A DNA stretch of 64,000 nt from a virus: the IMG/VR virus record IMGVR_UViG_3300042373_001302, positions 1-64,000 of that record. One strand, 5' to 3'. Numbering within the stretch: the stretch's first letter is position 1; each line of letters starts with the position of its first letter. Below, one piece after another: positions 1 through 64,000 of this stretch. The notes beneath the pieces are model-generated. The model did not search any database. It saw nothing but the letters and a program-made list of their open reading frames with translations, and was not told the DNA's origin. The translations under genes and the position numbers were made by a program.

Positions 1-765
1 AAAGTGCCTCGTGTTCAAGGTGTGGCAGCAACCGCACCAGTGTCAGGTAGAGGTTGTTCGCTGTGGGAGTATGACGGAATGCCTGCCAAAGGAGATGTTC
101 CTACGGCGGGAGCAATACCTACTAAATCAACTCAAGGGGCAATACCTTTTACTGCTCCCGGTGGTGGTAGAGATAAACACTTAATTGGGGCAAGTATTAC
201 ACCAATAACCCCAGGCGTGTATTTACTTTATGATAGGTTATTTCACGAGGGTGGATTATCAGGAACATCAACCGCAGCACAAACAATACAAGGGTCAACT
301 CCAACTCCTGCTTTAACCCGTAATACGGGCGGTGCAGGAAACATAGCGTTTTATGAGATTTATACAATAATAGGAACAACATCTACAACCCTTACAATGA
401 CCTACACAAATCAAGCAGGGACGGGTTCAAGAACATCAACAATCAATATAGGCGCAACGGGTTTTAGAGAGGCTACCCGTATGCAACGCATACCTTTAGC
501 AGCAGGTGATTCAGGTATTCGAGCTATTGAGCAAATACAATTAACGGCTACTACGGGTACGGCAGGCAACTTTGGTATAACCATTGCACAACCTTTGGCA
601 TGGATTCCAGTTGGTGCAGGTGGTACAATGGGGTGGAGAGATTACACAACAGGACTTCCCGGCATACCCGTTATTGACCCTAATGCTTGTTTAGCACTAA
701 TGTTTATCCCTGGTTCAGGAACTGCACCTGAATTATTCGGTTCAATAGCAACAATAGAAAAATAA
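1..765 (+). CDS. Virion surface/fibre-type protein, 5' truncated
   Basis: The frame is open to the left edge (first codon AAA), so the gene begins upstream of the window; the GTG at 4 is probably internal. The product is rich in Gly, Thr, Ala and Ser with no charged clusters, like a beta-rich virion surface, fibre or receptor-binding protein. It aligns with the next gene along most of its length: both share IIGTT, a Tyr-Thr-Asn segment, a GF-x-RE motif and TGTAGNFG / TGSAGNFG followed by a PLA tripeptide. It is visibly GC-richer than the genes after 1789. The exact role is inferred from composition and position beside the lysis genes. The stop codon overlaps the next ATG. Confidence 0.6.
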   Translation, partial: KVPRVQGVAATAPVSGRGCSLWEYDGMPAKGDVPTAGAIPTKSTQGAIPFTAPGGGRDKHLIGASITPITPGVYLLYDRLFHEGGLSGTSTAAQTIQGSTPTPALTRNTGGAGNIAFYEIYTIIGTTSTTLTMTYTNQAGTGSRTSTINIGATGFREATRMQRIPLAAGDSGIRAIEQIQLTATTGTAGNFGITIAQPLAWIPVGAGGTMGWRDYTTGLPGIPVIDPNACLALMFIPGSGTAPELFGSIATIEK

Positions 766-1568
766 TGGCACTAACTGACTTTGACGAATACGTAGACAAG
801 CTAAAAGAAAACAGGGTCGCTGATTTTAGCACCAGCACAATAAGAATAGTGAGACCGAATGCAAATTGGCAATACTTTAACCCTGCTCCTGCTACACCAA
901 CAACAAGCGTTGCATTAGACAAAAATTCTGCACAATCAATGGGCCCTATACCTGCTGTATCAACAGGTAAATTGACAATGTTAGGGGCAAGGATTAGCAC
1001 TACAAATTATGGTGCAGCATCAATGATGGTTGTTGATTTGTTAAATGTTAGCGGAGGACTGAACGGAACTTTAACAACACCTCAAACAACTAATCTTCCA
1101 ACCGCAGCATTAACAAGATATACATCGGGTGAGGGAGTTATGGCAGGAATTGTAGTATATGGCATTATTGGCACAACACAAACAACGGTAACAATAAGCT
1201 ACACAAATTCAGCAGGCGTGAGTGGTAGAATATCTACTGCTACAATAATCGGTGGAGGGTTTTATCGAGAAGTAGGTATCCTTATTCCTATTCCTTTACA
1301 AGGATCAGATAAAGGATTTAGAAGTATTGAGTCAGTAACTCTTGCGGGAACAACAGGATCGGCAGGAAACTTTGGGGTGTGTATGTTTAAACCGTTGGCA
1401 ATGATTTCATTGGAAAGTGCAACAGGTGCAATGCCATTAGATGCAGTTAGTACAGGTTGCATAATTAATTCACTTTGTGAAATTCATCCTGATGCTTGTT
1501 TAACTTTTAGTGCTGTTACAGTAGTAAATTTTGGAATAACAGGTGCATTAATTTTAGGAGAAGTATAA
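765..1568 (+). CDS. Virion surface/fibre-type protein, paralogue of preceding gene
   Basis: A 267-residue protein. The N-terminal 45 residues are polar and mixed (DFDEYVDKLKENRVADFS) and look like an attachment segment; the rest is Gly/Thr-rich and beta-like. Residues about 50-230 match the preceding gene in order (IGTTQTTVTISYTN, GGGFYREVG, TGSAGNFG), so the two arose by tandem duplication. The ATG shares a base with the preceding stop (TAATG), indicating translational coupling. Codon usage is GC-richer than in the downstream genes. No enzyme motif is visible. A tail fibre, head fibre or receptor-binding role is inference. Confidence 0.6.
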   Translation: MALTDFDEYVDKLKENRVADFSTSTIRIVRPNANWQYFNPAPATPTTSVALDKNSAQSMGPIPAVSTGKLTMLGARISTTNYGAASMMVVDLLNVSGGLNGTLTTPQTTNLPTAALTRYTSGEGVMAGIVVYGIIGTTQTTVTISYTNSAGVSGRISTATIIGGGFYREVGILIPIPLQGSDKGFRSIESVTLAGTTGSAGNFGVCMFKPLAMISLESATGAMPLDAVSTGCIINSLCEIHPDACLTFSAVTVVNFGITGALILGEV

Positions 1569-1569
1569 A

Positions 1570-1773
1570 ATGGCAACAAGGAGGTTATATGATGGTGCAA
1601 CGATTGAGATAGGGCAAATTCCTATTGTGGGAGCAGGAGTGCCTCCAATTGCAGGAACAATAGCATGGATTAAGGTTGCAGGAGTATGGAAGGAAGCTAC
1701 TGTTCATATAAAAGTAGCAGGAGTTTGGAAAATAGCAACGCCAAATATAAAAGTTGCAGGAGTTTGGAAATAA
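1570..1773 (+). CDS. Small repeat protein with three KVAGVWK units
   Basis: A 67-residue protein that ends in three copies of KVAGVWK, spaced 12-13 residues apart (IKVAGVWKEA, IKVAGVWKIA, IKVAGVWK). Similar Lys-Val-x-Gly-x-Trp-Lys repeats occur in phage tail and surface proteins, where each unit is likely a short beta-hairpin. It starts two bases after the previous stop and belongs to the same GC-richer cassette. The gene stops right at the end of the third repeat. It could be an accessory fibre or capsid decoration; function is not known. Confidence 0.6.
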   Translation: MATRRLYDGATIEIGQIPIVGAGVPPIAGTIAWIKVAGVWKEATVHIKVAGVWKIATPNIKVAGVWK

Positions 1774-1788
1774 TTAAAATACAGAAAT

Positions 1789-2196
1789 ATGAAATTTAGA
1801 TTTATAAAATTATTATTAGAAGCTTATAAAACTTCAAATTTTAAATTGCATTTAATATTAGGAACAGGAATATCTTTAATGTTATTACCTTATGAAAGAG
1901 CTTTTATTTTACAATTTTTAATAGCAATTATTTTTACAACAGTAATTGCAGGAATATTAGAGTATGGACAAAAAATATTTTTTCCTAAAGCTATTCCAGA
2001 TATGAGAGATGTAATAACTACAGGTATATATGGAGGATTTTCAGGATGGTTAATTCATCAAATTATTTATGGATTTACATTATATTCTGAAAACTTACCA
2101 AAAGATAATATATTTTTATCAACACAATTTTTTACAGGATTAGGATTAGTTGTGATATCAATAACATTATGGATTATTAAACAATTTAAAAAATAA
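1789..2196 (+). CDS. Holin-like multi-pass membrane protein
   Basis: A 135-residue hydrophobic protein with about four likely membrane segments: residues 20-34, 38-55, 75-97 and 112-130. The segments are separated by short charged loops, including a conserved-looking PDMRDV motif at about residue 68, and the tail is basic (KQFKK). Size, topology and position two genes upstream of an amidase suggest a holin, but holins have no diagnostic sequence and this is inferred from context. Base composition drops to the AT-rich level of the rest of the window here. Confidence 0.55.
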   Translation: MKFRFIKLLLEAYKTSNFKLHLILGTGISLMLLPYERAFILQFLIAIIFTTVIAGILEYGQKIFFPKAIPDMRDVITTGIYGGFSGWLIHQIIYGFTLYSENLPKDNIFLSTQFFTGLGLVVISITLWIIKQFKK

Positions 2197-2198
2197 AA

Positions 2199-2627
2199 AT
2201 GATTACAGTTTTAAAAGAATTTTTTTTTAATAACTGGTATACAGTTGTAACAACAATTGCTATACCTATTGCTTGGATTTTTGGAGGTAAAGAAAAACAA
2301 AAAGTTGAATTAAAAAAATCTAATGCTGATGCTGTTTCAACAATGCAAAGTGTATATGATCATTTTTTAGAAGATTATAAAACAAGAATGAATGAAGTAA
2401 TGTTAGAATTAGATCGTGTAAGAGAACATAATAAATCTTTACAAAATCAATTTAATAACATACAACTTCAATATGCAAAAGAAATTGAAACATCACAAAA
2501 TTGGGAAAAATTACATAGAGAATTAAAAGGTCAGTATATGGAATTAGAAAAACATTATATGACATTACAAAAAGATCACGATAAACTTAAAAAAGAATTT
2601 GAACAATATAAAAAACAAAATTCATAA
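2199..2627 (+). CDS. Membrane-anchored coiled-coil protein of the lysis cassette
   Basis: A 142-residue protein with one N-terminal membrane segment (about residues 11-28, ending IAWIFGGKEKQK) followed by a long charged, heptad-like helix to the C-terminus (residues 35-142). The shape resembles a type of small phage membrane protein found next to endolysins; it might help a holin or act as an inner-membrane partner of the spanin. Its stop overlaps the ATG of the amidase by one base. No catalytic motif is present. Confidence 0.5.
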   Translation: MITVLKEFFFNNWYTVVTTIAIPIAWIFGGKEKQKVELKKSNADAVSTMQSVYDHFLEDYKTRMNEVMLELDRVREHNKSLQNQFNNIQLQYAKEIETSQNWEKLHRELKGQYMELEKHYMTLQKDHDKLKKEFEQYKKQNS

Positions 2628-3115
2628 TGCCAAAAGCTAAAGATATTAAAAGTATAGTAATACATTGTTCTGCAGGATTTAGTAAACGAAAAGATATAGA
2701 AGCTTTTTGGAAATCTAAAGGTTGGAAAGCACCAGGTTATCATAGACTTGTTGAAGTAGATGGTAAAATTGAAAAGCTTGCAGAATTTAACACAATTACT
2801 AATGGAGTATTAGGTTTTAATAGTTCCACTTTACATATTTGTTATGTAGGTGGAATTGAAGTAAGTGGTACAAAAGAAAAACCTATTTACAAGAGTAAGG
2901 ATACACGAACTGCTGCTCAAAAGCAATCTATATTAAAATGTATAGAAGAAGCTTTACAATGGCTTAAAATGAACGGTAATACTAATAAAATAACAATTAA
3001 AGGTCATAGAGATTTCTCACCAGATAAAAATGGTAATGGAGTTATTGAAAGTTGGGAAAGAATTAAAGAATGTCCTAGTTTTGATGCTATAGCTGAATAT
3101 AAACATTTAACATGA
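2627..3115 (+). CDS. N-acetylmuramoyl-L-alanine amidase (endolysin)
   Basis: A 162-residue Amidase_2 (T7 lysozyme/PGRP-type) enzyme predicted to cut the bond between MurNAc and L-Ala in peptidoglycan. Visible motifs are IVIHCSAG with zinc ligand His13, the substrate groove segment GYHRLVEVDG, the NSSTLHICYVGG strand and the C-terminal KGHRDFSPDK...KECPSFD segment, which supplies the second His and the Cys ligand. Length fits a single-domain enzyme with no cell-wall-binding domain and no signal peptide, so release needs a holin. It sits between a membrane protein and the spanin, overlapping the spanin by four bases (ATGA). Confidence 0.92.
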   Translation: MPKAKDIKSIVIHCSAGFSKRKDIEAFWKSKGWKAPGYHRLVEVDGKIEKLAEFNTITNGVLGFNSSTLHICYVGGIEVSGTKEKPIYKSKDTRTAAQKQSILKCIEEALQWLKMNGNTNKITIKGHRDFSPDKNGNGVIESWERIKECPSFDAIAEYKHLT

Positions 3116-3792
3116 AAAAAGTATTAATAATTATTTTTAGTTTAATTACTATTTTATCTTGTGGTCCAAAAACAAAAACTCAAACAGAAAATCAATCACA
3201 AATTTCTGCTCAAGAAATTACTCAACAAGAAAAAATAAAACAAGCTGAAAGTAAAAGATTAGATTCAATTAGAGTTGTATTAAAAGAAGAATTATTAAAA
3301 GAATTTAATCAAAAATATAATGAAAGTTCTTCTGAAGAAAATACTAGAAAAACTACAACAGAAGTAACTGAAACACTTAAAAATCCATTAGAAGGTTTTA
3401 GACCTGTAGGTAATGGTGATATTTATATAAATGATTCCAATGGACAACTTTTAGAAAGAAAAACTAAAACTATTATTGAGGAAAAATTTAAAAAAGAACA
3501 ACAAAAAGAAATTGAAACAAAACGTATTGAACAAGAGAAAAAAGTAAAAGATTCTGTTGCTAAAATTAAGTATATTGATTCTACTGTTGAAAAAGTAGTA
3601 GAAAAACATATGTTACAATATGAAAAGAAAGATAAAGCAAAAGTTAAAGTAAATGAAAAAAAAGGATTTCAATTAGGATTTTGGGGTTGGTTTTGGATTA
3701 TATTAATTATACTAATTATACTTGCTTTTACAGTATTTAGAAAATGGTTATTAATACAATTTCCTTTTTTAAGATTGTTAATAAAAAGTTAA
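3112..3792 (+). CDS. Unimolecular spanin (u-spanin): lipoprotein with C-terminal membrane segment
   Basis: A 226-residue protein. It begins with a lipoprotein signal peptide (MKKVLIIIFSLITILSC; likely lipidated Cys17). About 165 polar, Lys/Glu/Gln-rich, partly coiled-coil residues follow. It ends with a strong membrane helix at about 189-209 (GWFWIILIILIILAFTVF) and a basic tail. A lipidated N-terminus in the outer membrane plus a C-terminal inner-membrane helix is the topology of u-spanins such as T1 gp11, which disrupt the outer membrane in the last step of lysis. It is longer than T1 gp11. Topology is seen; function is inferred from topology and from the adjacent amidase. Confidence 0.78.
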   Translation: MKKVLIIIFSLITILSCGPKTKTQTENQSQISAQEITQQEKIKQAESKRLDSIRVVLKEELLKEFNQKYNESSSEENTRKTTTEVTETLKNPLEGFRPVGNGDIYINDSNGQLLERKTKTIIEEKFKKEQQKEIETKRIEQEKKVKDSVAKIKYIDSTVEKVVEKHMLQYEKKDKAKVKVNEKKGFQLGFWGWFWIILIILIILAFTVFRKWLLIQFPFLRLLIKS

Positions 3793-3796
3793 ATGA

Positions 3797-3830
3797 TTAG
3801 GAATTATCAAATATATTTTGTACCTTTGTA
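3797..3830 (+). promoter_or_regulatory. Bacteroidetes-type promoter of the exonuclease gene
   Basis: TTAGGAATT at 3797 and TACCTTTGTA ending at 3830. The TTAG and TACCTTTG boxes are 20 bp apart, matching the Bacteroidetes -33/-7 consensus (TTTG, 17-23 bp, TAnnTTTG). The same 34-bp layout occurs at four other sites in the window. It lies 27 bp upstream of the exonuclease ATG, which is followed by a terminator, so the gene is probably a separate transcription unit. Confidence 0.75.
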
Positions 3831-3857
3831 CAATATATATTAATTTAAATTAAAAAT

Positions 3858-4829
3858 ATGAGTATTAAACAAATTAAAGAATTTTTAAGAAATCGTCCAG
3901 GATATTTAAAAGAAGGTGGAAAAAGATTATCTAAACGTTTACAAGGATCTACAATAGCTCAATGTAAACAAGCAATTAGAGAAGTTAATGCTGAATTACC
4001 AGGTAAAGATAATAAAACATTTAAATTAATTTTAAATGAACCATGGCAACCTACTAAAATTAAAAGATTATTTTATGATATTGAAACTTCTTATAATATA
4101 GGATGGTTTTGGAGAGCAGGTTATAATCAAACAATTACTCCTGATCAAATTATACATGAAAGAGCAATTATTACTATTGCTTGGAAATGGGAAGGAGAAG
4201 ATCAAGTATACTGTAAAGAATGGAATAATGGATGTGATAAAGAATTAATTCAAACATTTATTGGTTTAATGAACGAAGCTGATGAAATTATAGGTCATAA
4301 TATTGAAAGATATGATACTGCATTTATAATGACAAGAGCTTTAAAACATGGAATTTTAACACTACCTAAATATAAACAATTTGATACTCTTAAAAAAGCA
4401 AAATATCATTTTAATTTTAATTCAAATAAATTAGATTATATTGCAACATTTTTAGGATTAGGTGGTAAATATAAACACTCAGGATTATCAATGTGGAATG
4501 ATATTGTAATGTATGATGTGTTTGGTAAAGGTTCTAAAGAACAAAGAGATACTTCAATGAAAGAAATGGTACATTATAATATGATTGATGTTGCATTAAC
4601 TGAAGAAGTTTATCAAAGATTAAGATTATATTCTACACATGAAACACATCATGGAGTTATATTAGGAAAACCTAAGTTTACATGTCCTAATGATGGTTCA
4701 GAAAATGTAGAACTAATTAAAACTATTGTTACTGCATCAGGAACTATTAAAAGATTAATGCAATGTAATGATTGTGGTCAACAATACTTTATAAGTAATA
4801 AAGATTATTTAAAATTTTTAAACACATAA
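3858..4829 (+). CDS. DnaQ-like DEDDy 3'-5' exonuclease with zinc ribbon
   Basis: A 323-residue RNase H-fold exonuclease. The DEDD residues are visible: FYDIET (Asp74, Glu76; Exo I), IGHNIERYD (Exo II) and YNMIDVALTEEVY (Exo III, Tyr-x3-Asp, the DEDDy subtype found with B-family polymerases and RNase D). The N-terminal 45 residues (LKEGGKRLSKRL, AQCKQAIREVN) look like a small helix-turn-helix. The C-terminal CPNDG...MQCNDCGQQYF is a zinc-ribbon-like segment. No polymerase domain is attached. It is monocistronic, with its own promoter and terminator, between the lysis and tail genes. The substrate (DNA or RNA) cannot be told from sequence. Confidence 0.82.
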   Translation: MSIKQIKEFLRNRPGYLKEGGKRLSKRLQGSTIAQCKQAIREVNAELPGKDNKTFKLILNEPWQPTKIKRLFYDIETSYNIGWFWRAGYNQTITPDQIIHERAIITIAWKWEGEDQVYCKEWNNGCDKELIQTFIGLMNEADEIIGHNIERYDTAFIMTRALKHGILTLPKYKQFDTLKKAKYHFNFNSNKLDYIATFLGLGGKYKHSGLSMWNDIVMYDVFGKGSKEQRDTSMKEMVHYNMIDVALTEEVYQRLRLYSTHETHHGVILGKPKFTCPNDGSENVELIKTIVTASGTIKRLMQCNDCGQQYFISNKDYLKFLNT

Positions 4830-4839
4830 CAAATTAGAG

Positions 4840-4862
4840 CCTCTCCATGGAGAGGTTTTTTT
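4840..4862 (+). terminator. Rho-independent terminator
   Basis: CCTCTC-CATG-GAGAGG forms a 6-bp GC-rich stem with a 4-nt loop (4840-4855), followed by seven T. It lies 11 bp after the exonuclease stop and closes that unit. The hairpin is a perfect 16-bp palindrome. Confidence 0.9.
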
Positions 4863-4874
4863 ATTTATATACAT

Positions 4875-5555
4875 ATGATATTATCAAAATTAATTTACGA
4901 TGTACGAGAAGGTATAAAACAATACCAAGACGATACAGAAATAGATGATAGACACATTATACATCTATTTAATATTAAACGAGCTAAATATTTAAGACAA
5001 GAACTTAATAATTTACAAAGAAGTGTAGATATTTCTATAACACAAAGTTTTTGTGAAGGATTAGAAGAAGTGTCTATAAATCAATGTAATTTAGATTTTG
5101 TTTGTGGAAAAATACTTAGAACTAAAAGACCTATTCCACAAGCATTAGAATTACATTTAGCACCTGCAATCACAAGTGTTAAACCTACAAACATAACAAG
5201 TTTACCTTTTAATTTTTTACCTAAAGAAAGAGCTTTATATCATCAATTTTCACCATTTAAAAATAGTATTTATTCTTTTTTAAATGATGATGGTTATATT
5301 TATTTAATTAGTGAAAATAAAGCTTTAAGATTAATTGAATGTATAACTGTTTCAGGAGTATTTGAAGATCCTTTAGAATTAAAAATTTATAATAATTGTT
5401 GTGGATGTGAAACACCTGCACCTTGTTTTGATATAAATTCTACAGATTATCCTTTACAATCACATTATATAGATTTAATTAAAATGGAAATTATAAGTGA
5501 ATATGTAAAACTTTTACAAATACCTGAAGATAAAACTAATGATTCAAATGACTAA
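4875..5555 (+). CDS. Putative tail ring/accessory protein
   Basis: A 226-residue protein with no enzyme motif. It starts 13 bp after the terminator and opens the tail/cargo operon. In crAss-like phages the genes between the capsid block and the large tail protein encode ring and hub proteins that connect portal and tail (P22 gp4/gp10-like factors); this assignment rests on gene order and size. The Cys-rich stretch NNCCGCETPAPCF at about 175-187 is unusual and could bind a metal or be disulfide-linked in the particle. The C-terminus overlaps the next gene. Confidence 0.5.
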   Translation: MILSKLIYDVREGIKQYQDDTEIDDRHIIHLFNIKRAKYLRQELNNLQRSVDISITQSFCEGLEEVSINQCNLDFVCGKILRTKRPIPQALELHLAPAITSVKPTNITSLPFNFLPKERALYHQFSPFKNSIYSFLNDDGYIYLISENKALRLIECITVSGVFEDPLELKIYNNCCGCETPAPCFDINSTDYPLQSHYIDLIKMEIISEYVKLLQIPEDKTNDSND

Positions 5556-6057
5556 GAAATCTAATAATAAAATTCAAGTTCATTATGGAATTACTGATTA
5601 TTATAAATATTATAAAGATAAATATAAAAATCATGTTTCTTCAAAAAAATATAATAAAATTATTTCAGATTTTAATAATGAAATTATTAATTTAATTTTA
5701 AATGAGAATATAGAATATTATATGAATCATTTACATTTAGTTGTAGGTGTTAGAAAAGTTAAAAGAAGACCTCGTATTGTAAATGGAAAACTACGTAATA
5801 CTGTACCTATTGATTGGAAAGTTACTAAAGAACTATGGCAATCTGATGAAGAAGCAAAAGAGAAAAAACTTCTTGTAAGATTTAATAATTCTCATACTTC
5901 TGGTTATATTTTTAGTATAAATCTTATTAAGGTAGGATTAGGTTTTAAAAATAAAAAATATTACAAATTTAAAGCAGCTAGAAATTTTGCTAGAGATTTA
6001 GCTAAAAGAATTAAAGATGAAGAAAAAGAAAGATATGACACTTATAAATTATATTAA
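5548..6057 (+). CDS. Small basic structural protein, putative tail ring component
   Basis: A 169-residue, Lys-rich protein with many Asn/Tyr. I chose the ATG at 5548 (eight-base overlap with the preceding stop) over the ATG at 5539; either is possible. Visible segments: HYGITDYYKYYKDKY at the N-terminus, KRRPRIVNGKLRNT in the middle, a predicted helix at the end. It resembles the small conserved protein found between tail-ring genes of Bacteroidetes podophages. Function is inferred from position only. Confidence 0.5.
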   Translation: MTKKSNNKIQVHYGITDYYKYYKDKYKNHVSSKKYNKIISDFNNEIINLILNENIEYYMNHLHLVVGVRKVKRRPRIVNGKLRNTVPIDWKVTKELWQSDEEAKEKKLLVRFNNSHTSGYIFSINLIKVGLGFKNKKYYKFKAARNFARDLAKRIKDEEKERYDTYKLY

Positions 6058-6059
6058 AT

Positions 6060-6785
6060 ATGGCACATAATGGACAAATGATTGGTATGGGTGAAATCTT
6101 ATGGAGAGTATTAAGACAACCTTTACTTAAAGATTTAAAATATGAAGAAGCAGCTGAATATGCTTTAGAATGTATTCCTTTATTAGGAGCACCTATGGCT
6201 TTAGTTGAAAAAGTTACAGATCCTATTCCAATAGAATCATTTAAATCACCACTACCTTGTGATTTAACACAAATTAGAGGAGTTAGATATTTAGGATTAG
6301 ATGGTTGTCAAGATCCAATTGCTATGAGAGAAGCTACTAATTTATATCATAAAAGTCAAAATGAATTAAATAGTGAACTTGAATTAATTAGAGAATATAC
6401 TTATTCAATTCAAAATGGTATTATATTTACTTCTCGTGAAGAAGGTTTTATTGAAATTTCATATAGAGCAATTGCTACAGATGAAAATGAATTTCCTTTA
6501 ATACCTAATACTGAAAAAGTTAAATTAGCATTAGAATATTATATAATGTTTAGATATTTAGAACAATTATTTTCAGTAGGTAAAATAACTGATAAAGTAT
6601 TTCAATATTATGAACAAAAAAAATGTTGGTATATGGGAGCAGCTAATACTGATTTACAAATGCCTACAATAGATAAAATGGAATCTATGATGAATGCTAT
6701 TAATAGATTAATTATTAATGATAAAGCTCATGAATCATTTTATAAAAACTTTGGAATGAAAGAATATATAAAAGATAATAGATAA
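6060..6785 (+). CDS. Putative tail ring/hub protein
   Basis: A 241-residue mostly helical protein (GEILWRVLRQPLLKDLKYEEAAEYALECIPLLGAP at the start, then a central beta part and a helical C-terminus). This N-terminal pattern is what I associate with structural proteins of crAss-like and related phages. It starts two bases after the previous stop and its own stop overlaps the ATG of the 1,357-residue tail gene (TAATG). Ring or hub assignment is by gene order. Confidence 0.5.
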   Translation: MAHNGQMIGMGEILWRVLRQPLLKDLKYEEAAEYALECIPLLGAPMALVEKVTDPIPIESFKSPLPCDLTQIRGVRYLGLDGCQDPIAMREATNLYHKSQNELNSELELIREYTYSIQNGIIFTSREEGFIEISYRAIATDENEFPLIPNTEKVKLALEYYIMFRYLEQLFSVGKITDKVFQYYEQKKCWYMGAANTDLQMPTIDKMESMMNAINRLIINDKAHESFYKNFGMKEYIKDNR

Positions 6786-9700
6786 TGAATAAAGCAACAA
6801 AAATTACGTATAATGGTGGTATGAATAAAGATATTAGTAAATCTAAATTTCAACCACAATTTTATTTTGAAGGTAAAAATATACGAATTATTGCAACTGA
6901 TTCACAAAGTACAGGTTCTGTAACTAATGAAAAAGGTAATAGTCTGATATTAGAATTACCAAGTATAGTAATTAATGACGGTGTTATTACATATGGTAAT
7001 AAAACATTATTATATACTACAAATGAATTAACAAATTCAACATCTACAGAACAAGTAATTATAGGACATTCTTATAATAGAGAATGTTTTATATTATTTA
7101 CAACAGATAATAATGGTATTGATTGTATTTGGAAATTAAATGAAAGTGATTTTGATTTAAGATTACTTTATGTAAGAAATTTAAATTTTTCTTCTAATTA
7201 TCCAATATGGGCATTATCAAATTTTGAAAATAAAAAAATTGATAAAGTATATTGGGTAGATGGTGTAAATCAAATGAGATTTTTAAATATTAATCATTCT
7301 ATATCAAATGGAGATTTAGAACAATTAATAGATATACCTGTAACAACTATTAACCAAGTAAGTAATTTTAATTTATCACAACCTCAAATAACTGATAAAT
7401 TAGTTGGAGGAAATCATACTTCAGGTATGATACAATATGCTTACAATTTATACAGAATTAATTCTTCTCAAACTAAAATTAGTCCTTTATCTGAATTAAT
7501 ATCTTTAGATAAAAGTACTTTAGGTGGTGGAGAAGTTAATGAAGTAGTAAGTACTACACCTATAATATATATACCAAGTATTGATAAAAATTATACTAAT
7601 TTAAAATTATATTCTATAAAATATACTTCTTATAATCAAATACCTGAAATTAGTTTACTTTTAGATACAGATATCACAAACAATGAAGATTTAACTTATT
7701 ATGATGATGGTAATATAATTCAAAATGTATCTTTAGAACAATTTACTTTTTTAGGTTCAGATATTATTATACCTAAACATATTAATTCTAAAGATAATAG
7801 ATTATTTTCAGCAAATTATGAAGAAAAAAATTATAATATAGATCTTGATTGCAGAGCATATAGTTTTCAAGCATTAGGTAATTCAAAAGTAGTAGATAGA
7901 TTTGAAACAGTTGGTTCTAATCCATTATTTCCAATAGAAGAAATAACAATAGATTTTACTACTCCTAATTATGATTCTATTCCTTTAAATCATTCATCAA
8001 TCAATAAAGATTATGATAAGTATAAATATACTAATAATGGTATTCAATTAGGTGGTGAAGGTAAATATTTAAAATATGAATTAAAAAGAAGACAAGATTT
8101 AACTTTAAAAGCAGATAATGTTTTTAAAGATAATGAAATATACAGAATAGGACTTCAATTTTATAATTTAAAAGGACAAATTAGTTTACCTAAATGGATT
8201 GCTGATTTTAAAACTCATCCTAATAATTTAGATCAATCTAATTTAAATGGATGGTTTTCTTATTTAGAAATAACATTAAAATCTGAATTTTACACATGGT
8301 TAAATGATTCAAATAATTTTTTAACTGATGAAGGTAATTATGATGAAGAATTAAAACCTGTAGGTTATAAGATACTTAGAGCAGATAGAACTTTAAATGA
8401 TAAAACTATTATTTGTCAAGGTATTATAAATACAATGATGTCTATGGGTCGTCATGGTGGTGATGGATTTAATGTTAGTGATTTTGGAGAAAATTATGGA
8501 CTAATTAATACTAATAATGAAATTTCAGCAGACAATGGGTTAAAAATGCCTTCTTTAATGAGAAGAATAGATAGTTATTTATCTCCTATTCATGGTATGG
8601 ATAATTATTCTAAACTAGATAGACAAATTCCATTTCATCCTCAATCATCAGCATTAGATAGTTCTCCTTCAAATGAAGTTTATAAATCAACATCTTCTTC
8701 TGGATGGATTAAAGATTTTTGGCAATATAATCATATGATGCAATTATTTTCTCCTGAAATATTATTTGATAATATTAATAACATTAATATAAATAGTAAA
8801 TTAAAAATAATAGGAGGAATAGAAAATAATAACAATGAATGGTGGTCACAACTTAGAAATCCAGAAACAAAAGAAACTGCTTATGAAGCTAAAGGAAGTA
8901 ATTCATTAACTCCTTGGGATATTAAATGTTCAGAAACTTTAGGAACATTAGTTAAATCTATAGCAGATCCTTATCAAAATTTTAAATATGGATTAATAGC
9001 AACTAATGAAGGATATACTCCTTTTAGTCAATATTTAAGAGAATATAAAGGAAACTTTAAAAGATCTTTAGCAAACACCAGTAATCCATATAATACATTA
9101 ATTTTTGGAGGTAGAGAATATGATTTCTACGGAACACCAATAATAACAGAAAAAGGACAAGGAAGAACTGTTTATAATAATGATATAAATTATGCTTATT
9201 CAAATTCATGGCAACCTATATTAACTGACGATAGTGTTAGTGCTCCTGCTGTAATTGGAGCTAATTCTTACGGAGCTAAAAATTTAACTTTTGTTTTGGG
9301 ACTAGGAACAAGTATTCTTCCAAAAAATAGAATTAATTATAAAAATCTTCATACTCATACTTTATTAACAGATCAAGATATTTCTTTAATAGGAGAAATT
9401 AAAATACCAGAGATTCAAATATACATAGGAAATATATACGGAGGAAATACTTATGAATCTAAAAAAAGAACTAATTATATTGAAATAGGAGAATATATAA
9501 ATATTAACAATTCTAATATTATAATTTATAATCCTGGTGATACTTTTATAAATGATTTTAAATTTACAAAATTAGTAAAAACTGATGTTGAAAAATATGG
9601 AATAAATACAATGCAAACTACAGAAATTGTAAGTGTACGTATTGAAACTTCTGTAAATTTAAAAAATAGAAATGATTCAAGTATAGGAGCGTGGGATAGT

Positions 9701-10858
9701 ATATTTCAAACTAGATATGATGATTTTCATAAATATAATAAAGTATATTCACAACAACCTAATTTATTTTTAAGAAAAGACTTAAATTATAATTTTAAAA
9801 AAGAAAATATTTATGATGCTAATGTAATTGCTTCTAGTCTTAAATCTCCTGGAGAATTAATTGATAGTTGGACTAATTTACTTCCAAATGAAGTTCTTTC
9901 ATTAGATGGTAAATATGGACCTATTACACATCTACATAATTTTAAAGATGAACTTTATACTTTTCAAGATAATGGTGTAGCTTTTTTATCTATTAATCCT
10001 AGAGTACAAGTACAAGGTTCAGATGGTATATCTGTAGAATTAGGTTCTGGTCAAGTATTACAAGAGTATAAATATATTAGTACAGATTCAGGTACATTAA
10101 ATAAATGGTCAGTTGTAAATAGTCCACAAACATTTTATTTTTATGATTTAAATAATAAATCTATTAAAATGTTTAATAATGGAGCTAGTAAATTATCAGA
10201 TATAAAAGGATTACATTCATTTTTACAAAATAATACTACTGATGGTTTATTAAAAAATAATAATCCTATTTTAAGAGCTGGTATAACATCAGGATATGAT
10301 TATATTAATAATGAGGCATTTATGACTTTTTTACAAGGAAATAAATCTTTTACTATTAATTATAATGAATTAACTCAAAGCTTTATAAGTTTGTATGATT
10401 ACTTACCTAATATGTATATTAGTAAAGGTAATAACTTTTTAGTAACACATCCTAATAATAAAAAAATATATAAACAGTATGCTGGACAATACAATGTATA
10501 CTTTGATACATATTATCCTTCTTATATAACTTTAATGTTAAATCCTGAAGCAGATTTAGATTGTGTATTTGATAATATTCAATTTAAATCAGAACTTTAT
10601 TTAAATGATATTGATCAACCTGATGAAACATTAACTAAGATTCAAGCTTATAATGAGTATCAAAACTCTGGTTTAATACCTTTAGAGTTGGGTAGAAATA
10701 AAAATCTTAGACGTAAGTTTAGAGATTGGCACGCATTAATACCTAGAGAAGGTAGAAATAGAATACGTAATCCTTGGGTTTATTTAAAATTACAATTAGA
10801 TAATGAGGATAATTATAAGATGATTTTGCACGATATTATTTGTTACTATACAGTTTAA
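6785..10858 (+). CDS. Large tail protein (muzzle-type candidate)
   Basis: A 1,357-residue protein, Asn/Tyr/Ser-rich, with many short beta repeats and a charged C-terminus (RKFRDWHALIPREGRNRIRNPWVYLKL). In crAss-like virions the tail tube is closed by one very large protein, the muzzle, encoded just before the cargo proteins; size and order fit. No enzyme motif is visible. The N-terminal KITYNGGMNKDISKSKF motif is typical of large structural proteins of Bacteroidetes phages. The label is inference; the virion role is likely. Confidence 0.6.
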   Translation: MNKATKITYNGGMNKDISKSKFQPQFYFEGKNIRIIATDSQSTGSVTNEKGNSLILELPSIVINDGVITYGNKTLLYTTNELTNSTSTEQVIIGHSYNRECFILFTTDNNGIDCIWKLNESDFDLRLLYVRNLNFSSNYPIWALSNFENKKIDKVYWVDGVNQMRFLNINHSISNGDLEQLIDIPVTTINQVSNFNLSQPQITDKLVGGNHTSGMIQYAYNLYRINSSQTKISPLSELISLDKSTLGGGEVNEVVSTTPIIYIPSIDKNYTNLKLYSIKYTSYNQIPEISLLLDTDITNNEDLTYYDDGNIIQNVSLEQFTFLGSDIIIPKHINSKDNRLFSANYEEKNYNIDLDCRAYSFQALGNSKVVDRFETVGSNPLFPIEEITIDFTTPNYDSIPLNHSSINKDYDKYKYTNNGIQLGGEGKYLKYELKRRQDLTLKADNVFKDNEIYRIGLQFYNLKGQISLPKWIADFKTHPNNLDQSNLNGWFSYLEITLKSEFYTWLNDSNNFLTDEGNYDEELKPVGYKILRADRTLNDKTIICQGIINTMMSMGRHGGDGFNVSDFGENYGLINTNNEISADNGLKMPSLMRRIDSYLSPIHGMDNYSKLDRQIPFHPQSSALDSSPSNEVYKSTSSSGWIKDFWQYNHMMQLFSPEILFDNINNININSKLKIIGGIENNNNEWWSQLRNPETKETAYEAKGSNSLTPWDIKCSETLGTLVKSIADPYQNFKYGLIATNEGYTPFSQYLREYKGNFKRSLANTSNPYNTLIFGGREYDFYGTPIITEKGQGRTVYNNDINYAYSNSWQPILTDDSVSAPAVIGANSYGAKNLTFVLGLGTSILPKNRINYKNLHTHTLLTDQDISLIGEIKIPEIQIYIGNIYGGNTYESKKRTNYIEIGEYININNSNIIIYNPGDTFINDFKFTKLVKTDVEKYGINTMQTTEIVSVRIETSVNLKNRNDSSIGAWDSIFQTRYDDFHKYNKVYSQQPNLFLRKDLNYNFKKENIYDANVIASSLKSPGELIDSWTNLLPNEVLSLDGKYGPITHLHNFKDELYTFQDNGVAFLSINPRVQVQGSDGISVELGSGQVLQEYKYISTDSGTLNKWSVVNSPQTFYFYDLNNKSIKMFNNGASKLSDIKGLHSFLQNNTTDGLLKNNNPILRAGITSGYDYINNEAFMTFLQGNKSFTINYNELTQSFISLYDYLPNMYISKGNNFLVTHPNNKKIYKQYAGQYNVYFDTYYPSYITLMLNPEADLDCVFDNIQFKSELYLNDIDQPDETLTKIQAYNEYQNSGLIPLELGRNKNLRRKFRDWHALIPREGRNRIRNPWVYLKLQLDNEDNYKMILHDIICYYTV

Positions 10859-10913
10859 TTATAAACTATTAATAAAATAAGTATAAAATATATTGTTAAA
10901 TAATTGTGAAAAA

Positions 10914-10947
10914 TTAGGAAATATAGAAAATATTTTGTATATTTGTA
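10914..10947 (+). promoter_or_regulatory. Bacteroidetes-type promoter of the GIY-YIG gene
   Basis: TTAGGAAAT at 10914 and TATATTTGTA ending at 10947, with the 34-bp layout seen at 3797, 20057 and two minus-strand sites. It stands 17 bp upstream of the GIY-YIG ATG, inside an otherwise uninterrupted tail operon, so it serves the endonuclease cassette. Nothing else is evident in the 106-bp gap. Confidence 0.75.
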
Positions 10948-10964
10948 TAAATTATAAATAATTT

Positions 10965-11903
10965 ATGAAACAAGGAGTATATCAAATAAGAAATTTAGTA
11001 AATAAAAAAAGATATATCGGTAGTTCTATTGATTTAAATAAAAGAAAAGATGAGCATTTTTACTATCTTAGAAGAAATGCTCATCATAATATACATTTAC
11101 AAAATTCTTTTAATGAATATGGTGAAAGTAAATTTTTATTTGAAACTATTGAATCTAATGATAATTTAGATAGAGATGAACTTTATGAATTAGAGCAGTT
11201 TTATATAGATTCTTTTAATTGGGAAAATCTTTATAATATAAATAAAGATGTTAAAAGTGGTGGTTCAGATGTATTATCTATTCCTATATTACTTTTAGAT
11301 TTAAATCATAATATTATAGAAGAATTTGAAAGTATTCAACAATGTAGTAGATTTTTAAATAAATCACAAATTAATTCTAATCGATTAAACAACAATACAA
11401 TTATTTCTAATAATTATAGAATTGTAACTAAAGATTTTTATGATTCTGAAATAGAAGAAATTTTAAGTTGGAAAAATAAATTAGAAGAACAACTTGTTGA
11501 AGAAGAAAATCGTGAAGAATATAAAAGATTAAATAAAATAATTTATTTAGATTTAAATAATAAAACATATAGATTTGAAACATTAAAAGAAGCTGGAAAT
11601 TTTGTAAATCTTTCAAGTGAAAGAGTTAGACAAATACTTAATTCAGATTGGAAAATTAATCAAAAATATAAATTTTATAATTTGTGTGATAAAGAAACAA
11701 AATATCAAAATCAAAAAGAATTAGAAACATATTTACAAAATAAACCCATTAAAACAAAATATGATAAATATTACAAATTTGATGAAAAATCAAATGAATG
11801 GATAGTTTTTACAGAAGATGAAATTATTGCTAAAGTAGATAATGAACAAAAAGCTAAACTAATAAGTAAATATTTATTTAAAACATTACAAGAAGAAGAA
11901 TAA
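10965..11903 (+). CDS. GIY-YIG homing endonuclease, free-standing
   Basis: A 312-residue enzyme. The N-terminal GIY-YIG domain (1-90) shows GVYQIRN and KRYIGSS for the two signature strands, the Arg in LNKRKDEH and the catalytic Glu region in LEQFYIDSF. The rest is modular DNA-binding sequence (LDLNHNIIEEFESIQQCSRFL, then LNNKTYRFETLKEAGNFVNLSSERVRQIL, both like NUMOD/IENR helix-turn-helix units). It is not in an intron: the flanking genes end and start normally, and it has its own promoter and terminator. It is a selfish cassette inserted between two virion genes. Confidence 0.88.
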   Translation: MKQGVYQIRNLVNKKRYIGSSIDLNKRKDEHFYYLRRNAHHNIHLQNSFNEYGESKFLFETIESNDNLDRDELYELEQFYIDSFNWENLYNINKDVKSGGSDVLSIPILLLDLNHNIIEEFESIQQCSRFLNKSQINSNRLNNNTIISNNYRIVTKDFYDSEIEEILSWKNKLEEQLVEEENREEYKRLNKIIYLDLNNKTYRFETLKEAGNFVNLSSERVRQILNSDWKINQKYKFYNLCDKETKYQNQKELETYLQNKPIKTKYDKYYKFDEKSNEWIVFTEDEIIAKVDNEQKAKLISKYLFKTLQEEE

Positions 11904-11909
11904 ACACAC

Positions 11910-11944
11910 AAAGGGTAATTAAGTAAAATTAGTTACCCTTTTTT
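11910..11944 (+). terminator. Rho-independent terminator of the GIY-YIG cassette
   Basis: AAAGGGTAA (11910-11918) pairs with TTACCCTTT (11933-11941), a 9-bp stem with a 14-nt loop, followed by more T. It begins seven bases after the GIY-YIG stop codon. Confidence 0.85.
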
Positions 11945-11967
11945 AATATAAAATTTTTACTAACAAT

Positions 11968-13644
11968 ATGAACAAAATAACAACTTACAATGAAGGTGGT
12001 ACACATTCCACTAACCCAAATGGTGGAATTCCTATGGGTACAAGTCCTGAAGGGGCACAAAATACTGTAGAGCAAGGAGAAGCTAGAATGGGTGATATGA
12101 TATACTCTAATAGAATTCCTTTATCTCAAGAAGCTGTAGAAGCTGTAGGATTACCTCGTAAATTTGCAGGTAAAACTCCAGGTCAAATTATGTCTTTAAT
12201 TGATAAAACATTTAAAGATAGAAATGATCAGCCTTCACAAGCTACTAAAAAAGATATTGCTGATAAAGTTGCACAAGCTCAAGAGATGATTAAAGCTCAA
12301 CAAGAAGCTATGCAAACACAATCACAAGAAGTACCTGATATGATGAATGGTGAAATACCTGAAGGTATGAATCAATTTGTACTTGGTGGTGATATAACAC
12401 AAGGTACATTACCTTTAGGAGGTTTAGATGATTTAGCTGGAGGTTTAACTAGTTTAGCAACAGGTAATAAAGATCAAGCTTTAACTCAAGGTATAACAGG
12501 AGGACTTACTTTAGCTGGTACAGCTATTGGTGGACCAGTTGGTGGATTTATAGGTAAAACAATTGCTGATATTGGAACAGGAATTATAAATGGAGAAAAA
12601 GCTAAAAAAGAAGCCCAAAAACAAGCAGTTGTTGATGCTAAAATATTAGGTTCACAATATACGTCTGATTTTGCATTAGGTGGTAATATGTATGAAGGTG
12701 AAGGTCCTTTAGGATTTCGTAAATCTACAAGTACAATACCTCAAGTTGGAGCACCAATTGGTAAAATACTACCAACTGTAATGAATCAAAATATTCGTAG
12801 ACAAGTAACACCAGTTAATTCATTAAAAGTTGATAATAAAACATTTACAGCTAATGGTCCTGTACTAACTGATAAAAGTCAATTACCTCAAATTGGACAA
12901 TCTACTACTACTGAAAATAAATTTAATTGGAAAAAAGTAGGAGATGAAGTTAAAAAAAATTATCCTCACGTATTAAGAGCTGCTCCAGTAGCAATGAATC
13001 TTGCAGAATTAGCTAGACTTAAAAAGAATGGTTACGATAAAGTAAATCCTGTTTTAAATGATACTAGATTTAAACCTGAATATATTGATGAGAAATCATT
13101 AGTTAATTTAGCTAATAGTGAAATGAATAATTCTATAAATGCAATTAGTCAAATGGGAGGTTCGCAAGGAGCTACTAGAAACGCTATAATTGCAGCAGGA
13201 TTAAATAAAAATAAAGCTTTAAATCAAGCAATGATTGAAGCTCAAGGTAAAAATATAGCAACTAATCAATTTGGTCAACAATTTAATAATCAAAATACTG
13301 AAGCTAATATAGCACGTACAGTAATGGCTGAAGATTTAACAGCTCGTAATAAAGGTGCTTATGAAACTAATAGAAGTAAATTAGTTGGTCAATTAGGTAC
13401 AGATATAGGTTCTATTGGAAAAGAAGAAGTATTTAAAGATATTGCAGAAAATATGACAGGTTATACTTGGTTAGGAGAATATTTAAAAATAAATCCTAAT
13501 GCTACTGAAGAAGAAGTAAAAGCTGCTGCACAAGAAGAAGTTAAAAAGAAAGGTACAACTTATTTTAAAAATAGACCTTCAATAGATACATCACCAATTA
13601 CCACAGGAGCTTATGGTGGTAAAATGAAATTTAAAAAATATTAA
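11968..13644 (+). CDS. Virion cargo protein with NPNGG N-terminal motif
   Basis: A 558-residue Gly/Gln/Ala-rich protein. The first 60 residues carry a pattern I recognise from Bacteroidetes phage internal virion proteins: EGGTHSTNPNGGIPMG, then VEQGEARMGD and a YSNR strand. A Gly-rich hydrophobic stretch at about 150-205 (GGLTLAGTAIGGPVGGFIG) could insert into a membrane. The middle is polar and low complexity; the end is basic (GGKMKFKKY). Position just before the giant virion proteins fits cargo that is packaged and ejected. Function beyond that is unknown. Confidence 0.6.
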   Translation: MNKITTYNEGGTHSTNPNGGIPMGTSPEGAQNTVEQGEARMGDMIYSNRIPLSQEAVEAVGLPRKFAGKTPGQIMSLIDKTFKDRNDQPSQATKKDIADKVAQAQEMIKAQQEAMQTQSQEVPDMMNGEIPEGMNQFVLGGDITQGTLPLGGLDDLAGGLTSLATGNKDQALTQGITGGLTLAGTAIGGPVGGFIGKTIADIGTGIINGEKAKKEAQKQAVVDAKILGSQYTSDFALGGNMYEGEGPLGFRKSTSTIPQVGAPIGKILPTVMNQNIRRQVTPVNSLKVDNKTFTANGPVLTDKSQLPQIGQSTTTENKFNWKKVGDEVKKNYPHVLRAAPVAMNLAELARLKKNGYDKVNPVLNDTRFKPEYIDEKSLVNLANSEMNNSINAISQMGGSQGATRNAIIAAGLNKNKALNQAMIEAQGKNIATNQFGQQFNNQNTEANIARTVMAEDLTARNKGAYETNRSKLVGQLGTDIGSIGKEEVFKDIAENMTGYTWLGEYLKINPNATEEEVKAAAQEEVKKKGTTYFKNRPSIDTSPITTGAYGGKMKFKKY

Positions 13645-13646
13645 TA

Positions 13647-15500
13647 ATGAATAGATATACAAATATGTCCGTTTCTGCATATGATCCGTTATCACTACAA
13701 GAAGTATTAATGGCCCCAGTTATGAAACGTCAGCAACACGATCAAACTTCTGCTCAATTAGGTGCATTAGAAGCTGAATTAGCTAAAATAGATCCTTTAG
13801 ATGTTCATAATGAATATGCTAAAGCTGAAAGAGCTAAATTAGCTGATAAAATAAATCAACAAGCTGAGTTATTAAATAAACAAGGTTATACAAATAATAC
13901 TAAAGGTGATTTATTAAAATTTAATAGAGAATTTCAAGAAACTATATCACCTACAGGTACAATAGGTCAAATAAATCAAGCAAAAGTAGTACACGATCAA
14001 TTATACAAAGATTGGATGTCTACAGAAGAAGCTAAGAAAGCAGGACCTGAAGTAGCTACTCAACGTTGGTTAGAACATAGAAAAAAATATGCTGATGATT
14101 TTGGTCTTAATCAAAAAGTTAAACCAATTGGTCAAATGGTTGCTCCTAAATTTCAAGATTTAGAAGCAGATATAAAAGATTTTATGACAGGTTTAGGTGA
14201 AACAACTAAAGGTTGGATTACAAAAAACGGTTATGGTTTTGATGAAGGTCCTGAAGGTACTTTAATTATGGTTACAGAAACAGGTAAAAGAGTTACAAGT
14301 GATAATGTAAAACAAATTGAAAGTGCTACACAAAGACTTGCTGAAAAATGGATTAAAGAAAATGCACCAGGTCGTGAGTGGGCAGATTTTACAAGTACAG
14401 ATAAAAATTATATTATAAATCAAATTAATTTAGCTGCTGGTTCTAAAATTAAAACTAAAGTAGATGATTCTTTATCTACAGGTAGAACTTGGAAAGGTGA
14501 TTTAAAGAAAAAAGAAGAAGAAAATTCCAATGTACCTTCAGTTACAGAACCTGTAGTTGAATTTAATAATAACAAAACAAATTTAGCTTCTTCTTTAAAT
14601 AAATTAGGTCAATATAAACCTTCTGTAACAAATGTTAGAATTACTAGTACTGGTCCTGGAGGATTTAATACTAAGGAATCAGCTGCAAATGGTGTTTATA
14701 CTGAAAAAGATTTAAGTAAATCTGAGTTAGAATATTATGATACTATGTATAATGCTATGAAAAATAGTGGTCAAATAGATGCTAAAGAACCTAAGTTTTC
14801 TAAAGCTAATGTTACTAAAATCCAGCAATATATTAAAAATACACAAAATTATTCTTTTTCTAATAAAATATTAAAACCTACAGCGGTAGATAATAATTTA
14901 CAAAAACCTTTAGTTTTTACATCTAAAAAAGGTACAGATATGAATACTCATCTTTTACAAGAAGTTTCTTCAGGTAGAAGAACTTTAATAGACAAAGATT
15001 CTCAAAAAACAATTGATTTATCTAAATATCCAAATTATAAAGTAGAATATGTAGGAATGGTTTCACCAGATAATGTTTTAACTAAAAATGATAAAACTAC
15101 TTTTAATGATGATTCTTTTGTTTTACCACATGTTGTACAAATTACATATAAAGAAGGTGGTGTAGAAAAAAGAAAAGAAGTTTACATGGATAGAGATTCT
15201 GAAGAAATTAAAAAACCAGAATTTAAAGCTTCTAAAACAATTAAAAATATTACATTAAAAGGAAAACAAGCTCCTGGTTTAATTAATAAATATGAAGATA
15301 AAACTTTAAACGAAATTGGTTTAAAAGAAATTGAAAGTGTTTATGTAGCTGAACAAGATGGATATATTGTTAAATATAAAAAAGCTAATGGTGAAACCTA
15401 TCAAGAAACAGATGATAATGGTAATCCTTTAGTATTACCTTCTGAATATGTACAAAATCAAATTTATGAAATGTACGATAGAAGATTTAATAAAAAATAA
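13647..15500 (+). CDS. Virion cargo protein, unknown function
   Basis: A 617-residue protein starting two bases after its neighbour. The first 110 residues are helical and coiled-coil-like (QQHDQTSAQLGALEAELAKID, KLADKINQQAELLNKQG); the remainder is mixed, Lys/Asn-rich, with no motif I recognise. Its position between the 558- and 1,517-residue genes, and the same tight spacing, make it part of the ejected-protein operon. It may scaffold packing of the polymerase subunits; that is inference. Confidence 0.55.
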   Translation: MNRYTNMSVSAYDPLSLQEVLMAPVMKRQQHDQTSAQLGALEAELAKIDPLDVHNEYAKAERAKLADKINQQAELLNKQGYTNNTKGDLLKFNREFQETISPTGTIGQINQAKVVHDQLYKDWMSTEEAKKAGPEVATQRWLEHRKKYADDFGLNQKVKPIGQMVAPKFQDLEADIKDFMTGLGETTKGWITKNGYGFDEGPEGTLIMVTETGKRVTSDNVKQIESATQRLAEKWIKENAPGREWADFTSTDKNYIINQINLAAGSKIKTKVDDSLSTGRTWKGDLKKKEEENSNVPSVTEPVVEFNNNKTNLASSLNKLGQYKPSVTNVRITSTGPGGFNTKESAANGVYTEKDLSKSELEYYDTMYNAMKNSGQIDAKEPKFSKANVTKIQQYIKNTQNYSFSNKILKPTAVDNNLQKPLVFTSKKGTDMNTHLLQEVSSGRRTLIDKDSQKTIDLSKYPNYKVEYVGMVSPDNVLTKNDKTTFNDDSFVLPHVVQITYKEGGVEKRKEVYMDRDSEEIKKPEFKASKTIKNITLKGKQAPGLINKYEDKTLNEIGLKEIESVYVAEQDGYIVKYKKANGETYQETDDNGNPLVLPSEYVQNQIYEMYDRRFNKK

Positions 15501-15502
15501 TT

Positions 15503-18500
15503 ATGGAAAAAGAAAAAGAATTTGATCCTTTTAAAGTATTATCTAAATCTACATATGATCAAAAATTTACATCACCTATGTCTAAAACTACAGAAAGTGG
15601 TTCTGGAGACATGTATGGTTATAATGTTGGATTAGGTTCTTCTAAATATGATAAAAATTTATCTCCCACTACAAGTATTGAGTTTAATGATTTTGTAGAT
15701 TCTTTAGAAGACTATAGATCTAAAAATCAACCCTGGATAGATAAAGCAGGTGCAGGTTTAGCTAGAGTAGGACTTAAAGTAGGTGTAGAATTAGCTAAAA
15801 TGCCAGGATTTATTGGTGGTGCAATAGCAGCTCCATTTGCTGAAGAAGGTCAAGGTTGGGAAACATTTGTTAATAATTCCTGGGTTAAATCATTAAATAA
15901 TTTAAATCAAAAAATTAATAATGAGTATTTACCTGTATATGTTAAAAAAGCTGTAGCAGAAGGTAATTTATGGGCAAATATTACATCTATTGATTTTTGG
16001 GCTACAGATGGTGCTGATGGTATAGGATATATTGTATCTATGATGGCACCAGGAGCTATTTTAAAAGGAATTGGTGTAGGTAATAAATTAGCAAAACTTG
16101 GAGCAAATGAAAAACTTTTAAAAGTTTTAAATAGAGCTGATCCTTTACTTTCTGCACAAAAAGGAGATGTTATTACTGCAACAATTGCAAATACTATGTT
16201 TGAATCTGCTGCTGAAGCAGGTAATGCTATGGAAAATTTTGATAAAACTAAAGATACTTTTATACAATCACAATTATCTAAAGGTTTAACCGCAGAAGAA
16301 GCAGAACAAACATTTACTGAACAAAAAGCTAGATTAGGTAGAGATATATTTATAGCAAATACTGCTATTTTAATGGGTCCCAATGCTTTACAATCAAACA
16401 TGTTATGGGGTCGTACAGTTAATAAAACAGCCACTGAAGTTTTTGATAAAAAAGGTACTTTATTACAAAACGTGATAAATCCTCAAATATATAAAAAAGT
16501 TAGTCGCAGACTTGGAGATATTGGTAAAGCAACAATTTCTGAAGGTTTATGGGAAGAAGGAATGCAGATGAGTGTTGAACATATGTTTACTAATTCAGCT
16601 AAAAAAGGTCAGTTAACTAATAATATGTTTAATGATTTTAATTTAGGAGAATTAGGTGATGCTTATTTAAATACTATCTCGTCTACTGAAGGTCTAAAAG
16701 CAATGTTTTTAGGAGCTTTTTTAGGTGGTGGTATGCAAGCATTTAGTGGAGGTAAACAAGATATTAGAGATAGAAAAGCAACACAATCATTATTAGATGT
16801 AGCACATACATCTATTGATAGTTATTATAAAGCTTTAACTGAAAATGTATATAATGAAGATGGTTCTGTTAATGTAACAAAAGCAAGATCTAAAGTAGCT
16901 GCTTTAAAAAACTTAGAAACTTTAGACGAAATGTATCAAAATGCATTAGCTAAAGGTGATTTTGAAGTTCTTGAAGAATTAAGAGATATTGCAGGTTCTC
17001 AACTTGCAATGGGTTTTATAATGAATGATAAATTAGGACTAGAAGTTTTAAGAAAGCATTTAGAAGAATCTACTCAATTAGAAGAAGTATTACAAAAAGA
17101 ACAAGAGTTAGGTAATAAAGTTTCTAAAAAAGATATTGTAGAGCGTGTAATGTCTAAAGCAACTTTAATGGAAAACGCTTTAAGTAATTTTCAAAAGTTT
17201 GCACCATCATTATATAATCCTACATTTAAAGATGAATCTTTAACTGAAGAAGTTAAACAACAAAAAACACAAGAGTTTAGAAAGGTTTTAGCACAAAATT
17301 ATTTAACTAATAAAGTAGTTAAAGATATTTATAATAAAAAAATTAAAGAACTCGAAAAAGATAAAGCTCAAATATTAGCAGATTTAGGTTATTCATCTAG
17401 TGTCAATTTAGATTTAGATAATTATACTGTTGATATAGAACAAGCAAATAAAGTTGATAAAGATGTTTTAGAAACTTCTGATGAGCGTTTACGTAAAGTA
17501 ACAGAAGATTTAAAAGAATTAAAAGAAGAATTTCAACAAGTTGATAAATTAGATAAATTATTTTGGAATAAAGAAAGAATTCAAAAAGATTTTGATAAAT
17601 ATAACAATCAAGTTAAAAAAGATGAGAAAGCTGTTACACCTGAAAAATTAGAACAATATGATTCAGTATTAGGTGAAATCGCAGAAATAGAATCAATTAA
17701 AGAACTTGAAAGTTATGCTAGAAATCTTAAAGAAGAATATCAGACAAATCCTGTAATACTTGATAAGTTAGCTGAACATAAAGTAGCTTTAGAAACAGCA
17801 TTAGAACTTAAAAAAGCAAAAGAAGAAGCTGATGTAATTCAAGAAGATGAAGAACAATTTGAACAAGATGAAGTTATTGGTACTACTACAGTTAATACTG
17901 ATACTAAAAGTGCTACAGATATAACAATTGTTACAGATTTAGAAACATTACAAAATTCTGAAACTTCAGAAGTAGAAGATACTATTGAAGATCCTAATAA
18001 TTTTTTAGAATTAAAAGAAAATACAAATCCTGAATTTTCAGATAAAAATCAAAGTGCTGCTAGAATTATTAGTACTTATCAAGATACTGGTGAATCAATT
18101 CCAGGATTAGAATCATTTGTAGAATATGAAAAAGAAACACGAAATAAAACAAATGATAAAGTTACATTTAGTTTAGGTGATTTAACACAACAAAAACAAG
18201 ATCAATTAATGAGTTCCATATTAGATAAATTAAAAAATGATGGTACATTAAATGATAAACAAATTGAAATGTTAGAAAATTATTTACTTATTAAAGTTAC
18301 ACTTTCAAATGGTACTAAATCAGCATCATCTTTTATAGATTCAATGTCACATCCTAATCCTGATATAGTAACTAGAGAAACATTACCTTTACGTAAAGCT
18401 ATTATAAAGGCTTTAGTAGACAATCAAGGTAGTTTTGAAGGTATAGAAGGTAAAGTAGATAAACAGTTCACAGGAGTGCTTAAAATAGGTGAGCAAGGTG

Positions 18501-20056
18501 GTAGTATATTAAATCTTGCAGTATTTGAAGGAATGACCGAAAAAGAAAAGATTAATTACTTTAAAAAGAATACCATATATGTAGGTAATAAAGGAATGGT
18601 TAAACATACGGCTACTGATTTACCAGTTCATAATTTAAATCTTAAAGCTAGAAGTAAAGGTGAAGTATTTTTACTTATACCTATGATTAATGGTGAAATG
18701 TTTCCTTTAAAATTAAACACTAATAAATTAAGTGATGAAAAAGCATCAGCTACATTAGATTTAATTATATTACGTTCAAGATTATTAAGTCAAAAACAAG
18801 ATATGACTTTTGATGAATTACAAGAGTATATTACTAATAATGATTTAGGAGCTATTCAAACTGAATTTGATTTTGTTAAACGTGAAGAAGATAATATTGA
18901 TCAAACTTTAGAAAGACTTATTAACTTTATAGTATTTTCTCAAAATACAAATACTAAGACTAGATTAGAATTAAAACCTAATGGTGTTTTATTATTAGGA
19001 GAATTACTTCATAAATTTAATGATAAATTACCTGCATTTGATGGAGATAAAGTAAAACATTATTATTATACTAATGAAATACTTGAAAGTTTATCTGGTG
19101 TACAAAGACAATCATTAATTGATTATTTAAAATATAAAAGACATAATGTATTAATTACTAAAGATGGTAATGCTACATTTAATAATGATGCTTATATTAA
19201 ATATTTATTAGGAACTGAAACAGGTTATTCTGTTTTATCTACTAACGCAATAACTAATGAACCAACATTTCAAGGTTATTCAAATATTTATTTAAGTCAA
19301 TCAGTTACTAATAAAACAGAACCTAAAATTAAAAAAGCTGAAGATACTGATGATACACAAAGTCTTTTAGATAGTCTTAATTATGGTAATATTGTAGAAG
19401 AACCTATAACTACTCAATCTGAAATAGAAGCTAAAAAAGCTGATATAGAAAGAAGATTAGGAATAAAATTACCTGTAAAAAACACTTCTCTACCTGTATC
19501 TTCTAAAACATGGGGAGATAGAAAATCTCTTGCAAATCAATTATCTTCTGAATTAAAAGGAGTAGTTGAAAGAGGTGTATCTATGCAAGAATGGTTAGAT
19601 AAAGGATATGGAAGACAATTAGCTACTTGGACAGACGAAACTATTATTGAGTTTTTAGAAGTAGCTGATATAGAAAAAAGAAGACAAGAAAAGTTAGAAG
19701 CTTATAAATTAAAAAAAGACGGAACTCCTAAAAATGAAGCAGAATTAACCAAAGTATATGCAATAGATGATGTTAGAATTATCAATGCTAAATATGATGC
19801 AGAACTAAAAACATTAGAAACTCAAAATGTTCTTCCTACAGCTAATATTAATCAACCAGTATTAACTACTGAAAGTGAATTAGTTACCAAATTTAATAGT
19901 TTATCAGAAACTCAACAACTTGAAACAATTGAAACTTTAGCTGAAAAACTTAATAAACCTATTGATTCTTTAGTTGGTGAATCATTCATTGAAATGTTTA
20001 AAGAATTAACAAAAGGTGTAGAAAATAATAAAATTATAAAAATATGTGGATTTTAA
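15503..20056 (+). CDS. Giant virion protein with coiled coils, likely ejected with the RNA polymerase
   Basis: A 1,517-residue protein. Residues about 85-110 and 165-195 contain Gly/Ala-rich, membrane-like helices (GGAIAAPFAEEG, GYIVSMMAPGAILKGIGVG) and a third is near 395-420 (LGAFLGGGMQAF). Residues 430-870 are long charged coiled coils; the C-terminal 600 residues are mixed. This architecture is typical of ejected internal virion proteins that form a conduit through the envelope. crAss-like phages encode three neighbouring giant virion proteins including the polymerase, which matches the order here. No catalytic motif was found. The next gene has its own promoter starting right after this stop. 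Confidence 0.6.
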   Translation: MEKEKEFDPFKVLSKSTYDQKFTSPMSKTTESGSGDMYGYNVGLGSSKYDKNLSPTTSIEFNDFVDSLEDYRSKNQPWIDKAGAGLARVGLKVGVELAKMPGFIGGAIAAPFAEEGQGWETFVNNSWVKSLNNLNQKINNEYLPVYVKKAVAEGNLWANITSIDFWATDGADGIGYIVSMMAPGAILKGIGVGNKLAKLGANEKLLKVLNRADPLLSAQKGDVITATIANTMFESAAEAGNAMENFDKTKDTFIQSQLSKGLTAEEAEQTFTEQKARLGRDIFIANTAILMGPNALQSNMLWGRTVNKTATEVFDKKGTLLQNVINPQIYKKVSRRLGDIGKATISEGLWEEGMQMSVEHMFTNSAKKGQLTNNMFNDFNLGELGDAYLNTISSTEGLKAMFLGAFLGGGMQAFSGGKQDIRDRKATQSLLDVAHTSIDSYYKALTENVYNEDGSVNVTKARSKVAALKNLETLDEMYQNALAKGDFEVLEELRDIAGSQLAMGFIMNDKLGLEVLRKHLEESTQLEEVLQKEQELGNKVSKKDIVERVMSKATLMENALSNFQKFAPSLYNPTFKDESLTEEVKQQKTQEFRKVLAQNYLTNKVVKDIYNKKIKELEKDKAQILADLGYSSSVNLDLDNYTVDIEQANKVDKDVLETSDERLRKVTEDLKELKEEFQQVDKLDKLFWNKERIQKDFDKYNNQVKKDEKAVTPEKLEQYDSVLGEIAEIESIKELESYARNLKEEYQTNPVILDKLAEHKVALETALELKKAKEEADVIQEDEEQFEQDEVIGTTTVNTDTKSATDITIVTDLETLQNSETSEVEDTIEDPNNFLELKENTNPEFSDKNQSAARIISTYQDTGESIPGLESFVEYEKETRNKTNDKVTFSLGDLTQQKQDQLMSSILDKLKNDGTLNDKQIEMLENYLLIKVTLSNGTKSASSFIDSMSHPNPDIVTRETLPLRKAIIKALVDNQGSFEGIEGKVDKQFTGVLKIGEQGGSILNLAVFEGMTEKEKINYFKKNTIYVGNKGMVKHTATDLPVHNLNLKARSKGEVFLLIPMINGEMFPLKLNTNKLSDEKASATLDLIILRSRLLSQKQDMTFDELQEYITNNDLGAIQTEFDFVKREEDNIDQTLERLINFIVFSQNTNTKTRLELKPNGVLLLGELLHKFNDKLPAFDGDKVKHYYYTNEILESLSGVQRQSLIDYLKYKRHNVLITKDGNATFNNDAYIKYLLGTETGYSVLSTNAITNEPTFQGYSNIYLSQSVTNKTEPKIKKAEDTDDTQSLLDSLNYGNIVEEPITTQSEIEAKKADIERRLGIKLPVKNTSLPVSSKTWGDRKSLANQLSSELKGVVERGVSMQEWLDKGYGRQLATWTDETIIEFLEVADIEKRRQEKLEAYKLKKDGTPKNEAELTKVYAIDDVRIINAKYDAELKTLETQNVLPTANINQPVLTTESELVTKFNSLSETQQLETIETLAEKLNKPIDSLVGESFIEMFKELTKGVENNKIIKICGF

Positions 20057-20090
20057 TTTGGAATTGTCAAATAAATTTCGTATATTTGTA
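20057..20090 (+). promoter_or_regulatory. Bacteroidetes-type promoter of the RNA polymerase gene
   Basis: TTTGGAATT at 20057 and TATATTTGTA ending at 20090, the best match in the window to TTTG, 20 bp, TAnnTTTG. It fills the 47-bp gap before the polymerase ATG. A host-type promoter here would let host RNA polymerase make new phage polymerase independently of the long upstream operon. Confidence 0.75.
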
Positions 20091-20103
20091 AAAATGTATA
20101 AAT

Positions 20104-23100
20104 ATGAAATGTAAAAGAATAGCTTACACAGGAAAAGCTGAATCAATATTATTTGATACTATTTATGATAAAATAGCAAATCAAAATGAAAAAGTAGCAG
20201 AAGAACTGTTTGCATATTTTGGTAAAGAATCATTTATTGAAGATTTTGGAGATTATCTTCAAGATTATAAAAATAATAAATATGATTCTAACAGAATTGA
20301 TGAGAATGGTGAACCTGCTTTATTTTATGATGACACAGCTAAAAAACATTATTATTTAAATAAAAATAATGAAAAAGTATATTTTCCTTTAGTTGATAGA
20401 GGTTTACGTGCTATTTATAGTTATAAACAAATTGCTAAAATTAAATCAAGATTAGCTTTAAATTATTTTAAAAATTCTGGATTAGATTTTAATAATATTG
20501 AATTTAGTGAAGGTGAAAGTTTACCAAATTTAAGAAATTTTATTATTAAAGAAATTACAGATAAAGCTACAGAACTTAAAGAACAAGGTGGAGTGAGTTT
20601 ACTTAAAGCACGAAGCCTTGAACGTTCTTTAAAATATGTTGATGAATTAGTTGAAAATGTAGAAAACTTTTTTAGAGAGTTATCTATTGAAATTATAGAA
20701 AATGAAGAAGATACTTCTTTTTTAGAAGAAGAAGGTAGAGATCCATCATTTAATCAACATTCTGCAGAAAGAAATACTAAAGATAATATTAGTGCTAATG
20801 TTAAACTTAGATTAAGTTTATTAGAAGACCCTAATACCTTAGATCCTATATGGAATGAACCTACTTTTTTAGATAGAGATATGGTTTATTCTACATTACA
20901 AAGTGTATTGTCTAATGAAATTGCTTTACCTAGTGAAGATTTGTTTGAAAATTATAAAACATATTTAAGTAGAGTTCAAGATAAAAAACCATACTTAAAA
21001 GGATTATTAGAATATTTAAATAAAGTTACATCTGAAAATCAAAAAAGTGAATTTGTTCAAGCATTTAATCTTATTAAAAATAATCATATAGTAACTCAAT
21101 TTGAAATTACTAAACGTGTTGTTAATGAAGAAACTGGTGAAACAGAAATGTTTGTAGAACATAGAAGTTTACCTATTTCAGATACAGGTTCTAAGATTAC
21201 AGTAGTTAAAGATGCTTGGGATATTAATTTTCAAAATAATTTTTTAACTGCTGATAATACATTAAAAACAGGTTCAATTGAAAGATTGAATAAAGCTTCT
21301 AATGTATTAAAACAATATTTTAAAGATAGTGAGTTATTAACAGAAGATAATGTAGAAGGATTTGAAATTTTAGCAAATAAATCAATTAAATTTTTAGAAA
21401 CATTAGGTGTTAATTTAACTAAAGAGGGATTTGATAATTTTATAGACAATTTTGGTAAAGATATTACATTTAATGATAGATTAAAAAACTTAAAAACTTT
21501 AATTAATCAAACAGAATATGTTGTAAATGGTATTAAAACTAAATATAGTTATAAATCAGAAGATTACTCTAGTTTTATAGGATTGTCTCAAACACTTACA
21601 AAGTTAGCTTCATCTGAAGCTTTCTTTTTAAATGAAGGTTCTGATGCTACAATTGTTACATCTTCTTCTACTGGTAAATCAAAACAAAAATGGATTTATT
21701 CATATCCTTCTTATGTATCAACAAAAGTTAAACAATGGAAAAAAAATCCTAAATTATTATTAGATTTGTATAAATCTGGTAATTATCAATTAGGTTCTTT
21801 CTATATGGGTGTTTTAACAGGTACTATTAATAATAAAGGTGAAAAATTAAATCTTGAAGAAAAAGATCAATTAGAACTATCTAAGAAGATTTTAGAAGGA
21901 TTAGATGTTGCTATTATGAATCAAATGTCTTCTGATAGTGAGTACAAAGAAACTACCAATTTATCTTATAAAGATTATTTAGTAGATTATGTTAATAAAG
22001 TACTTAAAGAAGATGATTTTATTAGAACAACAACTCCTGCAGATAAAACAACAGAATTACAAATTAAAACAGGAATTAGATTAAATTCATTTAATGGTTT
22101 AAATCAAGATAAAAAAATTAATATTAGACCTAGAACATTAGACATATTTTTTAACTATTTTAGTTCAGAATATAATAGAATGTTAGAAGCTAATCAAGAT
22201 GTTATTAATGCTGAAACTAATCCTGAAAAATATAAATTAACACCTCATTATCATTATCAATATGAAATTAAAGATAAAAATGGTAATAAAATTATAAATC
22301 CAAATCCTTATGATAAAAGTGGTAATGCTTTCAAATCACAATATTTTGAAAAGTTGTCACCAAATTCAAAAGGTCAAACTAATTTAGAAGACCAAATTAC
22401 TAATTTATTATATGATAATAAAGGTAATTTTAACTTTCAGAAATTAACAAGAGAAAGTAGTGAAGAATTAAATAGTTTATTTAATCAATATATTACTACT
22501 AACTTAAGATCTCGTATTGAACAAACAATTAGTTATTTACAAGCTAATGAAGTATTTATTAGAAATAAAGAAGGTATAATTGTACCTAATAAAATAGATT
22601 CTAAAATATTAACAAGTGGAGCATATAGAAACGTATCAGCAGCTCAAAAAGCAATTGCGTTTGCTACTGACTTTATAATTAACGGTTTAGTTTCTAATGT
22701 TGAATATTCTAAAATGTTTACAGGTGATGTAGCATTTTATAAGAATATGGTAGATTATAAAAAACGTGTACCTGCATCATATACTGATGGTTTGCAATTA
22801 AGAATAACTCAAGGTAATGAATTTTTTAATATTGCTACTATTGAAAGTGTATATCGTAAATCACCTTTTTATGACTTACTTGTTGAAAGTTTAAGTGAAG
22901 AAGGAGCTAGACCTTATGAAAATATTAACTCTGCTGATGCTCAAGCATGGATTACACCTAAACGTTGGAAATTTTTAATTCAAGCATTAGGTAAATGGAC
23001 TAAAGTTCATGATGAAGTTTATAAAAAAATGATTTCTAATAATATTGAACAATATACTGAAAAAGAATTAAAAGTTGCAGCACAACCTTTAAAAGGTGTG

Positions 23101-26100
23101 TATTTCTTTAGAGATAATAGTGGTAAACCTACATATCTTAAATATTCACAAGCAGTATTAACTAAATCATTAATACAAGATTCTGATTTAGAAAAAGTAT
23201 TCAATCAGATGGAAGTTGATAATGTTGATGAATTGATTACTTTTGATGGTGTTAAAGTTGGAGCAATTGAACCAACTAAAATACATGATGAAAATGGTAA
23301 TGTTGTTCAAGATATTAAATATAATGTACAAACACTATCTAATTATGGTTGGAAACTTCAACAAGATTTACCAACTAAAACATATAAAGATACTGATGTA
23401 GGTTCTCAGATTCAAAAAAATATATTTGCAGGATTATTACATTTACAAAACGATACTAATTTTGAATTAGATGGTCAATTAGTAAGTGGTAAATATGTTA
23501 AAGATGAAATTGTTAAAACTATTACAGGTTTAACTAATCAAGGTTTAGAATCTCTTAAAAAAGAATTTAAAATTGATGATGATTTTAGAATTGGAGATAT
23601 TTCAGGATTTTATAATGCATTAATTTCTGAATTACAAAAACGTGGTGGTTCTGAAAATGTTATTAAAGCATTACAATCAGAAGTTACAATTGTAGGTATT
23701 CCTCAATCATCTGAAAAGTTATTTAATATGTTTGCTTCAATTATGAATAGTAGACTTGTTAAAATTAAAACTAATGGTGGTTCTTTTATTCAAATGAGTA
23801 ACTTTGGTTTAAATAAATCTGAAGCTGATTCTAAAGGTGTTATATGGCATCCTGAAGCATTATCTACAGTACATGAACCACATATATATATTCATCCTGA
23901 AACATTAAGACCAACAGTAAGACCTGGTGGTGTTTTAATATCAGGAAGTTTTATAGCTAAATATATTCCTAATTGGAAAAGTTATGATGAAGTAGAATTA
24001 TTTGTAGGTAAAGATGGTAAACCACCAATTATAGATAAAAAAATACAAGATAACATTATAGGTTATCGTATTCCTAATCAGGGTTTAGCTTCTAATGATG
24101 CTTTACAAATTGTAGGTATATTACCTGAAACATCTGGAGATACTATTGTAGCTTATACAGGTATTACTACTAAAACTGGTTCAGATTTTGACGTTGATAA
24201 AATGTATATAATGTTTCCATCTTATAATAAAAAAGACAAACAACTTATATATAAAGAAAATGATTTAGGTAACAGATTAATAGAATTATATAAATCTGTG
24301 TTAACACATCCTGAAGTTTATAAATCTGTAATGAAACCTATTGATATTGAATTTATTAAAAATGAAATTAATACTTTATTTCCAGAAACAGATTCTGTAT
24401 TTATGAGTCATTTTGACCCAGAAGTAGATTTAAAACTTAGATATTATTTTTTAGGTGGTAAAGCTGGTGTTGGTCAAGAAGCTAATGCTTTAGTTGATAT
24501 TAGTAGAGAAGGTAAACTTTCTTTAAATGATATTAAATATATAACTTGGGGTCATCATAACACTGAAGGTGAAAGTGCTTTTGATTTTGAATATTCTGAA
24601 GAATTATCTGATAAAGACTTAGATTATTATGTTAAACAAATAGTTAAAAGTACTGCTACTCAAAAAGAAATTGATGAATTTAAAAATGAATTACGTAAAG
24701 TAAAAGTAGGTGATTCATTAACAGCAATTCTTAATGCGTTTGTGGATATTGCAAAAGACCCATATATATCTAAAGGTAACTGGACAACAGCTACAACTAA
24801 TATAGGTAATCTTTTATTACGTATTGGTGCACATCCTTTATATGTTGTTAACTTTTTAGCTAATCCTGTAATTGCAGAATATATTGAGTATTTAAAATCT
24901 AAAGAAGGTATTACTAATACTGAAAAAGATTTAGGTTCATTAGATAGTTTTAAAAAGTTTAAAAAACATATTGTTAAAACAGCTTTAAATGCTTCTACAC
25001 CTGAAAGTTCAAATACTTTATTGGGTAATTTATATTTAGATTATTATAAAAATTTTAATATTGATTGGCAAAAAGAAAAGCTTTCTCAAGATCTTAAAAA
25101 TAATTTTGTAACTAAAGAACAATATGATAAAGAAATAATTAAATTAGATAATTCATTTAATACTTCAAAAACAAAAGTTAAAAAACTTTTAAAAGTTTCA
25201 GATGAAGAAATTACAAATATTATTAATTTAATGAATCAACAACATTCTAAAGTATTTTTACATGAAAAATATAGTGTATTTAATAAAGATAGATTTGATT
25301 TAGAATATTTTAGAAATCAAGTAACTACAACTAAACCAGATTCTGAGTTTAGAATGAATATTTTAAATACTTTTAAAGAATTAAATGAGTTTAGTAAGAA
25401 TGTTAGAGAAAATGTAATGGTTTCTAAACTAGATACTGATGGTATGGGTAAAGATCATAATAAATTATTCACAATATTTAATATGATACAAATTATTAAT
25501 GATAAAGTTGAAAATAATGTACCAGGAGCTATTAAAGGCTTTAATAGTAAATTTGAAGGTACAACACTAGAAGCATATTATAATAGCTTAAAATGGGTTA
25601 AAAACGTTGTAGAAAGCAATCCTTTATTATTTCCTACAGGTACAATTCAAACTAGACAACAATTTAATGAAATTTCTCAAGATGTCTATAGTAGTTTATT
25701 AACTAATGAAGAAATGAGTAATGATTTAAGTAGAGAATATAATTCTTATTTAATGGAACAATTCTTTAATATTACTAAAGAAGAAAAGTTAGATTTAATT
25801 GATAATTTACCTAATAGATTTAAAGAATTTAAAGAAGCTAATAAAGATAAGTATTTTATACTTGATGAATTAACATTAGATATTCCTAAAAGTAAAAAAC
25901 GTAAAGCTATTATTTCTTTAACTAATAGAAAGAAATCTAAAGCATATGAAAAAATATTTACAGATTCTTGGAGAGATTTATTTATAGATAATCCTACATT
26001 AGCAGAAGATTTAGTTAAATATTCTTTTGTTACTTCAGGATTTAAAATGAATGCAACACAATTTTATACATACATACCATTTGAATATTTTGTTCAAAAT

Positions 26101-28086
26101 CAAATTAATAGTAAAGTTAATGATATTATAAATAATAACACATTTGACTTTTTAGATAAGTTTTACTTAAATAAATTAGAAAATAAAAAATATGTTAAAA
26201 AAGTATTTGATAATAATTTAAATTTAGCAATTGGTACTAATGTTGTTAAAAAAGACAATGGTTTTAAATTAGAAAAAGGTTCTAAGTATTATGTAGAATT
26301 AGAAGTTAAAATTCCAGATAATGCTCCTGCTGATTTTGTACCAAAACTTAAATATTATAAATTGGTTGGTTTTAATAAAAATGAAGACGGATTATATGTT
26401 AGAATTAATAATACACCATTATCTTTAAATAAACGTAAATTAACAGACTATAGTGATAATATATTTGATGATGTTATTAATGAAGAAACACAATACATTA
26501 AATCACAAGTAATATTTGATAGAAATATGAATAAAATAAATGATATTGTTGATGATGTTATTGAAACTACAGAAGTTCAACCTCAAGTTCAACCTCAATC
26601 TAATAAAATATTATTTAAAGAAGAACTAACATTAGGATATAAAAATAGAACTATTAAAAATGCTAGTGCAGATGCTACAATAGCAATAGCAATAGATTTT
26701 AATAGTGCTGGAGAAAGATTAACTAAATCATCTGTATTAAGTCAAAATAAAAAATATATTTCTTTAGATGCTAGTAATTTAACTGTTACACAAGAAAGAG
26801 TTGATAAAATAGTAGAACAATTAAACTCTGCTAAAGAATATACTTCTGAAAATATAACTTCTTTAAAACCAAATGAAGTATTTGTATTTGGTAGTAATGC
26901 AGAAGGAGTTCATGGAAAAGGTGCTGCATTATTAGCTAAAACTAATTTTGGAGCTAAACAAAGTCAATCAGAAGGATTACAAGGACAATCTTATGCAGTT
27001 ATTACAAAGAAAAACTGGAGAGTTGAAAAATCTTCTACATTAGAAGAAATTGGTAAAGGACTACAAGATATGTTACTATTTGCTAAACAAAATCCAGACA
27101 AGAAATTTTTAGTTACTAAACTTGGTAGTTCATTAGCAGGATATTCAGTAGAAGAAATTAAAGAATTATTTGAGAAATTAAAAAATATTATTCCAAATAA
27201 TGTTATTTTACCTAAAGAATATGAAATTAGAGGAATAACTTTAAATATTGCTGGTAATGGTATTTATACTATGAAAGGTAAATATACTCAGCAGCAAGTT
27301 GATGATTTTACATATAATTTATTAAAAGCTGTTATTGAATCTCCAAATCTTAAAACTAAAATAGAAAGTATTAGAAGTGGTGGTCAAACAGGTTTTGATG
27401 AAGCAGGTACAAAAGCAGGTATTAAATTAGGTTTACCAACATTAACTTTAGCTCCTAAAGGTTGGACTTTTAGAGATATAACAGGTAAAGATATTTCTAA
27501 TGAACAACAGTTTAAAGCTAGATTTGGTGAAGTAATTACTCAACAACCTCAATTAGTTGAAAATATTTATAATCAATTAGGAAATAAAACAGTTTCTAAT
27601 AATGTAGAAATATTAGATTGGAAAGACTTAAAAGAATATGATGCACCAATTGAAAAAGATCTTGAAGGAAATTTAGAATTTATTATTTCTACCAGAATAC
27701 CTAAAGTTTTTAATCATTTTGGAAATCCTTTTAGTCATGATCCAGCAGGTAAAACTCAAGGATTAATTAAAACAGAAACTATAAAAGAAGCTGTTGAAAA
27801 ATATATTGATTGGGTTATTAATTCAAAAGATGATAGAGCTGAATGGATTAGAAAACAAATTCAATCAGGTAAATTAAAAGGTCTACCTATTTTGTACTAT
27901 AAAGAATTAAATCAACCTTCTCACGCTACAGCTTTAGATTATTTAATAAATAAACATAATTGGAATATTGAAACAAATAATCAACCATCTCAATTATCTT
28001 TATTTCCAGAATTATCTGAACAAGAATTTAATAACTTAACTGAAGAAGAACGAGCTACAATTTTGTGGCAAAAAAATAATTGTTAA
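20104..28086 (+). CDS. crAss-like virion RNA polymerase with C-terminal macro-like, SLOG/MoCo-like and DUF4326-like domains
   Basis: A 2,660-residue protein. The motif KTGSDFDVDKMYIMF (Asp1361, Asp1363, Asp1365) matches the DFDID-type metal-binding loop of the single-chain RNA polymerases of crAss-like phages such as phi14:2 gp66, which are packaged, ejected and transcribe early genes. Upstream basic and Gly-rich segments (about 1000-1350) fit the two double-psi beta-barrel region. After about residue 2230 come three small domains not expected in a polymerase. The first is macro-like (EVFVFGSN at 2258, then GKGAALLAK and GLQGQSYAV). The second is SLOG/molybdenum-carrier-like (RSGGQTGFDEAG, 2424-2435). 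The third is DUF4326-like (GNPF at 2540, SHATALDYL at 2606). The polymerase assignment is strong on motif and context; the roles of the tail domains are open. Confidence 0.85.
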   Translation: MKCKRIAYTGKAESILFDTIYDKIANQNEKVAEELFAYFGKESFIEDFGDYLQDYKNNKYDSNRIDENGEPALFYDDTAKKHYYLNKNNEKVYFPLVDRGLRAIYSYKQIAKIKSRLALNYFKNSGLDFNNIEFSEGESLPNLRNFIIKEITDKATELKEQGGVSLLKARSLERSLKYVDELVENVENFFRELSIEIIENEEDTSFLEEEGRDPSFNQHSAERNTKDNISANVKLRLSLLEDPNTLDPIWNEPTFLDRDMVYSTLQSVLSNEIALPSEDLFENYKTYLSRVQDKKPYLKGLLEYLNKVTSENQKSEFVQAFNLIKNNHIVTQFEITKRVVNEETGETEMFVEHRSLPISDTGSKITVVKDAWDINFQNNFLTADNTLKTGSIERLNKASNVLKQYFKDSELLTEDNVEGFEILANKSIKFLETLGVNLTKEGFDNFIDNFGKDITFNDRLKNLKTLINQTEYVVNGIKTKYSYKSEDYSSFIGLSQTLTKLASSEAFFLNEGSDATIVTSSSTGKSKQKWIYSYPSYVSTKVKQWKKNPKLLLDLYKSGNYQLGSFYMGVLTGTINNKGEKLNLEEKDQLELSKKILEGLDVAIMNQMSSDSEYKETTNLSYKDYLVDYVNKVLKEDDFIRTTTPADKTTELQIKTGIRLNSFNGLNQDKKINIRPRTLDIFFNYFSSEYNRMLEANQDVINAETNPEKYKLTPHYHYQYEIKDKNGNKIINPNPYDKSGNAFKSQYFEKLSPNSKGQTNLEDQITNLLYDNKGNFNFQKLTRESSEELNSLFNQYITTNLRSRIEQTISYLQANEVFIRNKEGIIVPNKIDSKILTSGAYRNVSAAQKAIAFATDFIINGLVSNVEYSKMFTGDVAFYKNMVDYKKRVPASYTDGLQLRITQGNEFFNIATIESVYRKSPFYDLLVESLSEEGARPYENINSADAQAWITPKRWKFLIQALGKWTKVHDEVYKKMISNNIEQYTEKELKVAAQPLKGVYFFRDNSGKPTYLKYSQAVLTKSLIQDSDLEKVFNQMEVDNVDELITFDGVKVGAIEPTKIHDENGNVVQDIKYNVQTLSNYGWKLQQDLPTKTYKDTDVGSQIQKNIFAGLLHLQNDTNFELDGQLVSGKYVKDEIVKTITGLTNQGLESLKKEFKIDDDFRIGDISGFYNALISELQKRGGSENVIKALQSEVTIVGIPQSSEKLFNMFASIMNSRLVKIKTNGGSFIQMSNFGLNKSEADSKGVIWHPEALSTVHEPHIYIHPETLRPTVRPGGVLISGSFIAKYIPNWKSYDEVELFVGKDGKPPIIDKKIQDNIIGYRIPNQGLASNDALQIVGILPETSGDTIVAYTGITTKTGSDFDVDKMYIMFPSYNKKDKQLIYKENDLGNRLIELYKSVLTHPEVYKSVMKPIDIEFIKNEINTLFPETDSVFMSHFDPEVDLKLRYYFLGGKAGVGQEANALVDISREGKLSLNDIKYITWGHHNTEGESAFDFEYSEELSDKDLDYYVKQIVKSTATQKEIDEFKNELRKVKVGDSLTAILNAFVDIAKDPYISKGNWTTATTNIGNLLLRIGAHPLYVVNFLANPVIAEYIEYLKSKEGITNTEKDLGSLDSFKKFKKHIVKTALNASTPESSNTLLGNLYLDYYKNFNIDWQKEKLSQDLKNNFVTKEQYDKEIIKLDNSFNTSKTKVKKLLKVSDEEITNIINLMNQQHSKVFLHEKYSVFNKDRFDLEYFRNQVTTTKPDSEFRMNILNTFKELNEFSKNVRENVMVSKLDTDGMGKDHNKLFTIFNMIQIINDKVENNVPGAIKGFNSKFEGTTLEAYYNSLKWVKNVVESNPLLFPTGTIQTRQQFNEISQDVYSSLLTNEEMSNDLSREYNSYLMEQFFNITKEEKLDLIDNLPNRFKEFKEANKDKYFILDELTLDIPKSKKRKAIISLTNRKKSKAYEKIFTDSWRDLFIDNPTLAEDLVKYSFVTSGFKMNATQFYTYIPFEYFVQNQINSKVNDIINNNTFDFLDKFYLNKLENKKYVKKVFDNNLNLAIGTNVVKKDNGFKLEKGSKYYVELEVKIPDNAPADFVPKLKYYKLVGFNKNEDGLYVRINNTPLSLNKRKLTDYSDNIFDDVINEETQYIKSQVIFDRNMNKINDIVDDVIETTEVQPQVQPQSNKILFKEELTLGYKNRTIKNASADATIAIAIDFNSAGERLTKSSVLSQNKKYISLDASNLTVTQERVDKIVEQLNSAKEYTSENITSLKPNEVFVFGSNAEGVHGKGAALLAKTNFGAKQSQSEGLQGQSYAVITKKNWRVEKSSTLEEIGKGLQDMLLFAKQNPDKKFLVTKLGSSLAGYSVEEIKELFEKLKNIIPNNVILPKEYEIRGITLNIAGNGIYTMKGKYTQQQVDDFTYNLLKAVIESPNLKTKIESIRSGGQTGFDEAGTKAGIKLGLPTLTLAPKGWTFRDITGKDISNEQQFKARFGEVITQQPQLVENIYNQLGNKTVSNNVEILDWKDLKEYDAPIEKDLEGNLEFIISTRIPKVFNHFGNPFSHDPAGKTQGLIKTETIKEAVEKYIDWVINSKDDRAEWIRKQIQSGKLKGLPILYYKELNQPSHATALDYLINKHNWNIETNNQPSQLSLFPELSEQEFNNLTEEERATILWQKNNC

Positions 28087-28087
28087 T

Positions 28088-31000
28088 ATGAATTGTATAA
28101 ACATAAACGACTCAAAGTATAAAGAGTTATTAGAACAAACAAAATTAAATCCATTAATCCTGAAGGCTAGAATTTCTATCTTTCAGGATAAAAATGGTTT
28201 AGAATCATTTCCTAAATTAGAAGATGTTATTCAATCTAATGAAGTTAATCAAAGTTTAAAATCTGTTGATATATTATCTTCTGATAAAGCAAAACAAATT
28301 TTTGAAAAAGGTAAAAAGTCTAATTGGGATTTAAATAAAATTTTAACAGAGCTGCAGATCCCTAAAGATCAAAAACAATTAATATTGGATTTAGATAAAA
28401 CTAATAGAGAAGAAATCATTACAGACCTATTAGCTAAATATAGTTATACTATTGAGATTAATACTGCTAAAGAACAAATTAAAACTGGTACAAAAAAAGT
28501 TCAAGGTTCTCCTATTAAGTATTATTCAAAATCTGAAAATAGATATTATAGAGATACTGAAGAATTAGGATGGATTAGTTCTGATGAAAATAATAAAAAT
28601 CAAGAAGTAGATGTTCAAACACCAGAAGATTTAGAACCAATTGAATTTGATACTTATAATATTGATACTTTTTCAGAATTAGAAACTAAACATTACTCTA
28701 ACCTAACAGTTCCAGGTGGTACTAATTATACAGAAAATGAAATATCTACTCCATTAATTACACCTAGTATTAAAGGTCATGCTCAATTTAGTACTGATAA
28801 AGGTATAGGTTGGTTTAGAAGTGACGAGCAGCAATCTAATAATGACTTAGAAGAACAAAGAGAAGAAGAAGAATATCAGATAGCTAATAATCCAAACTAT
28901 GTAAAAGGAAGTATTCAATTTGAAAAGGGAGAGGGCTCTAAAACTCGTAGAATACTAGAAGTACAATCAGATTTATTTCAGAAGGGTAGAGATAAAGATT
29001 ATTTGCCTAAATATCCTTTTAAAAGCAATGATAATAAATTTCTTCAACTTCTAAACAAAGATAATAATTGGGTAACATTCTTTGTTAAATCTATTATACA
29101 AGATAGTGTTAAGAAAGGATATGAAAAAATATTATTTCCTTCTGGTAATACAGCTAGTAAAGTGGAAGGTCATACTACTTTAGAAGAGTTTAAGAAACAG
29201 AAAGAAGATAGGTTAAAAGAGCTTGAGGATAAAGTTAATAAAGGTAGATATGTACTTACTGATAATACTGGGTTTCCAATGGGTATAGCTCCAATAGATT
29301 CTGACATCAATGTATTAAAAAGTAATAATCCAACATTAAAAATTGAAAAAGAGTCTTTGACGCAAAAAGAATTAGATGATACAAATAATGAAATAAACCA
29401 ACTTAAACAAGAACTTGAAAGAGTAGAAGGACCAGAAGGATTTGGTGCATTAAAACCTATCTATAACTTCTATGAGAACACTGTAAAGAATGTTCTTAAT
29501 AAACAATATGGTAAAGAAAATGTAAAACAAGTTACTGATGAATATGGTAATACTTGGAATGAATTAACTTTAGAAGAAAGTAGAGATACTTCAACTATTT
29601 TATTTAATAAAAAAGATTTAAATGATTTTGTTGGAGATAATTCAAAACCTTTTTTTCCAGAAAGTACAACAAATCAACCTCAAGTAAATAATAGATTTCA
29701 AATAAATAAAGAATTATTATTTAATGATAAAAATATTAATAATTCTTTTAAAGCTAAAGATGTATTACAAAATATAATTAATTCTAATTTAGAATTTTCA
29801 GATGCTGGTAATAATTTAGTATTTAAAGCAATGAATGTTTTAAATCGTTCTAATAGTAGAGTTAAAGTTATTAGTCAAGAACAATTTGATAAAATGACTG
29901 AAAATTCTGAAGGGAACGGAACTGCTGTAATGGCTTATGAATCAGAATTAAATGTTATTTATACGACAGAAAATTCTTTAAGTATTTTTACAAAAGAACA
30001 AATATTAGAATCATTTTTACATGAAGTTGCTCACAATTTAAGTATTAAAGCAATTATTAATCCTGTAACTTTTGAAGAAATACAATTTAATGAATTAATT
30101 AAAAAAGCATTTGAACAATATAAATATTTAGGTAAAAATTTAAAAGGTTCCAAAAGCTATGGTTTTACAAATGAAAAAGAATTTGTAGCAGAATTATATT
30201 CTAATGAAGAATTTCAAAATGAAATTAAATCATTAGATAAAAACTTTTGGCAACAATTTAAAGACGCTATTAGAAGATTATTTGGATTAACTAAATCATT
30301 ACAAAATAATGAATTAATTAATAGTATTTTATTAATTGAAAATGTTGAAAAATTTATTGAAACTAGTCAACAATCTTTAGACGGTTTAGCTAGAAATGAT
30401 TATTCAAACTCTTTTAATAACATAATGTTTAAAAAAATAGAACAACCTAAAGAAATTGAATTAGATACTTTAGATAAACAATTAAATTATACTATTGAAA
30501 AAGCGTTAGATAAAATTGATGCAATTATTCGTAGAACCAAAAAATCTAAAAATTCTAAAAACAAACAAGATAATGAAGCTTTTGTAAAATCTTTTACTGA
30601 ATTATTTAAAGAAATTGAAACTTTAGAAAATACTAATAAATGGCAAGCTGTTAATGCATACGTTACTTCATTTTCAAAAACAGTATTTCATTTAAATCAA
30701 ATGTTAAAAACTAAATTATATAATAAAGATACTGAAACATTTAATAAAGATATAAGTTCTGAAGAAATGTTAGACTTATCTTATAGATATGAAGAATATC
30801 TTACTGCGTATGATTTATTAGAAGATATTAAAAAGTTATTACAAACAAGTGAAACTGATGAATTTGTTACTAAACAAAATCAGATAGAAATAAATAAAAT
30901 TAAAGATATTTTAGCTAATTTAACTAAAGATCATAATAGTTTAACTGGAATAATATTAAATATTAAAAAAGCACATGCTGTAAAAATGATGTCTGAAGCT

Positions 31001-33613
31001 GATTTAAATACAGAAGTTGTTGCTAAATGGAGAAATAAATTATTTCAAGAACATACTGATTTAAAAATTACAAATGAAACCAAAGAAGCTTATTTTGGTA
31101 GAATGATTGAAGGTAAATATAAAGATGAATATAATAAAGCTTTAGTTGCTAATGCTCGTAAAATAGTTAATGATCCATCTTTTGATATTGAAAGTGTTAC
31201 TCGTTCTGTTGTAGATATTTTAAACACCAATTCACCATTATTAAACATGATGTCTAATGTAATTGGTAAAATGAGAGATTCTATTATTTCCGCAGCAAGA
31301 ACTAAAAATTTTGAAATAGATAAAGTTTATAAAAAATATTCTGCTGAAAAAGGTCAAAATAAACAATCTCAAATGTATAAAAATCTTGTAGAATTATCTA
31401 AATCAGATGATAGATATTATTTACATGGAGAATATTCTACAACATATTTAGATTCATTTAATAGTTTACAACCTGTATTTAAAGCACGTAAAGAGTTAGT
31501 AGCTTTAAAATTAGCAGAAGGTTTAACTAATTCACAAATTAAAAAATTACCTGAGTATAAACTTTTAAATAAACAAATAGCAAATTGGTTTAAAGCAAAC
31601 ACTATTAAAGTTGATGGTATTACTTATCCAAATCCTAAATATAAAAATAAAGAATTAACAGGTATTGAAAAAGAAACATTAGATTATTTTATTTATGAAA
31701 CTGAAAAAAATGATGATTCTTATAATGGTACAGCATCTTTAATAACTTTAATACCTGGAGCTACATTTTATAAATTACCTTCAGTTACTAAAAGTGATTT
31801 AGAACGTACATTAGAAGGTGATATTAAAGGTCAGTTTGTAGATAAATGGAAAGATTTAAATGAAGTACGTGTTGATGATGTTAGTTATGGTGAAGCAATT
31901 AATAATAAAAATGAAGAATTACGTACTGTAAGAGTTCATTATAGAGGTAAAATAGAATCTAAAAATCAATCATTAGATTTATTTACAGTTTATCGTAAAG
32001 AAGCTTTTAATGCAATTAATTATGCTGAAAAGAAAGAAAATGAATATAAACTTAAATTGTTTGTAGATATTGCTTCTAGTAAACAATATAAGAAACGTTC
32101 AAAATCAGGAGGATGGGCTCAAAATGTATTTGCAACTAAACAACCAGGTGTTATTGTAGAAGGTGAATTTAGTGAAGAATTAAAACGTATTAAAGGTTTA
32201 CTTGAAAGTACTGCTTATGATATTTTATCATATAATGGACAAAAAGTATTAGGTACTAATATTGAAGCAAATAAATTATCATCATTAATTAATGGTACAG
32301 CAGCAAGTATTGCAATGACAATGAACTTAGGTTCTGGTGTAGTCAACGTAATGAACGGTGTTACACAAATGTTTATTGAATCTGTTGGTGGTAGAAATTT
32401 TAAAAAAGCAGATTTATTAAAAGCTGAAGCTAATTATAGTAAAAACTTAATGAATATTTTAGCTGATTTAAATGAACCTGTTAAAAAATCATTTCATAAT
32501 CAAATGTTAGAAATGTTTGATGTATTTGGAGGTTTTGATGTTTCTACTCAAGAATTTTTAAGAAATTCATATGCTAAGAAATTAATTTCCAAACAACAAA
32601 TGAATATGTTAAATGAAATGGGTGAACATATGATGAACTCAGTTTTAACAGAAGTTATGTTAAGAGGAATTAAAGTAATGAATGAACAGCGTCAATTTAT
32701 TGATAAATCAGGAAATGTTGTAGAAGAATCAAAAGCTGCTTCATTATTTGATATGTTATCTTTAAATAAAGATGGTGTTTTAGAAATGGATAGTAAAGTT
32801 GTTTATACTCTTAAAAATTTAGATTCTAAATATCATGAAAGTGGTAAATATCATATTAATTATGTTATTAAGAAAAAAGCTCATGATATATTTGGTGTTT
32901 ATGATCCATTAATGAAAGCTGAAATAGCTAAACATTGGTGGGGTAAAACAGTTTTAATGTTTAAGAACTTCTTTTTATCAGGACTTAAATACAGATATCA
33001 AGGTATTAGTAAATCTTTAAAGAAAAAAGAAGATTTAACTGATGATGATATAGTATTTAATAACGCTGAACAGGAGTTCACAGAAGGTACTTATGTTACT
33101 TTTATTAGATTTGTACGTAATGTTGTTTTTCCTGCATTAAAAGGGCTACAATTAGCTCATATGAGTGATGGTTATAATAAGTTAACAGACTATGAAAAAG
33201 CTAATTTAAGAAAAACTACATTAGAAGTAGGTTTAACTATGGTATTGTTACCGATGTTAGGTTACTTATTAGCATCTCTTGGTGGAGATGATGATGATAA
33301 ACCATATTTTGCATTATATGTATTTAGAAGATTAGAGTCAGAACTTTCACAATATAGAAATCCTATAGAGTTAAATAGAATGATTCAAAATCCTGTAGCA
33401 GCTAATAGATTTATTCAAAATTCATTAAATGCTTTAGGTGAAATAATTACACCACTTAATTTTAATCCTGGAAATAATGAATATTTGTTTGATTATTTAA
33501 GTGAAGATTCTAAAGGTAAAAATAAAGTAGTTAAATCTATTAAGAAAATTACACCATTTTATGCTCAATTTCAAAAACCATATAGAGAAATGCATAATCT
33601 TATAAATAAATAA
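28088..33613 (+). CDS. Giant polyvalent virion protein with zincin metallopeptidase motif
   Basis: A 1,841-residue protein starting one base after the polymerase stop. Residues about 230-500 contain an LEVQSD segment and an ILFPSGNTASKVEG segment like the EIQSD-type domain of large polyvalent phage proteins. Residues 645-649 read HEVAH (HExxH zincin motif), with a downstream NEKEFVAELYSNEEF that offers the third Glu ligand near residue 697. Long helical regions follow (770-1000, 1120-1330). Hydrophobic segments lie at about 1415-1445 and 1715-1735 (LTMVLLPMLGYLLASLGG followed by four Asp). It is probably packaged and ejected with the polymerase; the peptidase could act on a host or phage protein. 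It is the last gene of the + block. Confidence 0.68.
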   Translation: MNCININDSKYKELLEQTKLNPLILKARISIFQDKNGLESFPKLEDVIQSNEVNQSLKSVDILSSDKAKQIFEKGKKSNWDLNKILTELQIPKDQKQLILDLDKTNREEIITDLLAKYSYTIEINTAKEQIKTGTKKVQGSPIKYYSKSENRYYRDTEELGWISSDENNKNQEVDVQTPEDLEPIEFDTYNIDTFSELETKHYSNLTVPGGTNYTENEISTPLITPSIKGHAQFSTDKGIGWFRSDEQQSNNDLEEQREEEEYQIANNPNYVKGSIQFEKGEGSKTRRILEVQSDLFQKGRDKDYLPKYPFKSNDNKFLQLLNKDNNWVTFFVKSIIQDSVKKGYEKILFPSGNTASKVEGHTTLEEFKKQKEDRLKELEDKVNKGRYVLTDNTGFPMGIAPIDSDINVLKSNNPTLKIEKESLTQKELDDTNNEINQLKQELERVEGPEGFGALKPIYNFYENTVKNVLNKQYGKENVKQVTDEYGNTWNELTLEESRDTSTILFNKKDLNDFVGDNSKPFFPESTTNQPQVNNRFQINKELLFNDKNINNSFKAKDVLQNIINSNLEFSDAGNNLVFKAMNVLNRSNSRVKVISQEQFDKMTENSEGNGTAVMAYESELNVIYTTENSLSIFTKEQILESFLHEVAHNLSIKAIINPVTFEEIQFNELIKKAFEQYKYLGKNLKGSKSYGFTNEKEFVAELYSNEEFQNEIKSLDKNFWQQFKDAIRRLFGLTKSLQNNELINSILLIENVEKFIETSQQSLDGLARNDYSNSFNNIMFKKIEQPKEIELDTLDKQLNYTIEKALDKIDAIIRRTKKSKNSKNKQDNEAFVKSFTELFKEIETLENTNKWQAVNAYVTSFSKTVFHLNQMLKTKLYNKDTETFNKDISSEEMLDLSYRYEEYLTAYDLLEDIKKLLQTSETDEFVTKQNQIEINKIKDILANLTKDHNSLTGIILNIKKAHAVKMMSEADLNTEVVAKWRNKLFQEHTDLKITNETKEAYFGRMIEGKYKDEYNKALVANARKIVNDPSFDIESVTRSVVDILNTNSPLLNMMSNVIGKMRDSIISAARTKNFEIDKVYKKYSAEKGQNKQSQMYKNLVELSKSDDRYYLHGEYSTTYLDSFNSLQPVFKARKELVALKLAEGLTNSQIKKLPEYKLLNKQIANWFKANTIKVDGITYPNPKYKNKELTGIEKETLDYFIYETEKNDDSYNGTASLITLIPGATFYKLPSVTKSDLERTLEGDIKGQFVDKWKDLNEVRVDDVSYGEAINNKNEELRTVRVHYRGKIESKNQSLDLFTVYRKEAFNAINYAEKKENEYKLKLFVDIASSKQYKKRSKSGGWAQNVFATKQPGVIVEGEFSEELKRIKGLLESTAYDILSYNGQKVLGTNIEANKLSSLINGTAASIAMTMNLGSGVVNVMNGVTQMFIESVGGRNFKKADLLKAEANYSKNLMNILADLNEPVKKSFHNQMLEMFDVFGGFDVSTQEFLRNSYAKKLISKQQMNMLNEMGEHMMNSVLTEVMLRGIKVMNEQRQFIDKSGNVVEESKAASLFDMLSLNKDGVLEMDSKVVYTLKNLDSKYHESGKYHINYVIKKKAHDIFGVYDPLMKAEIAKHWWGKTVLMFKNFFLSGLKYRYQGISKSLKKKEDLTDDDIVFNNAEQEFTEGTYVTFIRFVRNVVFPALKGLQLAHMSDGYNKLTDYEKANLRKTTLEVGLTMVLLPMLGYLLASLGGDDDDKPYFALYVFRRLESELSQYRNPIELNRMIQNPVAANRFIQNSLNALGEIITPLNFNPGNNEYLFDYLSEDSKGKNKVVKSIKKITPFYAQFQKPYREMHNLINK

Positions 33614-33620
33614 AAGGTCT

Positions 33621-33666
33621 AAAAAAACCCTACTACGACTCGTTTGAGTTATAGTAGGGTTTTTTT
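33621..33666. terminator. Bidirectional terminator between convergent gene blocks
   Basis: AAAAAAACCCTACTA (33621-33635) is fully complementary to TAGTAGGGTTTTTTT (33652-33666), and an inner ACTC-GTTT-GAGT hairpin extends the stem. The A tract and T tract make it work in both directions: it ends the + strand cargo operon and the - strand early operon, which stop 7 bp and 4 bp away. Confidence 0.93.
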
Positions 33667-33670
33667 GTTT

Positions 33671-33769
33671 TTAATTATGACATGAACAATTACATGTTTC
33701 AGGATGACAATTTCCACTGTTACATCTATGACAAGTATATGGACTGTTTATCATATCTTTTCTTTTCAT
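33671..33769 (-). CDS. 32-residue Cys-rich microprotein
   Basis: A short ORF with ATG at 33769 and TAA at 33671. It has six Cys and three His in 32 residues: CHRC at 13-16, NCHPETC at 20-26, then CSC at 28-30. The ATG is one base from the stop of the preceding gene (33771), the same spacing as several real gene pairs in this operon, and the ORF ends five bases before the terminator, so it is likely translated as the last gene. The Cys/His pattern suggests a zinc-binding miniprotein. No function can be assigned. Confidence 0.55.
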   Translation of the reverse strand: MKRKDMINSPYTCHRCNSGNCHPETCNCSCHN

Positions 33770-33770
33770 A

Positions 33771-34187
33771 TTAAATATATTTTTTTAAAATTTCACTAAT
33801 TATATCTTTAGAGCCACTAATTGAACCTAAAACTATATCACTTTGAATTTCTGATCTTTTAGGTAACATTTCATTTAATTGTTTTTCAACTTCTTTATCA
33901 TACATTAACATAAGATTTTTTAAATCTGGTGTAAAATAATTAAATTTATCAAAAGGGTTTTTAATTTCTGTAGATAATAAATTAGCTTCTTGACCTAAAA
34001 TTTTTAATTTTTCTTGAATTTCTTCATATCTTTTAGCTTTTTTCTTTAATTCATCATAATTAATTGATTCTGCTACCATTGTACAAGTATCTTTATATAC
34101 TTTACCTGTAATAATATGTTTTCTCAATTCAGACATTATTCTATTACAAATAATATCTAATTGAATGTTTGTTAAGTTTTTACTCAT
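33771..34187 (-). CDS. Unknown helical protein
   Basis: A 138-residue protein, largely helical and charged, with a coiled-coil-like centre (YDELKKKAKRYEEIQEKLKIL at about 50-70). No membrane segment, signal peptide or catalytic motif is visible. It follows thyX by 11 bases in the same operon. I do not recognise it. Confidence 0.6.
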   Translation of the reverse strand: MSKNLTNIQLDIICNRIMSELRKHIITGKVYKDTCTMVAESINYDELKKKAKRYEEIQEKLKILGQEANLLSTEIKNPFDKFNYFTPDLKNLMLMYDKEVEKQLNEMLPKRSEIQSDIVLGSISGSKDIISEILKKYI

Positions 34188-34198
34188 TTATTTTATAT

Positions 34199-34897
34199 TT
34201 ACATAAACATTCCTTTTCTCCAATCAATATTACTAAATACATTTGGTAGTTCTTTTTCAAGTTCTTCACCAATAGCTGTAGCAATATCTCTCACTTCTTT
34301 CTGTGCATGTTCATCACATCTAACATTAAGAAATCCTAATAAATCTCTTAATGTAGCTGTAATGTGTATTGTAGTTTTAGTACATAAAGGTAATATATCT
34401 CTAGCACATTCACGAGCTACACCTAGACTTATTAGTCCTTCATAAAGTTCTTGAATTTGTCTTAAAACACTATCAATAGCATCTTTAGGATAAAAATGAC
34501 TTCCTGCACCATAAGCAGCATCAGACAACTTAATTGTATCAAATTCTTTATCAAAAATTATTTCTTCAGTACTACTTTGTCTATTAGTAGGATGTTCACG
34601 TCTTAATTCAATTTTTTCAAAACCTAATGGTTCTGCATATCTTAAAGACCATTCTTGACCATTTAAACTTCTATGTCTAAATATTTGTGCAGATATACTA
34701 CGTCTAGTTTCTATTTTAAATCCAAATGAAATATGTTGTAATGGACTCCAATGTGCATGATCCATTAAATACTTAACAAGTTTACCATTATCTTCTTTTA
34801 CAGTACCATGACGTGCAATAGCAGCTATAATTTCTTCATTATTTAATTCACCATATGAATTAACTCCTACTGTTTTACTTATTAATTCTACTTTCAT
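34199..34897 (-). CDS. thyX: Flavin-dependent thymidylate synthase ThyX
   Basis: A 232-residue enzyme that makes dTMP from dUMP with FAD, NADPH and methylene-tetrahydrofolate. The ThyX signature is present as QIFRHRSLNGQEWSLRY (about 73-89), preceded by HAHWSPLQHISFGF, where the ThyX fold places folate- and FAD-contacting residues. Length matches the family. It starts inside the 3' end of the upstream small gene (23-base overlap). With dUTPase and ribonucleotide reductase in the same block it secures dTTP for an AT-rich genome. Confidence 0.93.
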   Translation of the reverse strand: MKVELISKTVGVNSYGELNNEEIIAAIARHGTVKEDNGKLVKYLMDHAHWSPLQHISFGFKIETRRSISAQIFRHRSLNGQEWSLRYAEPLGFEKIELRREHPTNRQSSTEEIIFDKEFDTIKLSDAAYGAGSHFYPKDAIDSVLRQIQELYEGLISLGVARECARDILPLCTKTTIHITATLRDLLGFLNVRCDEHAQKEVRDIATAIGEELEKELPNVFSNIDWRKGMFM

Positions 34898-35063
34898 TCA
34901 ATTTTTCTTTATGTTCTTTAATTTTTTGTTCTAACAATTCTAAATCAAATTGTATTGGTCCATATTCACCCCAAGAATCATCAAATATTACAAAATTATT
35001 TTCTAATTTTAAATATGCTATTCTCTCCCATTGTGCAGAACCTTCAAAAACTTTAGTTGTCAT
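34875..35063 (-). CDS. Small unknown protein
   Basis: A 62-residue protein (start MTTKVFEGSAQWERIAYLKLEN, then a beta-like centre and a Lys-rich C-terminal helix). It lies two bases after the metallophosphatase gene and overlaps thyX by 23 bases, in line with the compact operon. No motif is recognised. Confidence 0.5.
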   Translation of the reverse strand: MTTKVFEGSAQWERIAYLKLENNFVIFDDSWGEYGPIQFDLELLEQKIKEHKEKLNESRINK

Positions 35064-35065
35064 AA

Positions 35066-35860
35066 TTATCTTCCTTTAAATTCTGGATATAAAGTTTTAC
35101 CATCATCTGATTGCCAAACTTCTTTAGTATCTACATCCATTATTGTTACAAATCCATTCCAACCACCACCAGTATCTAAATTCCAGATATTAGCAGCTTT
35201 CATAGGTTTATCTTCTTTCCAAAATTGTGTAGAAGTATGACCTATAAATACTTCACTAAAATTATCAGACATTTTAAATGATGGTTTTTTTTCTAACATT
35301 CCATTTCCCATTGATTCCCAAGATAAAGCTTGTGACCATAAATCTCTATCCCACATTAATACATCTTCATTATTATGTATAGGATCTTCAATACTAAAAT
35401 GTCTATTAAATCCGCCATGTACAAATAATCTGTTTTGATTATCAACATAATGTGATAATTGAGATTGAAAAAATATTTTATGTGTAATAGGTAAATGTGC
35501 AGAAGTTAGTCTAACTCTAGCGTGACCAGTTGAATAATCATATAAAAAGAAATCTTCTTTACTAATTAAATTTTTAATATATGATTCGCCTGTAGCTTTA
35601 GCACCTTGTTGCCATTGTGCAGGATGTGTACCACGCATTATCCAATATAACCACCAATCATCATGATTACCACGAATAGGAATTAAATTTTTTATTTTAA
35701 GTAATTCTTCAACTACTTCATAACTTTGACTATGACCATCTACAACATCTCCAAGAGATATTAATGTATCATTATCATAATCAAAATTACATCGTTCTAA
35801 GGTTTGTTTAAAGCCTTTAAAATTGCCGTGCAAATCACCAACCACTAATGTTCTACTCAT
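35066..35860 (-). CDS. Calcineurin-like serine/threonine-type metallophosphatase
   Basis: A 264-residue binuclear metallophosphatase. Motifs in order: GDLHG (8-12), LGDVVDG, RGNHDDWW, later SAHLPITH and VHGG, and a C-terminal GHT. The pattern matches the lambda phosphatase/ApaH branch, which hydrolyses phosphoproteins, Ap4A or cyclic phosphodiesters; the substrate cannot be chosen from sequence. It overlaps the preceding phosphoesterase by four bases, so two different metallophosphoesterases are co-expressed. Confidence 0.85.
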   Translation of the reverse strand: MSRTLVVGDLHGNFKGFKQTLERCNFDYDNDTLISLGDVVDGHSQSYEVVEELLKIKNLIPIRGNHDDWWLYWIMRGTHPAQWQQGAKATGESYIKNLISKEDFFLYDYSTGHARVRLTSAHLPITHKIFFQSQLSHYVDNQNRLFVHGGFNRHFSIEDPIHNNEDVLMWDRDLWSQALSWESMGNGMLEKKPSFKMSDNFSEVFIGHTSTQFWKEDKPMKAANIWNLDTGGGWNGFVTIMDVDTKEVWQSDDGKTLYPEFKGR

Positions 35861-36363
35861 AATAATTCTTCTAATAATTTTGGTTTATAATCTATAACTT
35901 CAGCAGACACGTTAATATAACGTTTATCTGGTAAAGTATTTTCATGTACATGACCGTGAATATTAATATTAAATCTATATTCTAATTCACAAGGATGAAT
36001 AGGAGCATGACTTAATATAATATTACCATATTGTTTATGTTTTAAATATTTCATTGCTGCAACATTATTAACATATTTTAATAATTCTGGTACATGTTGA
36101 GGTTCATCATGATTACCAAGAATAACTTTTTTAATACCATTTAATTCATTTAACCAATAATATTGTGTAGCTTTTTCCATAGTGATGTCACCTAATATAT
36201 AAGTGACATCTTTTTTACTAACTATAGAATTCCATTGCTTTACAATATGTTTATTCATTTTTTCTTCATCTTTAAATCCACGTCTTATAGCCATATTTCT
36301 ATGTCCAAAATGTGGATCTGAATAATATCTAACTACTGATGACATTTTGTTCAATTTTATCAA
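35857..36363 (-). CDS. Small metallophosphoesterase (YfcE/MPE family)
   Basis: A 168-residue calcineurin-fold phosphoesterase. Motifs: DPHFGH (about 16-21), LGDITMEK, ILGNHDEP, SHAPIHP and the final HGHVHEN. This is a full metal-ligand set in a minimal domain, typical of small phage and bacterial phosphodiesterases. The listed start overlaps the upstream gene by 35 bases; the in-frame ATG at 36345 (MSSVVRYYSD) is an alternative. Substrate unknown; nucleotide or cyclic-nucleotide hydrolysis is possible. Confidence 0.82.
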   Translation of the reverse strand: MIKLNKMSSVVRYYSDPHFGHRNMAIRRGFKDEEKMNKHIVKQWNSIVSKKDVTYILGDITMEKATQYYWLNELNGIKKVILGNHDEPQHVPELLKYVNNVAAMKYLKHKQYGNIILSHAPIHPCELEYRFNINIHGHVHENTLPDKRYINVSAEVIDYKPKLLEELL

Positions 36364-36664
36364 TTATAGACATTTTTTTAATAAGAAGATAAATTAAATT
36401 ATCATCAAATTTTTCATTAACTGTTCCAATTTTAGGTAAAATACCTTTTTCTAAATCATTTGTCATATCTGCAATAGATATTTCATGTTTAAGTAAAAAT
36501 CCATCTAATACTTTTTCACGTATTAAACCACTTCTTTTACTACCTTCATCAAAATTATGAAATACATTGTTATTTCTACGATATTCTTTCCCTTTTACAA
36601 CTAAAAGATCACATAAGTGTTCTAATGTTGCATTTACTAATTCATCAAATCTTTCTTCTGTCAT
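36329..36664 (-). CDS. DUF1599/nucleotide-modification-associated-type protein
   Basis: A 111-residue helical protein with the order KGKEYRRNNNVFHNF, LDGFLLKHEISIADM and NEKFDDNLIYLLI. This matches a common phage family (DUF1599-like, all-alpha NTP-pyrophosphatase related) with the pattern KxKEY...F.NF...G....KH..S...M......E...D...YL. It may act on nucleotides. It overlaps the MazG-like gene upstream by four bases and the phosphoesterase downstream. Confidence 0.6.
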   Translation of the reverse strand: MTEERFDELVNATLEHLCDLLVVKGKEYRRNNNVFHNFDEGSKRSGLIREKVLDGFLLKHEISIADMTNDLEKGILPKIGTVNEKFDDNLIYLLIKKMSIIDKIEQNVISS

Positions 36665-36951
36665 AATTTACCAATATATTTATTTTCTGCAACATAAGAT
36701 TTAAGTTTATCTAACTTATATTGTATACGTTGTTTAATCTTTTTATTATTAAAAAAATGACTTAAAACTTTCAATCTAATTTTAACATCACCAATTTCAT
36801 CAATAACTTCTTGTATATCTACTTTTTCTTTTTTAAGAGTCATTTGAGTAAGAACAAGAGATAGTTCTTGAAGTTCTTCAGCAGCTTTTAATAAATTATA
36901 TTTATAATCATTATGATCTACTAAATACTGTATAAGTTCTTTATTTGTCAT
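36661..36951 (-). CDS. MazG-like nucleotide pyrophosphohydrolase
   Basis: A 96-residue all-alpha protein with the MazG/dUTPase-superfamily metal motifs AAEELQELS (ExxE-type) and EVIDEIGDVKIRL (ExxD). I chose the ATG at 36951, one base from the preceding stop, over an in-frame ATG at 36981 that would overlap by 29 bases. MazG-like enzymes hydrolyse NTPs to NMPs and in phages can lower (p)ppGpp or noncanonical nucleotides. It is part of the nucleotide metabolism block. Confidence 0.72.
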   Translation of the reverse strand: MTNKELIQYLVDHNDYKYNLLKAAEELQELSLVLTQMTLKKEKVDIQEVIDEIGDVKIRLKVLSHFFNNKKIKQRIQYKLDKLKSYVAENKYIGKL

Positions 36952-36952
36952 T

Positions 36953-37165
36953 TTAATTCCATCCATCTTCAACTGTTTCATTTAAATATTTCATTGCTTC
37001 AGTACAATTAATTATACCGTCTATTTGATTACCACTATGGTTTAATAAAGAATTAAATGGTTTATTAAATACATATCTCGCATCTAATTCTCTTTGAACA
37101 GCTCTCCAAGTATATTCATATTTAACTCTTAAAAGTTTAATAAATAAAGCTTTAAATCTTGTCAT
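36953..37165 (-). CDS. Small unknown basic protein
   Basis: A 70-residue protein with a basic, helical N-terminal half (MTRFKALFIKLLRVKYEYTW) and an Asn/Glu-rich C-terminus ending EDGWN. No recognised motif. Four-base overlap with the upstream gene and one-base gap to the next indicate tight coupling. Confidence 0.5.
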   Translation of the reverse strand: MTRFKALFIKLLRVKYEYTWRAVQRELDARYVFNKPFNSLLNHSGNQIDGIINCTEAMKYLNETVEDGWN

Positions 37166-37878
37166 TTTAATTGTGATTTAATTTCTTGTCTTTTAAAAAA
37201 CCCATCTATTCCAAAATTATGAATTTGACTTGCTCCACTTAAATGAAATTTATTATAATATAGTTCATCATAATTTAAATCTAAATTATCATAAAATACT
37301 TTACAATTTTTAATATAATAAGAATCTCCAGTAATAAAAGGTTTATGATCAGTTAAAACCTTTTTCATAGTTGTTAATTCAGTTAAATTAAAATAACATC
37401 TAATTAATAATGTATAAATACTAATTAACGTTGTAGTTTTAGTCCAATAAATAGGAGCTTTAATAATTAAAGTATCTTCATCTAAAGTAATTTTAGATTT
37501 GCTTGGTAAATTTAATTTCTTTTCAAAATGATTTAAAAACTTTTGTAAAACTTTATAATTATTAATTAATTCAGTTTGACATTTTTCAAAATCATTCCAA
37601 GTATTACCTTCATTATAATGTAATGTATTTACACCTAAATAAAAATGTTCTTCATTATCAAAACAATTTAATAATTTATGATTGTAACCATGAATACTAC
37701 CAATTTCTTTTTTAGTGTATTCTACATAACTAAAATCATTTAAATAATCTCTACAAGCTGTAAAAGCATTAAATGTTTCATATTTGTTATTTTTCTTATT
37801 CAAAATAGCAAAACCTAATCCAAAGTTTCTACCTTCATCTAATTTTGAACGTTTTTGTAATTCTTTAATTTTTTTCAT
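37162..37878 (-). CDS. Unknown phage protein
   Basis: A 238-residue protein with features of a soluble mixed alpha/beta protein: KNNKYETFNAFTACRDYL near the start, HYNEGNTWNDFEKCQTEL in the middle, LIIKAPIYWTKTTTLISIYTLLI (a partly hydrophobic helix) near 150, and a C-terminal region rich in Tyr and Asn. I do not recognise the family. It directly abuts the next small gene. Confidence 0.55.
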   Translation of the reverse strand: MKKIKELQKRSKLDEGRNFGLGFAILNKKNNKYETFNAFTACRDYLNDFSYVEYTKKEIGSIHGYNHKLLNCFDNEEHFYLGVNTLHYNEGNTWNDFEKCQTELINNYKVLQKFLNHFEKKLNLPSKSKITLDEDTLIIKAPIYWTKTTTLISIYTLLIRCYFNLTELTTMKKVLTDHKPFITGDSYYIKNCKVFYDNLDLNYDELYYNKFHLSGASQIHNFGIDGFFKRQEIKSQLK

Positions 37879-38088
37879 TTATTTTATATTTTCAAGTGGA
37901 TAAACATTTAAAATTGAATCTTTTATTCCATCTTGAACTTCTTCAATATTTATTTTTTCATAAACGTGAGTTAAAGCAGCTTCTACATGAAATTTAGCAA
38001 ATTCAATCATCTTTTCATTAAAAGACATTGGTAAACCATTTATATCTTTTTTATCATAAAATTCTTCTGCTTTTGGTATATTATTCAT
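37879..38088 (-). CDS. Small unknown helical protein
   Basis: A 69-residue protein. The segment FNEKMIEFAKFHVEAALTHVYEKI followed by short Asp/Glu-rich residues is a pattern seen in many small phage ORFs of unknown role in which a helix with conserved FAxxHVEAAL is the only landmark. It overlaps the end of the SF2 helicase gene by eight bases. Confidence 0.55.
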   Translation of the reverse strand: MNNIPKAEEFYDKKDINGLPMSFNEKMIEFAKFHVEAALTHVYEKINIEEVQDGIKDSILNVYPLENIK

Positions 38089-39283
38089 TTTGTTTATATT
38101 TAATTATACAATCTTCAATATTATCACAATTAATAATATTAAAATCATTCATGTTTTCCATCATTTTAGAAAACCATATTTCTTCTTGTGTGTTTTTAGT
38201 AAGTAATATAAATACATTACCTATTTTATCACCATTTTGACGTAATCTACCTACTCTTTGTATAATATCTTTTTCTACACCATAATATGAATGTATAATA
38301 CAATTATCAATGTTAGTTAAATTAGCACCTTGTTTAAGTTTTTTAAATGAAGCAATATGATTAATTTTATTATTATCAAAGTTACTTCTAATTAAATCAT
38401 TTTTATCTTCTGAGTTTTTAGAAGATACTACATTATTAGTTATTTTTAATAATGAATCTAAACTATTACCAAAAATTATAGTTTTACCATCAATATTTTT
38501 TAATAGTGTTTTAATAACTGATATTTTAGAAGGTAAATTAAATAATAAATGACTTCTTTTATGTGAAGTAATTCTAATTTTTAATGATTTTAATTCTTCA
38601 TCTTCTAAAAACCATGAACGTTTATGTTCTTTATCCCAATAATCATAAGAAGCTTTTTCAGTTTGTAAAAATGATTTTTTCAAACTACCTGCTTTTACTG
38701 TTTTTTCAACAGCTTCAAGTTCGTGATTGATTACATAAATGTTTAATTTACGTGATACACCTTCACTTTGACCTTCACTTATTGTATATTTAAATATGAC
38801 AGGAGCTATTTTATCTAAAAGATGACCTTTAGTAAAAATAGTATCTCCTTGTTCATATTTAGTTTTTCTATCTACTGTTGCAGATAATCCAATAATAGCT
38901 TTGTATGAATTATTAAAATAAAATTTAGAGTAATTAGGACTTAATGAATCATGTATTTCATCTGCAATAACTAATCCAAAAGATCTATCTTTCCATTTAT
39001 AAACAGTCTGATAACAATAAAATTTTATATTATAATCATTAACTACATCACAATTAAACAACTTATTAAATAATTTAATATCTTTTAATAAATCTTTTTT
39101 ACGTTCTGTAGTTTCAGCTAAAAACAAATGAATAGAATCATCCTTATCCATTGTGTACAACGCATGTAAAGCAAGTATAGTTTTACCAACACCTGTTGCC
39201 AACTCGGCAGTTCCAATTTTTTCATTATTTAACCATTTATTTAATGCTTTTTTTTGTATTTTATCTTTTAACTCATTTAACAT
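38081..39283 (-). CDS. SF2 DNA/RNA helicase (UvsW/type III res-like)
   Basis: A 400-residue superfamily 2 helicase. Motif I ATGVGKT (about 29-35), motif II VIADEIH (DExH), motif III LSATVDR, motif V-like FKKLKQGANLTN and motif VI IQRVGRLRQ are all visible, giving two RecA-like domains with no extra domain. Phage enzymes of this type (T4 UvsW-like) process branched or recombination intermediates. It starts 33 bases after the tRNA-like element and is the first gene after the HNH/ncRNA region. Confidence 0.9.
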   Translation of the reverse strand: MLNELKDKIQKKALNKWLNNEKIGTAELATGVGKTILALHALYTMDKDDSIHLFLAETTERKKDLLKDIKLFNKLFNCDVVNDYNIKFYCYQTVYKWKDRSFGLVIADEIHDSLSPNYSKFYFNNSYKAIIGLSATVDRKTKYEQGDTIFTKGHLLDKIAPVIFKYTISEGQSEGVSRKLNIYVINHELEAVEKTVKAGSLKKSFLQTEKASYDYWDKEHKRSWFLEDEELKSLKIRITSHKRSHLLFNLPSKISVIKTLLKNIDGKTIIFGNSLDSLLKITNNVVSSKNSEDKNDLIRSNFDNNKINHIASFKKLKQGANLTNIDNCIIHSYYGVEKDIIQRVGRLRQNGDKIGNVFILLTKNTQEEIWFSKMMENMNDFNIINCDNIEDCIIKYKQNE

Positions 39284-39315
39284 TTATCTTTCTTTCATTG
39301 TTAAAAAAAATAATA

Positions 39316-39392
39316 GAGAGAAGGTAGGATTCGAACCTACTTGAAAATCCTGCACCTTATATCACGTTCAGATCCATAAGTATACTTCTCTC
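39316..39392 (-). tRNA. tRNA-like element with abnormal D/anticodon region
   Basis: On the - strand, AGAGAAG at the 5' end (39391-39385) pairs with CTTCTCT at the 3' end (39323-39317), extendable by a G-C pair. A standard T arm, GTAGG-TTCGAAT-CCTAC, lies directly before the 3' strand. The middle does not form a normal D arm or a 5-bp/7-nt anticodon arm. The best alternative is one hairpin, CTTAT-GG-ATC with loop TGAACGT and GAT-ATAAG. No CCA is encoded. It may be a degenerate tRNA, a tRNA decoy or a processing signal; no amino-acid identity can be given. Confidence 0.5.
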
Positions 39393-39406
39393 CATTATTA
39401 ATTATT

Positions 39407-39536
39407 AAAAAAGACACCTACAGTTTCACTATATGTAACCAATATATTTATTGGTGAATAACTTACGTTTTATACATATTTCGGGTCTTTCAAGGTTTCT
39501 GGGTGTTTTTAATTTACGCTACTACAAACCTTTTTT
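39407..39536 (-). ncRNA. Candidate structured RNA downstream of HNH endonuclease gene
   Basis: About 130 nt without a gene just after the HNH stop. Seen pairings: AAGGTTT (39532-39526) with AAACCTT (39498-39492); ATATGTA (39479-39473) with TACATAT (39437-39431), enclosing a CCAATA/TATTGG hairpin (39454-39439); and AACACC upstream with GGTGTC at the end, which would make a pseudoknot, followed by six T that could terminate transcription. No group I intron R or S element is present. Function unknown. Confidence 0.4.
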
Positions 39537-39540
39537 CACG

Positions 39541-40047
39541 TTATTTATTATGTATTTCTTTTAATATTGGTGATAATTTCATAAAATCTTCATAAGAATA
39601 TATATCTGATTTCATTCTATTACAATTCCAACAACAAGTAACTACATTTTCTTTTGTATATCCTAAATTATTATTTTTTCTATCCAATTGATAAGCTCTT
39701 GAAACATAATTTGAATTTTTATCTCTAGTATGTTTATTAAATTCTAATTTTTTATTACAATAATGACAATTTGAATTTTTTATTATTAAAATAAAATCTT
39801 CATAATTTAAATTAATAAAATGATTAGTTTTAGTTAAACAACTATGAATTAATTCATTTAAAATATGTTCATAAGGTTTTTTCTTTTGTGTACATTTTTT
39901 ACATTTACCAGAATGTGTTTTTAATTGTGATTGTTGACTTTTTATATCATTACCACAATCAACACATTCAAAAGTAAATGTTTTATATGTACTACCAGAT
40001 TTAGATTTTTTAACATCTATGGATTTTGCATTATTTATGTCTAACAT
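39541..40047 (-). CDS. HNH homing endonuclease, free-standing
   Basis: A 168-residue protein. N-terminal zinc-finger pairs CVDC (about 28-31) and CKKC (49-52) precede the HNH domain with CHYC, the core YQLDRKNNNLGYTKENVVTCC and CCWNC...YEDF. The Asp in QLDRK takes the place of the first His of the motif, as is common in phage HNH enzymes with Cys4 zinc. It has its own promoter 20 bases upstream and lies between nrdJ and the helicase without interrupting either. Likely a selfish endonuclease. Confidence 0.85.
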   Translation of the reverse strand: MLDINNAKSIDVKKSKSGSTYKTFTFECVDCGNDIKSQQSQLKTHSGKCKKCTQKKKPYEHILNELIHSCLTKTNHFINLNYEDFILIIKNSNCHYCNKKLEFNKHTRDKNSNYVSRAYQLDRKNNNLGYTKENVVTCCWNCNRMKSDIYSYEDFMKLSPILKEIHNK

Positions 40048-40065
40048 AATTTTGTATATTTTATA

Positions 40066-40099
40066 TACAAATATACGAAAAATTTATGAGAATTCCTAA
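40066..40099 (-). promoter_or_regulatory. Bacteroidetes-type promoter of the HNH gene
   Basis: Read on the - strand: TTAGGAATT from 40099, TATATTTGTA ending at 40066, the same 34-bp spacing as the + strand copies. It fills the 59-bp gap between nrdJ and the HNH gene. Confidence 0.75.
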
Positions 40100-40106
40100 T
40101 ATTTTA

Positions 40107-42338
40107 TTAAAAATTTAACTCACATGCACCACCAGCACAACTTTGTGCACCAGTAGTATTAATTTCAGTATATGTAGGTTTAATATTAGCATTTAACCAA
40201 TCTACAGGTTTTAAAGTTTTATTAACTTTATTCCATTTATGTAAAAGATAAACATCTTTTAACAAATAAGATGTTTCTTTATAATCATTATTTAAATAAT
40301 TACTTGCAAATTTTTTAAATCTTCTAACCCAATCTTTTTTTAATACTGTATTTGAATTTTCTTCAAAAACAATGTCAAATAATACTGAATCACAAGCTTG
40401 CCATAAATTATTATTAAAAGCGTGTAAACCATCGACAATTAATCCACTTGCAAATAATGCACCTTCACCATATTTTTTAATAATTTGTTCAATTGTTAAA
40501 ACAGATGTAAATGGTGCTTGATTATAATCTTTATCCCCACTATTTGATAATAATGAAATTCCTGCAAAATAATGTCTATTTTCATAAATATAATCTCTAA
40601 CTTCTTCCCAATTATCAACATTAATTGTGTTAGAAACATTATGCCTTGTTTCTGGACAAACACATAGTTCTTTGTTTGTACTAGCTTCAACCCAATGTTT
40701 TTGTACTAATTTTATTTTTTCTAATAATTTAATACCTAATAAATCATCTTTAAATAATGAATCAGATTTTACTTCTATTGGAAAACTAGCAACCCAATCA
40801 GTTTGATTACTTGACCAAGCAGATTCTTCAAACATGTCTGGATTACTTTCTTTTATAAATTTAGGAATATCTTCATCTTTATTTACTTGTACATTTCTAA
40901 AATGTTTTTCAGAATGTTCACCATGAATACCTGAAGCTGTTTTTAATAAAACAGAAGCATTTCCTGAAGGTTTTGTACAACCTATTCTCGCAGCTTGATT
41001 TATTCCTAAAATTTCAGATACTTTTTTATTAGTATCTTTTAAAATTTGAGCACCATATTTAAGTATTTCAGGATTAAATAATATTTCAGGATTATTTGTA
41101 AAACCTGTAATAGAACAACCCAATAAACATTCTCTTTCAAATATAATTTTTGCAGGACTTGTTTTATCTACATAAGGAAAATCTGTATAACCAGCTTGTA
41201 GTGTACCCATAATAGATGAAGCTTTACACATTCTATAGAATTTTTCTTCAGTATCACACATTCCACCATTTCCTTCTGTTAAATTACATCCTTGCCAACC
41301 AGATATTCCTTCAATTTGAGGATATTTACCTATTTCAACACAAGGGTTAAAAGTAATATCATAATTATCTGTCCAAATAAAACCTGGCTCACCCCAATCT
41401 TTTACAGATTGAAATATTTTATCAAATTCTTCTTTAGATATTTTATTTCTTAATAATAAAACAGAATTATTTGATCTTGCTCTTTGAGGATTTTCTTCAT
41501 ACCATTTTCCTGTTTTAGCATTTAACAATAAACTGTCATCTTTATGAAATAAACAAATTGAAGCAGATCTTCTTACACCTCCACTAAGAACAGCATCTGA
41601 CATATGCATGATAATATCATAAACGTCAATTGTTCTAAGTGTTTTATAATTTATTCTTAATTCAATAAGTTCTTGAATTTTTAATATAGAATTTCTAAGG
41701 CCGTCAGGTCCAGGAGCTTTAAATCCTCCTGAAATTAAAGAACCTTTTTTTCTAATTAAATTATAATCAAAATCAACTCTATATCCTTGATATTCTGGAA
41801 AAGTAACCTTATATTCTTCAGACAAATAAGAAGAAATTAAAACGCCAATCGCATCACTCCATCCTTCAATAGAATCAGGTATTACAAAAGTTTTAACTCC
41901 TTTTGTTCGATTTTCTAAATTTTTATAATTATCAATATCTTTTTGGAATATTCTAAATCCTATACCACAACCTGACAATAACCAATACATTGCTTCTTGA
42001 AAAAATGCAGGTCTATCAGCATAAGAACTTAAACAATTATACATTTTAGAATTATGTTTTAAAATACCTTGTGTTTCATCTGCAAAACCAAATTGCAATG
42101 CTCTCTGAGAACCTAATAATAATTTTTCATTATATGCTTCTTGTACAAAATCTAAATATGGTGACAATTCTTTTAATTTATCTTTATATTTAATTTTGTG
42201 CATATTCATAACTCTATCTACGGATTCTTCCCATGTTTCATATCGTTGTTTATTATTTGAATATTTTGAATAATTACCTGAATAAAATTTAAATTCTGAT
42301 AACAATTCTTTACCATTTAACTTTTTATCTAACTGCAT
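40107..42338 (-). CDS. nrdJ: Class II (adenosylcobalamin-dependent) ribonucleoside-triphosphate reductase
   Basis: A 743-residue monomeric reductase, close to the 739 residues of the Lactobacillus leichmannii type. Visible motifs: the active-site NPCVEI (C-x-E), ACDSVLF and GLHAFNNNLW segments, and the C-terminal redox pair CAGGAC at the very end (CELNF). It reduces NTPs to dNTPs through a 5'-deoxyadenosyl radical and needs no oxygen, which suits an anaerobic gut host that supplies or imports B12. The 46-bp gap before the ATG holds a small GTGGT/ACCAC hairpin only. Confidence 0.9.
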   Translation of the reverse strand: MQLDKKLNGKELLSEFKFYSGNYSKYSNNKQRYETWEESVDRVMNMHKIKYKDKLKELSPYLDFVQEAYNEKLLLGSQRALQFGFADETQGILKHNSKMYNCLSSYADRPAFFQEAMYWLLSGCGIGFRIFQKDIDNYKNLENRTKGVKTFVIPDSIEGWSDAIGVLISSYLSEEYKVTFPEYQGYRVDFDYNLIRKKGSLISGGFKAPGPDGLRNSILKIQELIELRINYKTLRTIDVYDIIMHMSDAVLSGGVRRSASICLFHKDDSLLLNAKTGKWYEENPQRARSNNSVLLLRNKISKEEFDKIFQSVKDWGEPGFIWTDNYDITFNPCVEIGKYPQIEGISGWQGCNLTEGNGGMCDTEEKFYRMCKASSIMGTLQAGYTDFPYVDKTSPAKIIFERECLLGCSITGFTNNPEILFNPEILKYGAQILKDTNKKVSEILGINQAARIGCTKPSGNASVLLKTASGIHGEHSEKHFRNVQVNKDEDIPKFIKESNPDMFEESAWSSNQTDWVASFPIEVKSDSLFKDDLLGIKLLEKIKLVQKHWVEASTNKELCVCPETRHNVSNTINVDNWEEVRDYIYENRHYFAGISLLSNSGDKDYNQAPFTSVLTIEQIIKKYGEGALFASGLIVDGLHAFNNNLWQACDSVLFDIVFEENSNTVLKKDWVRRFKKFASNYLNNDYKETSYLLKDVYLLHKWNKVNKTLKPVDWLNANIKPTYTEINTTGAQSCAGGACELNF

Positions 42339-42384
42339 ATATCTCTTTCATTTGTGGTTACTACCACGTTCATTTCATTATTAA

Positions 42385-42813
42385 TTAATTACCTGTACTA
42401 CCAAAACTTTTATCACCTCGTTCAGTAGTAGATAATTCTTCTACTTCTTCAAAAGTAACTTGTGGTATTGGTAAAATTATTAATTGTGCTATTCTATCAC
42501 CAGTATTGTAAATATTACAATTAGGAATAGGTTTAAAACGACATTTAATTGGTCCTCTATAGTTAGAGTCCACTACACCTACTGCGTTCGCTAAAATCAA
42601 TCCTGTGTGGCTTATAGAGCTTCTAGGAAACACTAATCCTACATGACCTTCTGGAATTTCCATTGAAATACCTGTATCATATTCTAAATATCCATAATTA
42701 TCTTCATTTACTGAAGTCATAGCTATAGCTGTTAAATCTAAACCTGCATCACCTTCTTTAGAATAAGACGGTATCACTGCTTCAGGATGTAACTTTTTTA
42801 TTTTTATATTCAT
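42385..42813 (-). CDS. dut: dUTP diphosphatase (trimeric dUTPase)
   Basis: A 142-residue enzyme with all five dUTPase motifs: GDAGLDL, PRSSISHTG, VGVVDSNYRG, GDRIAQLI and the C-terminal RGDKSFGSTG. It converts dUTP to dUMP, which feeds ThyX and keeps uracil out of DNA. It overlaps its upstream neighbour by 32 bases. Confidence 0.95.
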   Translation of the reverse strand: MNIKIKKLHPEAVIPSYSKEGDAGLDLTAIAMTSVNEDNYGYLEYDTGISMEIPEGHVGLVFPRSSISHTGLILANAVGVVDSNYRGPIKCRFKPIPNCNIYNTGDRIAQLIILPIPQVTFEEVEELSTTERGDKSFGSTGN

Positions 42814-43348
42814 CTATATTTATTGTTTCGTGTTCTATTTCAACAAAATCGCCTAATTCAGCGTTATCATCTAATTTTACATTAAATTGTTCTTCTAATT
42901 TCTCTTTGAGTATTTTTTCTTTGTATAATATTTGTTTTTGTTTTAATATAAAATTAATACCTATTGTTGATTTACCATATAATTTTGTCCAAAAATCTAA
43001 TATTTGATTTTTAGCATCTTTCCCAAATTCTGAATACTTACTATTTAATAATAAATAATATTCTACAAGATATTCTTCAGGAAATTTAAAAACATATAAT
43101 ACTTTTTCATCAGAATCATGTAATTCTACAAAATACTGATTATCTGTTAATCTATGTTCATATGCTGTAAATTCAGGATTTTTAAATGAAAAATCTTGTT
43201 CAATAATAATACAATCTATGTGTTTGTTTTCTGAATCAAACAACCATGTATTTTCTATTAAATTAAAATATTCATTTTCAATTCCAATTAGTGGTGCAAT
43301 TAATGGTAATAAAAAGGTCTTACTTTTATTATACTTTGGTTTACTCAT
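42782..43348 (-). CDS. Unknown protein
   Basis: A 188-residue protein, rich in Phe/Tyr/Glu, with a mixed N-terminal domain (LLPLIAPLIGIENEYFNLIENTW) and a helical C-terminal third (LKQKQILYKEKILKEKLEEQF). No motif recognised. It is overlapped at both ends by dut and the nuclease gene, so translation is coupled; a role in DNA or nucleotide metabolism is only contextual. Confidence 0.55.
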   Translation of the reverse strand: MSKPKYNKSKTFLLPLIAPLIGIENEYFNLIENTWLFDSENKHIDCIIIEQDFSFKNPEFTAYEHRLTDNQYFVELHDSDEKVLYVFKFPEEYLVEYYLLLNSKYSEFGKDAKNQILDFWTKLYGKSTIGINFILKQKQILYKEKILKEKLEEQFNVKLDDNAELGDFVEIEHETINIDEYKNKKVTS

Positions 43349-44375
43349 TTACTTCTATAAAATCATCTTTTAAAATTAAACACCCATTTTGTTCTAAGAT
43401 TTCTTTAGGTAATATAAATTCCTTATTTTTCCAATGATAATATATATCATCTAATAAATGGTTTAAACCACGATATTTATATTTACCAGCCATCATAAAA
43501 CCATTTAATGCTGCATTATGCCATTTTTCACTTACTTGATATATTAAAGGAAAATTTTCTGTTCTTGATAAATATATAAATTTAAAAGGCATTAATTTAT
43601 AATCTACTAAATTTAATTCTTTACAAATATGTTCAAATGCTAAAGAATAAACACATTCTTGTAAATAATATCTATATTTGATAAAACTTTCCATAAATTC
43701 TAAACTTTTAGGAGCACCTGTTTTAATATCTTCCATATACACTTTTTTATTTGTATGGTCAATAGTTAATTTATCAAGTATTCCTTTAAATGTAAAGTTT
43801 TTATATTTAAATTTTATTTTATATTGATAATGATTTTCTAAATTATTATTAAATATTCCTTTTGTATATTCATGATTTAAAAATATATCTACAGATTCTT
43901 TTGCTTTAGTATATTCTTCTTTAGTTACAATTTTTTTATCTTTAGTTTCAAATTTGATTTTTAAATAATCCCAAAATTCTGGAATATTAAAATTTGCTAT
44001 TTTAGTATCTTCTTTATATTTACTCCAATAACTATTTTTATTTACAATATTTAAAACTTCATTAACATCAGGTATTTCAATATAATTATTTAAAATTATA
44101 TCACATAAAAGTCCTAATGTTGCAGTTGGTTTATTTTCATCATAAACAACATATTCTTCATTAAATAAATTAGTGTTTTGTATTCTATCTGTTAATAAAA
44201 TATCTACTACACTACCATGTTTCATTCCTTCATTTTCACTAGTGATTTTTTGAAGTAATGCTTTTGGTCCATTTCTATCAAAATCTGAAACTCTACTGTA
44301 ACTTAAACTTAAATCTATTGTTTCTTCATTGTCTAATAGTTTACTTAACTTGTTCATTATAATTATAGTTTTCAT
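43341..44375 (-). CDS. PD-(D/E)XK exonuclease (RecB/Cas4-like)
   Basis: A 344-residue nuclease. The N-terminal SLSYSRVSDFDRNGPKALLQ and MKHGSVVDILLTD resemble the opening of exodeoxyribonuclease VIII-like enzymes. The core is KGILDKLTID followed by VYMEDIKTGA (D...E-x-K-like motif, here ED-I-K), then a helical QECVYSLAF segment containing the usual Q-x3-Y. It is predicted to resect DNA 5'-3' for recombination. The start is uncertain: ATG at 44375 or at 44357 (MNKLSKLLDNEE), both overlapping the previous gene. Confidence 0.75.
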   Translation of the reverse strand: MKTIIIMNKLSKLLDNEETIDLSLSYSRVSDFDRNGPKALLQKITSENEGMKHGSVVDILLTDRIQNTNLFNEEYVVYDENKPTATLGLLCDIILNNYIEIPDVNEVLNIVNKNSYWSKYKEDTKIANFNIPEFWDYLKIKFETKDKKIVTKEEYTKAKESVDIFLNHEYTKGIFNNNLENHYQYKIKFKYKNFTFKGILDKLTIDHTNKKVYMEDIKTGAPKSLEFMESFIKYRYYLQECVYSLAFEHICKELNLVDYKLMPFKFIYLSRTENFPLIYQVSEKWHNAALNGFMMAGKYKYRGLNHLLDDIYYHWKNKEFILPKEILEQNGCLILKDDFIEVNE

Positions 44376-44607
44376 GAAATAAGTTTAGAACTTCTGCTTC
44401 TAAGATGTAACTATGTTCAAGTTGTTTTATTAAAACATCTCTTTCTTGTATATCATTTAAATTTAAAGTTAATTCTAAACTATCTATTTGTCTTTCTAAA
44501 AAAAGTCTAGCTCTATTATAATTTTTAGAGTTAATACAATTTTTAAAATAATTATATTCTTCATCATCAAATGCTAATGAAGCATATTTTTCTAATTTTT
44601 CTTTCAT
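44341..44607 (-). CDS. Small unknown helical protein
   Basis: An 88-residue charged protein, predicted all helix (LFLERQIDSLELTLNLNDIQERDVLIKQLEHSYILEAEVL split by short loops). No motif recognised. It begins two bases after the RusA-like gene and overlaps the nuclease gene; an accessory role in recombination is possible from position only. Confidence 0.5.
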   Translation of the reverse strand: MKEKLEKYASLAFDDEEYNYFKNCINSKNYNRARLFLERQIDSLELTLNLNDIQERDVLIKQLEHSYILEAEVLNLFHENYNYNEQVK

Positions 44608-44609
44608 AT

Positions 44610-45056
44610 TTATATTTTTATATATACACCTGGATTTTCTTTATCCAACGTATAATATTGATTATTCATTTTAAAAGCGTAAGGAATAAATATATCCATA
44701 TTATCTTCTTCAATAATACCATGTGCTACTAATAAATCAGCAATAATTTGATTTGCATTATTAAAATCAAATTTATGTTTAGTTTTCCTTACAAAATGAA
44801 AACCTATTTCAAAAGGAGGCTCTTTTCCTTCTAAAACTTTGTTAAATTTTTCTCTTAGTAATTCTATTTGATTAGGTCTATTTACATATCCTACAACCTC
44901 TTTACGAGATGCAGAATATCTTTGTATTCCTAAATTACTAAGATAATCTTTAACAGTTTTAGAAGGAAAGATTCCTCTTGAAGTTTTAATTTTACTATTC
45001 TTTAAACTAGGCGTGTTATAAGGAATAAATATTAATTTTTCTTCTTTTTTATTCAA
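44610..45056 (-). CDS. RusA-like Holliday junction resolvase (degenerate)
   Basis: A 148-residue protein whose order of elements fits RusA-type resolvases of Bacteroidetes phages: IPYNTPSLKNSK near the start, GFHFVRKTKHKFDFNNANQ in the middle, LLVAHGIIEEDNMDIFIP, then NPGVYIKI at the end. The Asp of KFDF and the EEDN segment stand where RusA has metal-binding Asp residues. If active it would cut four-way junctions made by phage recombination. Recognition is by pattern only. Confidence 0.6.
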   Translation of the reverse strand: MNKKEEKLIFIPYNTPSLKNSKIKTSRGIFPSKTVKDYLSNLGIQRYSASRKEVVGYVNRPNQIELLREKFNKVLEGKEPPFEIGFHFVRKTKHKFDFNNANQIIADLLVAHGIIEEDNMDIFIPYAFKMNNQYYTLDKENPGVYIKI

Positions 45057-45065
45057 ATTAATTTA

Positions 45066-46871
45066 TTAAAATTTAATTTTAGTTGATGAAGCTGCTTGTA
45101 AAAATTCATCAGCATCAACAACTTTACTATCATTTGAAAGATTTAATGTATCATAACCAAAATTTTCACTTGTTTCAGTTACAGGACTTGTTTCATTTAT
45201 AAGATCTTGTAAAGTAATAGATCCTAGTTCTACTTGTTTTATTTTAATATATTTTTCAGTTTCCTTAGCTTTTTGATCAATTCTTATTTTACTTCTTAGT
45301 ATTTCTTTTTCATGTTCAGAAATATAAGTAGGTGCAGATTTACCAATACTTGTTTTAAATTTAGATGGATATATAATTTTTTCTAAATCAGATACTGGTG
45401 AAAAAGGATTAATTCTTTTAAAATTACAATAAATTGAATTTTCATCTTCATACATTTTAGAATCTCTATTTTGATTTTTAATCTGTTCTTTACGATTCAA
45501 AAAATAAGTAATAAGTTCTGCTTTAAAAACATAACCATCTACATATACACCTAAAATATGTATAAGAGGTGGTATATTCATATGTTTTAAAATTGTAGAA
45601 GTATTGTTTTTAACAAAATCTATAATAGAAACATTTAAAATCATAAAAGCTAAAATTTTATCAATATCATACGTAGGTGTATGAATTCTAAATTCTATAG
45701 TTTCTTTATTACCAAAAATAATAGGAATTAAATTATGAACAAAATATCTTGTATGAACATTCCATTTTTGATTATTTCCTGGATTATTAGGATGAGCTAC
45801 TACTTGACTTAAATCATTATTATATGCTTTAAAAGAAGCACCTTCAGATAAAAATCGAAATATTATTTCAAAATTTCTAGTGATATTTTCAGGAGTTATA
45901 ATAGGATCTAATTTTGAAAGTAATGCTTCAGTTGGATAAGGTGCTGCATAATTTTTATTTTTATATCCAAAATTATACTTTTTATACAAAGGAAATAATT
46001 CAAATATTTCATTTTGAATATGAAGAGTAGTAATCATAAAAGCTAAAAGAAATTCTGCAGTTCTAGGAATATTACCAATATGTAAATGTAAAGCACAATT
46101 ATCATTAAAACTTGTTCTATCTTTTAAAATATTTATACTGTTTTTTAATGTTTGTATTCCTTTAGCACCACTTAATGGTATTGTAACATATTCTAATCCA
46201 CTAATTGAACCATCTCTTAATGGTATTAAACCATTTTTAAAACACAAATCTGTAGGTACAAAACCCGTAATAGTTTCAAATTCTAAACCAAAAGTATAAT
46301 CTTTCATCAATTTACTTATATCTTCAGAATCTTTACTTATTTCAATATGTGAATTATTATATGATATAATATTTTTATACATAATACCTTGTGAGTCATA
46401 AGGTAAACTTTGTTTAAGATTACTACTAGGAACTACTTTTTTAATAAATTCCTTAGCTCTTATTCTTGAAATATTATAAAATTTACCATCAGATAATCTT
46501 TCTCTATAAGAATAATCATTTTTAAATACATCACGAGATAAAAGATATTGTTCATTTCCATTTTCTAAAATACAATAAATAATTTCATTTTTATTATTTA
46601 CTGTAAAATAACCATTTTCACATTTATCATTAATTATACCAAATAAGATTAATTTATCATTAGATTTAACAATATATTTTTTAACAGTATGATCAAATAC
46701 AACAAGACCTGTTTCAATTCTGTAATATTTTTTATCATCCATTAAATAACAATCACCTGAATTTTCAATAAAAGGATCACCTATCTCATAATAATTTTTA
46801 TTGAATTTTTTGGTTTTTTCAATTAATAATTTCTTACCACTAATAGTGGTTACATATTTTTGACTTGACAT
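45066..46871 (-). CDS. GS-like COOH-NH2 ligase (amidoligase)
   Basis: A 601-residue protein. Residues 1-185 form an N-terminal domain of beta character without recognised motifs. The amidoligase domain begins at about 190 with YTFGLEFETI, then DGSISGLEYVTIPL, CALHLHIGN and later NKETIEFRIHTPTYD. These give the EFE, E-x-V and HxHxG metal/ATP-binding patterns of glutamine-synthetase-like ligases, which form an amide between a carboxylate and an amine using ATP. It ends the seven-gene amidoligase cluster (45066-52717). The substrate is unknown. Confidence 0.78.
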   Translation of the reverse strand: MSSQKYVTTISGKKLLIEKTKKFNKNYYEIGDPFIENSGDCYLMDDKKYYRIETGLVVFDHTVKKYIVKSNDKLILFGIINDKCENGYFTVNNKNEIIYCILENGNEQYLLSRDVFKNDYSYRERLSDGKFYNISRIRAKEFIKKVVPSSNLKQSLPYDSQGIMYKNIISYNNSHIEISKDSEDISKLMKDYTFGLEFETITGFVPTDLCFKNGLIPLRDGSISGLEYVTIPLSGAKGIQTLKNSINILKDRTSFNDNCALHLHIGNIPRTAEFLLAFMITTLHIQNEIFELFPLYKKYNFGYKNKNYAAPYPTEALLSKLDPIITPENITRNFEIIFRFLSEGASFKAYNNDLSQVVAHPNNPGNNQKWNVHTRYFVHNLIPIIFGNKETIEFRIHTPTYDIDKILAFMILNVSIIDFVKNNTSTILKHMNIPPLIHILGVYVDGYVFKAELITYFLNRKEQIKNQNRDSKMYEDENSIYCNFKRINPFSPVSDLEKIIYPSKFKTSIGKSAPTYISEHEKEILRSKIRIDQKAKETEKYIKIKQVELGSITLQDLINETSPVTETSENFGYDTLNLSNDSKVVDADEFLQAASSTKIKF

Positions 46872-46873
46872 TT

Positions 46874-48832
46874 TTAATTATTTGTTTCTAAGATTATACT
46901 CATTTGATCTTTAAGGAATTTTAATTGTATTATTTTATTAAAAATTTCAGGATCTGAATCAAAATCTTTTAATCTATCAATATGTCCTTCAAGTCCACTA
47001 ATAGATTCATTTAAATTTTCTGAAATTAATTCATATTCTCCACTAATTTTATCTAAATCTTCAAATTCTTTGGTCATATCTAAAACTTTTATTTTAGGAT
47101 TGTCTAATAATTTCATTTCTTCCTTATAATTATCAAGAATTTCACTATCTTCTTCAAAAATAACAGATTTTTTTTCAACTAATTTATCTAAACTTTCTAA
47201 TTGTTTGTTTTTTTCTTCTTCAATTCTTCTTAATCTGAATTTTTCTTTAAGTGCCTCAGCATGAGGTCTTACAGGAGTCCAAATTGATGCTTTTCCATAC
47301 ATACTAATTGAAGTACTTTTTAAATTACCATAATCAATTGTATAAATAAATTCTGAACCTAAAGGAGAAATTATTTCATTACTTACTAATTTAGAATTAT
47401 ATACAATACCTTGATTTAAAATATTTTTTGTATTTACTGATAAATCTATAATAGGATGACTACTTATTTCAGATAATTGCATATGATCTAACATTTTATT
47501 TTTTTGTAATAAATAATGTTTTCTATAAAATATTTTAAAATCAAGAAATGTTCTAATTTTTACACCTTCTACAAAATAATGAAAATTTTCATATTGTTCT
47601 TTTTTAAAAGGAACATAATAATGATTATTTTTAATTTCTTCAACACCGTAAGAATGATCAAAATCGTTATCTACAAAAGGAACTCCTATTAAATCACGCA
47701 TTCTTGTAGTAGCCATAACATTATCATCATTATATGTTAATTCATAAAAACCATATCCTTTAATAAAAGTATAAATACCACTAATTAAATGACCTTTTTT
47801 CCAATATCTTAGTTTATTAAAATAAACTCTTTTACCATAAGAATTTTGGTTGATTGATAAAACTTCTAAATAAATATTAGTATTATTATTTTTATTTTGA
47901 ATATGTTTATTAATAGAACTACTTATAACATCTGTAGTATCTGTTCTTTTATTAAAATTACAATTATAATTATCATAATCATATCTTTTAGTATTTTTAG
48001 TTGTATAAGATTCTTTTTGAGTAGAATTATCTCTTACAATTAAAAGTTTTTCTGCATTTTTAACATCACCATTTGTTATAATATATAATACATTATTTTC
48101 AAACGCAAAAACACTTTCATTTTTTACTCCACCTATAGATAATAAAGGTTGATATAAAGAAGATATATATAAAGAATTTTTATTTTCAATGTAATAAAAT
48201 AAAGGTCTTTCTTCTTCTATTTTACTATGAGTATAATCATATAATTTTGAAGCACCTTTCCAAATATAAACTTTATTAGGTTCATTAGTATTTGTAAACA
48301 TTAATGCTGCAGCTCCAGTATATTCACTTAAAACTTTAAAGTTTTTATGAGTATATATGATTTCTAATAATATTTCAGAATCAATTTTCTTTCTTTTTGA
48401 AATATAAGTATGATTAGAATGTTCATAAGTTTCTTCTTTTTCTTCCCATTCTTCAATATTATAATGTTTAGCTAATTCATCATGATTATATAATGTTCCA
48501 TTATGACAACCTATAAATTCAAAACCTTCATTTTCTTTATTTATACCAAAACCAAATGGATGAGCGTTTGATTCATTAACTATATTCCCAACACTTGCTT
48601 GTCTTGTATGTCCTATTACTACAGGATATTTTGTAGGTATTAATTTATTATGATTTACAATAAAATCTGAAAAGAGTTTTTTTCCATAAGCTGCACCAAT
48701 AGTAATATCACCGTCGACAGAAACACCACAAGAATCTTTACCTCTTTCAATATTATAAAGACCTAATTTATCAAACTTGTCTTTATTAAATTTTTTTGGG
48801 TCTTTTCCTGCCCAACCAAATATTCCACACAT
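46874..48832 (-). CDS. Class II (Ntn-type) glutamine amidotransferase
   Basis: A 652-residue protein starting MCGIFGW, so Cys2 becomes the N-terminal nucleophile. Then ERGKDSCGV, HTRQASVG (substrate-binding Arg), NAHPFGFG and GCHNGTLYNHDEL follow in the order of GlmS/AsnB/PurF glutaminase domains (residues 2-230). Residues 230-650 hold no sugar isomerase or asparagine synthase domain that I can see; the end is a coiled coil. It would release ammonia from glutamine for a partner, probably the adjacent ligases, or transfer an acyl group. Confidence 0.85.
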   Translation of the reverse strand: MCGIFGWAGKDPKKFNKDKFDKLGLYNIERGKDSCGVSVDGDITIGAAYGKKLFSDFIVNHNKLIPTKYPVVIGHTRQASVGNIVNESNAHPFGFGINKENEGFEFIGCHNGTLYNHDELAKHYNIEEWEEKEETYEHSNHTYISKRKKIDSEILLEIIYTHKNFKVLSEYTGAAALMFTNTNEPNKVYIWKGASKLYDYTHSKIEEERPLFYYIENKNSLYISSLYQPLLSIGGVKNESVFAFENNVLYIITNGDVKNAEKLLIVRDNSTQKESYTTKNTKRYDYDNYNCNFNKRTDTTDVISSSINKHIQNKNNNTNIYLEVLSINQNSYGKRVYFNKLRYWKKGHLISGIYTFIKGYGFYELTYNDDNVMATTRMRDLIGVPFVDNDFDHSYGVEEIKNNHYYVPFKKEQYENFHYFVEGVKIRTFLDFKIFYRKHYLLQKNKMLDHMQLSEISSHPIIDLSVNTKNILNQGIVYNSKLVSNEIISPLGSEFIYTIDYGNLKSTSISMYGKASIWTPVRPHAEALKEKFRLRRIEEEKNKQLESLDKLVEKKSVIFEEDSEILDNYKEEMKLLDNPKIKVLDMTKEFEDLDKISGEYELISENLNESISGLEGHIDRLKDFDSDPEIFNKIIQLKFLKDQMSIILETNN

Positions 48833-48842
48833 ATATTATTTT

Positions 48843-49643
48843 TTAATTTGTTAAAATTTGTTCAAATTGTTTAATTTCTTCTAATAATTCTTGAGCTAAT
48901 TTTTTATTATTTGTATCAATAGCTTCTCTAACTCTTTCAGAATATTTATTTTCATATTCTGTAAATTCATTATTTAAAACACAATTAACTGCTTTAATTG
49001 TTTGTTCATATACCCAACCAATTAATTCATTTGATTGAATCCAAAAGTTAGATAATTGTCTACATTCTACACCAAAATCTTTAAATCTAAAAGAACCTGC
49101 TTTACCATAAAGTTCACGTCTTCTGTCATCTTTATCAATCAATAATGCTGGTAATGTAACAAATATATCAAAAGCTTTAACAATAATTTCACTTGTTTCT
49201 TGATTAGGTTCTGGATATCCTATATGTACATGTCCACCAACACTTCTTAAATTTGTTTTAGAATTAGGTGTTGGATTAATATCTTTAAGATAAACATTAA
49301 AATCAGGTTCACAACCAAAAGTATTTGCTTGTTTAGTTTTTAAATATTTTTTATTAATTTCACTTGATGCTTTATTTGATAATTTACAGTTATGACTTGC
49401 AGCCATAATTTCAAGATAATTTAATACATATTGAATATTTTCAATAAACTCTTCTTTGTTTTTACACGGAGGTATATTAAATTCTGCTGCAATATTATCT
49501 AATTGAATGCAATGACCCTTATCACTAATTGGATAAGGATCGTGTTTTGTACCAGGTACTATTCCTTCAGCTGAGATTATTTCTATTTCATTTTCTAAAA
49601 AGATTTCAGGATCAGTTCCTAATAGTATATTAAAATTTTTCAT
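48843..49643 (-). CDS. Phage-type COOH-NH2 ligase (amidoligase)
   Basis: A 266-residue compact amidoligase of the kind found in phiEco32-like phages. Motifs: [11 protein letters not shown] near the start, [35 protein letters not shown] (HxHxG) and later [20 protein letters not shown]. It is a stand-alone ATP-dependent amide-bond-forming enzyme. It overlaps the class I amidotransferase upstream by 14 bases, which couples translation of a ligase and an ammonia supplier. Confidence 0.83.
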
Positions 49644-50634
49644 TTTTTAAAAATAGTTTTTTTGTTAAATGTACTGTTGCTTTTACAAATTTTTCTTCAA
49701 AATTCATCCATTCAGGATGTCCTTGAATACATAATGATTTTGTTTTAGGATAATAAATTATTTCAGGTTCTACAAAAGAAACAGGTATTTTAATATTTTT
49801 ATTATCACCATTTAAATAAATAGGACTTCTATTATATTCGGAATAACCATATATAATATAAGAATCTTCATTTAAATCAAACGGATACATCATTTGATGA
49901 TGAGAAGAAGTTATAGGAATAGTTGTACTACTATTTTCAAAATCTAAAGCTTTATTTGCTGAAGGAATAAAAGTAATATTATGATCACTGTTATGATTTT
50001 CAACATGTTGGATAAGTTTTCCTTTATTCATAACTGTTAAAAATTGTCCACCTCTACAAATACCTAATTTAGGAGTTTTTGAAAATTGATTATAAACTAC
50101 TTCTTCTAAACTATCTCTTTTAGCATTAACACTTGTGTATTTACCTAATTTTTCATTATAAAATGATGGACTTACATCTTCTCCTCCTGTAAATAAAATT
50201 AAATCTATTAAAAAACCTGGAATTATACCAATTTTATCATGTTCTATAATTCTTAATCTTTTATTTTCAGGTACTATTAATTCTAAATATTTAATATAAT
50301 CTGATGGTTGTGTATTATCAGCTATAATTACTAAAAATTCATTATCATTTTTTAAAACATTTGTTTCTCTTTCTTTTTCTTGTTGATTATTTGACATCCA
50401 TTCTATATCATCATATTTATTATTGTTGTTTTCTATAACATCTAATAAATTTTTAGCTTTAGATTGTGTACCCATACCTCCAACTAAACTCTTAAATAAG
50501 TTTGGATGACAATTAGCTGAGCTACTTATAAAAGAACTTATATATTTTAAACGGACTACTGGTTCATATATATTTTTTTCTGTAAAAATATCTAAAAAAT
50601 GGTTAATTAAATCATCATAACTAGTTATTGTCAT
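49630..50634 (-). CDS. Class I glutamine amidotransferase (peptidase C26-like) with N-terminal extension
   Basis: A 334-residue protein. Residues 90-330 form a triad glutaminase domain: [13 protein letters not shown] (about 172-184), [10 protein letters not shown] (nucleophile Cys in CRGG), SHHQMM and IQGHPEW (catalytic His and Glu region, with H-P-E). This is the gamma-glutamyl-GABA hydrolase/C26 branch. The first 90 residues are helical and unrecognised. It may hydrolyse gamma-glutamyl amides or supply ammonia; it is one of two paralogues in the cluster. Confidence 0.8.
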
Positions 50635-50635
50635 T

Positions 50636-51508
50636 TTATTTATTTATTTTATGTTTAATAATTTTTGGAATTTCTTCAATATATTTTTGAGCACAAACAG
50701 ATACTTCTCCTGTACCATTATCCATTGAACTTGCACTATTACATTCTAAAAGAATATATTCTTGGTATTTTCTTGGTTTACCATCAGAATCATTTGGTCC
50801 TTGTACTCTAACATCAAATGATAATAAATCTGCACCTACAGCTTTTAAAGCTTTAACACAATCATTTTCAATATCATTCCAAGAATTAGGTTTTAAAAAG
50901 TTTTCATTAGTTTCTAAAAACCAAACACAAATATCATCATGTCTTCTCCATTTTTGATCTTCAGGTACATCTGATTTTAATGCTTTTCTACAAGTATAAA
51001 AACAACCTAATTCACTAATATGTAATCTATACTCTAAAGCATAATTCATAAATTGTTCAAAAATATAACTCGAATGATTTGTAGTTTTTTGTTTCCACGC
51101 ATCAAATTCAGATTGAGATTTAATTAGAGAATTACCTCTACCTTTTGAACCATAATGAGCTTTAGCTACAATTGCATTTTTCCAATCATTTGTAAGAGAA
51201 TTAATATTATTAATATTATTTGTCCATTCAGCTGTTTTAACATTTGCTTCAACAAACTTTTGTTTCATTAATAATTTGTTAGCTGAAATTTTAATAGCAT
51301 TAACACTATTTATTTCAACTCTATCACCACCTTTACTAATTATATCATGTACTTCTGTAGATGATCCAAATCTAATAACAGAACGATACGGTAAAGCTTG
51401 TATTTTTTTATGTTTAAGTCTTAAAATATCATGACTAGGATGACGACTTAAAATCATAGGTCTAAACAATGTTAATTTTTTTATATTTTTTTTAACTAAT
51501 GTAGCCAT
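50636..51508 (-). CDS. ATP-grasp ligase
   Basis: A 290-residue ATP-grasp protein. Seen: RFGSSTEV and EINSVNAIKISANKLLMKQKF (pre-ATP-grasp and Lys-binding region), IVAKAHYGSKGRGNSLI (Gly-rich ATP loop), YIFEQFMNYALEYRLHIS, a SFDVRVQ strand and YILLECNSASSMDNG (metal-binding E-x-N). Such enzymes join a carboxylate to an amine through an acyl phosphate. It starts two bases after a class I amidotransferase and ends two bases before the next, in a cluster with GS-like ligases. Confidence 0.85.
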   Translation of the reverse strand: MATLVKKNIKKLTLFRPMILSRHPSHDILRLKHKKIQALPYRSVIRFGSSTEVHDIISKGGDRVEINSVNAIKISANKLLMKQKFVEANVKTAEWTNNINNINSLTNDWKNAIVAKAHYGSKGRGNSLIKSQSEFDAWKQKTTNHSSYIFEQFMNYALEYRLHISELGCFYTCRKALKSDVPEDQKWRRHDDICVWFLETNENFLKPNSWNDIENDCVKALKAVGADLLSFDVRVQGPNDSDGKPRKYQEYILLECNSASSMDNGTGEVSVCAQKYIEEIPKIIKHKINK

Positions 51509-51510
51509 AA

Positions 51511-52128
51511 TTAAAGAATTAATAATTTTTTAATAATTTGATTAGAATAAACATCATTTATTTCTTCAGGATGATATTGTACACCATAAATAACTTCTGA
51601 AAATTTTGCAATTTCAATATTTTGATCTTGTACTTCTCTTGCAATTACCATACTGTTAGGTAAATTAAAACATCCTTGATGATGTAATGAATTTACTTCA
51701 TATTTAGATTTAATTTCTTGATTAATAAATATTAATTTATCAACTAATTCTCCTCTATGTTTATTAGAATAATTAAAAGGATAATGTTGTTCTAAAGTAC
51801 CTCCAAATTTAACACATAATTGTTGAAATCCTAAACAAATTCCAAATATTGGTATTCCAGCATTAATATATTGATCTAAATTTACATCAAAGAAAAACTG
51901 TTTCATTACATCTGTATTTGATGTATTATAATCAGGTACAGCACCATAAGTACTAGGATTCATATCCATACCACCAGGTAAAATCAATAAATCTAAATCT
52001 TCCACAATTTCTAATTTTGGTGTTATAATTTCAACATCACCAAATTGACGTAACCATGATAAATATGCTTTAGTAACACCAAAACTATTTTCACCTGTAT
52101 TCCAACCTACAATTCCTATTTTTTTCAT
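51511..52128 (-). CDS. Class I glutamine amidotransferase (peptidase C26-like)
   Basis: A 205-residue single-domain triad glutaminase. LILPGGMDMNPSTYG, then IFGICLGFQQL (nucleophile Cys in GICLG), SLHHQGCF and YGVQYHPEE (catalytic His and Glu) are all present in correct order. It resembles PuuD-type gamma-glutamyl hydrolases or free GATase subunits. Spacing of two bases to each neighbour shows it is co-translated with the ATP-grasp and GGCT-like genes. Confidence 0.85.
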   Translation of the reverse strand: MKKIGIVGWNTGENSFGVTKAYLSWLRQFGDVEIITPKLEIVEDLDLLILPGGMDMNPSTYGAVPDYNTSNTDVMKQFFFDVNLDQYINAGIPIFGICLGFQQLCVKFGGTLEQHYPFNYSNKHRGELVDKLIFINQEIKSKYEVNSLHHQGCFNLPNSMVIAREVQDQNIEIAKFSEVIYGVQYHPEEINDVYSNQIIKKLLIL

Positions 52129-52129
52129 T

Positions 52130-52717
52130 TTACATTTTTAATTTTAATTGATCTTCATTTTGATTTTCAAATTGTGTATTCTTATAATCTACCCAGTCAC
52201 CTGATAAGATTTTTTTACTTTCTGCATATAATTCATTACCTTCAATAATATCATTTAAAATATGAATTGATACTCTTCCAAAAGGACTTTCAATTTCTTC
52301 TCTTTTCATATATGAATGATCTAAATTATTAGGAATATAATTTTCTAAATTATCAATTTCTTTTAATTTATCACTTGAAATTTCATATACTTCTAATTTA
52401 ATTGATGTTGAACCACCTAATGTAACAACAGGTTCACTACCTCCAATATCCCATAAACTAAAAATAGGAATAGTATAAAAACTTCCTAAATATTTTGAAG
52501 ACATGATTATGTTATGCTTTTTACAAGTTTTTCTAAGATTAGCATAAACAGCTAATAAAAAATTTTCTTCCATTTTTACATTTTTATTTTTATTTCTTCT
52601 TTCTTTTTTTTGTTGTTTTTTTAATTCTGATTTTTCTAATCTTATTTTATTTCTTTCTTTAATTCGTTCAAGTTCAAATTCATTAAGTTGTCTTTTATTT
52701 CTACTTCTTCTTGTCAT
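52130..52717 (-). CDS. GGCT/AIG2-like cyclotransferase with basic N-terminal extension
   Basis: A 195-residue protein. Residues 1-50 are strongly basic (TRRSRNKRQ; LKKQQKKERRNKNKN) and could bind nucleic acid. Residues 53-190 match the GGCT/AIG2 fold: LAVYANLRK for the substrate loop (usual YGSLR), KYLGSFYTIPIFSLW, a Gly-Gly strand, KLEVYEI, and the C-terminal LSGDWVDY. The catalytic Glu region is LENYIPN. A paralogue without the extension lies at 60463-60849. GGCT enzymes cyclise gamma-glutamyl groups, which fits the amidoligase cluster. Confidence 0.75.
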   Translation of the reverse strand: MTRRSRNKRQLNEFELERIKERNKIRLEKSELKKQQKKERRNKNKNVKMEENFLLAVYANLRKTCKKHNIIMSSKYLGSFYTIPIFSLWDIGGSEPVVTLGGSTSIKLEVYEISSDKLKEIDNLENYIPNNLDHSYMKREEIESPFGRVSIHILNDIIEGNELYAESKKILSGDWVDYKNTQFENQNEDQLKLKM

Positions 52718-52727
52718 TTTAATTTTT

Positions 52728-53762
52728 TTAAAAAGGTATAACTAGTATTTCATTTTTAAATATTTCTTTAGCTTCAAAAATACCTTTATTTTTAACTAAA
52801 TCTGAAAAATCTTTAGATTTGTATTTTTCATCAATACATATATCAAATAATAAAAATTCTTCAGCTAATCTTTTTGAAAATTCTTGACCCCAATTTACTT
52901 CTTTATCATAATCATTATCATAAAAAAGAATTATTGTTTCAAATCTTTTTTTTAATTCACTTATTACATTTTGTTTAGGTAATACATTTTCAGATTGTAA
53001 TGCTACAGCATCATAACCTAATACTTCATTAATACACATTACATCTTTTAAAGATTTAGTAATAATTAATAATTCACTTTTTAAAGGTAATTGTTGCCAA
53101 CCTTGCCAAACAGAATCATTATGTGAATTTAACCATTTATAATCTTTAGAAAAAGGTTGATAAATTTTATATGTTTCTTTGTTATCTTTATGTTCTATAA
53201 AACAATATGCATATTTTTCTACAGGTACTGCTGCACCATTAATAAATACATGAGATATTGGTTCTACATTATATTTCTTTAATGTTTCTAAAGATATTCC
53301 AAATTCTTTCCAAAATTCTAAATCATAACGTTCCCAATTTCTTCTTTTTTTAGCTAAATCAAATTTATACATGGTTTTAGACATTACTTGATCTTTACAA
53401 GTATTAATTGTTTCACCATAATTTTGTTTGTTAAATTTTTTAACAATAAAATCATCAGCCATGTCAAAATCTGTAGCAATTTTAGATAATGCTTCAAAAT
53501 AATTAAGATTAAATAACATCATTGTAAATTTAACAGAATTACCTTTTTGTTTTAAGGTCATATCATTAAAACACATAACATTATTTTCACCTGAAAAAAA
53601 ACCAAATGAAGGATTTTTTTCTCTTTTTCTTAAAGGAGAATAAATATTTTTACCATATTCTATTTCTTGATCTGGAATATATTTAGCATATACATCATAA
53701 TGATCTATATACTTAAATAATGCGTCTTCAGATACTAATTTTTTATTTAAATTTATTGTCAT
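52728..53762 (-). CDS. DnaG-type DNA primase with TOPRIM domain
   Basis: A 344-residue primase-like protein. The N-terminal part (YGKNIYSPLRKREKNPSFGFF) resembles the substrate-binding start of DnaG-like phage primases but lacks a zinc ribbon. The TOPRIM core is LLIITKSLKDVMC, then DAVALQSENVLP and ILFYDNDYDK (D-x-D). The usual motif 1 Glu (EG) is not evident; TKSLKD is in its place. It would make primers for replication together with the intron-split helicase 2-6 kb upstream. A 53-residue ORF precedes it by one base. Confidence 0.72.
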   Translation of the reverse strand: MTINLNKKLVSEDALFKYIDHYDVYAKYIPDQEIEYGKNIYSPLRKREKNPSFGFFSGENNVMCFNDMTLKQKGNSVKFTMMLFNLNYFEALSKIATDFDMADDFIVKKFNKQNYGETINTCKDQVMSKTMYKFDLAKKRRNWERYDLEFWKEFGISLETLKKYNVEPISHVFINGAAVPVEKYAYCFIEHKDNKETYKIYQPFSKDYKWLNSHNDSVWQGWQQLPLKSELLIITKSLKDVMCINEVLGYDAVALQSENVLPKQNVISELKKRFETIILFYDNDYDKEVNWGQEFSKRLAEEFLLFDICIDEKYKSKDFSDLVKNKGIFEAKEIFKNEILVIPF

Positions 53763-53763
53763 T

Positions 53764-53925
53764 TTACATTGTTAAATAATATATGTTAGTATTAATTATA
53801 AATTCTTCATAATAAGAACTTTCAATAAAATCTATTTGTCTTTTTACTGTATTTTTAATATGATTAGCTTTTAAAACTAAATTATTAAAATATTCTTTAT
53901 TTGTTTCTTTTTTACGTATTGTCAT
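53764..53925 (-). CDS. Small ORF before primase
   Basis: A 53-residue ORF (ATG at 53925, TAA at 53764) too short for usual cutoffs. It is Lys/Asn/Ile-rich and mostly helical (MTIRKKETNKEYFNNLV...). Its stop is one base from the primase ATG, the spacing used by other real pairs in this operon. It starts 27 bases after the tRNA-like element. No function. Confidence 0.45.
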   Translation of the reverse strand: MTIRKKETNKEYFNNLVLKANHIKNTVKRQIDFIESSYYEEFIINTNIYYLTM

Positions 53926-53952
53926 TCATTGTTATAATTTTAGTTAATATTG

Positions 53953-54071
53953 TAGTCAGGACAGGATTCGAACCTGTTAAGTAATGGAAGTTCCTCGACC
54001 TCTCCCTAAGTTCAGTATCTTTGTGCCCTGCCCTTTGTTTTATACTTTGGCTACCAATACGCCACCTGACT
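53953..54071 (-). tRNA. tRNA-like element with about 45-nt excess in the anticodon region
   Basis: On the - strand AGTCAGG (54071-54065) pairs with CCTGACT (53960-53954). A normal-looking D arm (GGC-GTATTGGTA-GCC) follows the 5' strand, and ACAGG-TTCGAAT-CCTGT forms the T arm. The distance between D and T arms is about 70 nt, far more than the 25-45 of normal tRNAs. AAGTA after the D arm can pair with TACTT before the T arm, which would make an oversized anticodon loop. It could be an interrupted or decaying tRNA, or a tRNA mimic. No amino-acid identity is given. Confidence 0.5.
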
Positions 54072-54073
54072 AT

Positions 54074-54098
54074 ATAAAAGGGAGTATTTCTACTCCCT
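54074..54098 (-). terminator. Rho-independent terminator after the SSB-like gene
   Basis: AGGGAGTA-GAAA-TACTCCCT on the - strand (54098-54079), an 8-bp stem with a GNRA-like tetraloop, followed by TTTTATA. It lies eight bases after the stop of the SSB-like gene and just before the tRNA-like element. Confidence 0.85.
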
Positions 54099-54106
54099 AA
54101 TTATTA

Positions 54107-54694
54107 TTACCACACAGCTTTAGCTGACGCGTCGAACGCGGTGGTTCCACCTGTAGATGCTGGTGCATCTGGTGTTAATTTATCTAAATTATCATTAGGA
54201 GATACTCTTAATTTTGAAGCATTTTCAGGCGTACCTGCTTTTTCAATAAAATTAAAATATCTTGTACTAAGATATTGTGAAGGTTTAGCTTTAGTACCAT
54301 AATTGGTATAAAGATTCACTGATTTACCTGCACAATTATCTTTAATAATTTTAAATAAAGAATCCATAGCTTGTTTTGATGATGTTACTTCAGGAAATAC
54401 AAAATCTTCAGGAACAACGGAATGTGCGATAGATAAAACTCTACCTACAGTCCAACCTTCTAAATCTCTATTTCTTTTCTCATCATACATTACATTATCT
54501 TTATGATAATAAAAACCTGTATTAATCTGACCACCTGCTACATCAGTAAAAATTACTTTATAATCAGGTGAATTGTCTGGATCACTCATTTCTCTTTTAT
54601 TAACATCAAGTGTTACATTTTCAATTTTTCCTGCTACTCCATTGTTAAATACTGTAGCTCCTCCACCAAAATTCTTATCATTTAAATTGAACAT
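54107..54694 (-). CDS. Putative single-stranded DNA-binding protein
   Basis: A 195-residue protein. The N-terminal 130 residues have beta-strand character (ATVFNNGVAGKIENVTLDV, DYKVIFTDVAGGQINTGFYYH), and the C-terminal 40 residues are disordered, Thr/Ala/Asp-rich, ending AVW. An OB-like body with a flexible tail, a dedicated terminator and a position between the ATPase and primase genes suggest the phage SSB. No unique motif proves it. Confidence 0.5.
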   Translation of the reverse strand: MFNLNDKNFGGGATVFNNGVAGKIENVTLDVNKREMSDPDNSPDYKVIFTDVAGGQINTGFYYHKDNVMYDEKRNRDLEGWTVGRVLSIAHSVVPEDFVFPEVTSSKQAMDSLFKIIKDNCAGKSVNLYTNYGTKAKPSQYLSTRYFNFIEKAGTPENASKLRVSPNDNLDKLTPDAPASTGGTTAFDASAKAVW

Positions 54695-54723
54695 ATCTTA
54701 TATTATTTTATATGGTTTATATT

Positions 54724-54831
54724 AAAAATGAGCTTTTGTACTACCCCCAGAGCTCTAACTGTGCTAACCTACGATTTAGAAGTTTAGTGGCACTAAAGTG
54801 ACTTTCCTGTCTTCGATCCTTGATCAGAGGC
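54724..54831 (-). ncRNA. Candidate structured intergenic RNA between ATPase and SSB-like genes
   Basis: A 137-bp gap, clearly GC-richer than its surroundings. On the - strand CTCTGA near its start can pair with TTAGAG near its end (6 bp), enclosing GATC-AAG-GATC, GAC-AGGAAA-GTC and TTTAGT-GCC-ACTAAA hairpins. A GAGCT/AGCTC stem followed by ATTTTT closes the region and could terminate or attenuate before the SSB-like gene. Parts resemble tRNA D-arm sequence (TAGCACAGTTAGAGC) but no acceptor or T arm fits. Role unknown. Confidence 0.38.
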
Positions 54832-55596
54832 TTATTCTATAAATATTTTAGACCAATCAATTGTTAACTTACCATTCTCATCTGATTCAATAAGAGTAAT
54901 GATTTTGTTTTTCAAATGTTCTGGTCTTGAACCAACAATTAGTGATTCTGAAGGTGCAAAATTTACAAGTGTTTTATTTTCGTCTCTGTAGACATAACCT
55001 ATTGCATCTACTTGCGAACAAAGTATTGATGCTATTTTACCAGTTAATGCTAAACCTCTTGACTCCATTTCTTTTCCTTCTTTTTCTACAAATTTTCCTT
55101 TTAAGTGACCTAAAATAATTAATGTATCACATAAACTATCAAGTTCATTTAAAATTATATCCATAGCTTCTCTTAGATATTGATAACCTGCTCCATTTGG
55201 AAGCTTAGTTACATCTTCTCCTACCCAATTTCTTCCCATAGGAGTTCCTTGATATAGTTTATTAGCTAATTCTAAGGAAATATCTTCTAATGCTGATACA
55301 GTATCTATTGTAATATATTTATAAACATAACTACCTTTTTTCTCATTTTCTTTAAAAATAGATGTTATGATTTCTTTTAGAACAGTTAAAGGGCTTTTAC
55401 CTTCTTTTTTAGCAATTTGCAATACATTAATTTTCATAGCATTTACAAACTGTGAACCATCTTCTACATCTATAATTAAATTATCATCTAAAGCGGCTAC
55501 AGCTTCTGTTTTTCCTGCTTTAGGATTAGAAAATAAAATTATTTTTTTAGGATTAGTTCTTTCTGCTTCTGTTCTTTTTGTTGGTAATTCAATCAT
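54832..55596 (-). CDS. AAA_24-type phage ATPase (RecA/Sak4-like)
   Basis: A 254-residue P-loop ATPase. Walker A is SNPKAGKTE (about 20-28), followed by NLIIDVEDGSQF, the Walker B-like YITIDTVSALED and the sensor segment LIILGHLKGKF. This is the AAA_24/Sak4-like family often found near SSB genes in phages and linked to single-strand annealing recombination. I chose the ATG at 55596; an in-frame GTG at 55626 would add ten residues. Confidence 0.75.
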   Translation of the reverse strand: MIELPTKRTEAERTNPKKIILFSNPKAGKTEAVAALDDNLIIDVEDGSQFVNAMKINVLQIAKKEGKSPLTVLKEIITSIFKENEKKGSYVYKYITIDTVSALEDISLELANKLYQGTPMGRNWVGEDVTKLPNGAGYQYLREAMDIILNELDSLCDTLIILGHLKGKFVEKEGKEMESRGLALTGKIASILCSQVDAIGYVYRDENKTLVNFAPSESLIVGSRPEHLKNKIITLIESDENGKLTIDWSKIFIE

Positions 55597-55665
55597 TAAA
55601 TTTTGTTCCGACCATACACCTTCCACTTTTAGTTAAAATTAAATATTCTATTATATTTTTCATTT

Positions 55666-56607
55666 TTAACGACGTATCATTTGTATAATATTGTGAACTT
55701 TATCTAAACCTGCTTTATCATCAGGTTTAGGTAATTCTTTAAAATAATTTACAGCACCATCAAAATATAAAGGACATATCGTTCCAGCTCCTCCTTCACG
55801 ACCACCTAATATTTCCAAAAATCTTATATTATCTTTAAAAAATCTAATATTGTAACCATAATAGTCTTCTATTTCATGTCTAAATGGACTAAATAAACCA
55901 ACTATCACATTAGCATCTCTTTGAGTCATTTTATTATCTCCAAGACCATCTAATGAAGGTTTTAATTTATTAGCTTTTTTATTTTCTATAGATTCTTGTG
56001 CTGCTGCTTGTTGTTGAATTACTACTGGTATATAACCAAATCTATTTCGTAATTTAATTAAATAATCTGAACTTAATTTACCTATTGATTCATGTAAAGT
56101 CATAGGTAATCCTGTGTCTTTGTTTTTTTCTGTACTAATTAAACCAATATGATCAATAATACACATTACATATTCTTCAGGATCATTAGGTTCATAATAA
56201 TCTTCTACTTCAATAAATTCATCTTTTTTAGTTTCTATACGTCTTTTATGAATTTTACCATGATTAATAGCATAATTTCTTAAAAGTGTATAGATACCAT
56301 AAGGATTTCTTATATCATCAATAAATTCAACAATTTCCTCAATTTTTTCAAAATAAGGTTTATATTTTTCAATTACTTTTAAAATTTCTTCAGGGAGAAT
56401 TTTATCTGCTTTTGTACTTTTTAAATGCATAGGACTAATCCTAATACCTTCTTTTTCATATAATATGTTAGCAAAAGCTGATAACATTTTTTCTTCTTTA
56501 GACATTTCTAAAGTAAAATAAAATATTTTTAATCTTATATTAAGATTATTATCTATAACTTGTTTTATAGTATTATATAAGAACAAGCTGTCTGCAATTT
56601 GAGTTTT
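55666..56607 (-). CDS. dnaB: Replicative DNA helicase DnaB-type, exon 3 (RecA-like domain)
   Basis: Exon 3 encodes 313 residues starting KTQIADSLFLYN. Its FYFTLEMSKEEKM, VMCIIDHIGLIS (Walker B), VVIQQQAAAQES (H4-like) and DGLGDNKMTQRDANVIVGL segments are the C-terminal part of the DnaB helicase core. Read alone it lacks both a start and the P-loop: the frame upstream meets a TAG at 56617-56619 and the apparent TTG start at 56586 is internal. Joined to exon 2 (58656-58664) and exon 1 (59705-59875) it gives A-N-S-K-V-G-K-T, a perfect Walker A, in a 373-residue protein. Splice sites are predicted. Confidence 0.85.
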   Translation of the reverse strand, partial: KTQIADSLFLYNTIKQVIDNNLNIRLKIFYFTLEMSKEEKMLSAFANILYEKEGIRISPMHLKSTKADKILPEEILKVIEKYKPYFEKIEEIVEFIDDIRNPYGIYTLLRNYAINHGKIHKRRIETKKDEFIEVEDYYEPNDPEEYVMCIIDHIGLISTEKNKDTGLPMTLHESIGKLSSDYLIKLRNRFGYIPVVIQQQAAAQESIENKKANKLKPSLDGLGDNKMTQRDANVIVGLFSPFRHEIEDYYGYNIRFFKDNIRFLEILGGREGGAGTICPLYFDGAVNYFKELPKPDDKAGLDKVHNIIQMIRR

Positions 56608-56634
56608 CTTTTACTCTATAATTTAATAATTAAA

Positions 56635-57249
56635 TTATACGGTTGTATTTACACACCAAATTTTAATATTATTATCACTATTTGGATTTAAAAACCAATC
56701 TGTAGTAGTCATACTAAGTTGTTGTAACCAAGTATAATAATCTTCATGATTATCATTACGATTAGTACTAAAAATAATAGCTCCTCTACTACTATTTCTA
56801 CAAATTTGTTTAATTGTATTGATAATATTAGTAAAAATACTTTTTTTCAAAGCAACATAATCATCATGTGTAGTATCAACATGTTGTTCAATTACATTTA
56901 TTATAGGATTTAAACCACTAATAGTTTCAATACCACAAGAAAAATCAGGATTTTCTCTTGAAAAACCTACAGTTCTTTCTACAAGTTGATTAGTTCTATC
57001 ATTAAATCTAAATCTTATCACATTATTGTCATTTGTAACAACAATACTTTGAATAATTTGATTTTCTGTTCTAATTGGTGGTAGAGGTGGTACAACATTA
57101 ACATCTTCAAATAAACTTCTGTCATATCTAACTAATTTACCTGAATCATTAATAATTTTTACATAGTTACCATCTTCTTCCTCAATATTATATTCCGTAT
57201 TTAATGTAATTTTATAATTTTTAGTATTTTTACATTTTAATTTTGCCAT
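56635..57249 (-). CDS. ORF in 3' part of intron B, unknown
   Basis: A 204-residue protein from the ATG at 57249 (an upstream ATG at 57306 lies inside the intron's P7 element and is unlikely). It starts MAKLKCKNTKNYKITLNTEYNIEEEDG, a small SH3-like looking beta domain, then a PPLPPIR linker, a beta middle, and a helical C-terminus with RGAIIFSTNRNDN and NIKIWCVNTTV. No LAGLIDADG, GIY-YIG, HNH or His-Cys box motif is present. It lies between the intron S element and the 3' splice site. Confidence 0.55.
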   Translation of the reverse strand: MAKLKCKNTKNYKITLNTEYNIEEEDGNYVKIINDSGKLVRYDRSLFEDVNVVPPLPPIRTENQIIQSIVVTNDNNVIRFRFNDRTNQLVERTVGFSRENPDFSCGIETISGLNPIINVIEQHVDTTHDDYVALKKSIFTNIINTIKQICRNSSRGAIIFSTNRNDNHEDYYTWLQQLSMTTTDWFLNPNSDNNIKIWCVNTTV

Positions 57250-57264
57250 TTTTATAATTTTTAA

Positions 57265-57393
57265 TTTAATATTTATATTTATAGTTTGGACTATCTCTTC
57301 AACCATTATGGTTGCTGGACGCTATAAGCTCACCGTAGTGTCTTTAGTCTCTACACCTTCATCAGTCTTCCCTGAAGCTTGGCACGGTATTGT
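57265..57393 (-). ncRNA. Catalytic core of group I intron B
   Basis: Contains P3 (57388-57384 with 57336-57332), the R-like element ending AGACTA near 57345, and the S element from 57300 to 57288, in the order P3-P4/P6-R-P8-S. The similarity to the T4 td intron core (AGUAGACAAU, CCGUGC) points to subgroup IA. Confidence 0.75.
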
Positions 57394-58095
57394 CTACTTA
57401 AAAAATACTGATTTTAAATATCTTTCACAAGTTTTAAACTTTTTTTCTTCTAATAATTCAAACACTTTTTTTCTTTCAGCTTGTTTACCATGTTTTACAG
57501 TACCTCCTACATACATATAAATATGATTATATGTTAAAAAAGTTTTATCACCAAAAAACTTATGGAATTCAGTTAATGTTTTAAATGGTTTGTTTAAATA
57601 ATCAGTATTTGATGACCAAGTTTCAACAGATGGATCATAAAAACCATCCATAATTGGAGTATAATATGAAGGCATTTTATAATATTGATTTATACCAGTA
57701 TTTATTTTATGCCAATTATAATAATGTGCTAATAAAAAAGCATTTTGAATTGTAACACCTAATTTATTCATCATTATTGTGTCTTCAAGAATTTTACGAA
57801 TATCTTTAGTTCTTGTATATCTACAAATTCTAAAGAAAAATACTTGAACAGATTCAATTTTATTTTCAAATTCAAAACTATTATCTGTTACATTTGTAAT
57901 AATTGTTTTAAATCTAAATCTTTTTATAATATCTATTAATAAAGATACATCTTCAGAATCATATGTTTCAAATCTGTGTAGCAAACCTTCTTTATAACCA
58001 TTTCCACAACTCATATTTGTAAAATTAAATTTTATATTAAGAGCACTTGATGCATTACTAGGTCCTACTTTAAGTTTTGTTAAGTATTTACTCAT
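57394..58095 (-). CDS. ORF in a peripheral loop of intron B, unknown
   Basis: A 233-residue protein. Its start codon and stop codon lie within the two strands of a 12-bp complementary pair (CTATTTAAAAAA / TTTTTTAAGTAG), so the gene occupies the loop of an intron helix, the usual site for intron ORFs. Sequence: a Cys/Gly motif NMSCGNGYKEG, an IIKRFRFKTIITNVTDNSFEFEN segment, a helical middle and a basic end with KHGKQAERKKVFELLEEKKFK. I recognise no endonuclease or maturase motif; it could be a divergent one or phage cargo. Confidence 0.6.
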   Translation of the reverse strand: MSKYLTKLKVGPSNASSALNIKFNFTNMSCGNGYKEGLLHRFETYDSEDVSLLIDIIKRFRFKTIITNVTDNSFEFENKIESVQVFFFRICRYTRTKDIRKILEDTIMMNKLGVTIQNAFLLAHYYNWHKINTGINQYYKMPSYYTPIMDGFYDPSVETWSSNTDYLNKPFKTLTEFHKFFGDKTFLTYNHIYMYVGGTVKHGKQAERKKVFELLEEKKFKTCERYLKSVFFK

Positions 58096-58152
58096 TTTTT
58101 AAATAGATTTTCACCGTTTTCATCCAGTTTAATGTAAACTATTATACGGTTG

Positions 58153-58596
58153 TTAATATTTTCTCATTTTTTCATAATCAGCTAAAGAATAGCCGTCTAT
58201 ACCTTTTGTAGTATAATAATTACTTTTAGCATGTGATGACATATATGATGCATTACCATTATTGTAATATTTTACAGTAACTTTTTGAATCATATTACAC
58301 CATACTAACACTACAGCTTTGTCTTCTTTAATAAATTCAAATATTAACTTTACAACACTTTCTAAAGATGTTATGGGAAATCTTGATTTAACAATCATAT
58401 GAAGATCTGTAATGCTTCTAAATGCATTTACTTTTGTATCTTGACCTTTACCATCACATTGTAATTTTGTGCATTCTGGGTCATCGTATGTAGGTATAGA
58501 TTTACCTCTTAAAAAGTATCTAAGAAGTTGTTTACGAGATGTAGTAATTGGTACATCTGTTTCTTTAACATAAATTAATTTCTCATTTTGTTTCAT
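58153..58596 (-). CDS. ORF in 5' part of intron B, unknown
   Basis: A 147-residue protein located between intron B's P1 and its next helix. Seen: SRKQLLRYFLRGKSIPTYDD, then CTKLQCDGKGQDTK, and a C-terminal YNNGNASYMSSHAKSNYYTTKG. No known homing endonuclease motif; the two Cys are not in a zinc pattern. The ATG has an AT-rich leader like other phage genes here. Its 3' end carries a 13-bp sequence repeated at the 3' end of the 204-residue ORF. Confidence 0.55.
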   Translation of the reverse strand: MKQNEKLIYVKETDVPITTSRKQLLRYFLRGKSIPTYDDPECTKLQCDGKGQDTKVNAFRSITDLHMIVKSRFPITSLESVVKLIFEFIKEDKAVVLVWCNMIQKVTVKYYNNGNASYMSSHAKSNYYTTKGIDGYSLADYEKMRKY

Positions 58597-58655
58597 TTTT
58601 ATTTAATAGTTTAAATTTTTACATCTAATTATTACTAACTAGCTTGGCAAACGCT

Positions 58656-58664
58656 ACCAACTTT
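58656..58664 (-). CDS. dnaB: Replicative DNA helicase, exon 2 (9-nt microexon encoding K-V-G of Walker A)
   Basis: AAAGTTGGT on the - strand. It is preceded by intron A ending ...AAAAG and followed by intron B, whose first helix P1 pairs TTGGT with GCCAA and puts a U-G pair at the junction. An in-frame TAA 12-14 bases upstream of the GGT codon rules out a longer exon. Joining it in frame between ...ANS (exon 1) and KTQ... (exon 3) restores A-x4-G-K-T. This is a prediction from reading frame and intron rules. Confidence 0.72.
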
Positions 58665-58671
58665 CTTTTAT

Positions 58672-58886
58672 ATTCTATATAAAACGCAACTTTTATACAC
58701 GTTCTCTTACGAACTGCTATATGTCCCCATATAGAATAGACTATATCTTTATCTCATTGAGATAGCTCCCTTTTCCACAACCATAAGCTTGTTGTGTACA
58801 CCTGCGGCGGTTAGTCGTTGAACGTTCCTTTATATAATAAAGGCTTCGCTGCTGATTACCTGTTCTAGGCTTCCCAGCAATTAAAG
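58672..58886 (-). ncRNA. Catalytic core of group I intron A
   Basis: The P3-P9 region begins ten bases after the GIY-YIG stop codon. The Q, R and S elements named for intron A occur in the correct order and spacing, with a P8 arm containing ACAACAAGCTTATGGTTGT as its hairpin. It is GC-richer than the surrounding coding sequence, as expected for a ribozyme core. Confidence 0.88.
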
Positions 58887-58896
58887 AGCTTGTCAT

Positions 58897-59610
58897 TTAG
58901 ATGTCACCATCTAACGTAGCTATTTCAATATAATATTTGTTTTTAAATTTACTTTTTCTTTTAATACTTTGTGATATCTGACTTGGAAAACAATTAAAAT
59001 AATTAGCACATTCTTTTAAAGAATTAAAAGACATTTCTAGTTGTAAACTATTATAATTTATAATATTTACTTTTTTATTTAAAAATGTATTATCTTTTTT
59101 ATCTTTAATATAAGGTTCTAATTTATTAACATAATTTAAAGACCATAAATAATTACCTCCTTTTTTATATGTTTTATTTAAAAATCTACAAATTGTAGAT
59201 TGATGAATATTATTTTCTTTACATGCTTTTATAATATAATCATAACTTTTAATAAAATTACCATTTAAATCATATTGATGTATTTGTTTACCAAATGAAC
59301 TATGTTCTAAAACTTTTTTTACAATATTAAATTCAGGTTGAAATAAATCAATATAAAATTGTTCTTTTTCAATTAAATTTTCAATTTCACAAAATTCAAG
59401 AATAATATATATAAAATTATTTTCTTTATATTTATTCCAAGAATTTTGTAATATTTTATTATTGTGTTTGTTTTTACGTAATTGACATTTATGATTAATT
59501 AGTCTTTCACTTAAACTTTTAGAACTTCCAATGTATCTTTTTTGATTTGTAATATTTAAAATACAATAAATACCTGATTTGTTTAATAAATTTTTTCTTA
59601 CTGTTTGCAT
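58897..59610 (-). CDS. Intron-encoded GIY-YIG homing endonuclease
   Basis: A 237-residue enzyme. The catalytic domain (1-90) has SGIYCILNI and KRYIGSSKSL, then ERLINHKCQLRKNKHNNKILQ and LIEKEQFYID with the catalytic Glu. DNA-binding modules follow: IHQYDLNGNFIKSYDYI with an HQSTICRFLN helix (IENR/NUMOD1-like) and a second copy SFNSLKECANYF...SQISQSI. It lies inside intron A upstream of the ribozyme core and has its own promoter within the intron. It would spread the intron into intronless helicase genes. Confidence 0.9.
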   Translation of the reverse strand: MQTVRKNLLNKSGIYCILNITNQKRYIGSSKSLSERLINHKCQLRKNKHNNKILQNSWNKYKENNFIYIILEFCEIENLIEKEQFYIDLFQPEFNIVKKVLEHSSFGKQIHQYDLNGNFIKSYDYIIKACKENNIHQSTICRFLNKTYKKGGNYLWSLNYVNKLEPYIKDKKDNTFLNKKVNIINYNSLQLEMSFNSLKECANYFNCFPSQISQSIKRKSKFKNKYYIEIATLDGDI

Positions 59611-59624
59611 AAAATTATGTTTTA

Positions 59625-59658
59625 TACAAAAATACGAAAAATAAATTAAATTACCAAA
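59625..59658 (-). promoter_or_regulatory. Bacteroidetes-type promoter inside intron A
   Basis: On the - strand TTTGGTAAT from 59658 and TATTTTTGTA ending at 59625, same 34-bp layout as the other four. It lies 14 bases before the GIY-YIG ATG, so the endonuclease can be made from an mRNA that starts inside the intron. Confidence 0.7.
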
Positions 59659-59704
59659 TATTTAACATATTATTAACGCAAATTATTATATTAAATTGAT
59701 GTTA

Positions 59705-59875
59705 ACTATTTGCAGTGACAAGATAATATTTACCTTTTTCTATACCTGGATTTTCTTCTTCAAATCTAGGAAATCCCCAAGGTATACAATTAATTTTATT
59801 ATTTAATAATCTTTCTCGTCTATTTACGAGATTTTCATATACTCTGTCATATAGACTAAAGTTTTCTTTTTTCAT
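59705..59875 (-). CDS. dnaB: Replicative DNA helicase, exon 1 (start of protein to first half of Walker A)
   Basis: 57 codons from the ATG at 59875, directly after the preceding stop. It encodes MKKENFSLYDRVYENL..., then INCIPWGFPRFEEENPGIEKGKYYLVTANS. The G-K-Y-Y-L-V-T-A-N-S strand is the beta strand and first half of a P-loop. The frame then meets a TAA four bases later, where intron A begins. The primase-interacting N-terminal domain of cellular DnaB is absent; this is a core helicase. Confidence 0.82.
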
Positions 59876-60466
59876 CTATTTAATTTGTGATGTCCAATCG
59901 TCATTATCTATTAATTCTTCATCTATAAATGCTGAAAGTCTTGAATGTTCATCTTTACCTTCTTTTTTATAAATAAAATAATCAGCTTGTTGAAGATATG
60001 TATAATTATTTAATGATTTTAAATAAATATCTACAGCATTTAAGATTTGTTCTTTAGAATATTTAGGATTTAATTCCATCCATCTAATTAACTTATCTTT
60101 ACATGCTTGTTCAGAACCCATACTTCCAGGTTTTAAACCTTTCCATTTTTGTCTAAAATCATTAACAAATTGATCAATACCTTCAGTTAATGCACGAGGA
60201 GATCTTTTAAATTGTTTTTTATTATTTATAGAACTAATTTTATCTATTGATATAAAGTCTATTAATAATTTAGCTTTTTCTCTTAATATAATTTTTTCAT
60301 CTTGTCCTTTTTTTATGAATTGTTTTTCTTGTAAATTATTTAACATATTTATATTCCAATTATAATCTACATCATTGTAAAAATTTAATAAAAACATAAA
60401 TTCGTCAATAGATAAATTTTGCTCTTGTATTAGATCATAATCTAATATAAAAGATTTATTTATCAT
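59876..60466 (-). CDS. Putative replication protein / helicase loader
   Basis: A 196-residue protein immediately upstream of helicase exon 1 with no gap. The first 75 residues look like a winged-helix unit (SIDEFMFLLNFYN, MLNNLQEKQFIKK). The second half holds FRQKWKGLKPGSMGSEQACKDKLIRWM and YLQQADYFIYK, a helical pattern I associate with phage replication organiser or DnaT-like proteins of Bacteroidetes. A loader role is inferred from layout and position. Confidence 0.5.
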   Translation of the reverse strand: MINKSFILDYDLIQEQNLSIDEFMFLLNFYNDVDYNWNINMLNNLQEKQFIKKGQDEKIILREKAKLLIDFISIDKISSINNKKQFKRSPRALTEGIDQFVNDFRQKWKGLKPGSMGSEQACKDKLIRWMELNPKYSKEQILNAVDIYLKSLNNYTYLQQADYFIYKKEGKDEHSRLSAFIDEELIDNDDWTSQIK

Positions 60467-60849
60467 GTGTACATTAATTGTTTTTTATGTTCAGTCCAAT
60501 CACCTGATTTAACAAGTCTATCTTCAGTAACATTTGGTACATAAATATAAATACTTGCTTCACCATAAGGTGTATCTATAAATATTTTATCATAAAAAGT
60601 ATTATTTCCTTGTTCGGAATAACCTTCTAATGCATCAACCCAATAAGCTTCTTGATTATTTACTTCATATACTTCAATTACTACTGGAGTATTTCCATTT
60701 TGTTTTAATCCTGGAAATCCACCAAGACTATACAAACTAAAAGTAGGTTCTGTAGTACAGGTTCCTAAATATTTAGCATCTTTAATAATTCCATGATTAT
60801 GAAATCCTTTACGTAATGATCCGTAGACCGCAATTAATTTTTTATTCAT
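60463..60849 (-). CDS. GGCT/AIG2-like gamma-glutamyl cyclotransferase
   Basis: A 128-residue single-domain protein: LIAVYGSLRKGFHNH (canonical YGSLR loop), KYLGTCTTEPTFSLYSLGGFPGL, EVYEV, VDALEGY (catalytic Glu) and a closing SGDWTEH. Family members cyclise gamma-glutamylamines or peptides to 5-oxoproline. A longer paralogue is part of the amidoligase cluster at 52130-52717, about 8 kb away. Four-base overlap with the downstream replication gene. Confidence 0.85.
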   Translation of the reverse strand: MNKKLIAVYGSLRKGFHNHGIIKDAKYLGTCTTEPTFSLYSLGGFPGLKQNGNTPVVIEVYEVNNQEAYWVDALEGYSEQGNNTFYDKIFIDTPYGEASIYIYVPNVTEDRLVKSGDWTEHKKQLMYT

Positions 60850-61192
60850 TTTTTATAAATTGATTCATATAATTTTCAAAATATTCTAAACTATAATCAT
60901 AATATCCACCAAAAAAACTCCAATGTTGACTATTTTTAGGTTCAAATACAACCTTTTTAACATCTGGACAAAATAAAGCTTTAATTTCTTTATTTAAAAA
61001 TAATTCTTTTAAAACTTTAGTAACATCAGATTTTTTATATTCAGCTTTTAATAAATTATATGTAATATAATTTAATGTTACACCTGTATAATATTTACAA
61101 TATTTATTATCTAAAACTTTTAATGTTCTTTTTTTAGAATCAGGATTATCATTTAAATATTTTAATATTTTTTCTTTTATTTCTTCATTCAT
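60842..61192 (-). CDS. Unknown small protein
   Basis: A 116-residue, Lys/Tyr/Asn-rich protein: LKYLNDNPDSKKRTLKVLDN at the start, SDVTKVLKELFLNKEIKALF in the middle (possible winged helix), and an aromatic end with HWSFFGGYYDYSLEYF. No family recognised. It overlaps the GGCT gene by eight bases. Confidence 0.55.
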   Translation of the reverse strand: MNEEIKEKILKYLNDNPDSKKRTLKVLDNKYCKYYTGVTLNYITYNLLKAEYKKSDVTKVLKELFLNKEIKALFCPDVKKVVFEPKNSQHWSFFGGYYDYSLEYFENYMNQFIKNE

Positions 61193-61199
61193 TCTTTTT

Positions 61200-61403
61200 T
61201 TATTTTAAATTTGTTGTCCAATTACTAAAAGAATCACTATCATCCATAAGACTTCTTCCTGCAGTAATAAACCAATATATACCTTCAGGAATACACATAA
61301 ATATAATATTAAATGGATGAGATATAAACCAAAATATTATAGATGGTATAAAACATATCCATATTTTAAAAAATCTTAATAATGTTTTATTCATAATCAT
61401 CAA
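61200..61403 (-). CDS. Small two-segment membrane protein
   Basis: A 67-residue protein with two hydrophobic segments, about 10-28 (FFKIWICFIPSIIFWFI) and 32-48 (FNIIFMCIPEGIYWFITAG), and a polar tail ending NLK. The ATG at 61394 (MNKTLLRFF) is an alternative start with less overlap. It could act at the host membrane early in infection; nothing more can be said. Confidence 0.5.
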   Translation of the reverse strand: MMIMNKTLLRFFKIWICFIPSIIFWFISHPFNIIFMCIPEGIYWFITAGRSLMDDSDSFSNWTTNLK

Positions 61404-61572
61404 TTAAATTTTCATTTATAGATAGAATAAAGTCTTCTTCTATTTCAAGTAATACTTCACCTTCACCTTTACATAAACTACAAGTTCTGTATTCAAAACC
61501 TGCAGTTTGTTTAGCTTCCATTAATTGTTGTGCTCCTAAACATTTAGGACATGTTATTAATTTGTTATCCAT
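61387..61572 (-). CDS. Small zinc-finger protein, DnaJ-central-domain-like
   Basis: A 61-residue protein with CPKCLGAQQ and CSLCKGEGEV, i.e. two C-x2-C-x-G motifs as in half of the DnaJ cysteine-rich domain, then an acidic C-terminus. It probably binds one zinc ion. It overlaps the PRPP-synthetase-like gene by 16 bases and the membrane protein gene by 17. Such small proteins are common in phages; function unknown. Confidence 0.7.
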   Translation of the reverse strand: MDNKLITCPKCLGAQQLMEAKQTAGFEYRTCSLCKGEGEVLLEIEEDFILSINENLIDDYE

Positions 61573-62543
61573 ATGTAAAATACATTTAATTGTTTAACAT
61601 TTGTTTTTTCACCATATTCATCATCAGCTACATCTCTATAACTATTAGTACAGTAAATACCATCAAAATATTTATTAAGTTCTTTAAAACCTTTAGAAAA
61701 AATTCCATGAGTTACTATAAGATAGATTTTACCAGCATGAGGATCATTTTGCATAGTAATTTTTAATTCTTTAGCAATATTAATAAAAGTAGCTCCACCA
61801 TCACATATATCATCAATTATGATATAATCTTTTCTAAGATGTTTATGTTCTAAAGGTACAACACATTTAGTTAATTTACCATTTTCATCACGAGATTTAC
61901 TACAAGTAATAATATCCCCAGTATAACCAATTTGTTCAGCTATTTTAAAGATTTTCTTACTTGCACCTGCATCTGGTGATACTAAAATACAATTATCTAT
62001 TGTATTTTGAATTAATAATTTATCATAAGGTGTTTTAGTTCCTAACCTATAATTCCAATCTAAATTTTCAAAAGTAAATTTAACTAATTCTAGATTAGAT
62101 TCTTTTTTAAAGTTATTTAAGCAAGCTTCTAATACATCTGAATGAGGATCTAATACAGTTACAGATTCAAAATTAAGACTATTTATAATAGGACAAATAA
62201 CATCTTTAAGATAATTATTAGAACCTTCTTCAAACTTTCTATCACTTCTACTTCCTAAGAAATATGGTGTATAAAGATGAATTTCTTTAACTCCTAATTC
62301 ACGTAATGATTTAGTAGCACAAACGATTAATTCCAAATCTTTAAAATTGTTTAATCTTGATTTAATTGTAACAATATTACCAATGTTTAAAAAAATTCCT
62401 ATAAATTTAGTACCGTGACCATTATCAGATGTATGATATTTTTTTGTACCTAATATTTTAACTTGTTGCTGACCATCAGGAAATTTAAAAACCTCATACT
62501 TAATTTCTGAGGTTTCAATATCTGTTAAATTTAATATTTTCAT
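61557..62543 (-). CDS. PRPP-synthetase-like protein (Prs or ADPR-pyrophosphate synthetase Adps)
   Basis: A 328-residue phosphoribosyl-pyrophosphate-synthetase-fold protein: FPDGQQQVKI near the start, LYTPYFLGSRSDRKF (ATP/flexible loop region), VTVLDPHSD, LVSPDAGASKK and the ribose-5-phosphate loop YIIIDDICDGGATF. It starts two bases after the NAMPT-like gene. Classical Prs makes PRPP, which NAMPT needs. In the phage NARP1 pathway the same two folds act as Adps, which pyrophosphorylates ADP-ribose, and Namat, which joins it with nicotinamide to remake NAD+. Sequence by eye cannot separate these. Confidence 0.82.
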   Translation of the reverse strand: MKILNLTDIETSEIKYEVFKFPDGQQQVKILGTKKYHTSDNGHGTKFIGIFLNIGNIVTIKSRLNNFKDLELIVCATKSLRELGVKEIHLYTPYFLGSRSDRKFEEGSNNYLKDVICPIINSLNFESVTVLDPHSDVLEACLNNFKKESNLELVKFTFENLDWNYRLGTKTPYDKLLIQNTIDNCILVSPDAGASKKIFKIAEQIGYTGDIITCSKSRDENGKLTKCVVPLEHKHLRKDYIIIDDICDGGATFINIAKELKITMQNDPHAGKIYLIVTHGIFSKGFKELNKYFDGIYCTNSYRDVADDEYGEKTNVKQLNVFYIWITN

Positions 62544-62545
62544 AA

Positions 62546-64000
62546 TTAATTATTTAAACGATTTCTAATTTCATCTAAAGTAGTTTCTTTTACAAGTTTA
62601 CCATCTTTAAATACTGTTGTAAGTAAACCTCTCGACTCTTGTTCCCAAGTACATTGATCATATACTTTAATATCAGAGAATCCAGTTTCATTTCCAGTTA
62701 CACAAAGTAAACCTTTTTTAGATTTTTTAGTACCATCATCAGTTATAGGATCTTTAAAGATTTCTCTTGGTTCAATTACTTGTTTTGGTTCACCACATTC
62801 AAACTCACAATATCCTTCAGATTTTGTACATTCTTCTGGACTACTACAAGCTTTTGTATGTGTAATCTCACCATATGTTGCTTTCATAGCAAATCCAAAT
62901 GTATCTCTAGTATTATACTGATAAGTATAACTACCAATACCAAATACTACATTAGTTGAAGCAAAACCTTTAGATTTAAGTCTTTCACAAATTTGTATAG
63001 CTCTTTCCATAGTAATTGAATCTCCGTAGATTGCTCCGATGTGTGAGTCAAGAATTTTGTAACCTTGCTCATTTACAGTTCCACCGAATACATTCCAAAG
63101 TAATTCAATAACACCTTTTTGTTCTTTCCAAGAAATATCACCAGTAAGTGTTCTATATTGTAATTTGTGTTGCGTAAGTGGTGTAGCATCAGGAATTCCA
63201 CAAAGAATATCTACAGGATTACCTGAGTCAGGACGAATAACTAATTTACCATCACGAGCTAAGATTTCATCTTTCAATGTTACTAAGTGTTCGGTACATA
63301 CTTTCCATAAGTCCCAAGTGTCAGAAACTACTGATAATATACCAGTTGGATATAAATCAAGTAATCTTCTAAATGTATCTACTTCAGCTTCTTTAGTACC
63401 CATACACATAACACTATGTTCAGTAGCAGGTACAGAAGCACCGATAAGTCCTGTAGCATTGTAAGATTTTTCAAGTTGATAAATAGCTGGTATTGTATCA
63501 GTACCTGTAAAACTTGTAAGATGACCCATCCCACTAAGTATTGCAGACTCAACAGAAGACATACCACGCATACTAAAATCATGTCCTTGCCATTGTACTT
63601 CTTCAGTTGTTCCTGTAGTTTCAATCGCATATTTATTAAGTATTTTTTTATATTCATGTGCAATTGTTGCTGATGTAATAGGTTGCCATAACATACAACT
63701 TATTAATGTTTCTAAATAATTTACTAACCAAGCAAAATCAGGATGTGTGTTTGTAATTGTCATCATTGGAACTCCAATAGGACATAATGTACCTTCATCT
63801 AATGCTTTAATTTCAATAGGTAAATAACCTAAATCCCATAAATCTTCAATATGTTTAGTATCTACATTACAATGACGTTGATATTCTTTAATAATATTTT
63901 CTTTAAATTTTAATGAAGATTCGTGTAATTCTAAATTTTCTTTAGGTCCACAATATACTCTTCTACCAAAAAAGTCTTTATTAAATTGTTTAATTAAATA
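62546..64000 (-). CDS. Nicotinamide phosphoribosyltransferase-like protein (NAMPT or Namat), 5' end outside window
   Basis: The frame is open from 62546 to the right edge, so at least 484 residues are present; the ATG at 63766 is internal (coding continues upstream as ...EGTLCPIGVP-MMTITNTHPDF). NAMPT motifs: NYLETLISCMLWQPI, HDFSMRGMSSVESA, GTDTIPAI, VPATEHSV, SVVSDTWDLW, VIRPDSGNPVD, GDSITMERA, FGIGSYTYQ and DPITDDGTKKSKKG. It is the furthest-upstream gene of the - strand block in view. Its pairing with a PRPP-synthetase-like gene indicates NAD+ synthesis from nicotinamide. Confidence 0.92.
   Translation of the reverse strand, partial: YLIKQFNKDFFGRRVYCGPKENLELHESSLKFKENIIKEYQRHCNVDTKHIEDLWDLGYLPIEIKALDEGTLCPIGVPMMTITNTHPDFAWLVNYLETLISCMLWQPITSATIAHEYKKILNKYAIETTGTTEEVQWQGHDFSMRGMSSVESAILSGMGHLTSFTGTDTIPAIYQLEKSYNATGLIGASVPATEHSVMCMGTKEAEVDTFRRLLDLYPTGILSVVSDTWDLWKVCTEHLVTLKDEILARDGKLVIRPDSGNPVDILCGIPDATPLTQHKLQYRTLTGDISWKEQKGVIELLWNVFGGTVNEQGYKILDSHIGAIYGDSITMERAIQICERLKSKGFASTNVVFGIGSYTYQYNTRDTFGFAMKATYGEITHTKACSSPEECTKSEGYCEFECGEPKQVIEPREIFKDPITDDGTKKSKKGLLCVTGNETGFSDIKVYDQCTWEQESRGLLTTVFKDGKLVKETTLDEIRNRLNN

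Follow-up and report, generated by a model that had tools for sequence, protein, structure and literature searches.

The predicted virion RNA polymerase of a crAss-like phage carries at its C-terminus a SLOG domain with a macro domain nested inside it, followed by a DUF4326-like domain. We consider it probable, with some reserve, that this tail is a cargo module, delivered with the virion and directed against ADP-ribose-based immunity. The polymerase is encoded in a stretch of 64,000 nucleotides, here called the window, which covers positions 1 to 64,000 of IMG/VR record IMGVR_UViG_3300042373_001302. The crAss-like phages are a dominant phage group of the gut. See Table 1 for the coordinates of all features.

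A phmmer search matched residues 2–1378 of the open reading frame (ORF) at 20104-28086 to the RNA polymerase of phage phi14:2 (PDB 6vr4) with an E value of 1.2e-207. The active-site DxDxD motif reads GSDFDVDKM, and its aspartates (D1361, D1363, and D1365) are invariant in five polymerases. By homology, the ORF is assigned as a crAss-like virion RNA polymerase (vRNAP). The whole polymerase is homologous to phi14:2 gp66, with approximately 40% identity in the core, and the gene order with the gp65 and gp67 homologues matches as well. Unlike the window's protein, gp66 is 2180 amino acids long, stops where the module starts, and is without SLOG, macro, and DUF4326 domains. Phi14:2 gp65 to gp68 are virion proteins by MS/MS (annotation of NC_021806), and gp47, gp49, and gp50 of phage crAss001 were found in virions by mass spectrometry (PMC10172136). 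By analogy with these homologues, the polymerase of the window's phage would also be packaged. The original prediction that the module arrives together with the polymerase is supported to this extent, with a virion location known for the phi14:2 and crAss001 homologues and expected for the window's phage.

Table 1. Features of the window discussed in the text, with coordinates, strand, and basis of assignment
Feature	Coordinates	Strand	Basis or remark
Phi14:2 gp67 homologue	15503..20056	+	BLASTP E 1e-11
Predicted crAss-like virion RNA polymerase ORF, 2660 aa	20104..28086	+	phmmer to PDB 6vr4
vRNAP core used for tree (residues about 641-2039)	22024..26220	+	core HMM
SLOG (cpYpsA-related), first half (residues 2171-2241)	26614..26826	+	PF12694 positions 46-114; SLOG HMM 1-77
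Macro domain, predicted (residues about 2247-2373)	26842..27222	+	phrog_2072, AlphaFold2, Foldseek, VIA
T2301-K2302 of macro domain	27004..27009	+	family and TARG1 alignment
SLOG, second half (residues 2377-2474), NIAGNGIY and GGQTGFDEAG motifs	27232..27525	+	SLOG HMM positions 50-172
DUF4326-like domain (residues 2500-2620)	27601..27963	+	PF14216 in relatives; fold match
C-terminal tail ERATILWQKNNC with end cysteine common to most vRNAPs	28045..28086	+	
Phi14:2 gp65 homologue (RNAP-associated virion protein in phi14:2)	28088..33613	+	BLASTP E 8e-108
Candidate for the Adps gene of NARP1, PRPP-synthetase-like	61557..62543	-	adjoins Namat gene
Namat candidate of NARP1	62546..64000, runs past window	-	537 aa in full record

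All three motif blocks of the tail are in frame with the polymerase ORF, which bears out their fusion to it. They had been described as three domains in series, starting at about residue 2230, within the interval 26840-28086. An arrangement in series was ruled out, as the two halves of the SLOG domain lie on either side of the macro domain and the order is SLOG{macro}-DUF4326. The module also starts earlier, with the first SLOG half already present about 230 bases upstream of that interval. Because its halves flank the macro domain, the latter is inserted into the SLOG domain. The family phrog_10774 matches residues 2378–2469 with an E value of 1.5e-23, and the Pfam cpYpsA profile (PF12694) scores 27.9 bits against the tail, above its gathering score of 26.2. 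Uninterrupted versions of the SLOG domain exist: that of a second virion polymerase (L002) is 78% identical and scores 42.2 bits against cpYpsA, and that of a free-standing gene (L003) is 82% identical. The GG-x-TG nucleotide loop, GGQTG in the window, is invariant in seven SLOG members. Compared with both PDB 3imk and the Pfam profile, the SLOG halves are in reverse order, and the window's SLOG domain and other crAss copies are classed as permuted SLOG relatives rather than cpYpsA in the strict sense. Sequence searches of solved structures with the tail gave nothing meaningful.

The macro-like family phrog_2072 matches residues 2244–2373 with an E value of 1.8e-30, and no Pfam macro model matches nine members of this family at E values up to 1. 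The macro and DUF4326-like domains were modeled separately, each alone. An AlphaFold2 model of the macro domain has a pLDDT of 93.6, and a Foldseek search with it returned the DarG macrodomain (E 3.1e-4). A VIA search gave TARG1 (Z 12.4) and DarG (Z 12.0) as the best fold matches, where macro subtypes whose Z scores differ by about 1 count as tied, and the top 50 VIA matches are all macrodomains or designed proteins on the macro fold. As modeled, the domain is a macro fold of the phrog_2072 clade that lies outside the Pfam Macro sequence family.

TARG1 and DarG remove ADP-ribose from thymidine in DNA, and both require a catalytic lysine to do so (PMC5179494, PMC8501950). In a profile alignment, K2302 of the window aligns with catalytic Lys84 of TARG1, whose DarG counterpart is Lys80. 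K2302 is present in 61 of 78 macro family members, and T2301, along with N2265 and H2270 of the putative ligand site, is present in all 78. Going by the model, the domain looks more like these hydrolases than like a pure binder. The likeness has its bounds, with approximately 20% identity to either protein and no DarT partner here. Furthermore, the position of TARG1 Asp125 is A2345 in the window, and the 78 family members have Ala (54), Asn (21), or Ser (3) but never Asp, so that the domain may hydrolyze slowly or not at all and may only bind its ligand. Given this position, the domain would be comparable to TARG1 in its working only and would not belong to the TARG1 class.

Pfam DUF4326 (PF14216) scores 13.8 bits against the window (E 0.094), short of its gathering score of 25, and weakly matches 11 of 37 relatives of the domain (best E 3.7e-4). 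For this reason we use only the label "DUF4326-like," drawn from fold and remote sequence similarity. The model of this domain has a pLDDT of 86.3, and in BFVD its fold matches a Pseudomonas phage protein named DUF4326 (E 7.7e-4, prob 1.00); the other BFVD matches that carry a name are mostly DUF4326 too. A fold search of the PDB gave no match (best E 2.2), and neither did a PF14216 search of the phage's own genome. The domain looks nearly restricted to crAss-like phage polymerases, because a search of bacterial genomes found a single contig, vRNAP-like itself, and 42 of 51 viral loci share an ORF with the polymerase core. The macro-, SLOG-, and DUF4326-like identities first proposed from short motifs are supported.

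A survey of crAss-like virion polymerases turned up about 20 arrangements in which SLOG, macro, DUF4326-like, and NADAR domains accompany the polymerase core, in changing combinations. On a tree of 88 polymerases, at least 18 gains or losses of these domains were counted. Macro domains showed no extra clustering on the tree (10 changes versus a shuffled-label mean of 10.5), and the window's closest tree relative (L016, 62% core identity) has none of the four domains. The same is true of 58 of the 77 vRNAPs surveyed, a majority that shows the domains to be non-essential. NADAR is present in relatives' polymerases only; PF08719 matched all 15 copies (best E 3.7e-17), and the phage-type histidine of the final strand, which has a catalytic role (PMC11125620), is invariant among them. 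The tails were also scanned for other domains, and the next commonest cargo was DUF7831 (4), SF1 helicase (3), and RNase H (2).

Exchange is also seen in Kehishuvirus, where one site of the polymerase varies between flanks that are about 97% identical. The site is empty in the reference phage phiCrAss001 and in tikkala, holds SLOG in PhiCrAssBcn1-3, 20, and 25, holds a macro domain in the metagenomic cr112_1, and holds another insert in PhiCrAssBcn4-12. Domain content is allelic at this site among near-identical phages. PhiCrAss001 gp50 and its relatives belong to the same polymerase family as the window's protein, and the relatives' single site accepts SLOG or macro; unlike in the window, this site lies near the N-terminus, following residue 60, and has one domain or none. 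The CrAssBcn phages were reported not to differ in replication on the host used in the laboratory (PMC10354031), which gives no hint of a benefit on that host.

In the reading we favor, the capsid would contain the polymerase and release it into the host before the DNA, and the module would ride with the polymerase, active ahead of any phage gene expression. The macro domain would bind, and probably hydrolyze, ADP-ribose linkages, SLOG would bind and perhaps cleave a nucleotide such as cyclic ADP-ribose, and the DUF4326-like domain would probably act on the phosphate or ribose ends of such ADP-ribose-type molecules. The module would blunt host immunity that works via NAD+-derived signals or via ADP-ribosylation of nucleic acid or protein, and parts would be swapped between phages because hosts differ in their ADP-ribose-based systems. 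Phage Macro, NADAR, SLOG, and DUF4326 domains have been predicted to counter ADP-ribose derivatives and often to be packaged (PMC9503650). Most likely, the domains either bind immune signals or adducts based on ADP-ribose or reverse them; for the window's phage, we infer the module's ligand, activity, and counter-defense role. The polymerase resembles a vehicle that delivers exchangeable counter-defense parts. More tentatively, the crAss-like virion polymerase may be a general chassis that delivers interchangeable enzymes for removing ADP-ribose both from the entering genome and its transcripts (thymine adducts by macro, guanine adducts by NADAR) and from soluble signals, with DarTG-like or Thoeris-like host systems setting which part is carried, down to alleles on one host strain.

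Alternatively, and in our view unlikely, the domains serve the polymerase itself, in transcription or template maintenance, for instance by freeing the DNA template or nascent RNA of ADP-ribose or by processing the ends of NAD-capped RNA, and not by removing soluble signals. We know of no action of SLOG or DUF4326 on nucleic-acid adducts, which argues against such a role. The closeness of the macro fold to the thymidine-directed TARG1 and DarG would fit it, although that ranking is a tie among macro subtypes. Both macro and NADAR, which removes ADP-ribose from guanine (PMC11543638), are found on the polymerase, and RNase H and helicase domains are found on the same tails. Against this, 47 of 80 loci of macro relatives are free-standing phage genes, so that the macro family does not need a polymerase tether.

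A structural or packaging role, in which bulky appendages with degenerate ligand sites aid packing, ejection order, or assembly, seems improbable to us. It would be in keeping with the loss of Asp125 and with the placement of the modules upstream of the conserved C-terminal cysteine end (Cys within the last 4 residues in 68 of 87 vRNAP-core ORFs versus 139 of 1489 other ORFs). However, the putative ligand residues T2301, N2265, and H2270, the SLOG GGQTG loop, and the NADAR histidine are all invariant even among distant members, near-identical isolates manage without the domains, and packing gives no reason why unrelated folds with one biochemical theme should replace each other. We give little credence to insertion without present function, by which mobile phage domains enter permissive loops of a giant protein that evolves fast, only to be lost soon after: the many gains and losses, the patchy presence in close isolates, and the reuse of loops (the same SLOG loop holds macro in the window and RNase H in L068, and L307 has a macro domain nested in its DUF4326-like domain) would fit, but the domains are open and full-length with functional residues conserved, and their content is enriched for one theme ahead of the next commonest cargo.

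Among the known phage proteins acting on ADP-ribose, most are synthesized once the phage has entered, or else their packaging as individual proteins is predicted. In the present case, domains of this type are part of the enzyme that starts transcription and are exchanged between close relatives. Iyer and colleagues described phage NAD+-ADPr domains of the same types, including fusions among SLOG, Macro, NADAR, and DUF4326, with packaging predicted for many phages; they called viral versions typically stand-alone outside RNA-virus polyproteins, and crAss-like phages go unmentioned in their text (PMC9503650, PMC7824862). What sets the window apart is its carrier, a virion RNA polymerase, and the nesting of one domain within another. 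Among the papers searched, none on crAss-like phages dealt with a macro domain or ADP-ribose. If the cargo reading is true, the role would partly explain why these giant polymerases are so large and change so rapidly, and ADP-ribose-based immunity would be expected to press on crAss-like phages at entry. The role is testable in existing laboratory phages, namely the Kehishuvirus isolates that share one host strain and have SLOG, a different insert, or no insert at the one site.

The original prediction also joined the tail to an NAD+ synthesis pair at the other end of the window as one NAD-centered counter-defense. By sequence, the pair is a candidate NARP1, a route from ADP-ribose to NAD+. 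The Namat candidate has 50% identity over 99% to the characterized SPbetaL1 Namat, and its GSYTYQYNTRD fits exactly the published signature GSX-Phi-X-Phi-X-Phi-TRD (PMC12774641). Its neighbor matches Pfam phosphoribosyl synthetase below the cut-off (E 9.8e-5) and phage PRPP synthetases by tblastn, matches that do not distinguish Adps from PRPP synthetase. The phage RyDEP and NARP1 combination offers a parallel, as it pairs an enzyme acting on an ADP-ribose signal with NARP1, by which the product is turned into NAD+ (PMC13232231), and the window's phage has both kinds of part. RyDEP, a protein with an RyR domain, is encoded next to the NARP1 genes, whereas the window's domains belong to the polymerase and lie about 33 kb from the pair. 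The link to the tail was unsupported, as window-type domains and NARP1 do not co-occur in relatives: among 37 long contigs, Namat is present in 0 of 12 domain carriers and 5 of 25 non-carriers (p 0.15). Kolpuevirus frurule has both tail-type domains and NARP1.

The open reading frame at 20104-28086 (+) encodes 2660 residues, of which residues 1-2100 are a crAss-like virion RNA polymerase (vRNAP), matching the phi14:2 polymerase (PDB 6vr4) with an E value of 1.2e-207 in a phmmer search of the PDB and retaining an unbroken DFDVD active-site motif. The flanking genes encode homologues of gp67 and gp65, two virion proteins of phi14:2. Phi14:2 virions contain gp65, gp66, and gp67 by MS/MS (phi14:2 genome annotation), and the crAss001 counterparts of these proteins are virion-located (PMC10172136); from these homologues, we infer that the vRNAP is packaged in its own phage as well. 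The gp65 homologue (28088-33613) has several hundred additional N-terminal residues relative to phi14:2 and a LHEVAHN metallopeptidase-like motif. At two related loci (L016 and L041), the vRNAP core is divided between two ORFs by ~0.9 kb close to the active site, a region that is probably an intron or intein.

The vRNAP tail scores over the gathering threshold for Pfam cpYpsA and matches the PHROG macro-like and SLOG families with E values of 1.8e-30 and 1.5e-23, respectively. The original prediction placed three domains in series on the polymerase. The fusion itself stands, but the aligned rows replace the series with a nested arrangement, the macro domain lying between two pieces of SLOG. 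The macro segment is a gap in the alignment of SLOG rows, and its insertion site is the loop preceding the NIAGNGIY strand. Unbroken SLOG copies close to that of the window are found in the tail of another vRNAP (L002, 78%) and as a stand-alone gene (L003, 82%). A profile comparison shows the SLOG halves in swapped order relative to 3imk. A TGA-recoded relative (L068, 7449-9800), in whose vRNAP tail TGA is read as tryptophan, has its SLOG split by an RNase H domain at the same loop.

Domains resolved in the tail of the window vRNAP
Domain	Residues	Arrangement
SLOG, two pieces	2171-2241 and 2377-2474	macro domain in between
DUF4326-like	2500-2620	after the second SLOG piece

The macro domain was modelled separately from 78 sequences, and the predicted structure (pLDDT 93.6) has the macro fold, DarG and TARG1 being the top matches. 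Foldseek ranked DarG first (E 3.1e-4), and VIA gave Z scores of 12.4 for TARG1 and 12.0 for DarG in a list filled by macrodomains; as Z differences under 1 are ties, the subclass is a lead rather than a placement. A weak profile alignment (E 0.17) sets K2302 on TARG1 Lys84 and A2345 on Asp125. The lysine, which DarG and TARG1 require (PMC5179494; PMC8501950), is present in 61 of the 78 family members, and the aspartate is never kept among them. The DUF4326-like model (pLDDT 86.3) had no fold match in the PDB and found proteins annotated as DUF4326 in BFVD (E 7.7e-4), with the Pfam DUF4326 model giving weak matches in 11 of 37 relatives.

We retrieved 80 loci with crAss-like vRNAPs by polymerase alignment and marked domains with local HMMs. 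One or more of the SLOG, macro, DUF4326-like, and NADAR domains is present at 19 of 77 vRNAP loci, a share inflated by about 10 low-scoring carriers among the best 80, perhaps retrieved via module similarity (9/67 without them). Pfam confirmed the NADAR assignment in 15 of 15, and separate scans with each domain gave many further loci. The same kind of fusion recurs on other polymerases, and the orders on one ORF with the core include core-DUF, core-macro, core-SLOG, core-DUF-SLOG, core-NADAR-SLOG, core-SLOG-NADAR, core-DUF-macro-NADAR, core-NADAR-macro-SLOG, and SLOG-macro-core, plus others. Of 51 loci with the DUF4326-like family, 42 have it on one ORF with the core; 47 of 80 macro relatives are free-standing. 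One vRNAP-like ORF (L307), on a contig of a MAG labelled Neisseriaceae, probably phage DNA that was binned with a bacterium, has a macro domain nested inside its DUF4326-like domain. A cysteine lies within the last four residues of 68/87 vRNAP-core ORFs (L002-L095) versus 139/1489 other ORFs, many vRNAP-core ORFs start with M-x-C or M-x-x-C, and the variable tail modules lie upstream of the cysteine-bearing C-terminal end. The window vRNAP shares this end cysteine.

Relatives of crAss001 carry different alleles at one polymerase site. The polymerase proteins of cr112_1 and crAss001 are ~98% identical in the compared part, and after residue 60, cr112_1 has a 157-residue macro-bearing stretch versus 11 residues in crAss001. 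Among the crAssBcn isolates, whose host is B. intestinalis DSM 108646, a cpYpsA-related SLOG domain (Pfam E 2.5e-7) occupies this site in Bcn1-3, 20, and 25; Bcn4-12 have an unrelated insert there, and the site can also be empty. In PhiCrAssBcn4 (L304, 1501-2213), an insert of ~115 residues, with no Pfam match, sits where relatives hold SLOG or macro. The isolate paper describes the RNA polymerase as only slightly variable, and the domains go unmentioned (PMC10354031). In a FastTree phylogeny built from 88 polymerase cores, the row closest to the window (L016, 62% identity) carries none of the domains. The 26 carriers of any domain imply a minimum of 18 changes, a count as low as this arising in 2 of 200 label shuffles (mean 22.7), and the 11 carriers of macro alone imply 10, similar to shuffled labels (mean 10.5); given the long branches and non-random sample of rows, these counts speak for lability and are not rates.

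The domain types, fusions among them, and their packaging were already known. In the text of the papers searched, we did not find the domains as exchangeable vRNAP parts, the nesting, or the allelic series; given that scope, and with some GenBank records already calling the giant protein DprA-like, we do not claim priority.

With virion location and chemistry as known from homologues, the tail module would enter the host together with the polymerase and, at entry, handle the ADP-ribose derivatives that host immunity uses. The same function has been predicted by Iyer and colleagues for Macro, NADAR, SLOG, and DUF4326 domains of phages in general, and they also reported packaging (PMC9503650). 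Macro and NADAR are the two domain types reversing DNA ADP-ribosylation in DarTG systems (PMC11543638), and because both sit on an RNA polymerase here, a template-directed variant, in which the domains would act on DNA ADP-ribosylation, is attractive. The rivals to a role in host immunity are a structural role of the tail domains and domain insertion without function.

At the far end of the window, the Namat candidate (537 aa in the full record) carries GSYTYQYNTRD, a match to the Namat signature described in PMC12774641, and is 50% identical to SPbetaL1 Namat. Together with the adjoining PRPP-synthetase-like gene, a candidate Adps, it probably makes up NARP1. The proposal that this NAD+ pair and the tail module form one NAD-centred counter-defence found no support: Namat is present in 5 of 37 long contigs, and none of these 5 carries tail domains, so their co-presence in the window may be coincidence. 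A functional pairing would still be plausible, as the case of RyDEP demonstrates that NARP1 can be fed by an enzyme that cleaves a signal (PMC13232231).

Elsewhere in the window, a gene run at 45066-52717 (Amidoligase_2, glutamine amidotransferase, COOH-NH2 ligase, two Peptidase C26, ATP-grasp, and gamma-glutamyl cyclotransferase) resembles a cluster for amide-bond or glutamyl modification, and a second GGACT gene lies at 60463-60849.

Follow-up and report, generated by a model that had tools for sequence, protein, structure and literature searches.

Very short exons between two group I introns have been described before. Placozoan mitochondrial cox1 has a 1-nt micro-exon in such a position (PMC5436844), and Coxiella 23S rRNA a 34-nt exon (PMC10136302); the passage of the latter paper on Landthaler and Shub (1999) describes introns 2 and 3 of phage Twort orf142, which flank a 23-nt exon, with skipping observed. 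For the Bastillevirinae, PMC11878797 mentions a small exon in the ribonucleotide reductase gene of phiNIT1 and exon skipping in SIOphi. The crAss-like phages are intron-rich, with dense group I introns in the core genes MCP, PolB and primase (PMC7886860, PMC10136315).

Here we consider a 64,000-nt stretch of viral DNA (IMGVR_UViG_3300042373_001302:1-64000, ‘the window’), in which sequence comparison confirmed a locus that reads as the DnaB-like helicase gene of a crAss-like phage, cut by two group I introns. As in placozoan cox1, a tiny exon appears to have been trapped when another intron inserted next to one already in place; however, that case concerns an animal mitochondrion, group IB introns and RNA-seq data (PMC5436844), while ours concerns a phage gene, an exon of 9 nt making three whole codons, and sequence only. 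Twort orf142 is likewise a phage gene in which two group I introns lie near each other, but its 23-nt exon belongs to a tail gene (PMC10136302), whereas the 9 nt seen here lie in a Walker A loop and serve mostly as a P1 strand. Phage genes of the Bastillevirinae also have several group I introns, two of which enclose a small exon; the phages and genes differ from ours (PMC11878797). Surveys of crAss-like phages put their emphasis on the Delta and Zeta groups and mention other genes (PMC7886860, PMC10136315), whereas the present case is a DnaB-like helicase gene with adjacent introns in relatives of Steigviridae. Finally, Walker A inteins such as those of haloarchaeal MCM-a are, as here, mobile elements that enter the ATP-binding loop of replicative helicases at neighbouring sites (PMC10643990); they are removed by protein splicing, while we propose RNA splicing.

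Our main reading, to which we give a probability of about 0.9, is that two independent group I introns, A and B, situated three codons apart, would both be removed with the microexon between them kept, B having been the first resident.

Helicase gene and related loci

The helicase gene spans 59875-55666 on the minus strand, where all features below are also located. Exon 1 (59875-59705) has 57 codons, MKKENF...YYLVTANS, followed by TAA, and is homologous to the N-terminus of intronless helicases. The microexon AAAGTTGGT occupies 58664-58656. Exon 3 (56607-55666) opens with KTQIADSLFLYN and continues as KTQIADSL... to its stop. All these coordinates are those of the original prediction, made from the window's sequence, and every one was reproduced. 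Exon 3 matched the PHROG DnaB-like helicase (1.7e-5) and had tblastn matches in 54 phage records; the exon 3 profile had no match among PDB sequences.

No Pfam domain was found in exon 1 alone or exon 3 alone. The protein joined with KVG, on the other hand, matched Pfam DnaB_C with 33.2 bits (cut-off 27), and the same protein joined without KVG had no Pfam match even at E 10; an intact relative, L020, scored 44.3 bits. With its DnaB_C domain and Walker A motif, the spliced product is predicted to be a DnaB-like replicative helicase. A predicted structure of the intact helicase had a pLDDT of 55 and was left unused. The closest annotated helicase relatives were Crassvirales, namely phi14:2 (49%), cr108_1 (45%) and crAss001 (43%), with Steigviridae named in their database records; by these helicase matches, the phage appears to belong to Crassvirales.

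Relatives of exon 3 were collected from IMG/VR and sorted by script, with duplicates (same contig or identical sequence) removed by hand. There were 73 distinct loci: 45 intronless, 19 with intron B only and nine with A and B and a 9-nt exon; intron A alone was seen in none of the 73. In the 45 intronless loci the homologues of the two large exons stood exactly 9 nt apart, the three codons being mostly KVG and otherwise K-x-G/A. Thus the in-frame join proposed originally, which gives the A-x4-G-K-T loop, agrees both with the intronless relatives and with the need of the DnaB_C match for KVG. The exact 9-nt gap in 45 of 73 relatives indicates that the observation is more than chance.

Since the window is a metagenomic contig, one could ask whether the arrangement is an assembly artefact or chimera. 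We regard the probability of this as negligible: the locus recurs unchanged in another IMG/VR contig (L002), and eight other phages have an equal arrangement.

Intron A

Intron A (59704-58665, 1040 nt) matched Rfam Intron_gpI (RF00028) at 58936-58717 when the 4.3-kb stretch was searched (96.5 bits, E 8e-25). A model built from the eight other loci, with the window excluded, found it with E 7e-58 and an envelope ending at 58665-58666. Rfam scans of the whole window gave no match, though; we read this as loss by the speed filters of the search, so these scans are uninformative about other introns in the window. Alignment of nine A introns revealed compensatory changes at 34 of 74 predicted pairs; the P7 strands, read from the sequence, are GACUA/UAGUC.

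The internal guide GCUA (58920-58917) can pair with UAGU of exon 1 (59708-59705), with a U.G at the splice site. Both this U.G and the terminal G were present in nine of nine loci. At locus L135 the exon has CAGU, with AAC instead of AAT (Asn in either case), and its guide is GCUG, an exon-intron compensatory change at a synonymous site. The P1 of intron A is an addition to what was predicted at first. A hairpin near the 3′-end of the intron, upstream of the 3′ splice site (58699-58676), had compensatory changes at most pairs; P10 is missing in the window. By its P3-P8 core with P7, the U.G of P1 and the terminal G, the element is classified at sequence level as a group I intron.

In the loop between the P1 strands lies a gene (59610-58897) for a 237-aa GIY-YIG homing endonuclease (Pfam GIY-YIG E 1.1e-10, NUMOD1 E 2.2e-5; PHROG homing endonuclease 4e-18). 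Intron A of L028 has 302 nt only and no endonuclease gene. A Bacteroidota-like promoter motif was seen before the endonuclease gene in four A introns, with no enrichment in the window. The GIY-YIG domain, the scattered placement of A on the tree and a clean presence/absence pair (see below) characterize intron A as a putative mobile (homing) intron.

Intron B

Intron B (58655-56608, 2048 nt) is harder to recognize. The original prediction had suggested an Rfam Intron_gpI search for both introns; it succeeded for A, while intron B of the window scored just 19.8 bits, below the cut-off, as its core is divided by open reading frames ORF1 and ORF2. Homologues with compact cores reached 67.1 bits (L005) and 68.8 bits (L003). 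Models from the eight other loci, again with the window excluded, found the window's intron B as three ordered blocks, and 13 of its 46 pairs had compensatory changes. The division of the core by two ORFs had not been noted before.

Once the ORFs are set aside, the core is complete, with P1 (UUGGU/GCCAA), P2, P3, P7 (read from the sequence) and P8. The internal guide GCCAA (58648-58644) pairs with UUGGU of the microexon (58660-58656); the P2 hairpin (58642-58625) has compensatory pairs; the 5′ strands of P3 (CUGGAUG) and of P4/P5 follow at 58128-58109. P3 covaries, being CUGGAUG/CGUCCAG in six loci and UCGGAUG/CGUCCGA in three. The 3′ part of the core (P4′, P6, P7, P3′, P8, P7′) lies at 57394-57289 (leave-window-out model, E 6.4e-28). 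ORF1 (58596-58153, 147 aa), located between P2 and P3, belongs to a family of unknown function present in many B introns; its structural model is winged-helix-like (pLDDT 82) and had no confident match in PDB. ORF2 (58095-57394, 233 aa), in a loop of the P4-P6 domain, is from an unknown family common to other B introns. ORF3 (57249-56635, 204 aa) follows P7′, ahead of the 3′ splice site, and is a homologue of phi14:2 g028 (tblastn, 30.5% over 98%, E 2e-6). No known endonuclease domain was recognized in the three ORFs of the window's intron B; some of its homologues carry LAGLIDADG genes.

A U.G in P1 at the splice site, claimed originally for the microexon's TTGGT, was observed in 28 of 28 B introns with a recognized guide (L127 is without one). 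The G claimed at the end of both introns was likewise found in all B introns, once three loci had been corrected in which exon 3 held one more intron or the exon start had been misplaced. At exon position −4, UUGGU faces GCCAA in the window and L124, while GUGGGU faces GCCC or GCTC in most others; pairing occurs in 23 of 27 introns, where shuffling would give 19.8 (p 0.03). Beside the splice site, P1 is limited to three pairs in four B-bearing loci and in L046. The Val/Ile codon ends in G in 21 of 27 genes with intron B versus 3 of 33 intronless genes (p 5e-8, a figure that ignores kinship), a bias possibly due to a pairing constraint or to co-transfer of flanking exon sequence. Furthermore, in 27 of 28 B introns the guide is preceded by UUU, which could pair with AAA of exon 3 as P10. 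Sequence features thus argue for a group I intron: a core with P7, the U.G of P1 and the terminal G.

Proposed splicing and the fate of the microexon

The microexon AAAGTTGGT would encode K-V-G of the Walker A loop A-N-S-K-V-G-K-T. The microexon and exon 3 are each immediately preceded by a G (58665 and 56608, respectively). The microexon would be the 3′ exon for intron A, and five of its nine bases make the 5′ P1 strand for intron B; four bases (AAAG) separate the end of A from the P1 of B. Folding prediction places the hairpin near the end of intron A next to the P1 of intron B. Across the phages with A and B the variable codon is only GTT, GTG, GTA or ATT, encoding Val or Ile throughout, which is what a coding exon should show. 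Its anatomy, together with coding conservation in the 45 intronless relatives and the eight further A+B phages, suggests a genuine microexon. A twintron (nested introns) was considered and rejected, since A ends 9 nt upstream of B and those 9 nt are coding.

In the splicing that we propose, the guide of A would pair with UAGU, and exon 1 would be joined to the microexon; the guide of B would pair with the last five microexon bases, and the microexon would be joined to exon 3. Both ribozymes would thus act in the infected cell, and the spliced RNA would have the junction AATAGT-AAAGTTGGT-AAAACT. Removal of both introns would yield a DnaB-like helicase of 373 residues with the Walker A loop intact.

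Use of the 5′ site of A with the 3′ site of B would remove everything between, giving a product without K-V-G. Twort, Coxiella and SIOphi are documented cases of such skipping of an exon flanked by group I introns (PMC10136302, PMC11878797), and a 9-nt length would keep the frame. Nevertheless, we consider this very unlikely: the skipped product loses its Pfam match, the three codons are present in all intronless relatives, and the restriction of the microexon to Val/Ile changes fits a coding exon. Besides, the sequence shows an A.C mismatch between guide B and the end of exon 1 at position −3, which should keep B from using the exon 1 junction.

One could also speculate that skipping occurs at a minor level along with inclusion of the microexon, and that the additional helicase form so made, itself inactive, regulates replication. 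The in-frame length would allow it, and mixed products have a precedent in SIOphi and Twort; however, we saw no sign of selection for skipping, and the guides of A and B differ. Such a role, although it could coexist with our main reading, that of two introns removed and the microexon included, is unlikely.

Order of insertion

Intron B occurs at the window's position without A in 17 loci, which indicates that B does not need A; the constrained or ordered splicing that the original prediction deduced from the shared exon is conjectural. The other two of the 19 B-only loci, L046 and L127, have their insertion shifted 4 nt upstream (AAGGT|AGGA); the intron of L127 differs from B and carries a GIY-YIG gene of the A type. 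Among 2.9 million viral contigs a strict pattern search detected no case in which intron A runs straight into KVGK[TS] with B missing.

In a maximum-likelihood phylogeny of exon 3, seven changes are required to explain the A+B state, and supported branches force at least five of these. Moreover, L004 (A and B) and L007 (B) make a natural pair with and without A: they share 146 of 153 bases in exon 1 and 860 of 900 in exon 3 (∼95% identity); what sets them apart is a 952-nt intron A, cleanly present in L004 and absent from L007. The scattered placement on the tree and this pair indicate that intron A came or went repeatedly, always beside B. We propose that the microexon arose when intron A entered a gene already holding B 9 bp downstream.

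The association of A with B had p 7e-5 over all loci and 0.03 over loci whose exon 1 end fits the guide of A, both figures ignoring kinship; given this weakening, we do not claim an A-B link. Still, the scattered presence of A always beside B is suggestive of a dependence of A on B. It is possible, though we would hold it doubtful, that A is a follower of B, the target of its endonuclease or its splicing requirement including the start of B. Similarly tentative is the thought that A may invade only genes holding B, each time making a 9-nt exon shared by two ribozymes.

Cultured phage phi14:2

In the genome of Cellulophaga phage phi14:2 (NC_021806.1), exon 1 and AAAGTGGGT lie within g024, g025-g028 are situated inside an unannotated intron B, and g029, annotated as DnaB, starts inside exon 3; intron A is absent. 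Rfam did not recognize the core of this intron, returning chance families only; we assign it to B since it has the insertion point, P1, the guide sequence and the terminal G in common with B introns and shares ORFs with them. The exons of phi14:2 would be joined as AATAGT-AAAGTGGGT-AAATCACAA.

The start of g029 within exon 3, along with in-frame internal start codons in the window's exon 3, could be taken as a sign that the introns are dead and the gene broken, with exon 3 expressed alone or another helicase used. This seems highly improbable. Both ribozymes are kept by compensatory changes, and the protein encoded by the exons is conserved at every locus. A search for an intact helicase elsewhere, named originally as a possible refutation, yielded neither a second copy of exon 3 nor a separate DnaB_C match in the 70,233-base IMG/VR record, which may be incomplete. 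Finally, phi14:2 is viable in culture with intron B, its exon 1 being in g024.

Discussion

Compared with the systems described above, the new elements, as read from sequence, are the 9-nt length in a phage gene, the placement in Walker A, the occurrence in nine phages, the microexon doubling as P1 strand of intron B, and exon-guide covariation at both introns. In the open-access literature searched, we found no shorter exon flanked by group I introns in a phage gene; shorter ones may be published elsewhere.

The close relatives form a natural series that runs from intronless genes through B only to A and B. This series makes it testable whether two ribozymes can share a nine-base exon, which of them would splice first, whether there is skipping, and whether one mobile intron may prepare a site for another. 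In phi14:2 there is a cultured phage-host pair carrying intron B, so that half of the arrangement is open to test. The helicases of such phages, cultured phi14:2 included, are annotated without their ATP-binding loop.

Introns in related helicase genes

The helicase genes of related phages contained further insertion points. A different intron with a GIY-YIG gene of the intron A type is situated in one such gene (L127, 4930-6000) 4 nt upstream of the intron B site (AAGGT|AGGA); thus, three or more insertion points are found within 9 bp of Walker A. In four other related loci (L135, at 3088-4123, L143, L149 and L151) an additional intron interrupts the Met codon of the exon 3 motif, FTLEM/FSLEM; one helicase gene, that of L135, therefore holds three introns. 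An unannotated intron was also seen to interrupt the helicase gene of Cellulophaga phage phi14:2 (L165; NC_021806.1, 9000-18000): g024 is exon 1, g025-g028 are located inside the intron, and the start of g029 (DnaB) falls within exon 3.

Relatives of the intron A core were found at other places in related phages (L151, 8943-9106; L140, 3675-3878; L052, 6679-6831; L016, 3281-3438; L055, 2999-3187); it is possible that they constitute a source pool. Intron A itself, a group I intron of 96.5 bits, was detected by an Rfam scan of 4.3 kb and missed by whole-window scans (1-64000), so false negatives are possible in Rfam scans at this scale.

Genes carried by intron B

Multiple ORFs are present per B intron, both in the window (58596-56635) and in the related helicase loci L003-L151. 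They form at least eight recurrent families with no recognised endonuclease domain, and some of the B introns have LAGLIDADG genes as well; these ORFs resemble cargo genes that a group I intron carries along. The sequence CAACCGTATAAT occurs in the window exactly twice, at 58141-58152 and 56634-56645, which are ends of the intron B ORF1 and ORF3; about 0.17 matches would be expected in the window by chance, even with one mismatch allowed. This pair may be a trace of how the intron B ORFs were inserted.

Outside the intron, at 60842-61192, we observed a 116-aa protein. Its similarity to the ORF1 family of intron B, in the motif FCPDxxK, suggests that one family is common to intron ORFs and free-standing phage genes.

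Follow-up and report, generated by a model that had tools for sequence, protein, structure and literature searches.

The td intron of phage T4 is the type example of a phage group I intron with a homing endonuclease. Phage group I introns hold their open reading frames (ORFs) in peripheral loops, and those that bear an ORF are described as carriers of endonucleases (PMC3984707). In collaborative homing, described in phages, a nearby endonuclease moves an intron that has none of its own (PMC10448857), and delta- and zeta-group crAss-like phages are reported to have a high density of introns in their core genes (PMC7886860). Outside phages, the group I intron in the mitochondrial nad5 gene of hexacorals is described as holding ordinary genes, among them nad1 and nad3 and up to 13 in number (PMC10167242), and fungal mitochondrial introns as encoding non-endonuclease proteins, namely rps3 or N-acetyltransferases (PMC8393795). 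Gene-containing group I introns in hexacoral and fungal mitochondria and collaborative homing in phages are, by these accounts, known already. Among titles and the openings of abstracts, in which subscription journals are thinly covered, we found no phage group I intron described with a set of non-endonuclease genes.

Here we compare these systems with a phage locus found in a window of 64,000 nucleotides (positions 1–64,000 of IMG/VR record IMGVR_UViG_3300042373_001302; one strand, 5' to 3'), in which two introns, A and B, interrupt a helicase gene. Intron B is, judged by its sequence, a group I intron; it belongs to the same ribozyme class as the endonuclease introns of the T4 td type and likewise carries its ORFs in peripheral loops. 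It resembles the hexacoral nad5 intron, as described, in being a group I intron with ordinary genes inside, and its genes of the ORF147 type and, by position, of the ORF204 type have orthologues outside the intron in relatives. By this comparison it is the phage counterpart of gene-containing mitochondrial introns; we infer that intron B splices, is expressed and moves. The nad5 intron is mitochondrial, whereas intron B holds phage accessory families that turn over in loops P2, P5 and P9, and its intronless relatives, unlike what is described for nad5, keep the same genes next door. It differs from the fungal introns as reported in that several genes share one phage intron, and the likeness between their N-acetyltransferases and the GNAT-like fold of one intron B protein (ORF204) is one of protein type. 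With collaborative homing it shares a neighbouring endonuclease as the proposed driver, although here the candidate enzyme lies in a second intron, nine exon bases away. The crAss-like introns come from the same phage order and, according to the report, were found through signature domains, mainly those of endonucleases, a route that would miss introns like intron B. Because searches for phage introns often rely on the encoded endonuclease, introns like intron B escape notice, and both the interrupted gene and the genes carried inside are taken for separate ones; the annotation of the cultured phage phi14:2 is an example. We consider it quite probable, from the comparison of homologous loci, that intron B is a group I ribozyme turned container for accessory phage genes, with alternative versions of one locus recombining between phages.

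Helicase exons and splice sites

The DnaB-like helicase gene lies on the minus strand and is interrupted twice inside its Walker A motif, as follows.

59876–60466, minus strand: dnaC-like gene (putative replisome organiser), immediately before exon 1; from the annotation of the phi14:2 homologue
59705–59875, minus strand: helicase exon 1, 57 codons, ends ...YYLVTANS; matched in intronless relatives
58665–59704, minus strand: intron A, group I with a GIY-YIG ORF, 1040 nt; homologous core in locus L009
58897–59610, minus strand: GIY-YIG homing endonuclease with NUMOD1, in intron A; Pfam PF01541, E 1.1e-10
58656–58664, minus strand: exon 2, nine bases AAAGTTGGT encoding K V G, between introns A and B; joined to exon 1 in L003 and L004
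56608–58655, minus strand: intron B, a group I intron of 2048 nt with a terminal G; from intronless relatives and core pairing
55666–56607, minus strand: helicase exon 3, begins KTQIAD...

The best matches of the helicase are in crAss-like phages (54 annotated records, with Cellulophaga phage phi14:2 at the top at 49%), and the phi14:2 homologue of the dnaC-like gene is annotated 'putative replisome organizer protein'. From a helicase profile scan we took the best 80 of 136 loci, more distant helicases falling outside the sample. After removal of nine near-identical loci (L012, L023, L036, L038, L043, L056, L057, L062 and L080) and of loci lacking either exon, 69 loci with both exons entered the counts; site B is occupied by an intron in 26 of them and uninterrupted in 43.

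Joined together, exons 1, 2 and 3 form a single uninterrupted DnaB-like helicase frame with the Walker A sequence ANSKVGKTQ, the predicted spliced junction being ...AGTAAAGTGGGT followed by AAATCACAAATT.... Because the helicase frame of intronless relatives runs through the same junction uninterrupted, both splice sites of intron B are fixed at the sequence level, and we could rule out that misplaced splice sites had put the ORFs inside an intron to which they do not belong. This bears out, with the exact coordinates, the preliminary description of an intron of about 2 kb with ORFs of 147, 233 and 204 residues. The nine-base exon is confirmed by L003 and L004, which lack intron A and in which exons 1 and 2 are contiguous; it occurs in eight loci with both introns (the window and seven others), and its last five bases serve in P1 of intron B. 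The core in L009 that is homologous to intron A (1582–1820) scores 88.5 bits against the group I model RF00028.

The same intron is carried by phi14:2, a cultured Cellulophaga phage (Crassvirales, Steigviridae, Asinivirinae), whose locus (L086 1–10909, that is NC_021806 10766–21674) is annotated with the parts of the intron as separate genes. There, exon 1 is the hypothetical gene g024, g025 is a gene inside the intron, g026 is an ORF233-type gene, g027 is the ribozyme core read as protein, g028 is an ORF204-type gene, and g029 is a 'DnaB' without its Walker A. Such an annotation is what one would expect if the helicase were merely broken into separate genes with nothing spliced, a reading that we find hardly credible: once both introns are taken out, Walker A is whole again and the frame continuous, purifying selection acts on exon 3 (dN/dS 0.06–0.41, Nei-Gojobori, pairs listed), and the ribozyme core is conserved with covariation. 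Because phi14:2 is in culture, on Cellulophaga baltica, splicing of this intron is directly testable; its transcription has already been the subject of a study, which PMC10136315 mentions.

Ribozyme core and loop ORFs

The elements of intron B follow in the order in which they would be transcribed.

58644–58648, minus strand: internal guide sequence GCCAA, pairs with exon UUGGU (P1, U.G at the splice site)
58604–58613, minus strand: P2 5' strand (probable), partner 58135–58144
58153–58596, minus strand: ORF147, 147 aa, family c1a, in the P2 loop
58135–58144, minus strand: P2 3' strand (probable)
58112–58127, minus strand: P3 5' strand (58127–58121) and P4 5' strand (58117–58112)
58093–58107, minus strand: P5 5' strand, including the ORF233 start codon
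57394–58095, minus strand: ORF233, 233 aa, family c7, in the P5 loop
57393–57407, minus strand: P5 3' strand, including the ORF233 stop codon
57289–57389, minus strand: catalytic core (P4 3' strand, P6, P7, P3 3' strand, P8, P7 3' strand)
57279–57284, minus strand: P9 5' strand CTATAA, partner 56616–56621 TTATAG
56635–57249, minus strand: ORF204, family c3, DUF6501-like with a GNAT-like fold, in the P9 loop
56616–56621, minus strand: P9 3' strand TTATAG

Across eight sequences and 33 pairs (with the P5 ORF omitted in four), the core helices P3, P4, P6, P7, which forms the pseudoknot, and P8 are paired in 94.6% of cells, as against 30–43% in controls with slid partners. Compensatory changes affecting both sides occur in P3 and P8, whereas P4, P6 and P7 are invariant and thus silent on covariation. 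The internal guide of relatives has GCC or GCT at the matching position, and a survey of 24 loci placed at least four P1 pairs at the conserved place in 18 and none in four; the script assigned L053 and the window elsewhere, the P1 of the window being UUGGU/GCCAA. The intron ends in TAAAAG in the window, and a G precedes the exon at the site-B junctions listed. Scored against RF00028 (cut-off 50 bits), the intron B homologues in L009 and L011, in which P5 has no ORF, reach 68.8 and 67.1 bits, both above the cut-off. The 3' half of the window core (57266–57427) scores 19.8 bits (E 2.8e-4), below the cut-off, because the 702 bases of ORF233 split P5; for the same reason, scanning the window with Rfam gave no group I match, whether the gathering score or a limit of E 5 was applied. 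An extra stretch between P7 and P3 suggests that intron B may belong to subgroup IA. We discarded a recurring 'protein' (cluster c0, NPVPSL...GVETNNEQP), which is a translation of the ribozyme core, and an open frame in L046 (3577–4029) reads as two copies of a ribozyme core motif, perhaps a duplicated core.

The ORFs occupy three different peripheral positions, as the preliminary description had held: ORF147 lies in P2, ORF233 in P5 and ORF204 in P9. The P2 helix is AT-rich and was matched in length by 5 to 54 of 200 shuffles at the six loci tested; the placement of ORF147 in its loop is only suggestive. The helix around ORF233 had been put at 12 bp with the start and stop codons inside; in the window both codons do lie within it, but its length is 15 bp. 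The helix around the P5 ORF of three relatives has 6–7 bp, and of the two codons it is the stop codon alone that lies inside it throughout, in four of four loci with the window included. For P9, the strings CTATAA and TTATAG are present in nine of nine loci listed, with a different longest helix picked in L003, L004 and L086. In L004 the P5 ORF is absent and the loop short, a natural empty site, and in L003 P5 holds a different ORF, a distant ORF147 paralogue. Beyond P9, a further gene of the ORF147 type is present in five loci (L004, L009, L010, L013 and L083).

In our reading, the ribozyme would fold with the ORFs extruded as loops, and splicing would restore the helicase message. The loop ORFs may be translated from the precursor or from the excised intron RNA.

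The three encoded proteins

We grouped the proteins into families: ORF147 belongs to c1 (its own group being c1a), ORF204 to c3 and ORF233 to c7. By eye, none of the three had shown a homing endonuclease motif, and Pfam agrees: neither ORF147 and 51 members of its family, nor ORF204 and 23, nor ORF233 and seven gave a homing endonuclease match. As positive controls, the ORF of intron A and the ORFs of L054, L058 and L085 do match endonuclease profiles. The three ORFs had only weak, unrelated matches in PHROGs, and PDB sequence searches with the three family profiles returned nothing useful. We also considered defence-system proteins and rejected them, PADLOC giving zero matches.

Endonucleases vary among the homologous loci, LAGLIDADG enzymes lying in the spans of L054, L058 and L085 and GIY-YIG enzymes in intron A of the window and its relatives. 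Neither endonuclease family searched (c4, c6) is present in 17 of the 26 site-B spans, and all 26 hold other genes, which sets them apart from introns of the T4 td type as these are described. LAGLIDADG-type ORFs in L058, L077, L084 and L085, that of L058 checked against Pfam, seemingly belong to a further intron about 25–33 codons into exon 3.

The ORF147 family is multi-copy, with 112 members in 78 loci. Judged by eye on its alignment, ORF147 itself resembles a winged-helix protein, and its type (c1a) is under purifying selection (dN/dS 0.13–0.49, pairs listed). For all these ratios, close pairs deserve more trust, since distant ones approach saturation at synonymous sites. Between L013 and L083, dN/dS is 0.45 for the ORF147 type, 0.38 for the ORF204 type, 0.86 for the ORF233 type and 0.16 for exon 3. 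An ORF147-type protein of L082 and a c2-type protein of L055 found zero matches among annotated phages. A free-standing gene of 116 aa upstream of the helicase (60842–61192) is a distant member of the ORF147 family.

For ORF204, an earlier ATG would give 223 aa, but homologues begin at the ATG that yields 204. DUF6501 matches 20 of 23 family members (best E 2.3e-6) and covers the N-terminal part of ORF204. Structure prediction, proposed for all three proteins in the preliminary description, succeeded here: the model has a pLDDT of 87, and its residues 64–204 are predicted to adopt a GNAT-like fold, with Z of 9.5–8.4 among the 50 matches listed, those being acetyltransferases, though the best Foldseek E is only 4.2e-3. 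By eye, we saw no classic acetyl-CoA binding motif. For the ORF204 type, dN/dS is 0.26–1.49 (pairs listed).

The prediction was less informative for ORF233. Its model is weak (pLDDT 63.6), and the fold search pointed to no known fold (Foldseek best E 0.37, best Z 4.0); among the 50 matches listed by Z there is no LAGLIDADG structure, and in the Foldseek listing I-OnuI/I-LtrI rank low with a probability of at most 0.07. One could propose that ORF233 is a new intron-specific protein, either a maturase that assists folding or a new endonuclease, with the other two ORFs as passengers. All six family members in 78 loci lie inside intron B, as does the one in phi14:2, and in whole records the family occurs in four of 25, always in the helicase intron; a further scan for relatives found zero new loci. 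Such a role also fits the absence of a known fold, as well as the way in which P5 of the window incorporates both ends of the reading frame, start codon and stop codon. Nevertheless, only seven of the 26 site-B introns have the family and the others do without it, and the gene, which is mostly in P5, lies near the 5' end in L048. ORF233 has no match above chance level in Pfam, PHROG, NCBIfam or PADLOC, and its type evolves at a dN/dS near 0.9 (0.76–1.04, pairs listed), a higher rate than one would predict for a protein adapted to a ribozyme that is itself conserved. On balance we regard a dedicated intron function for ORF233 as improbable, and return to intron B as a container of accessory genes. 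The preliminary description had posed an alternative between a new endonuclease or maturase family and ordinary phage genes. For ORF147 and ORF204 the latter has good support, because in intronless relatives members of their families stand on their own as phage genes, mostly by the helicase; for ORF233, seen only in the intron and without a known fold, the former may still apply, but nothing points to an endonuclease.

Gene island, proposed transfer and spread

Judged by sequence comparison, two of the three cargo families, those of ORF147 and ORF204, recur in intronless relatives, where their genes lie between the dnaC-like gene and the helicase and follow each other as they do in the intron. 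Counting families c1, c2, c3, c5, c7 and c8 as island families, we found their genes inside the span in 26 of 26 intron loci (from the best 80 of 136, near-copies removed) and between the dnaC-like gene and exon 1 in none of the 25 with a visible dnaC-like gene. In those 25, the distance from the dnaC-like gene to exon 1 is −7 to 189 bases, as compared with 3 to 2825 bases from the dnaC-like gene to the helicase in 33 intronless loci where it is visible. Island genes lie in this interval in 29 of the 33 (the exceptions being L025, L072, L079 and L081); L024 was entered by hand as 'upstream' because its ORF overlaps the dnaC-like gene. The association gives a Fisher p of 2.7e-12 with relatedness ignored. 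In L028 and L084, which we assigned by eye to other introns, the island stays upstream, as expected if only intron B swallowed it.

The gene order c1a-c3-c1b is found outside the intron in L082, L078, L051, L070, L071, L075 and L076, and inside it in L004, L009, L010, L013 and L083, where c1a is separated from c3 by the ribozyme core. A tree of family c1 (97 rows, 143 columns; the same nine near-copies dropped together with L018, L035 and L063) has many weak forks and long branches. In it, the c1a group (support 98) joins 26 upstream, nine in-intron and one far member, and the c1b group (support 86) joins 11 upstream and 11 in-intron members. Orthologues of both are thus found inside and outside the intron, and the same holds for c3 by position.

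These observations have to be weighed against a reading without island capture, in which mobile gene families repeatedly enter non-coding space near replication genes, loops included, and part of the agreement in order is due to chance. In its favour, ORF147-type genes have many copies, some of them downstream of the helicase and elsewhere in genomes, in four records ORF204-type genes are some 20 kb or more away from the helicase, and introns in other genes carry the same families. It does not readily account for a c1a-c3-c1b order that is shared by in-intron and outside sets and has orthologues at both ends, nor for 0 of 25 loci having island genes both upstream and inside. We consider repeated entry rather unlikely, and island capture by intron B the better account.

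On the helicase tree of 72 rows, seven intron changes are required, at least six of them forced by supported branches; a careful tree of 58 rows with both traits has four. The four independent pairs show the opposite shift of the island in two to three and a shift in the same direction in none (sign test p 0.25–0.5). The direction is consistent, then, although the number of independent events behind the pattern is small. ORF147 of the window groups with those of L003 and L004 (support 99), whereas exon 3 of the window is nearer to L009, L010, L013 and L083; cargo and exon differ in history, which fits transfer of the intron between lineages. Genes may have moved into the intron or out of it, both directions fitting the comparison.

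The same kind of core is found in other genes. In our core-sequence search the first core pattern yielded 100 stretches and the second another 28, and 92 of 125 analysed loci had neither the helicase nor these gene families. Twenty-one loci have a core flanked by both halves of one window homologue: 19 are this helicase (some on contigs already sampled), one is a primase-like gene (L198) and one an SNF2-type helicase (L210). In L210 the exon junction falls at residues 108/109 and an ORF204-type gene is present (profile probability 99.5), and in L198 the core is accompanied by c5- and c1-type (ORF147-type) genes. ORF204-type genes also lie beside cores in a probable DNA polymerase B, recognised by eye, in L199, L201, L211 and L215; for L201, Pfam gave nothing beyond an RNase H match below the threshold. 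At L207 and L202, too, similar cores accompanied by accessory ORFs occur in other genes, and the hosts of similar cores (L210, L198, L207, L199, L201, L211, L215 and L202) include another DnaB-like gene.

Taken together, we propose that a cargo-bearing intron and an intronless helicase preceded by its island would be alternative versions of one locus that recombine between phages. Intron B was probably moved by endonucleases that the intron B of the window does not itself encode. Plausibly, the GIY-YIG enzyme of intron A, nine exon bases away, would make a cut whose repair copies intron B together with its cargo. The cargo probably consists of early accessory or host-conflict proteins, which is the weakest step of the scheme. 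If confirmed, phage group I introns can hold whole gene sets, which would offer accessory genes a route to spread while protected from loss and would explain the fragmented-looking genes in this region. More generally, we can only tentatively suggest, and with some doubt, that group I introns of crAss-like phages are cargo vehicles that pick up accessory genes in their loops and take them from phage to phage and into several genes essential for replication, the drive coming from endonucleases that neighbouring introns encode or from ones alternately gained and lost, with the helicase as a safe dock for rotating conflict genes.

Several features of the window lie apart from intron B. A tRNA search of the window found none. 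A second GIY-YIG gene lies on the plus strand (10965–11903; Pfam 35 bits). Within the core region of intron A (58713–58799), 87 bases are 83% identical to the distant Vibrio phage 11895-B1, which suggests intron spread. The helicase region is flanked by two paralogous genes, 52130–52717 and 60463–60849, with 35% identity over 126 aa, which look gamma-glutamylcyclotransferase-like by eye.
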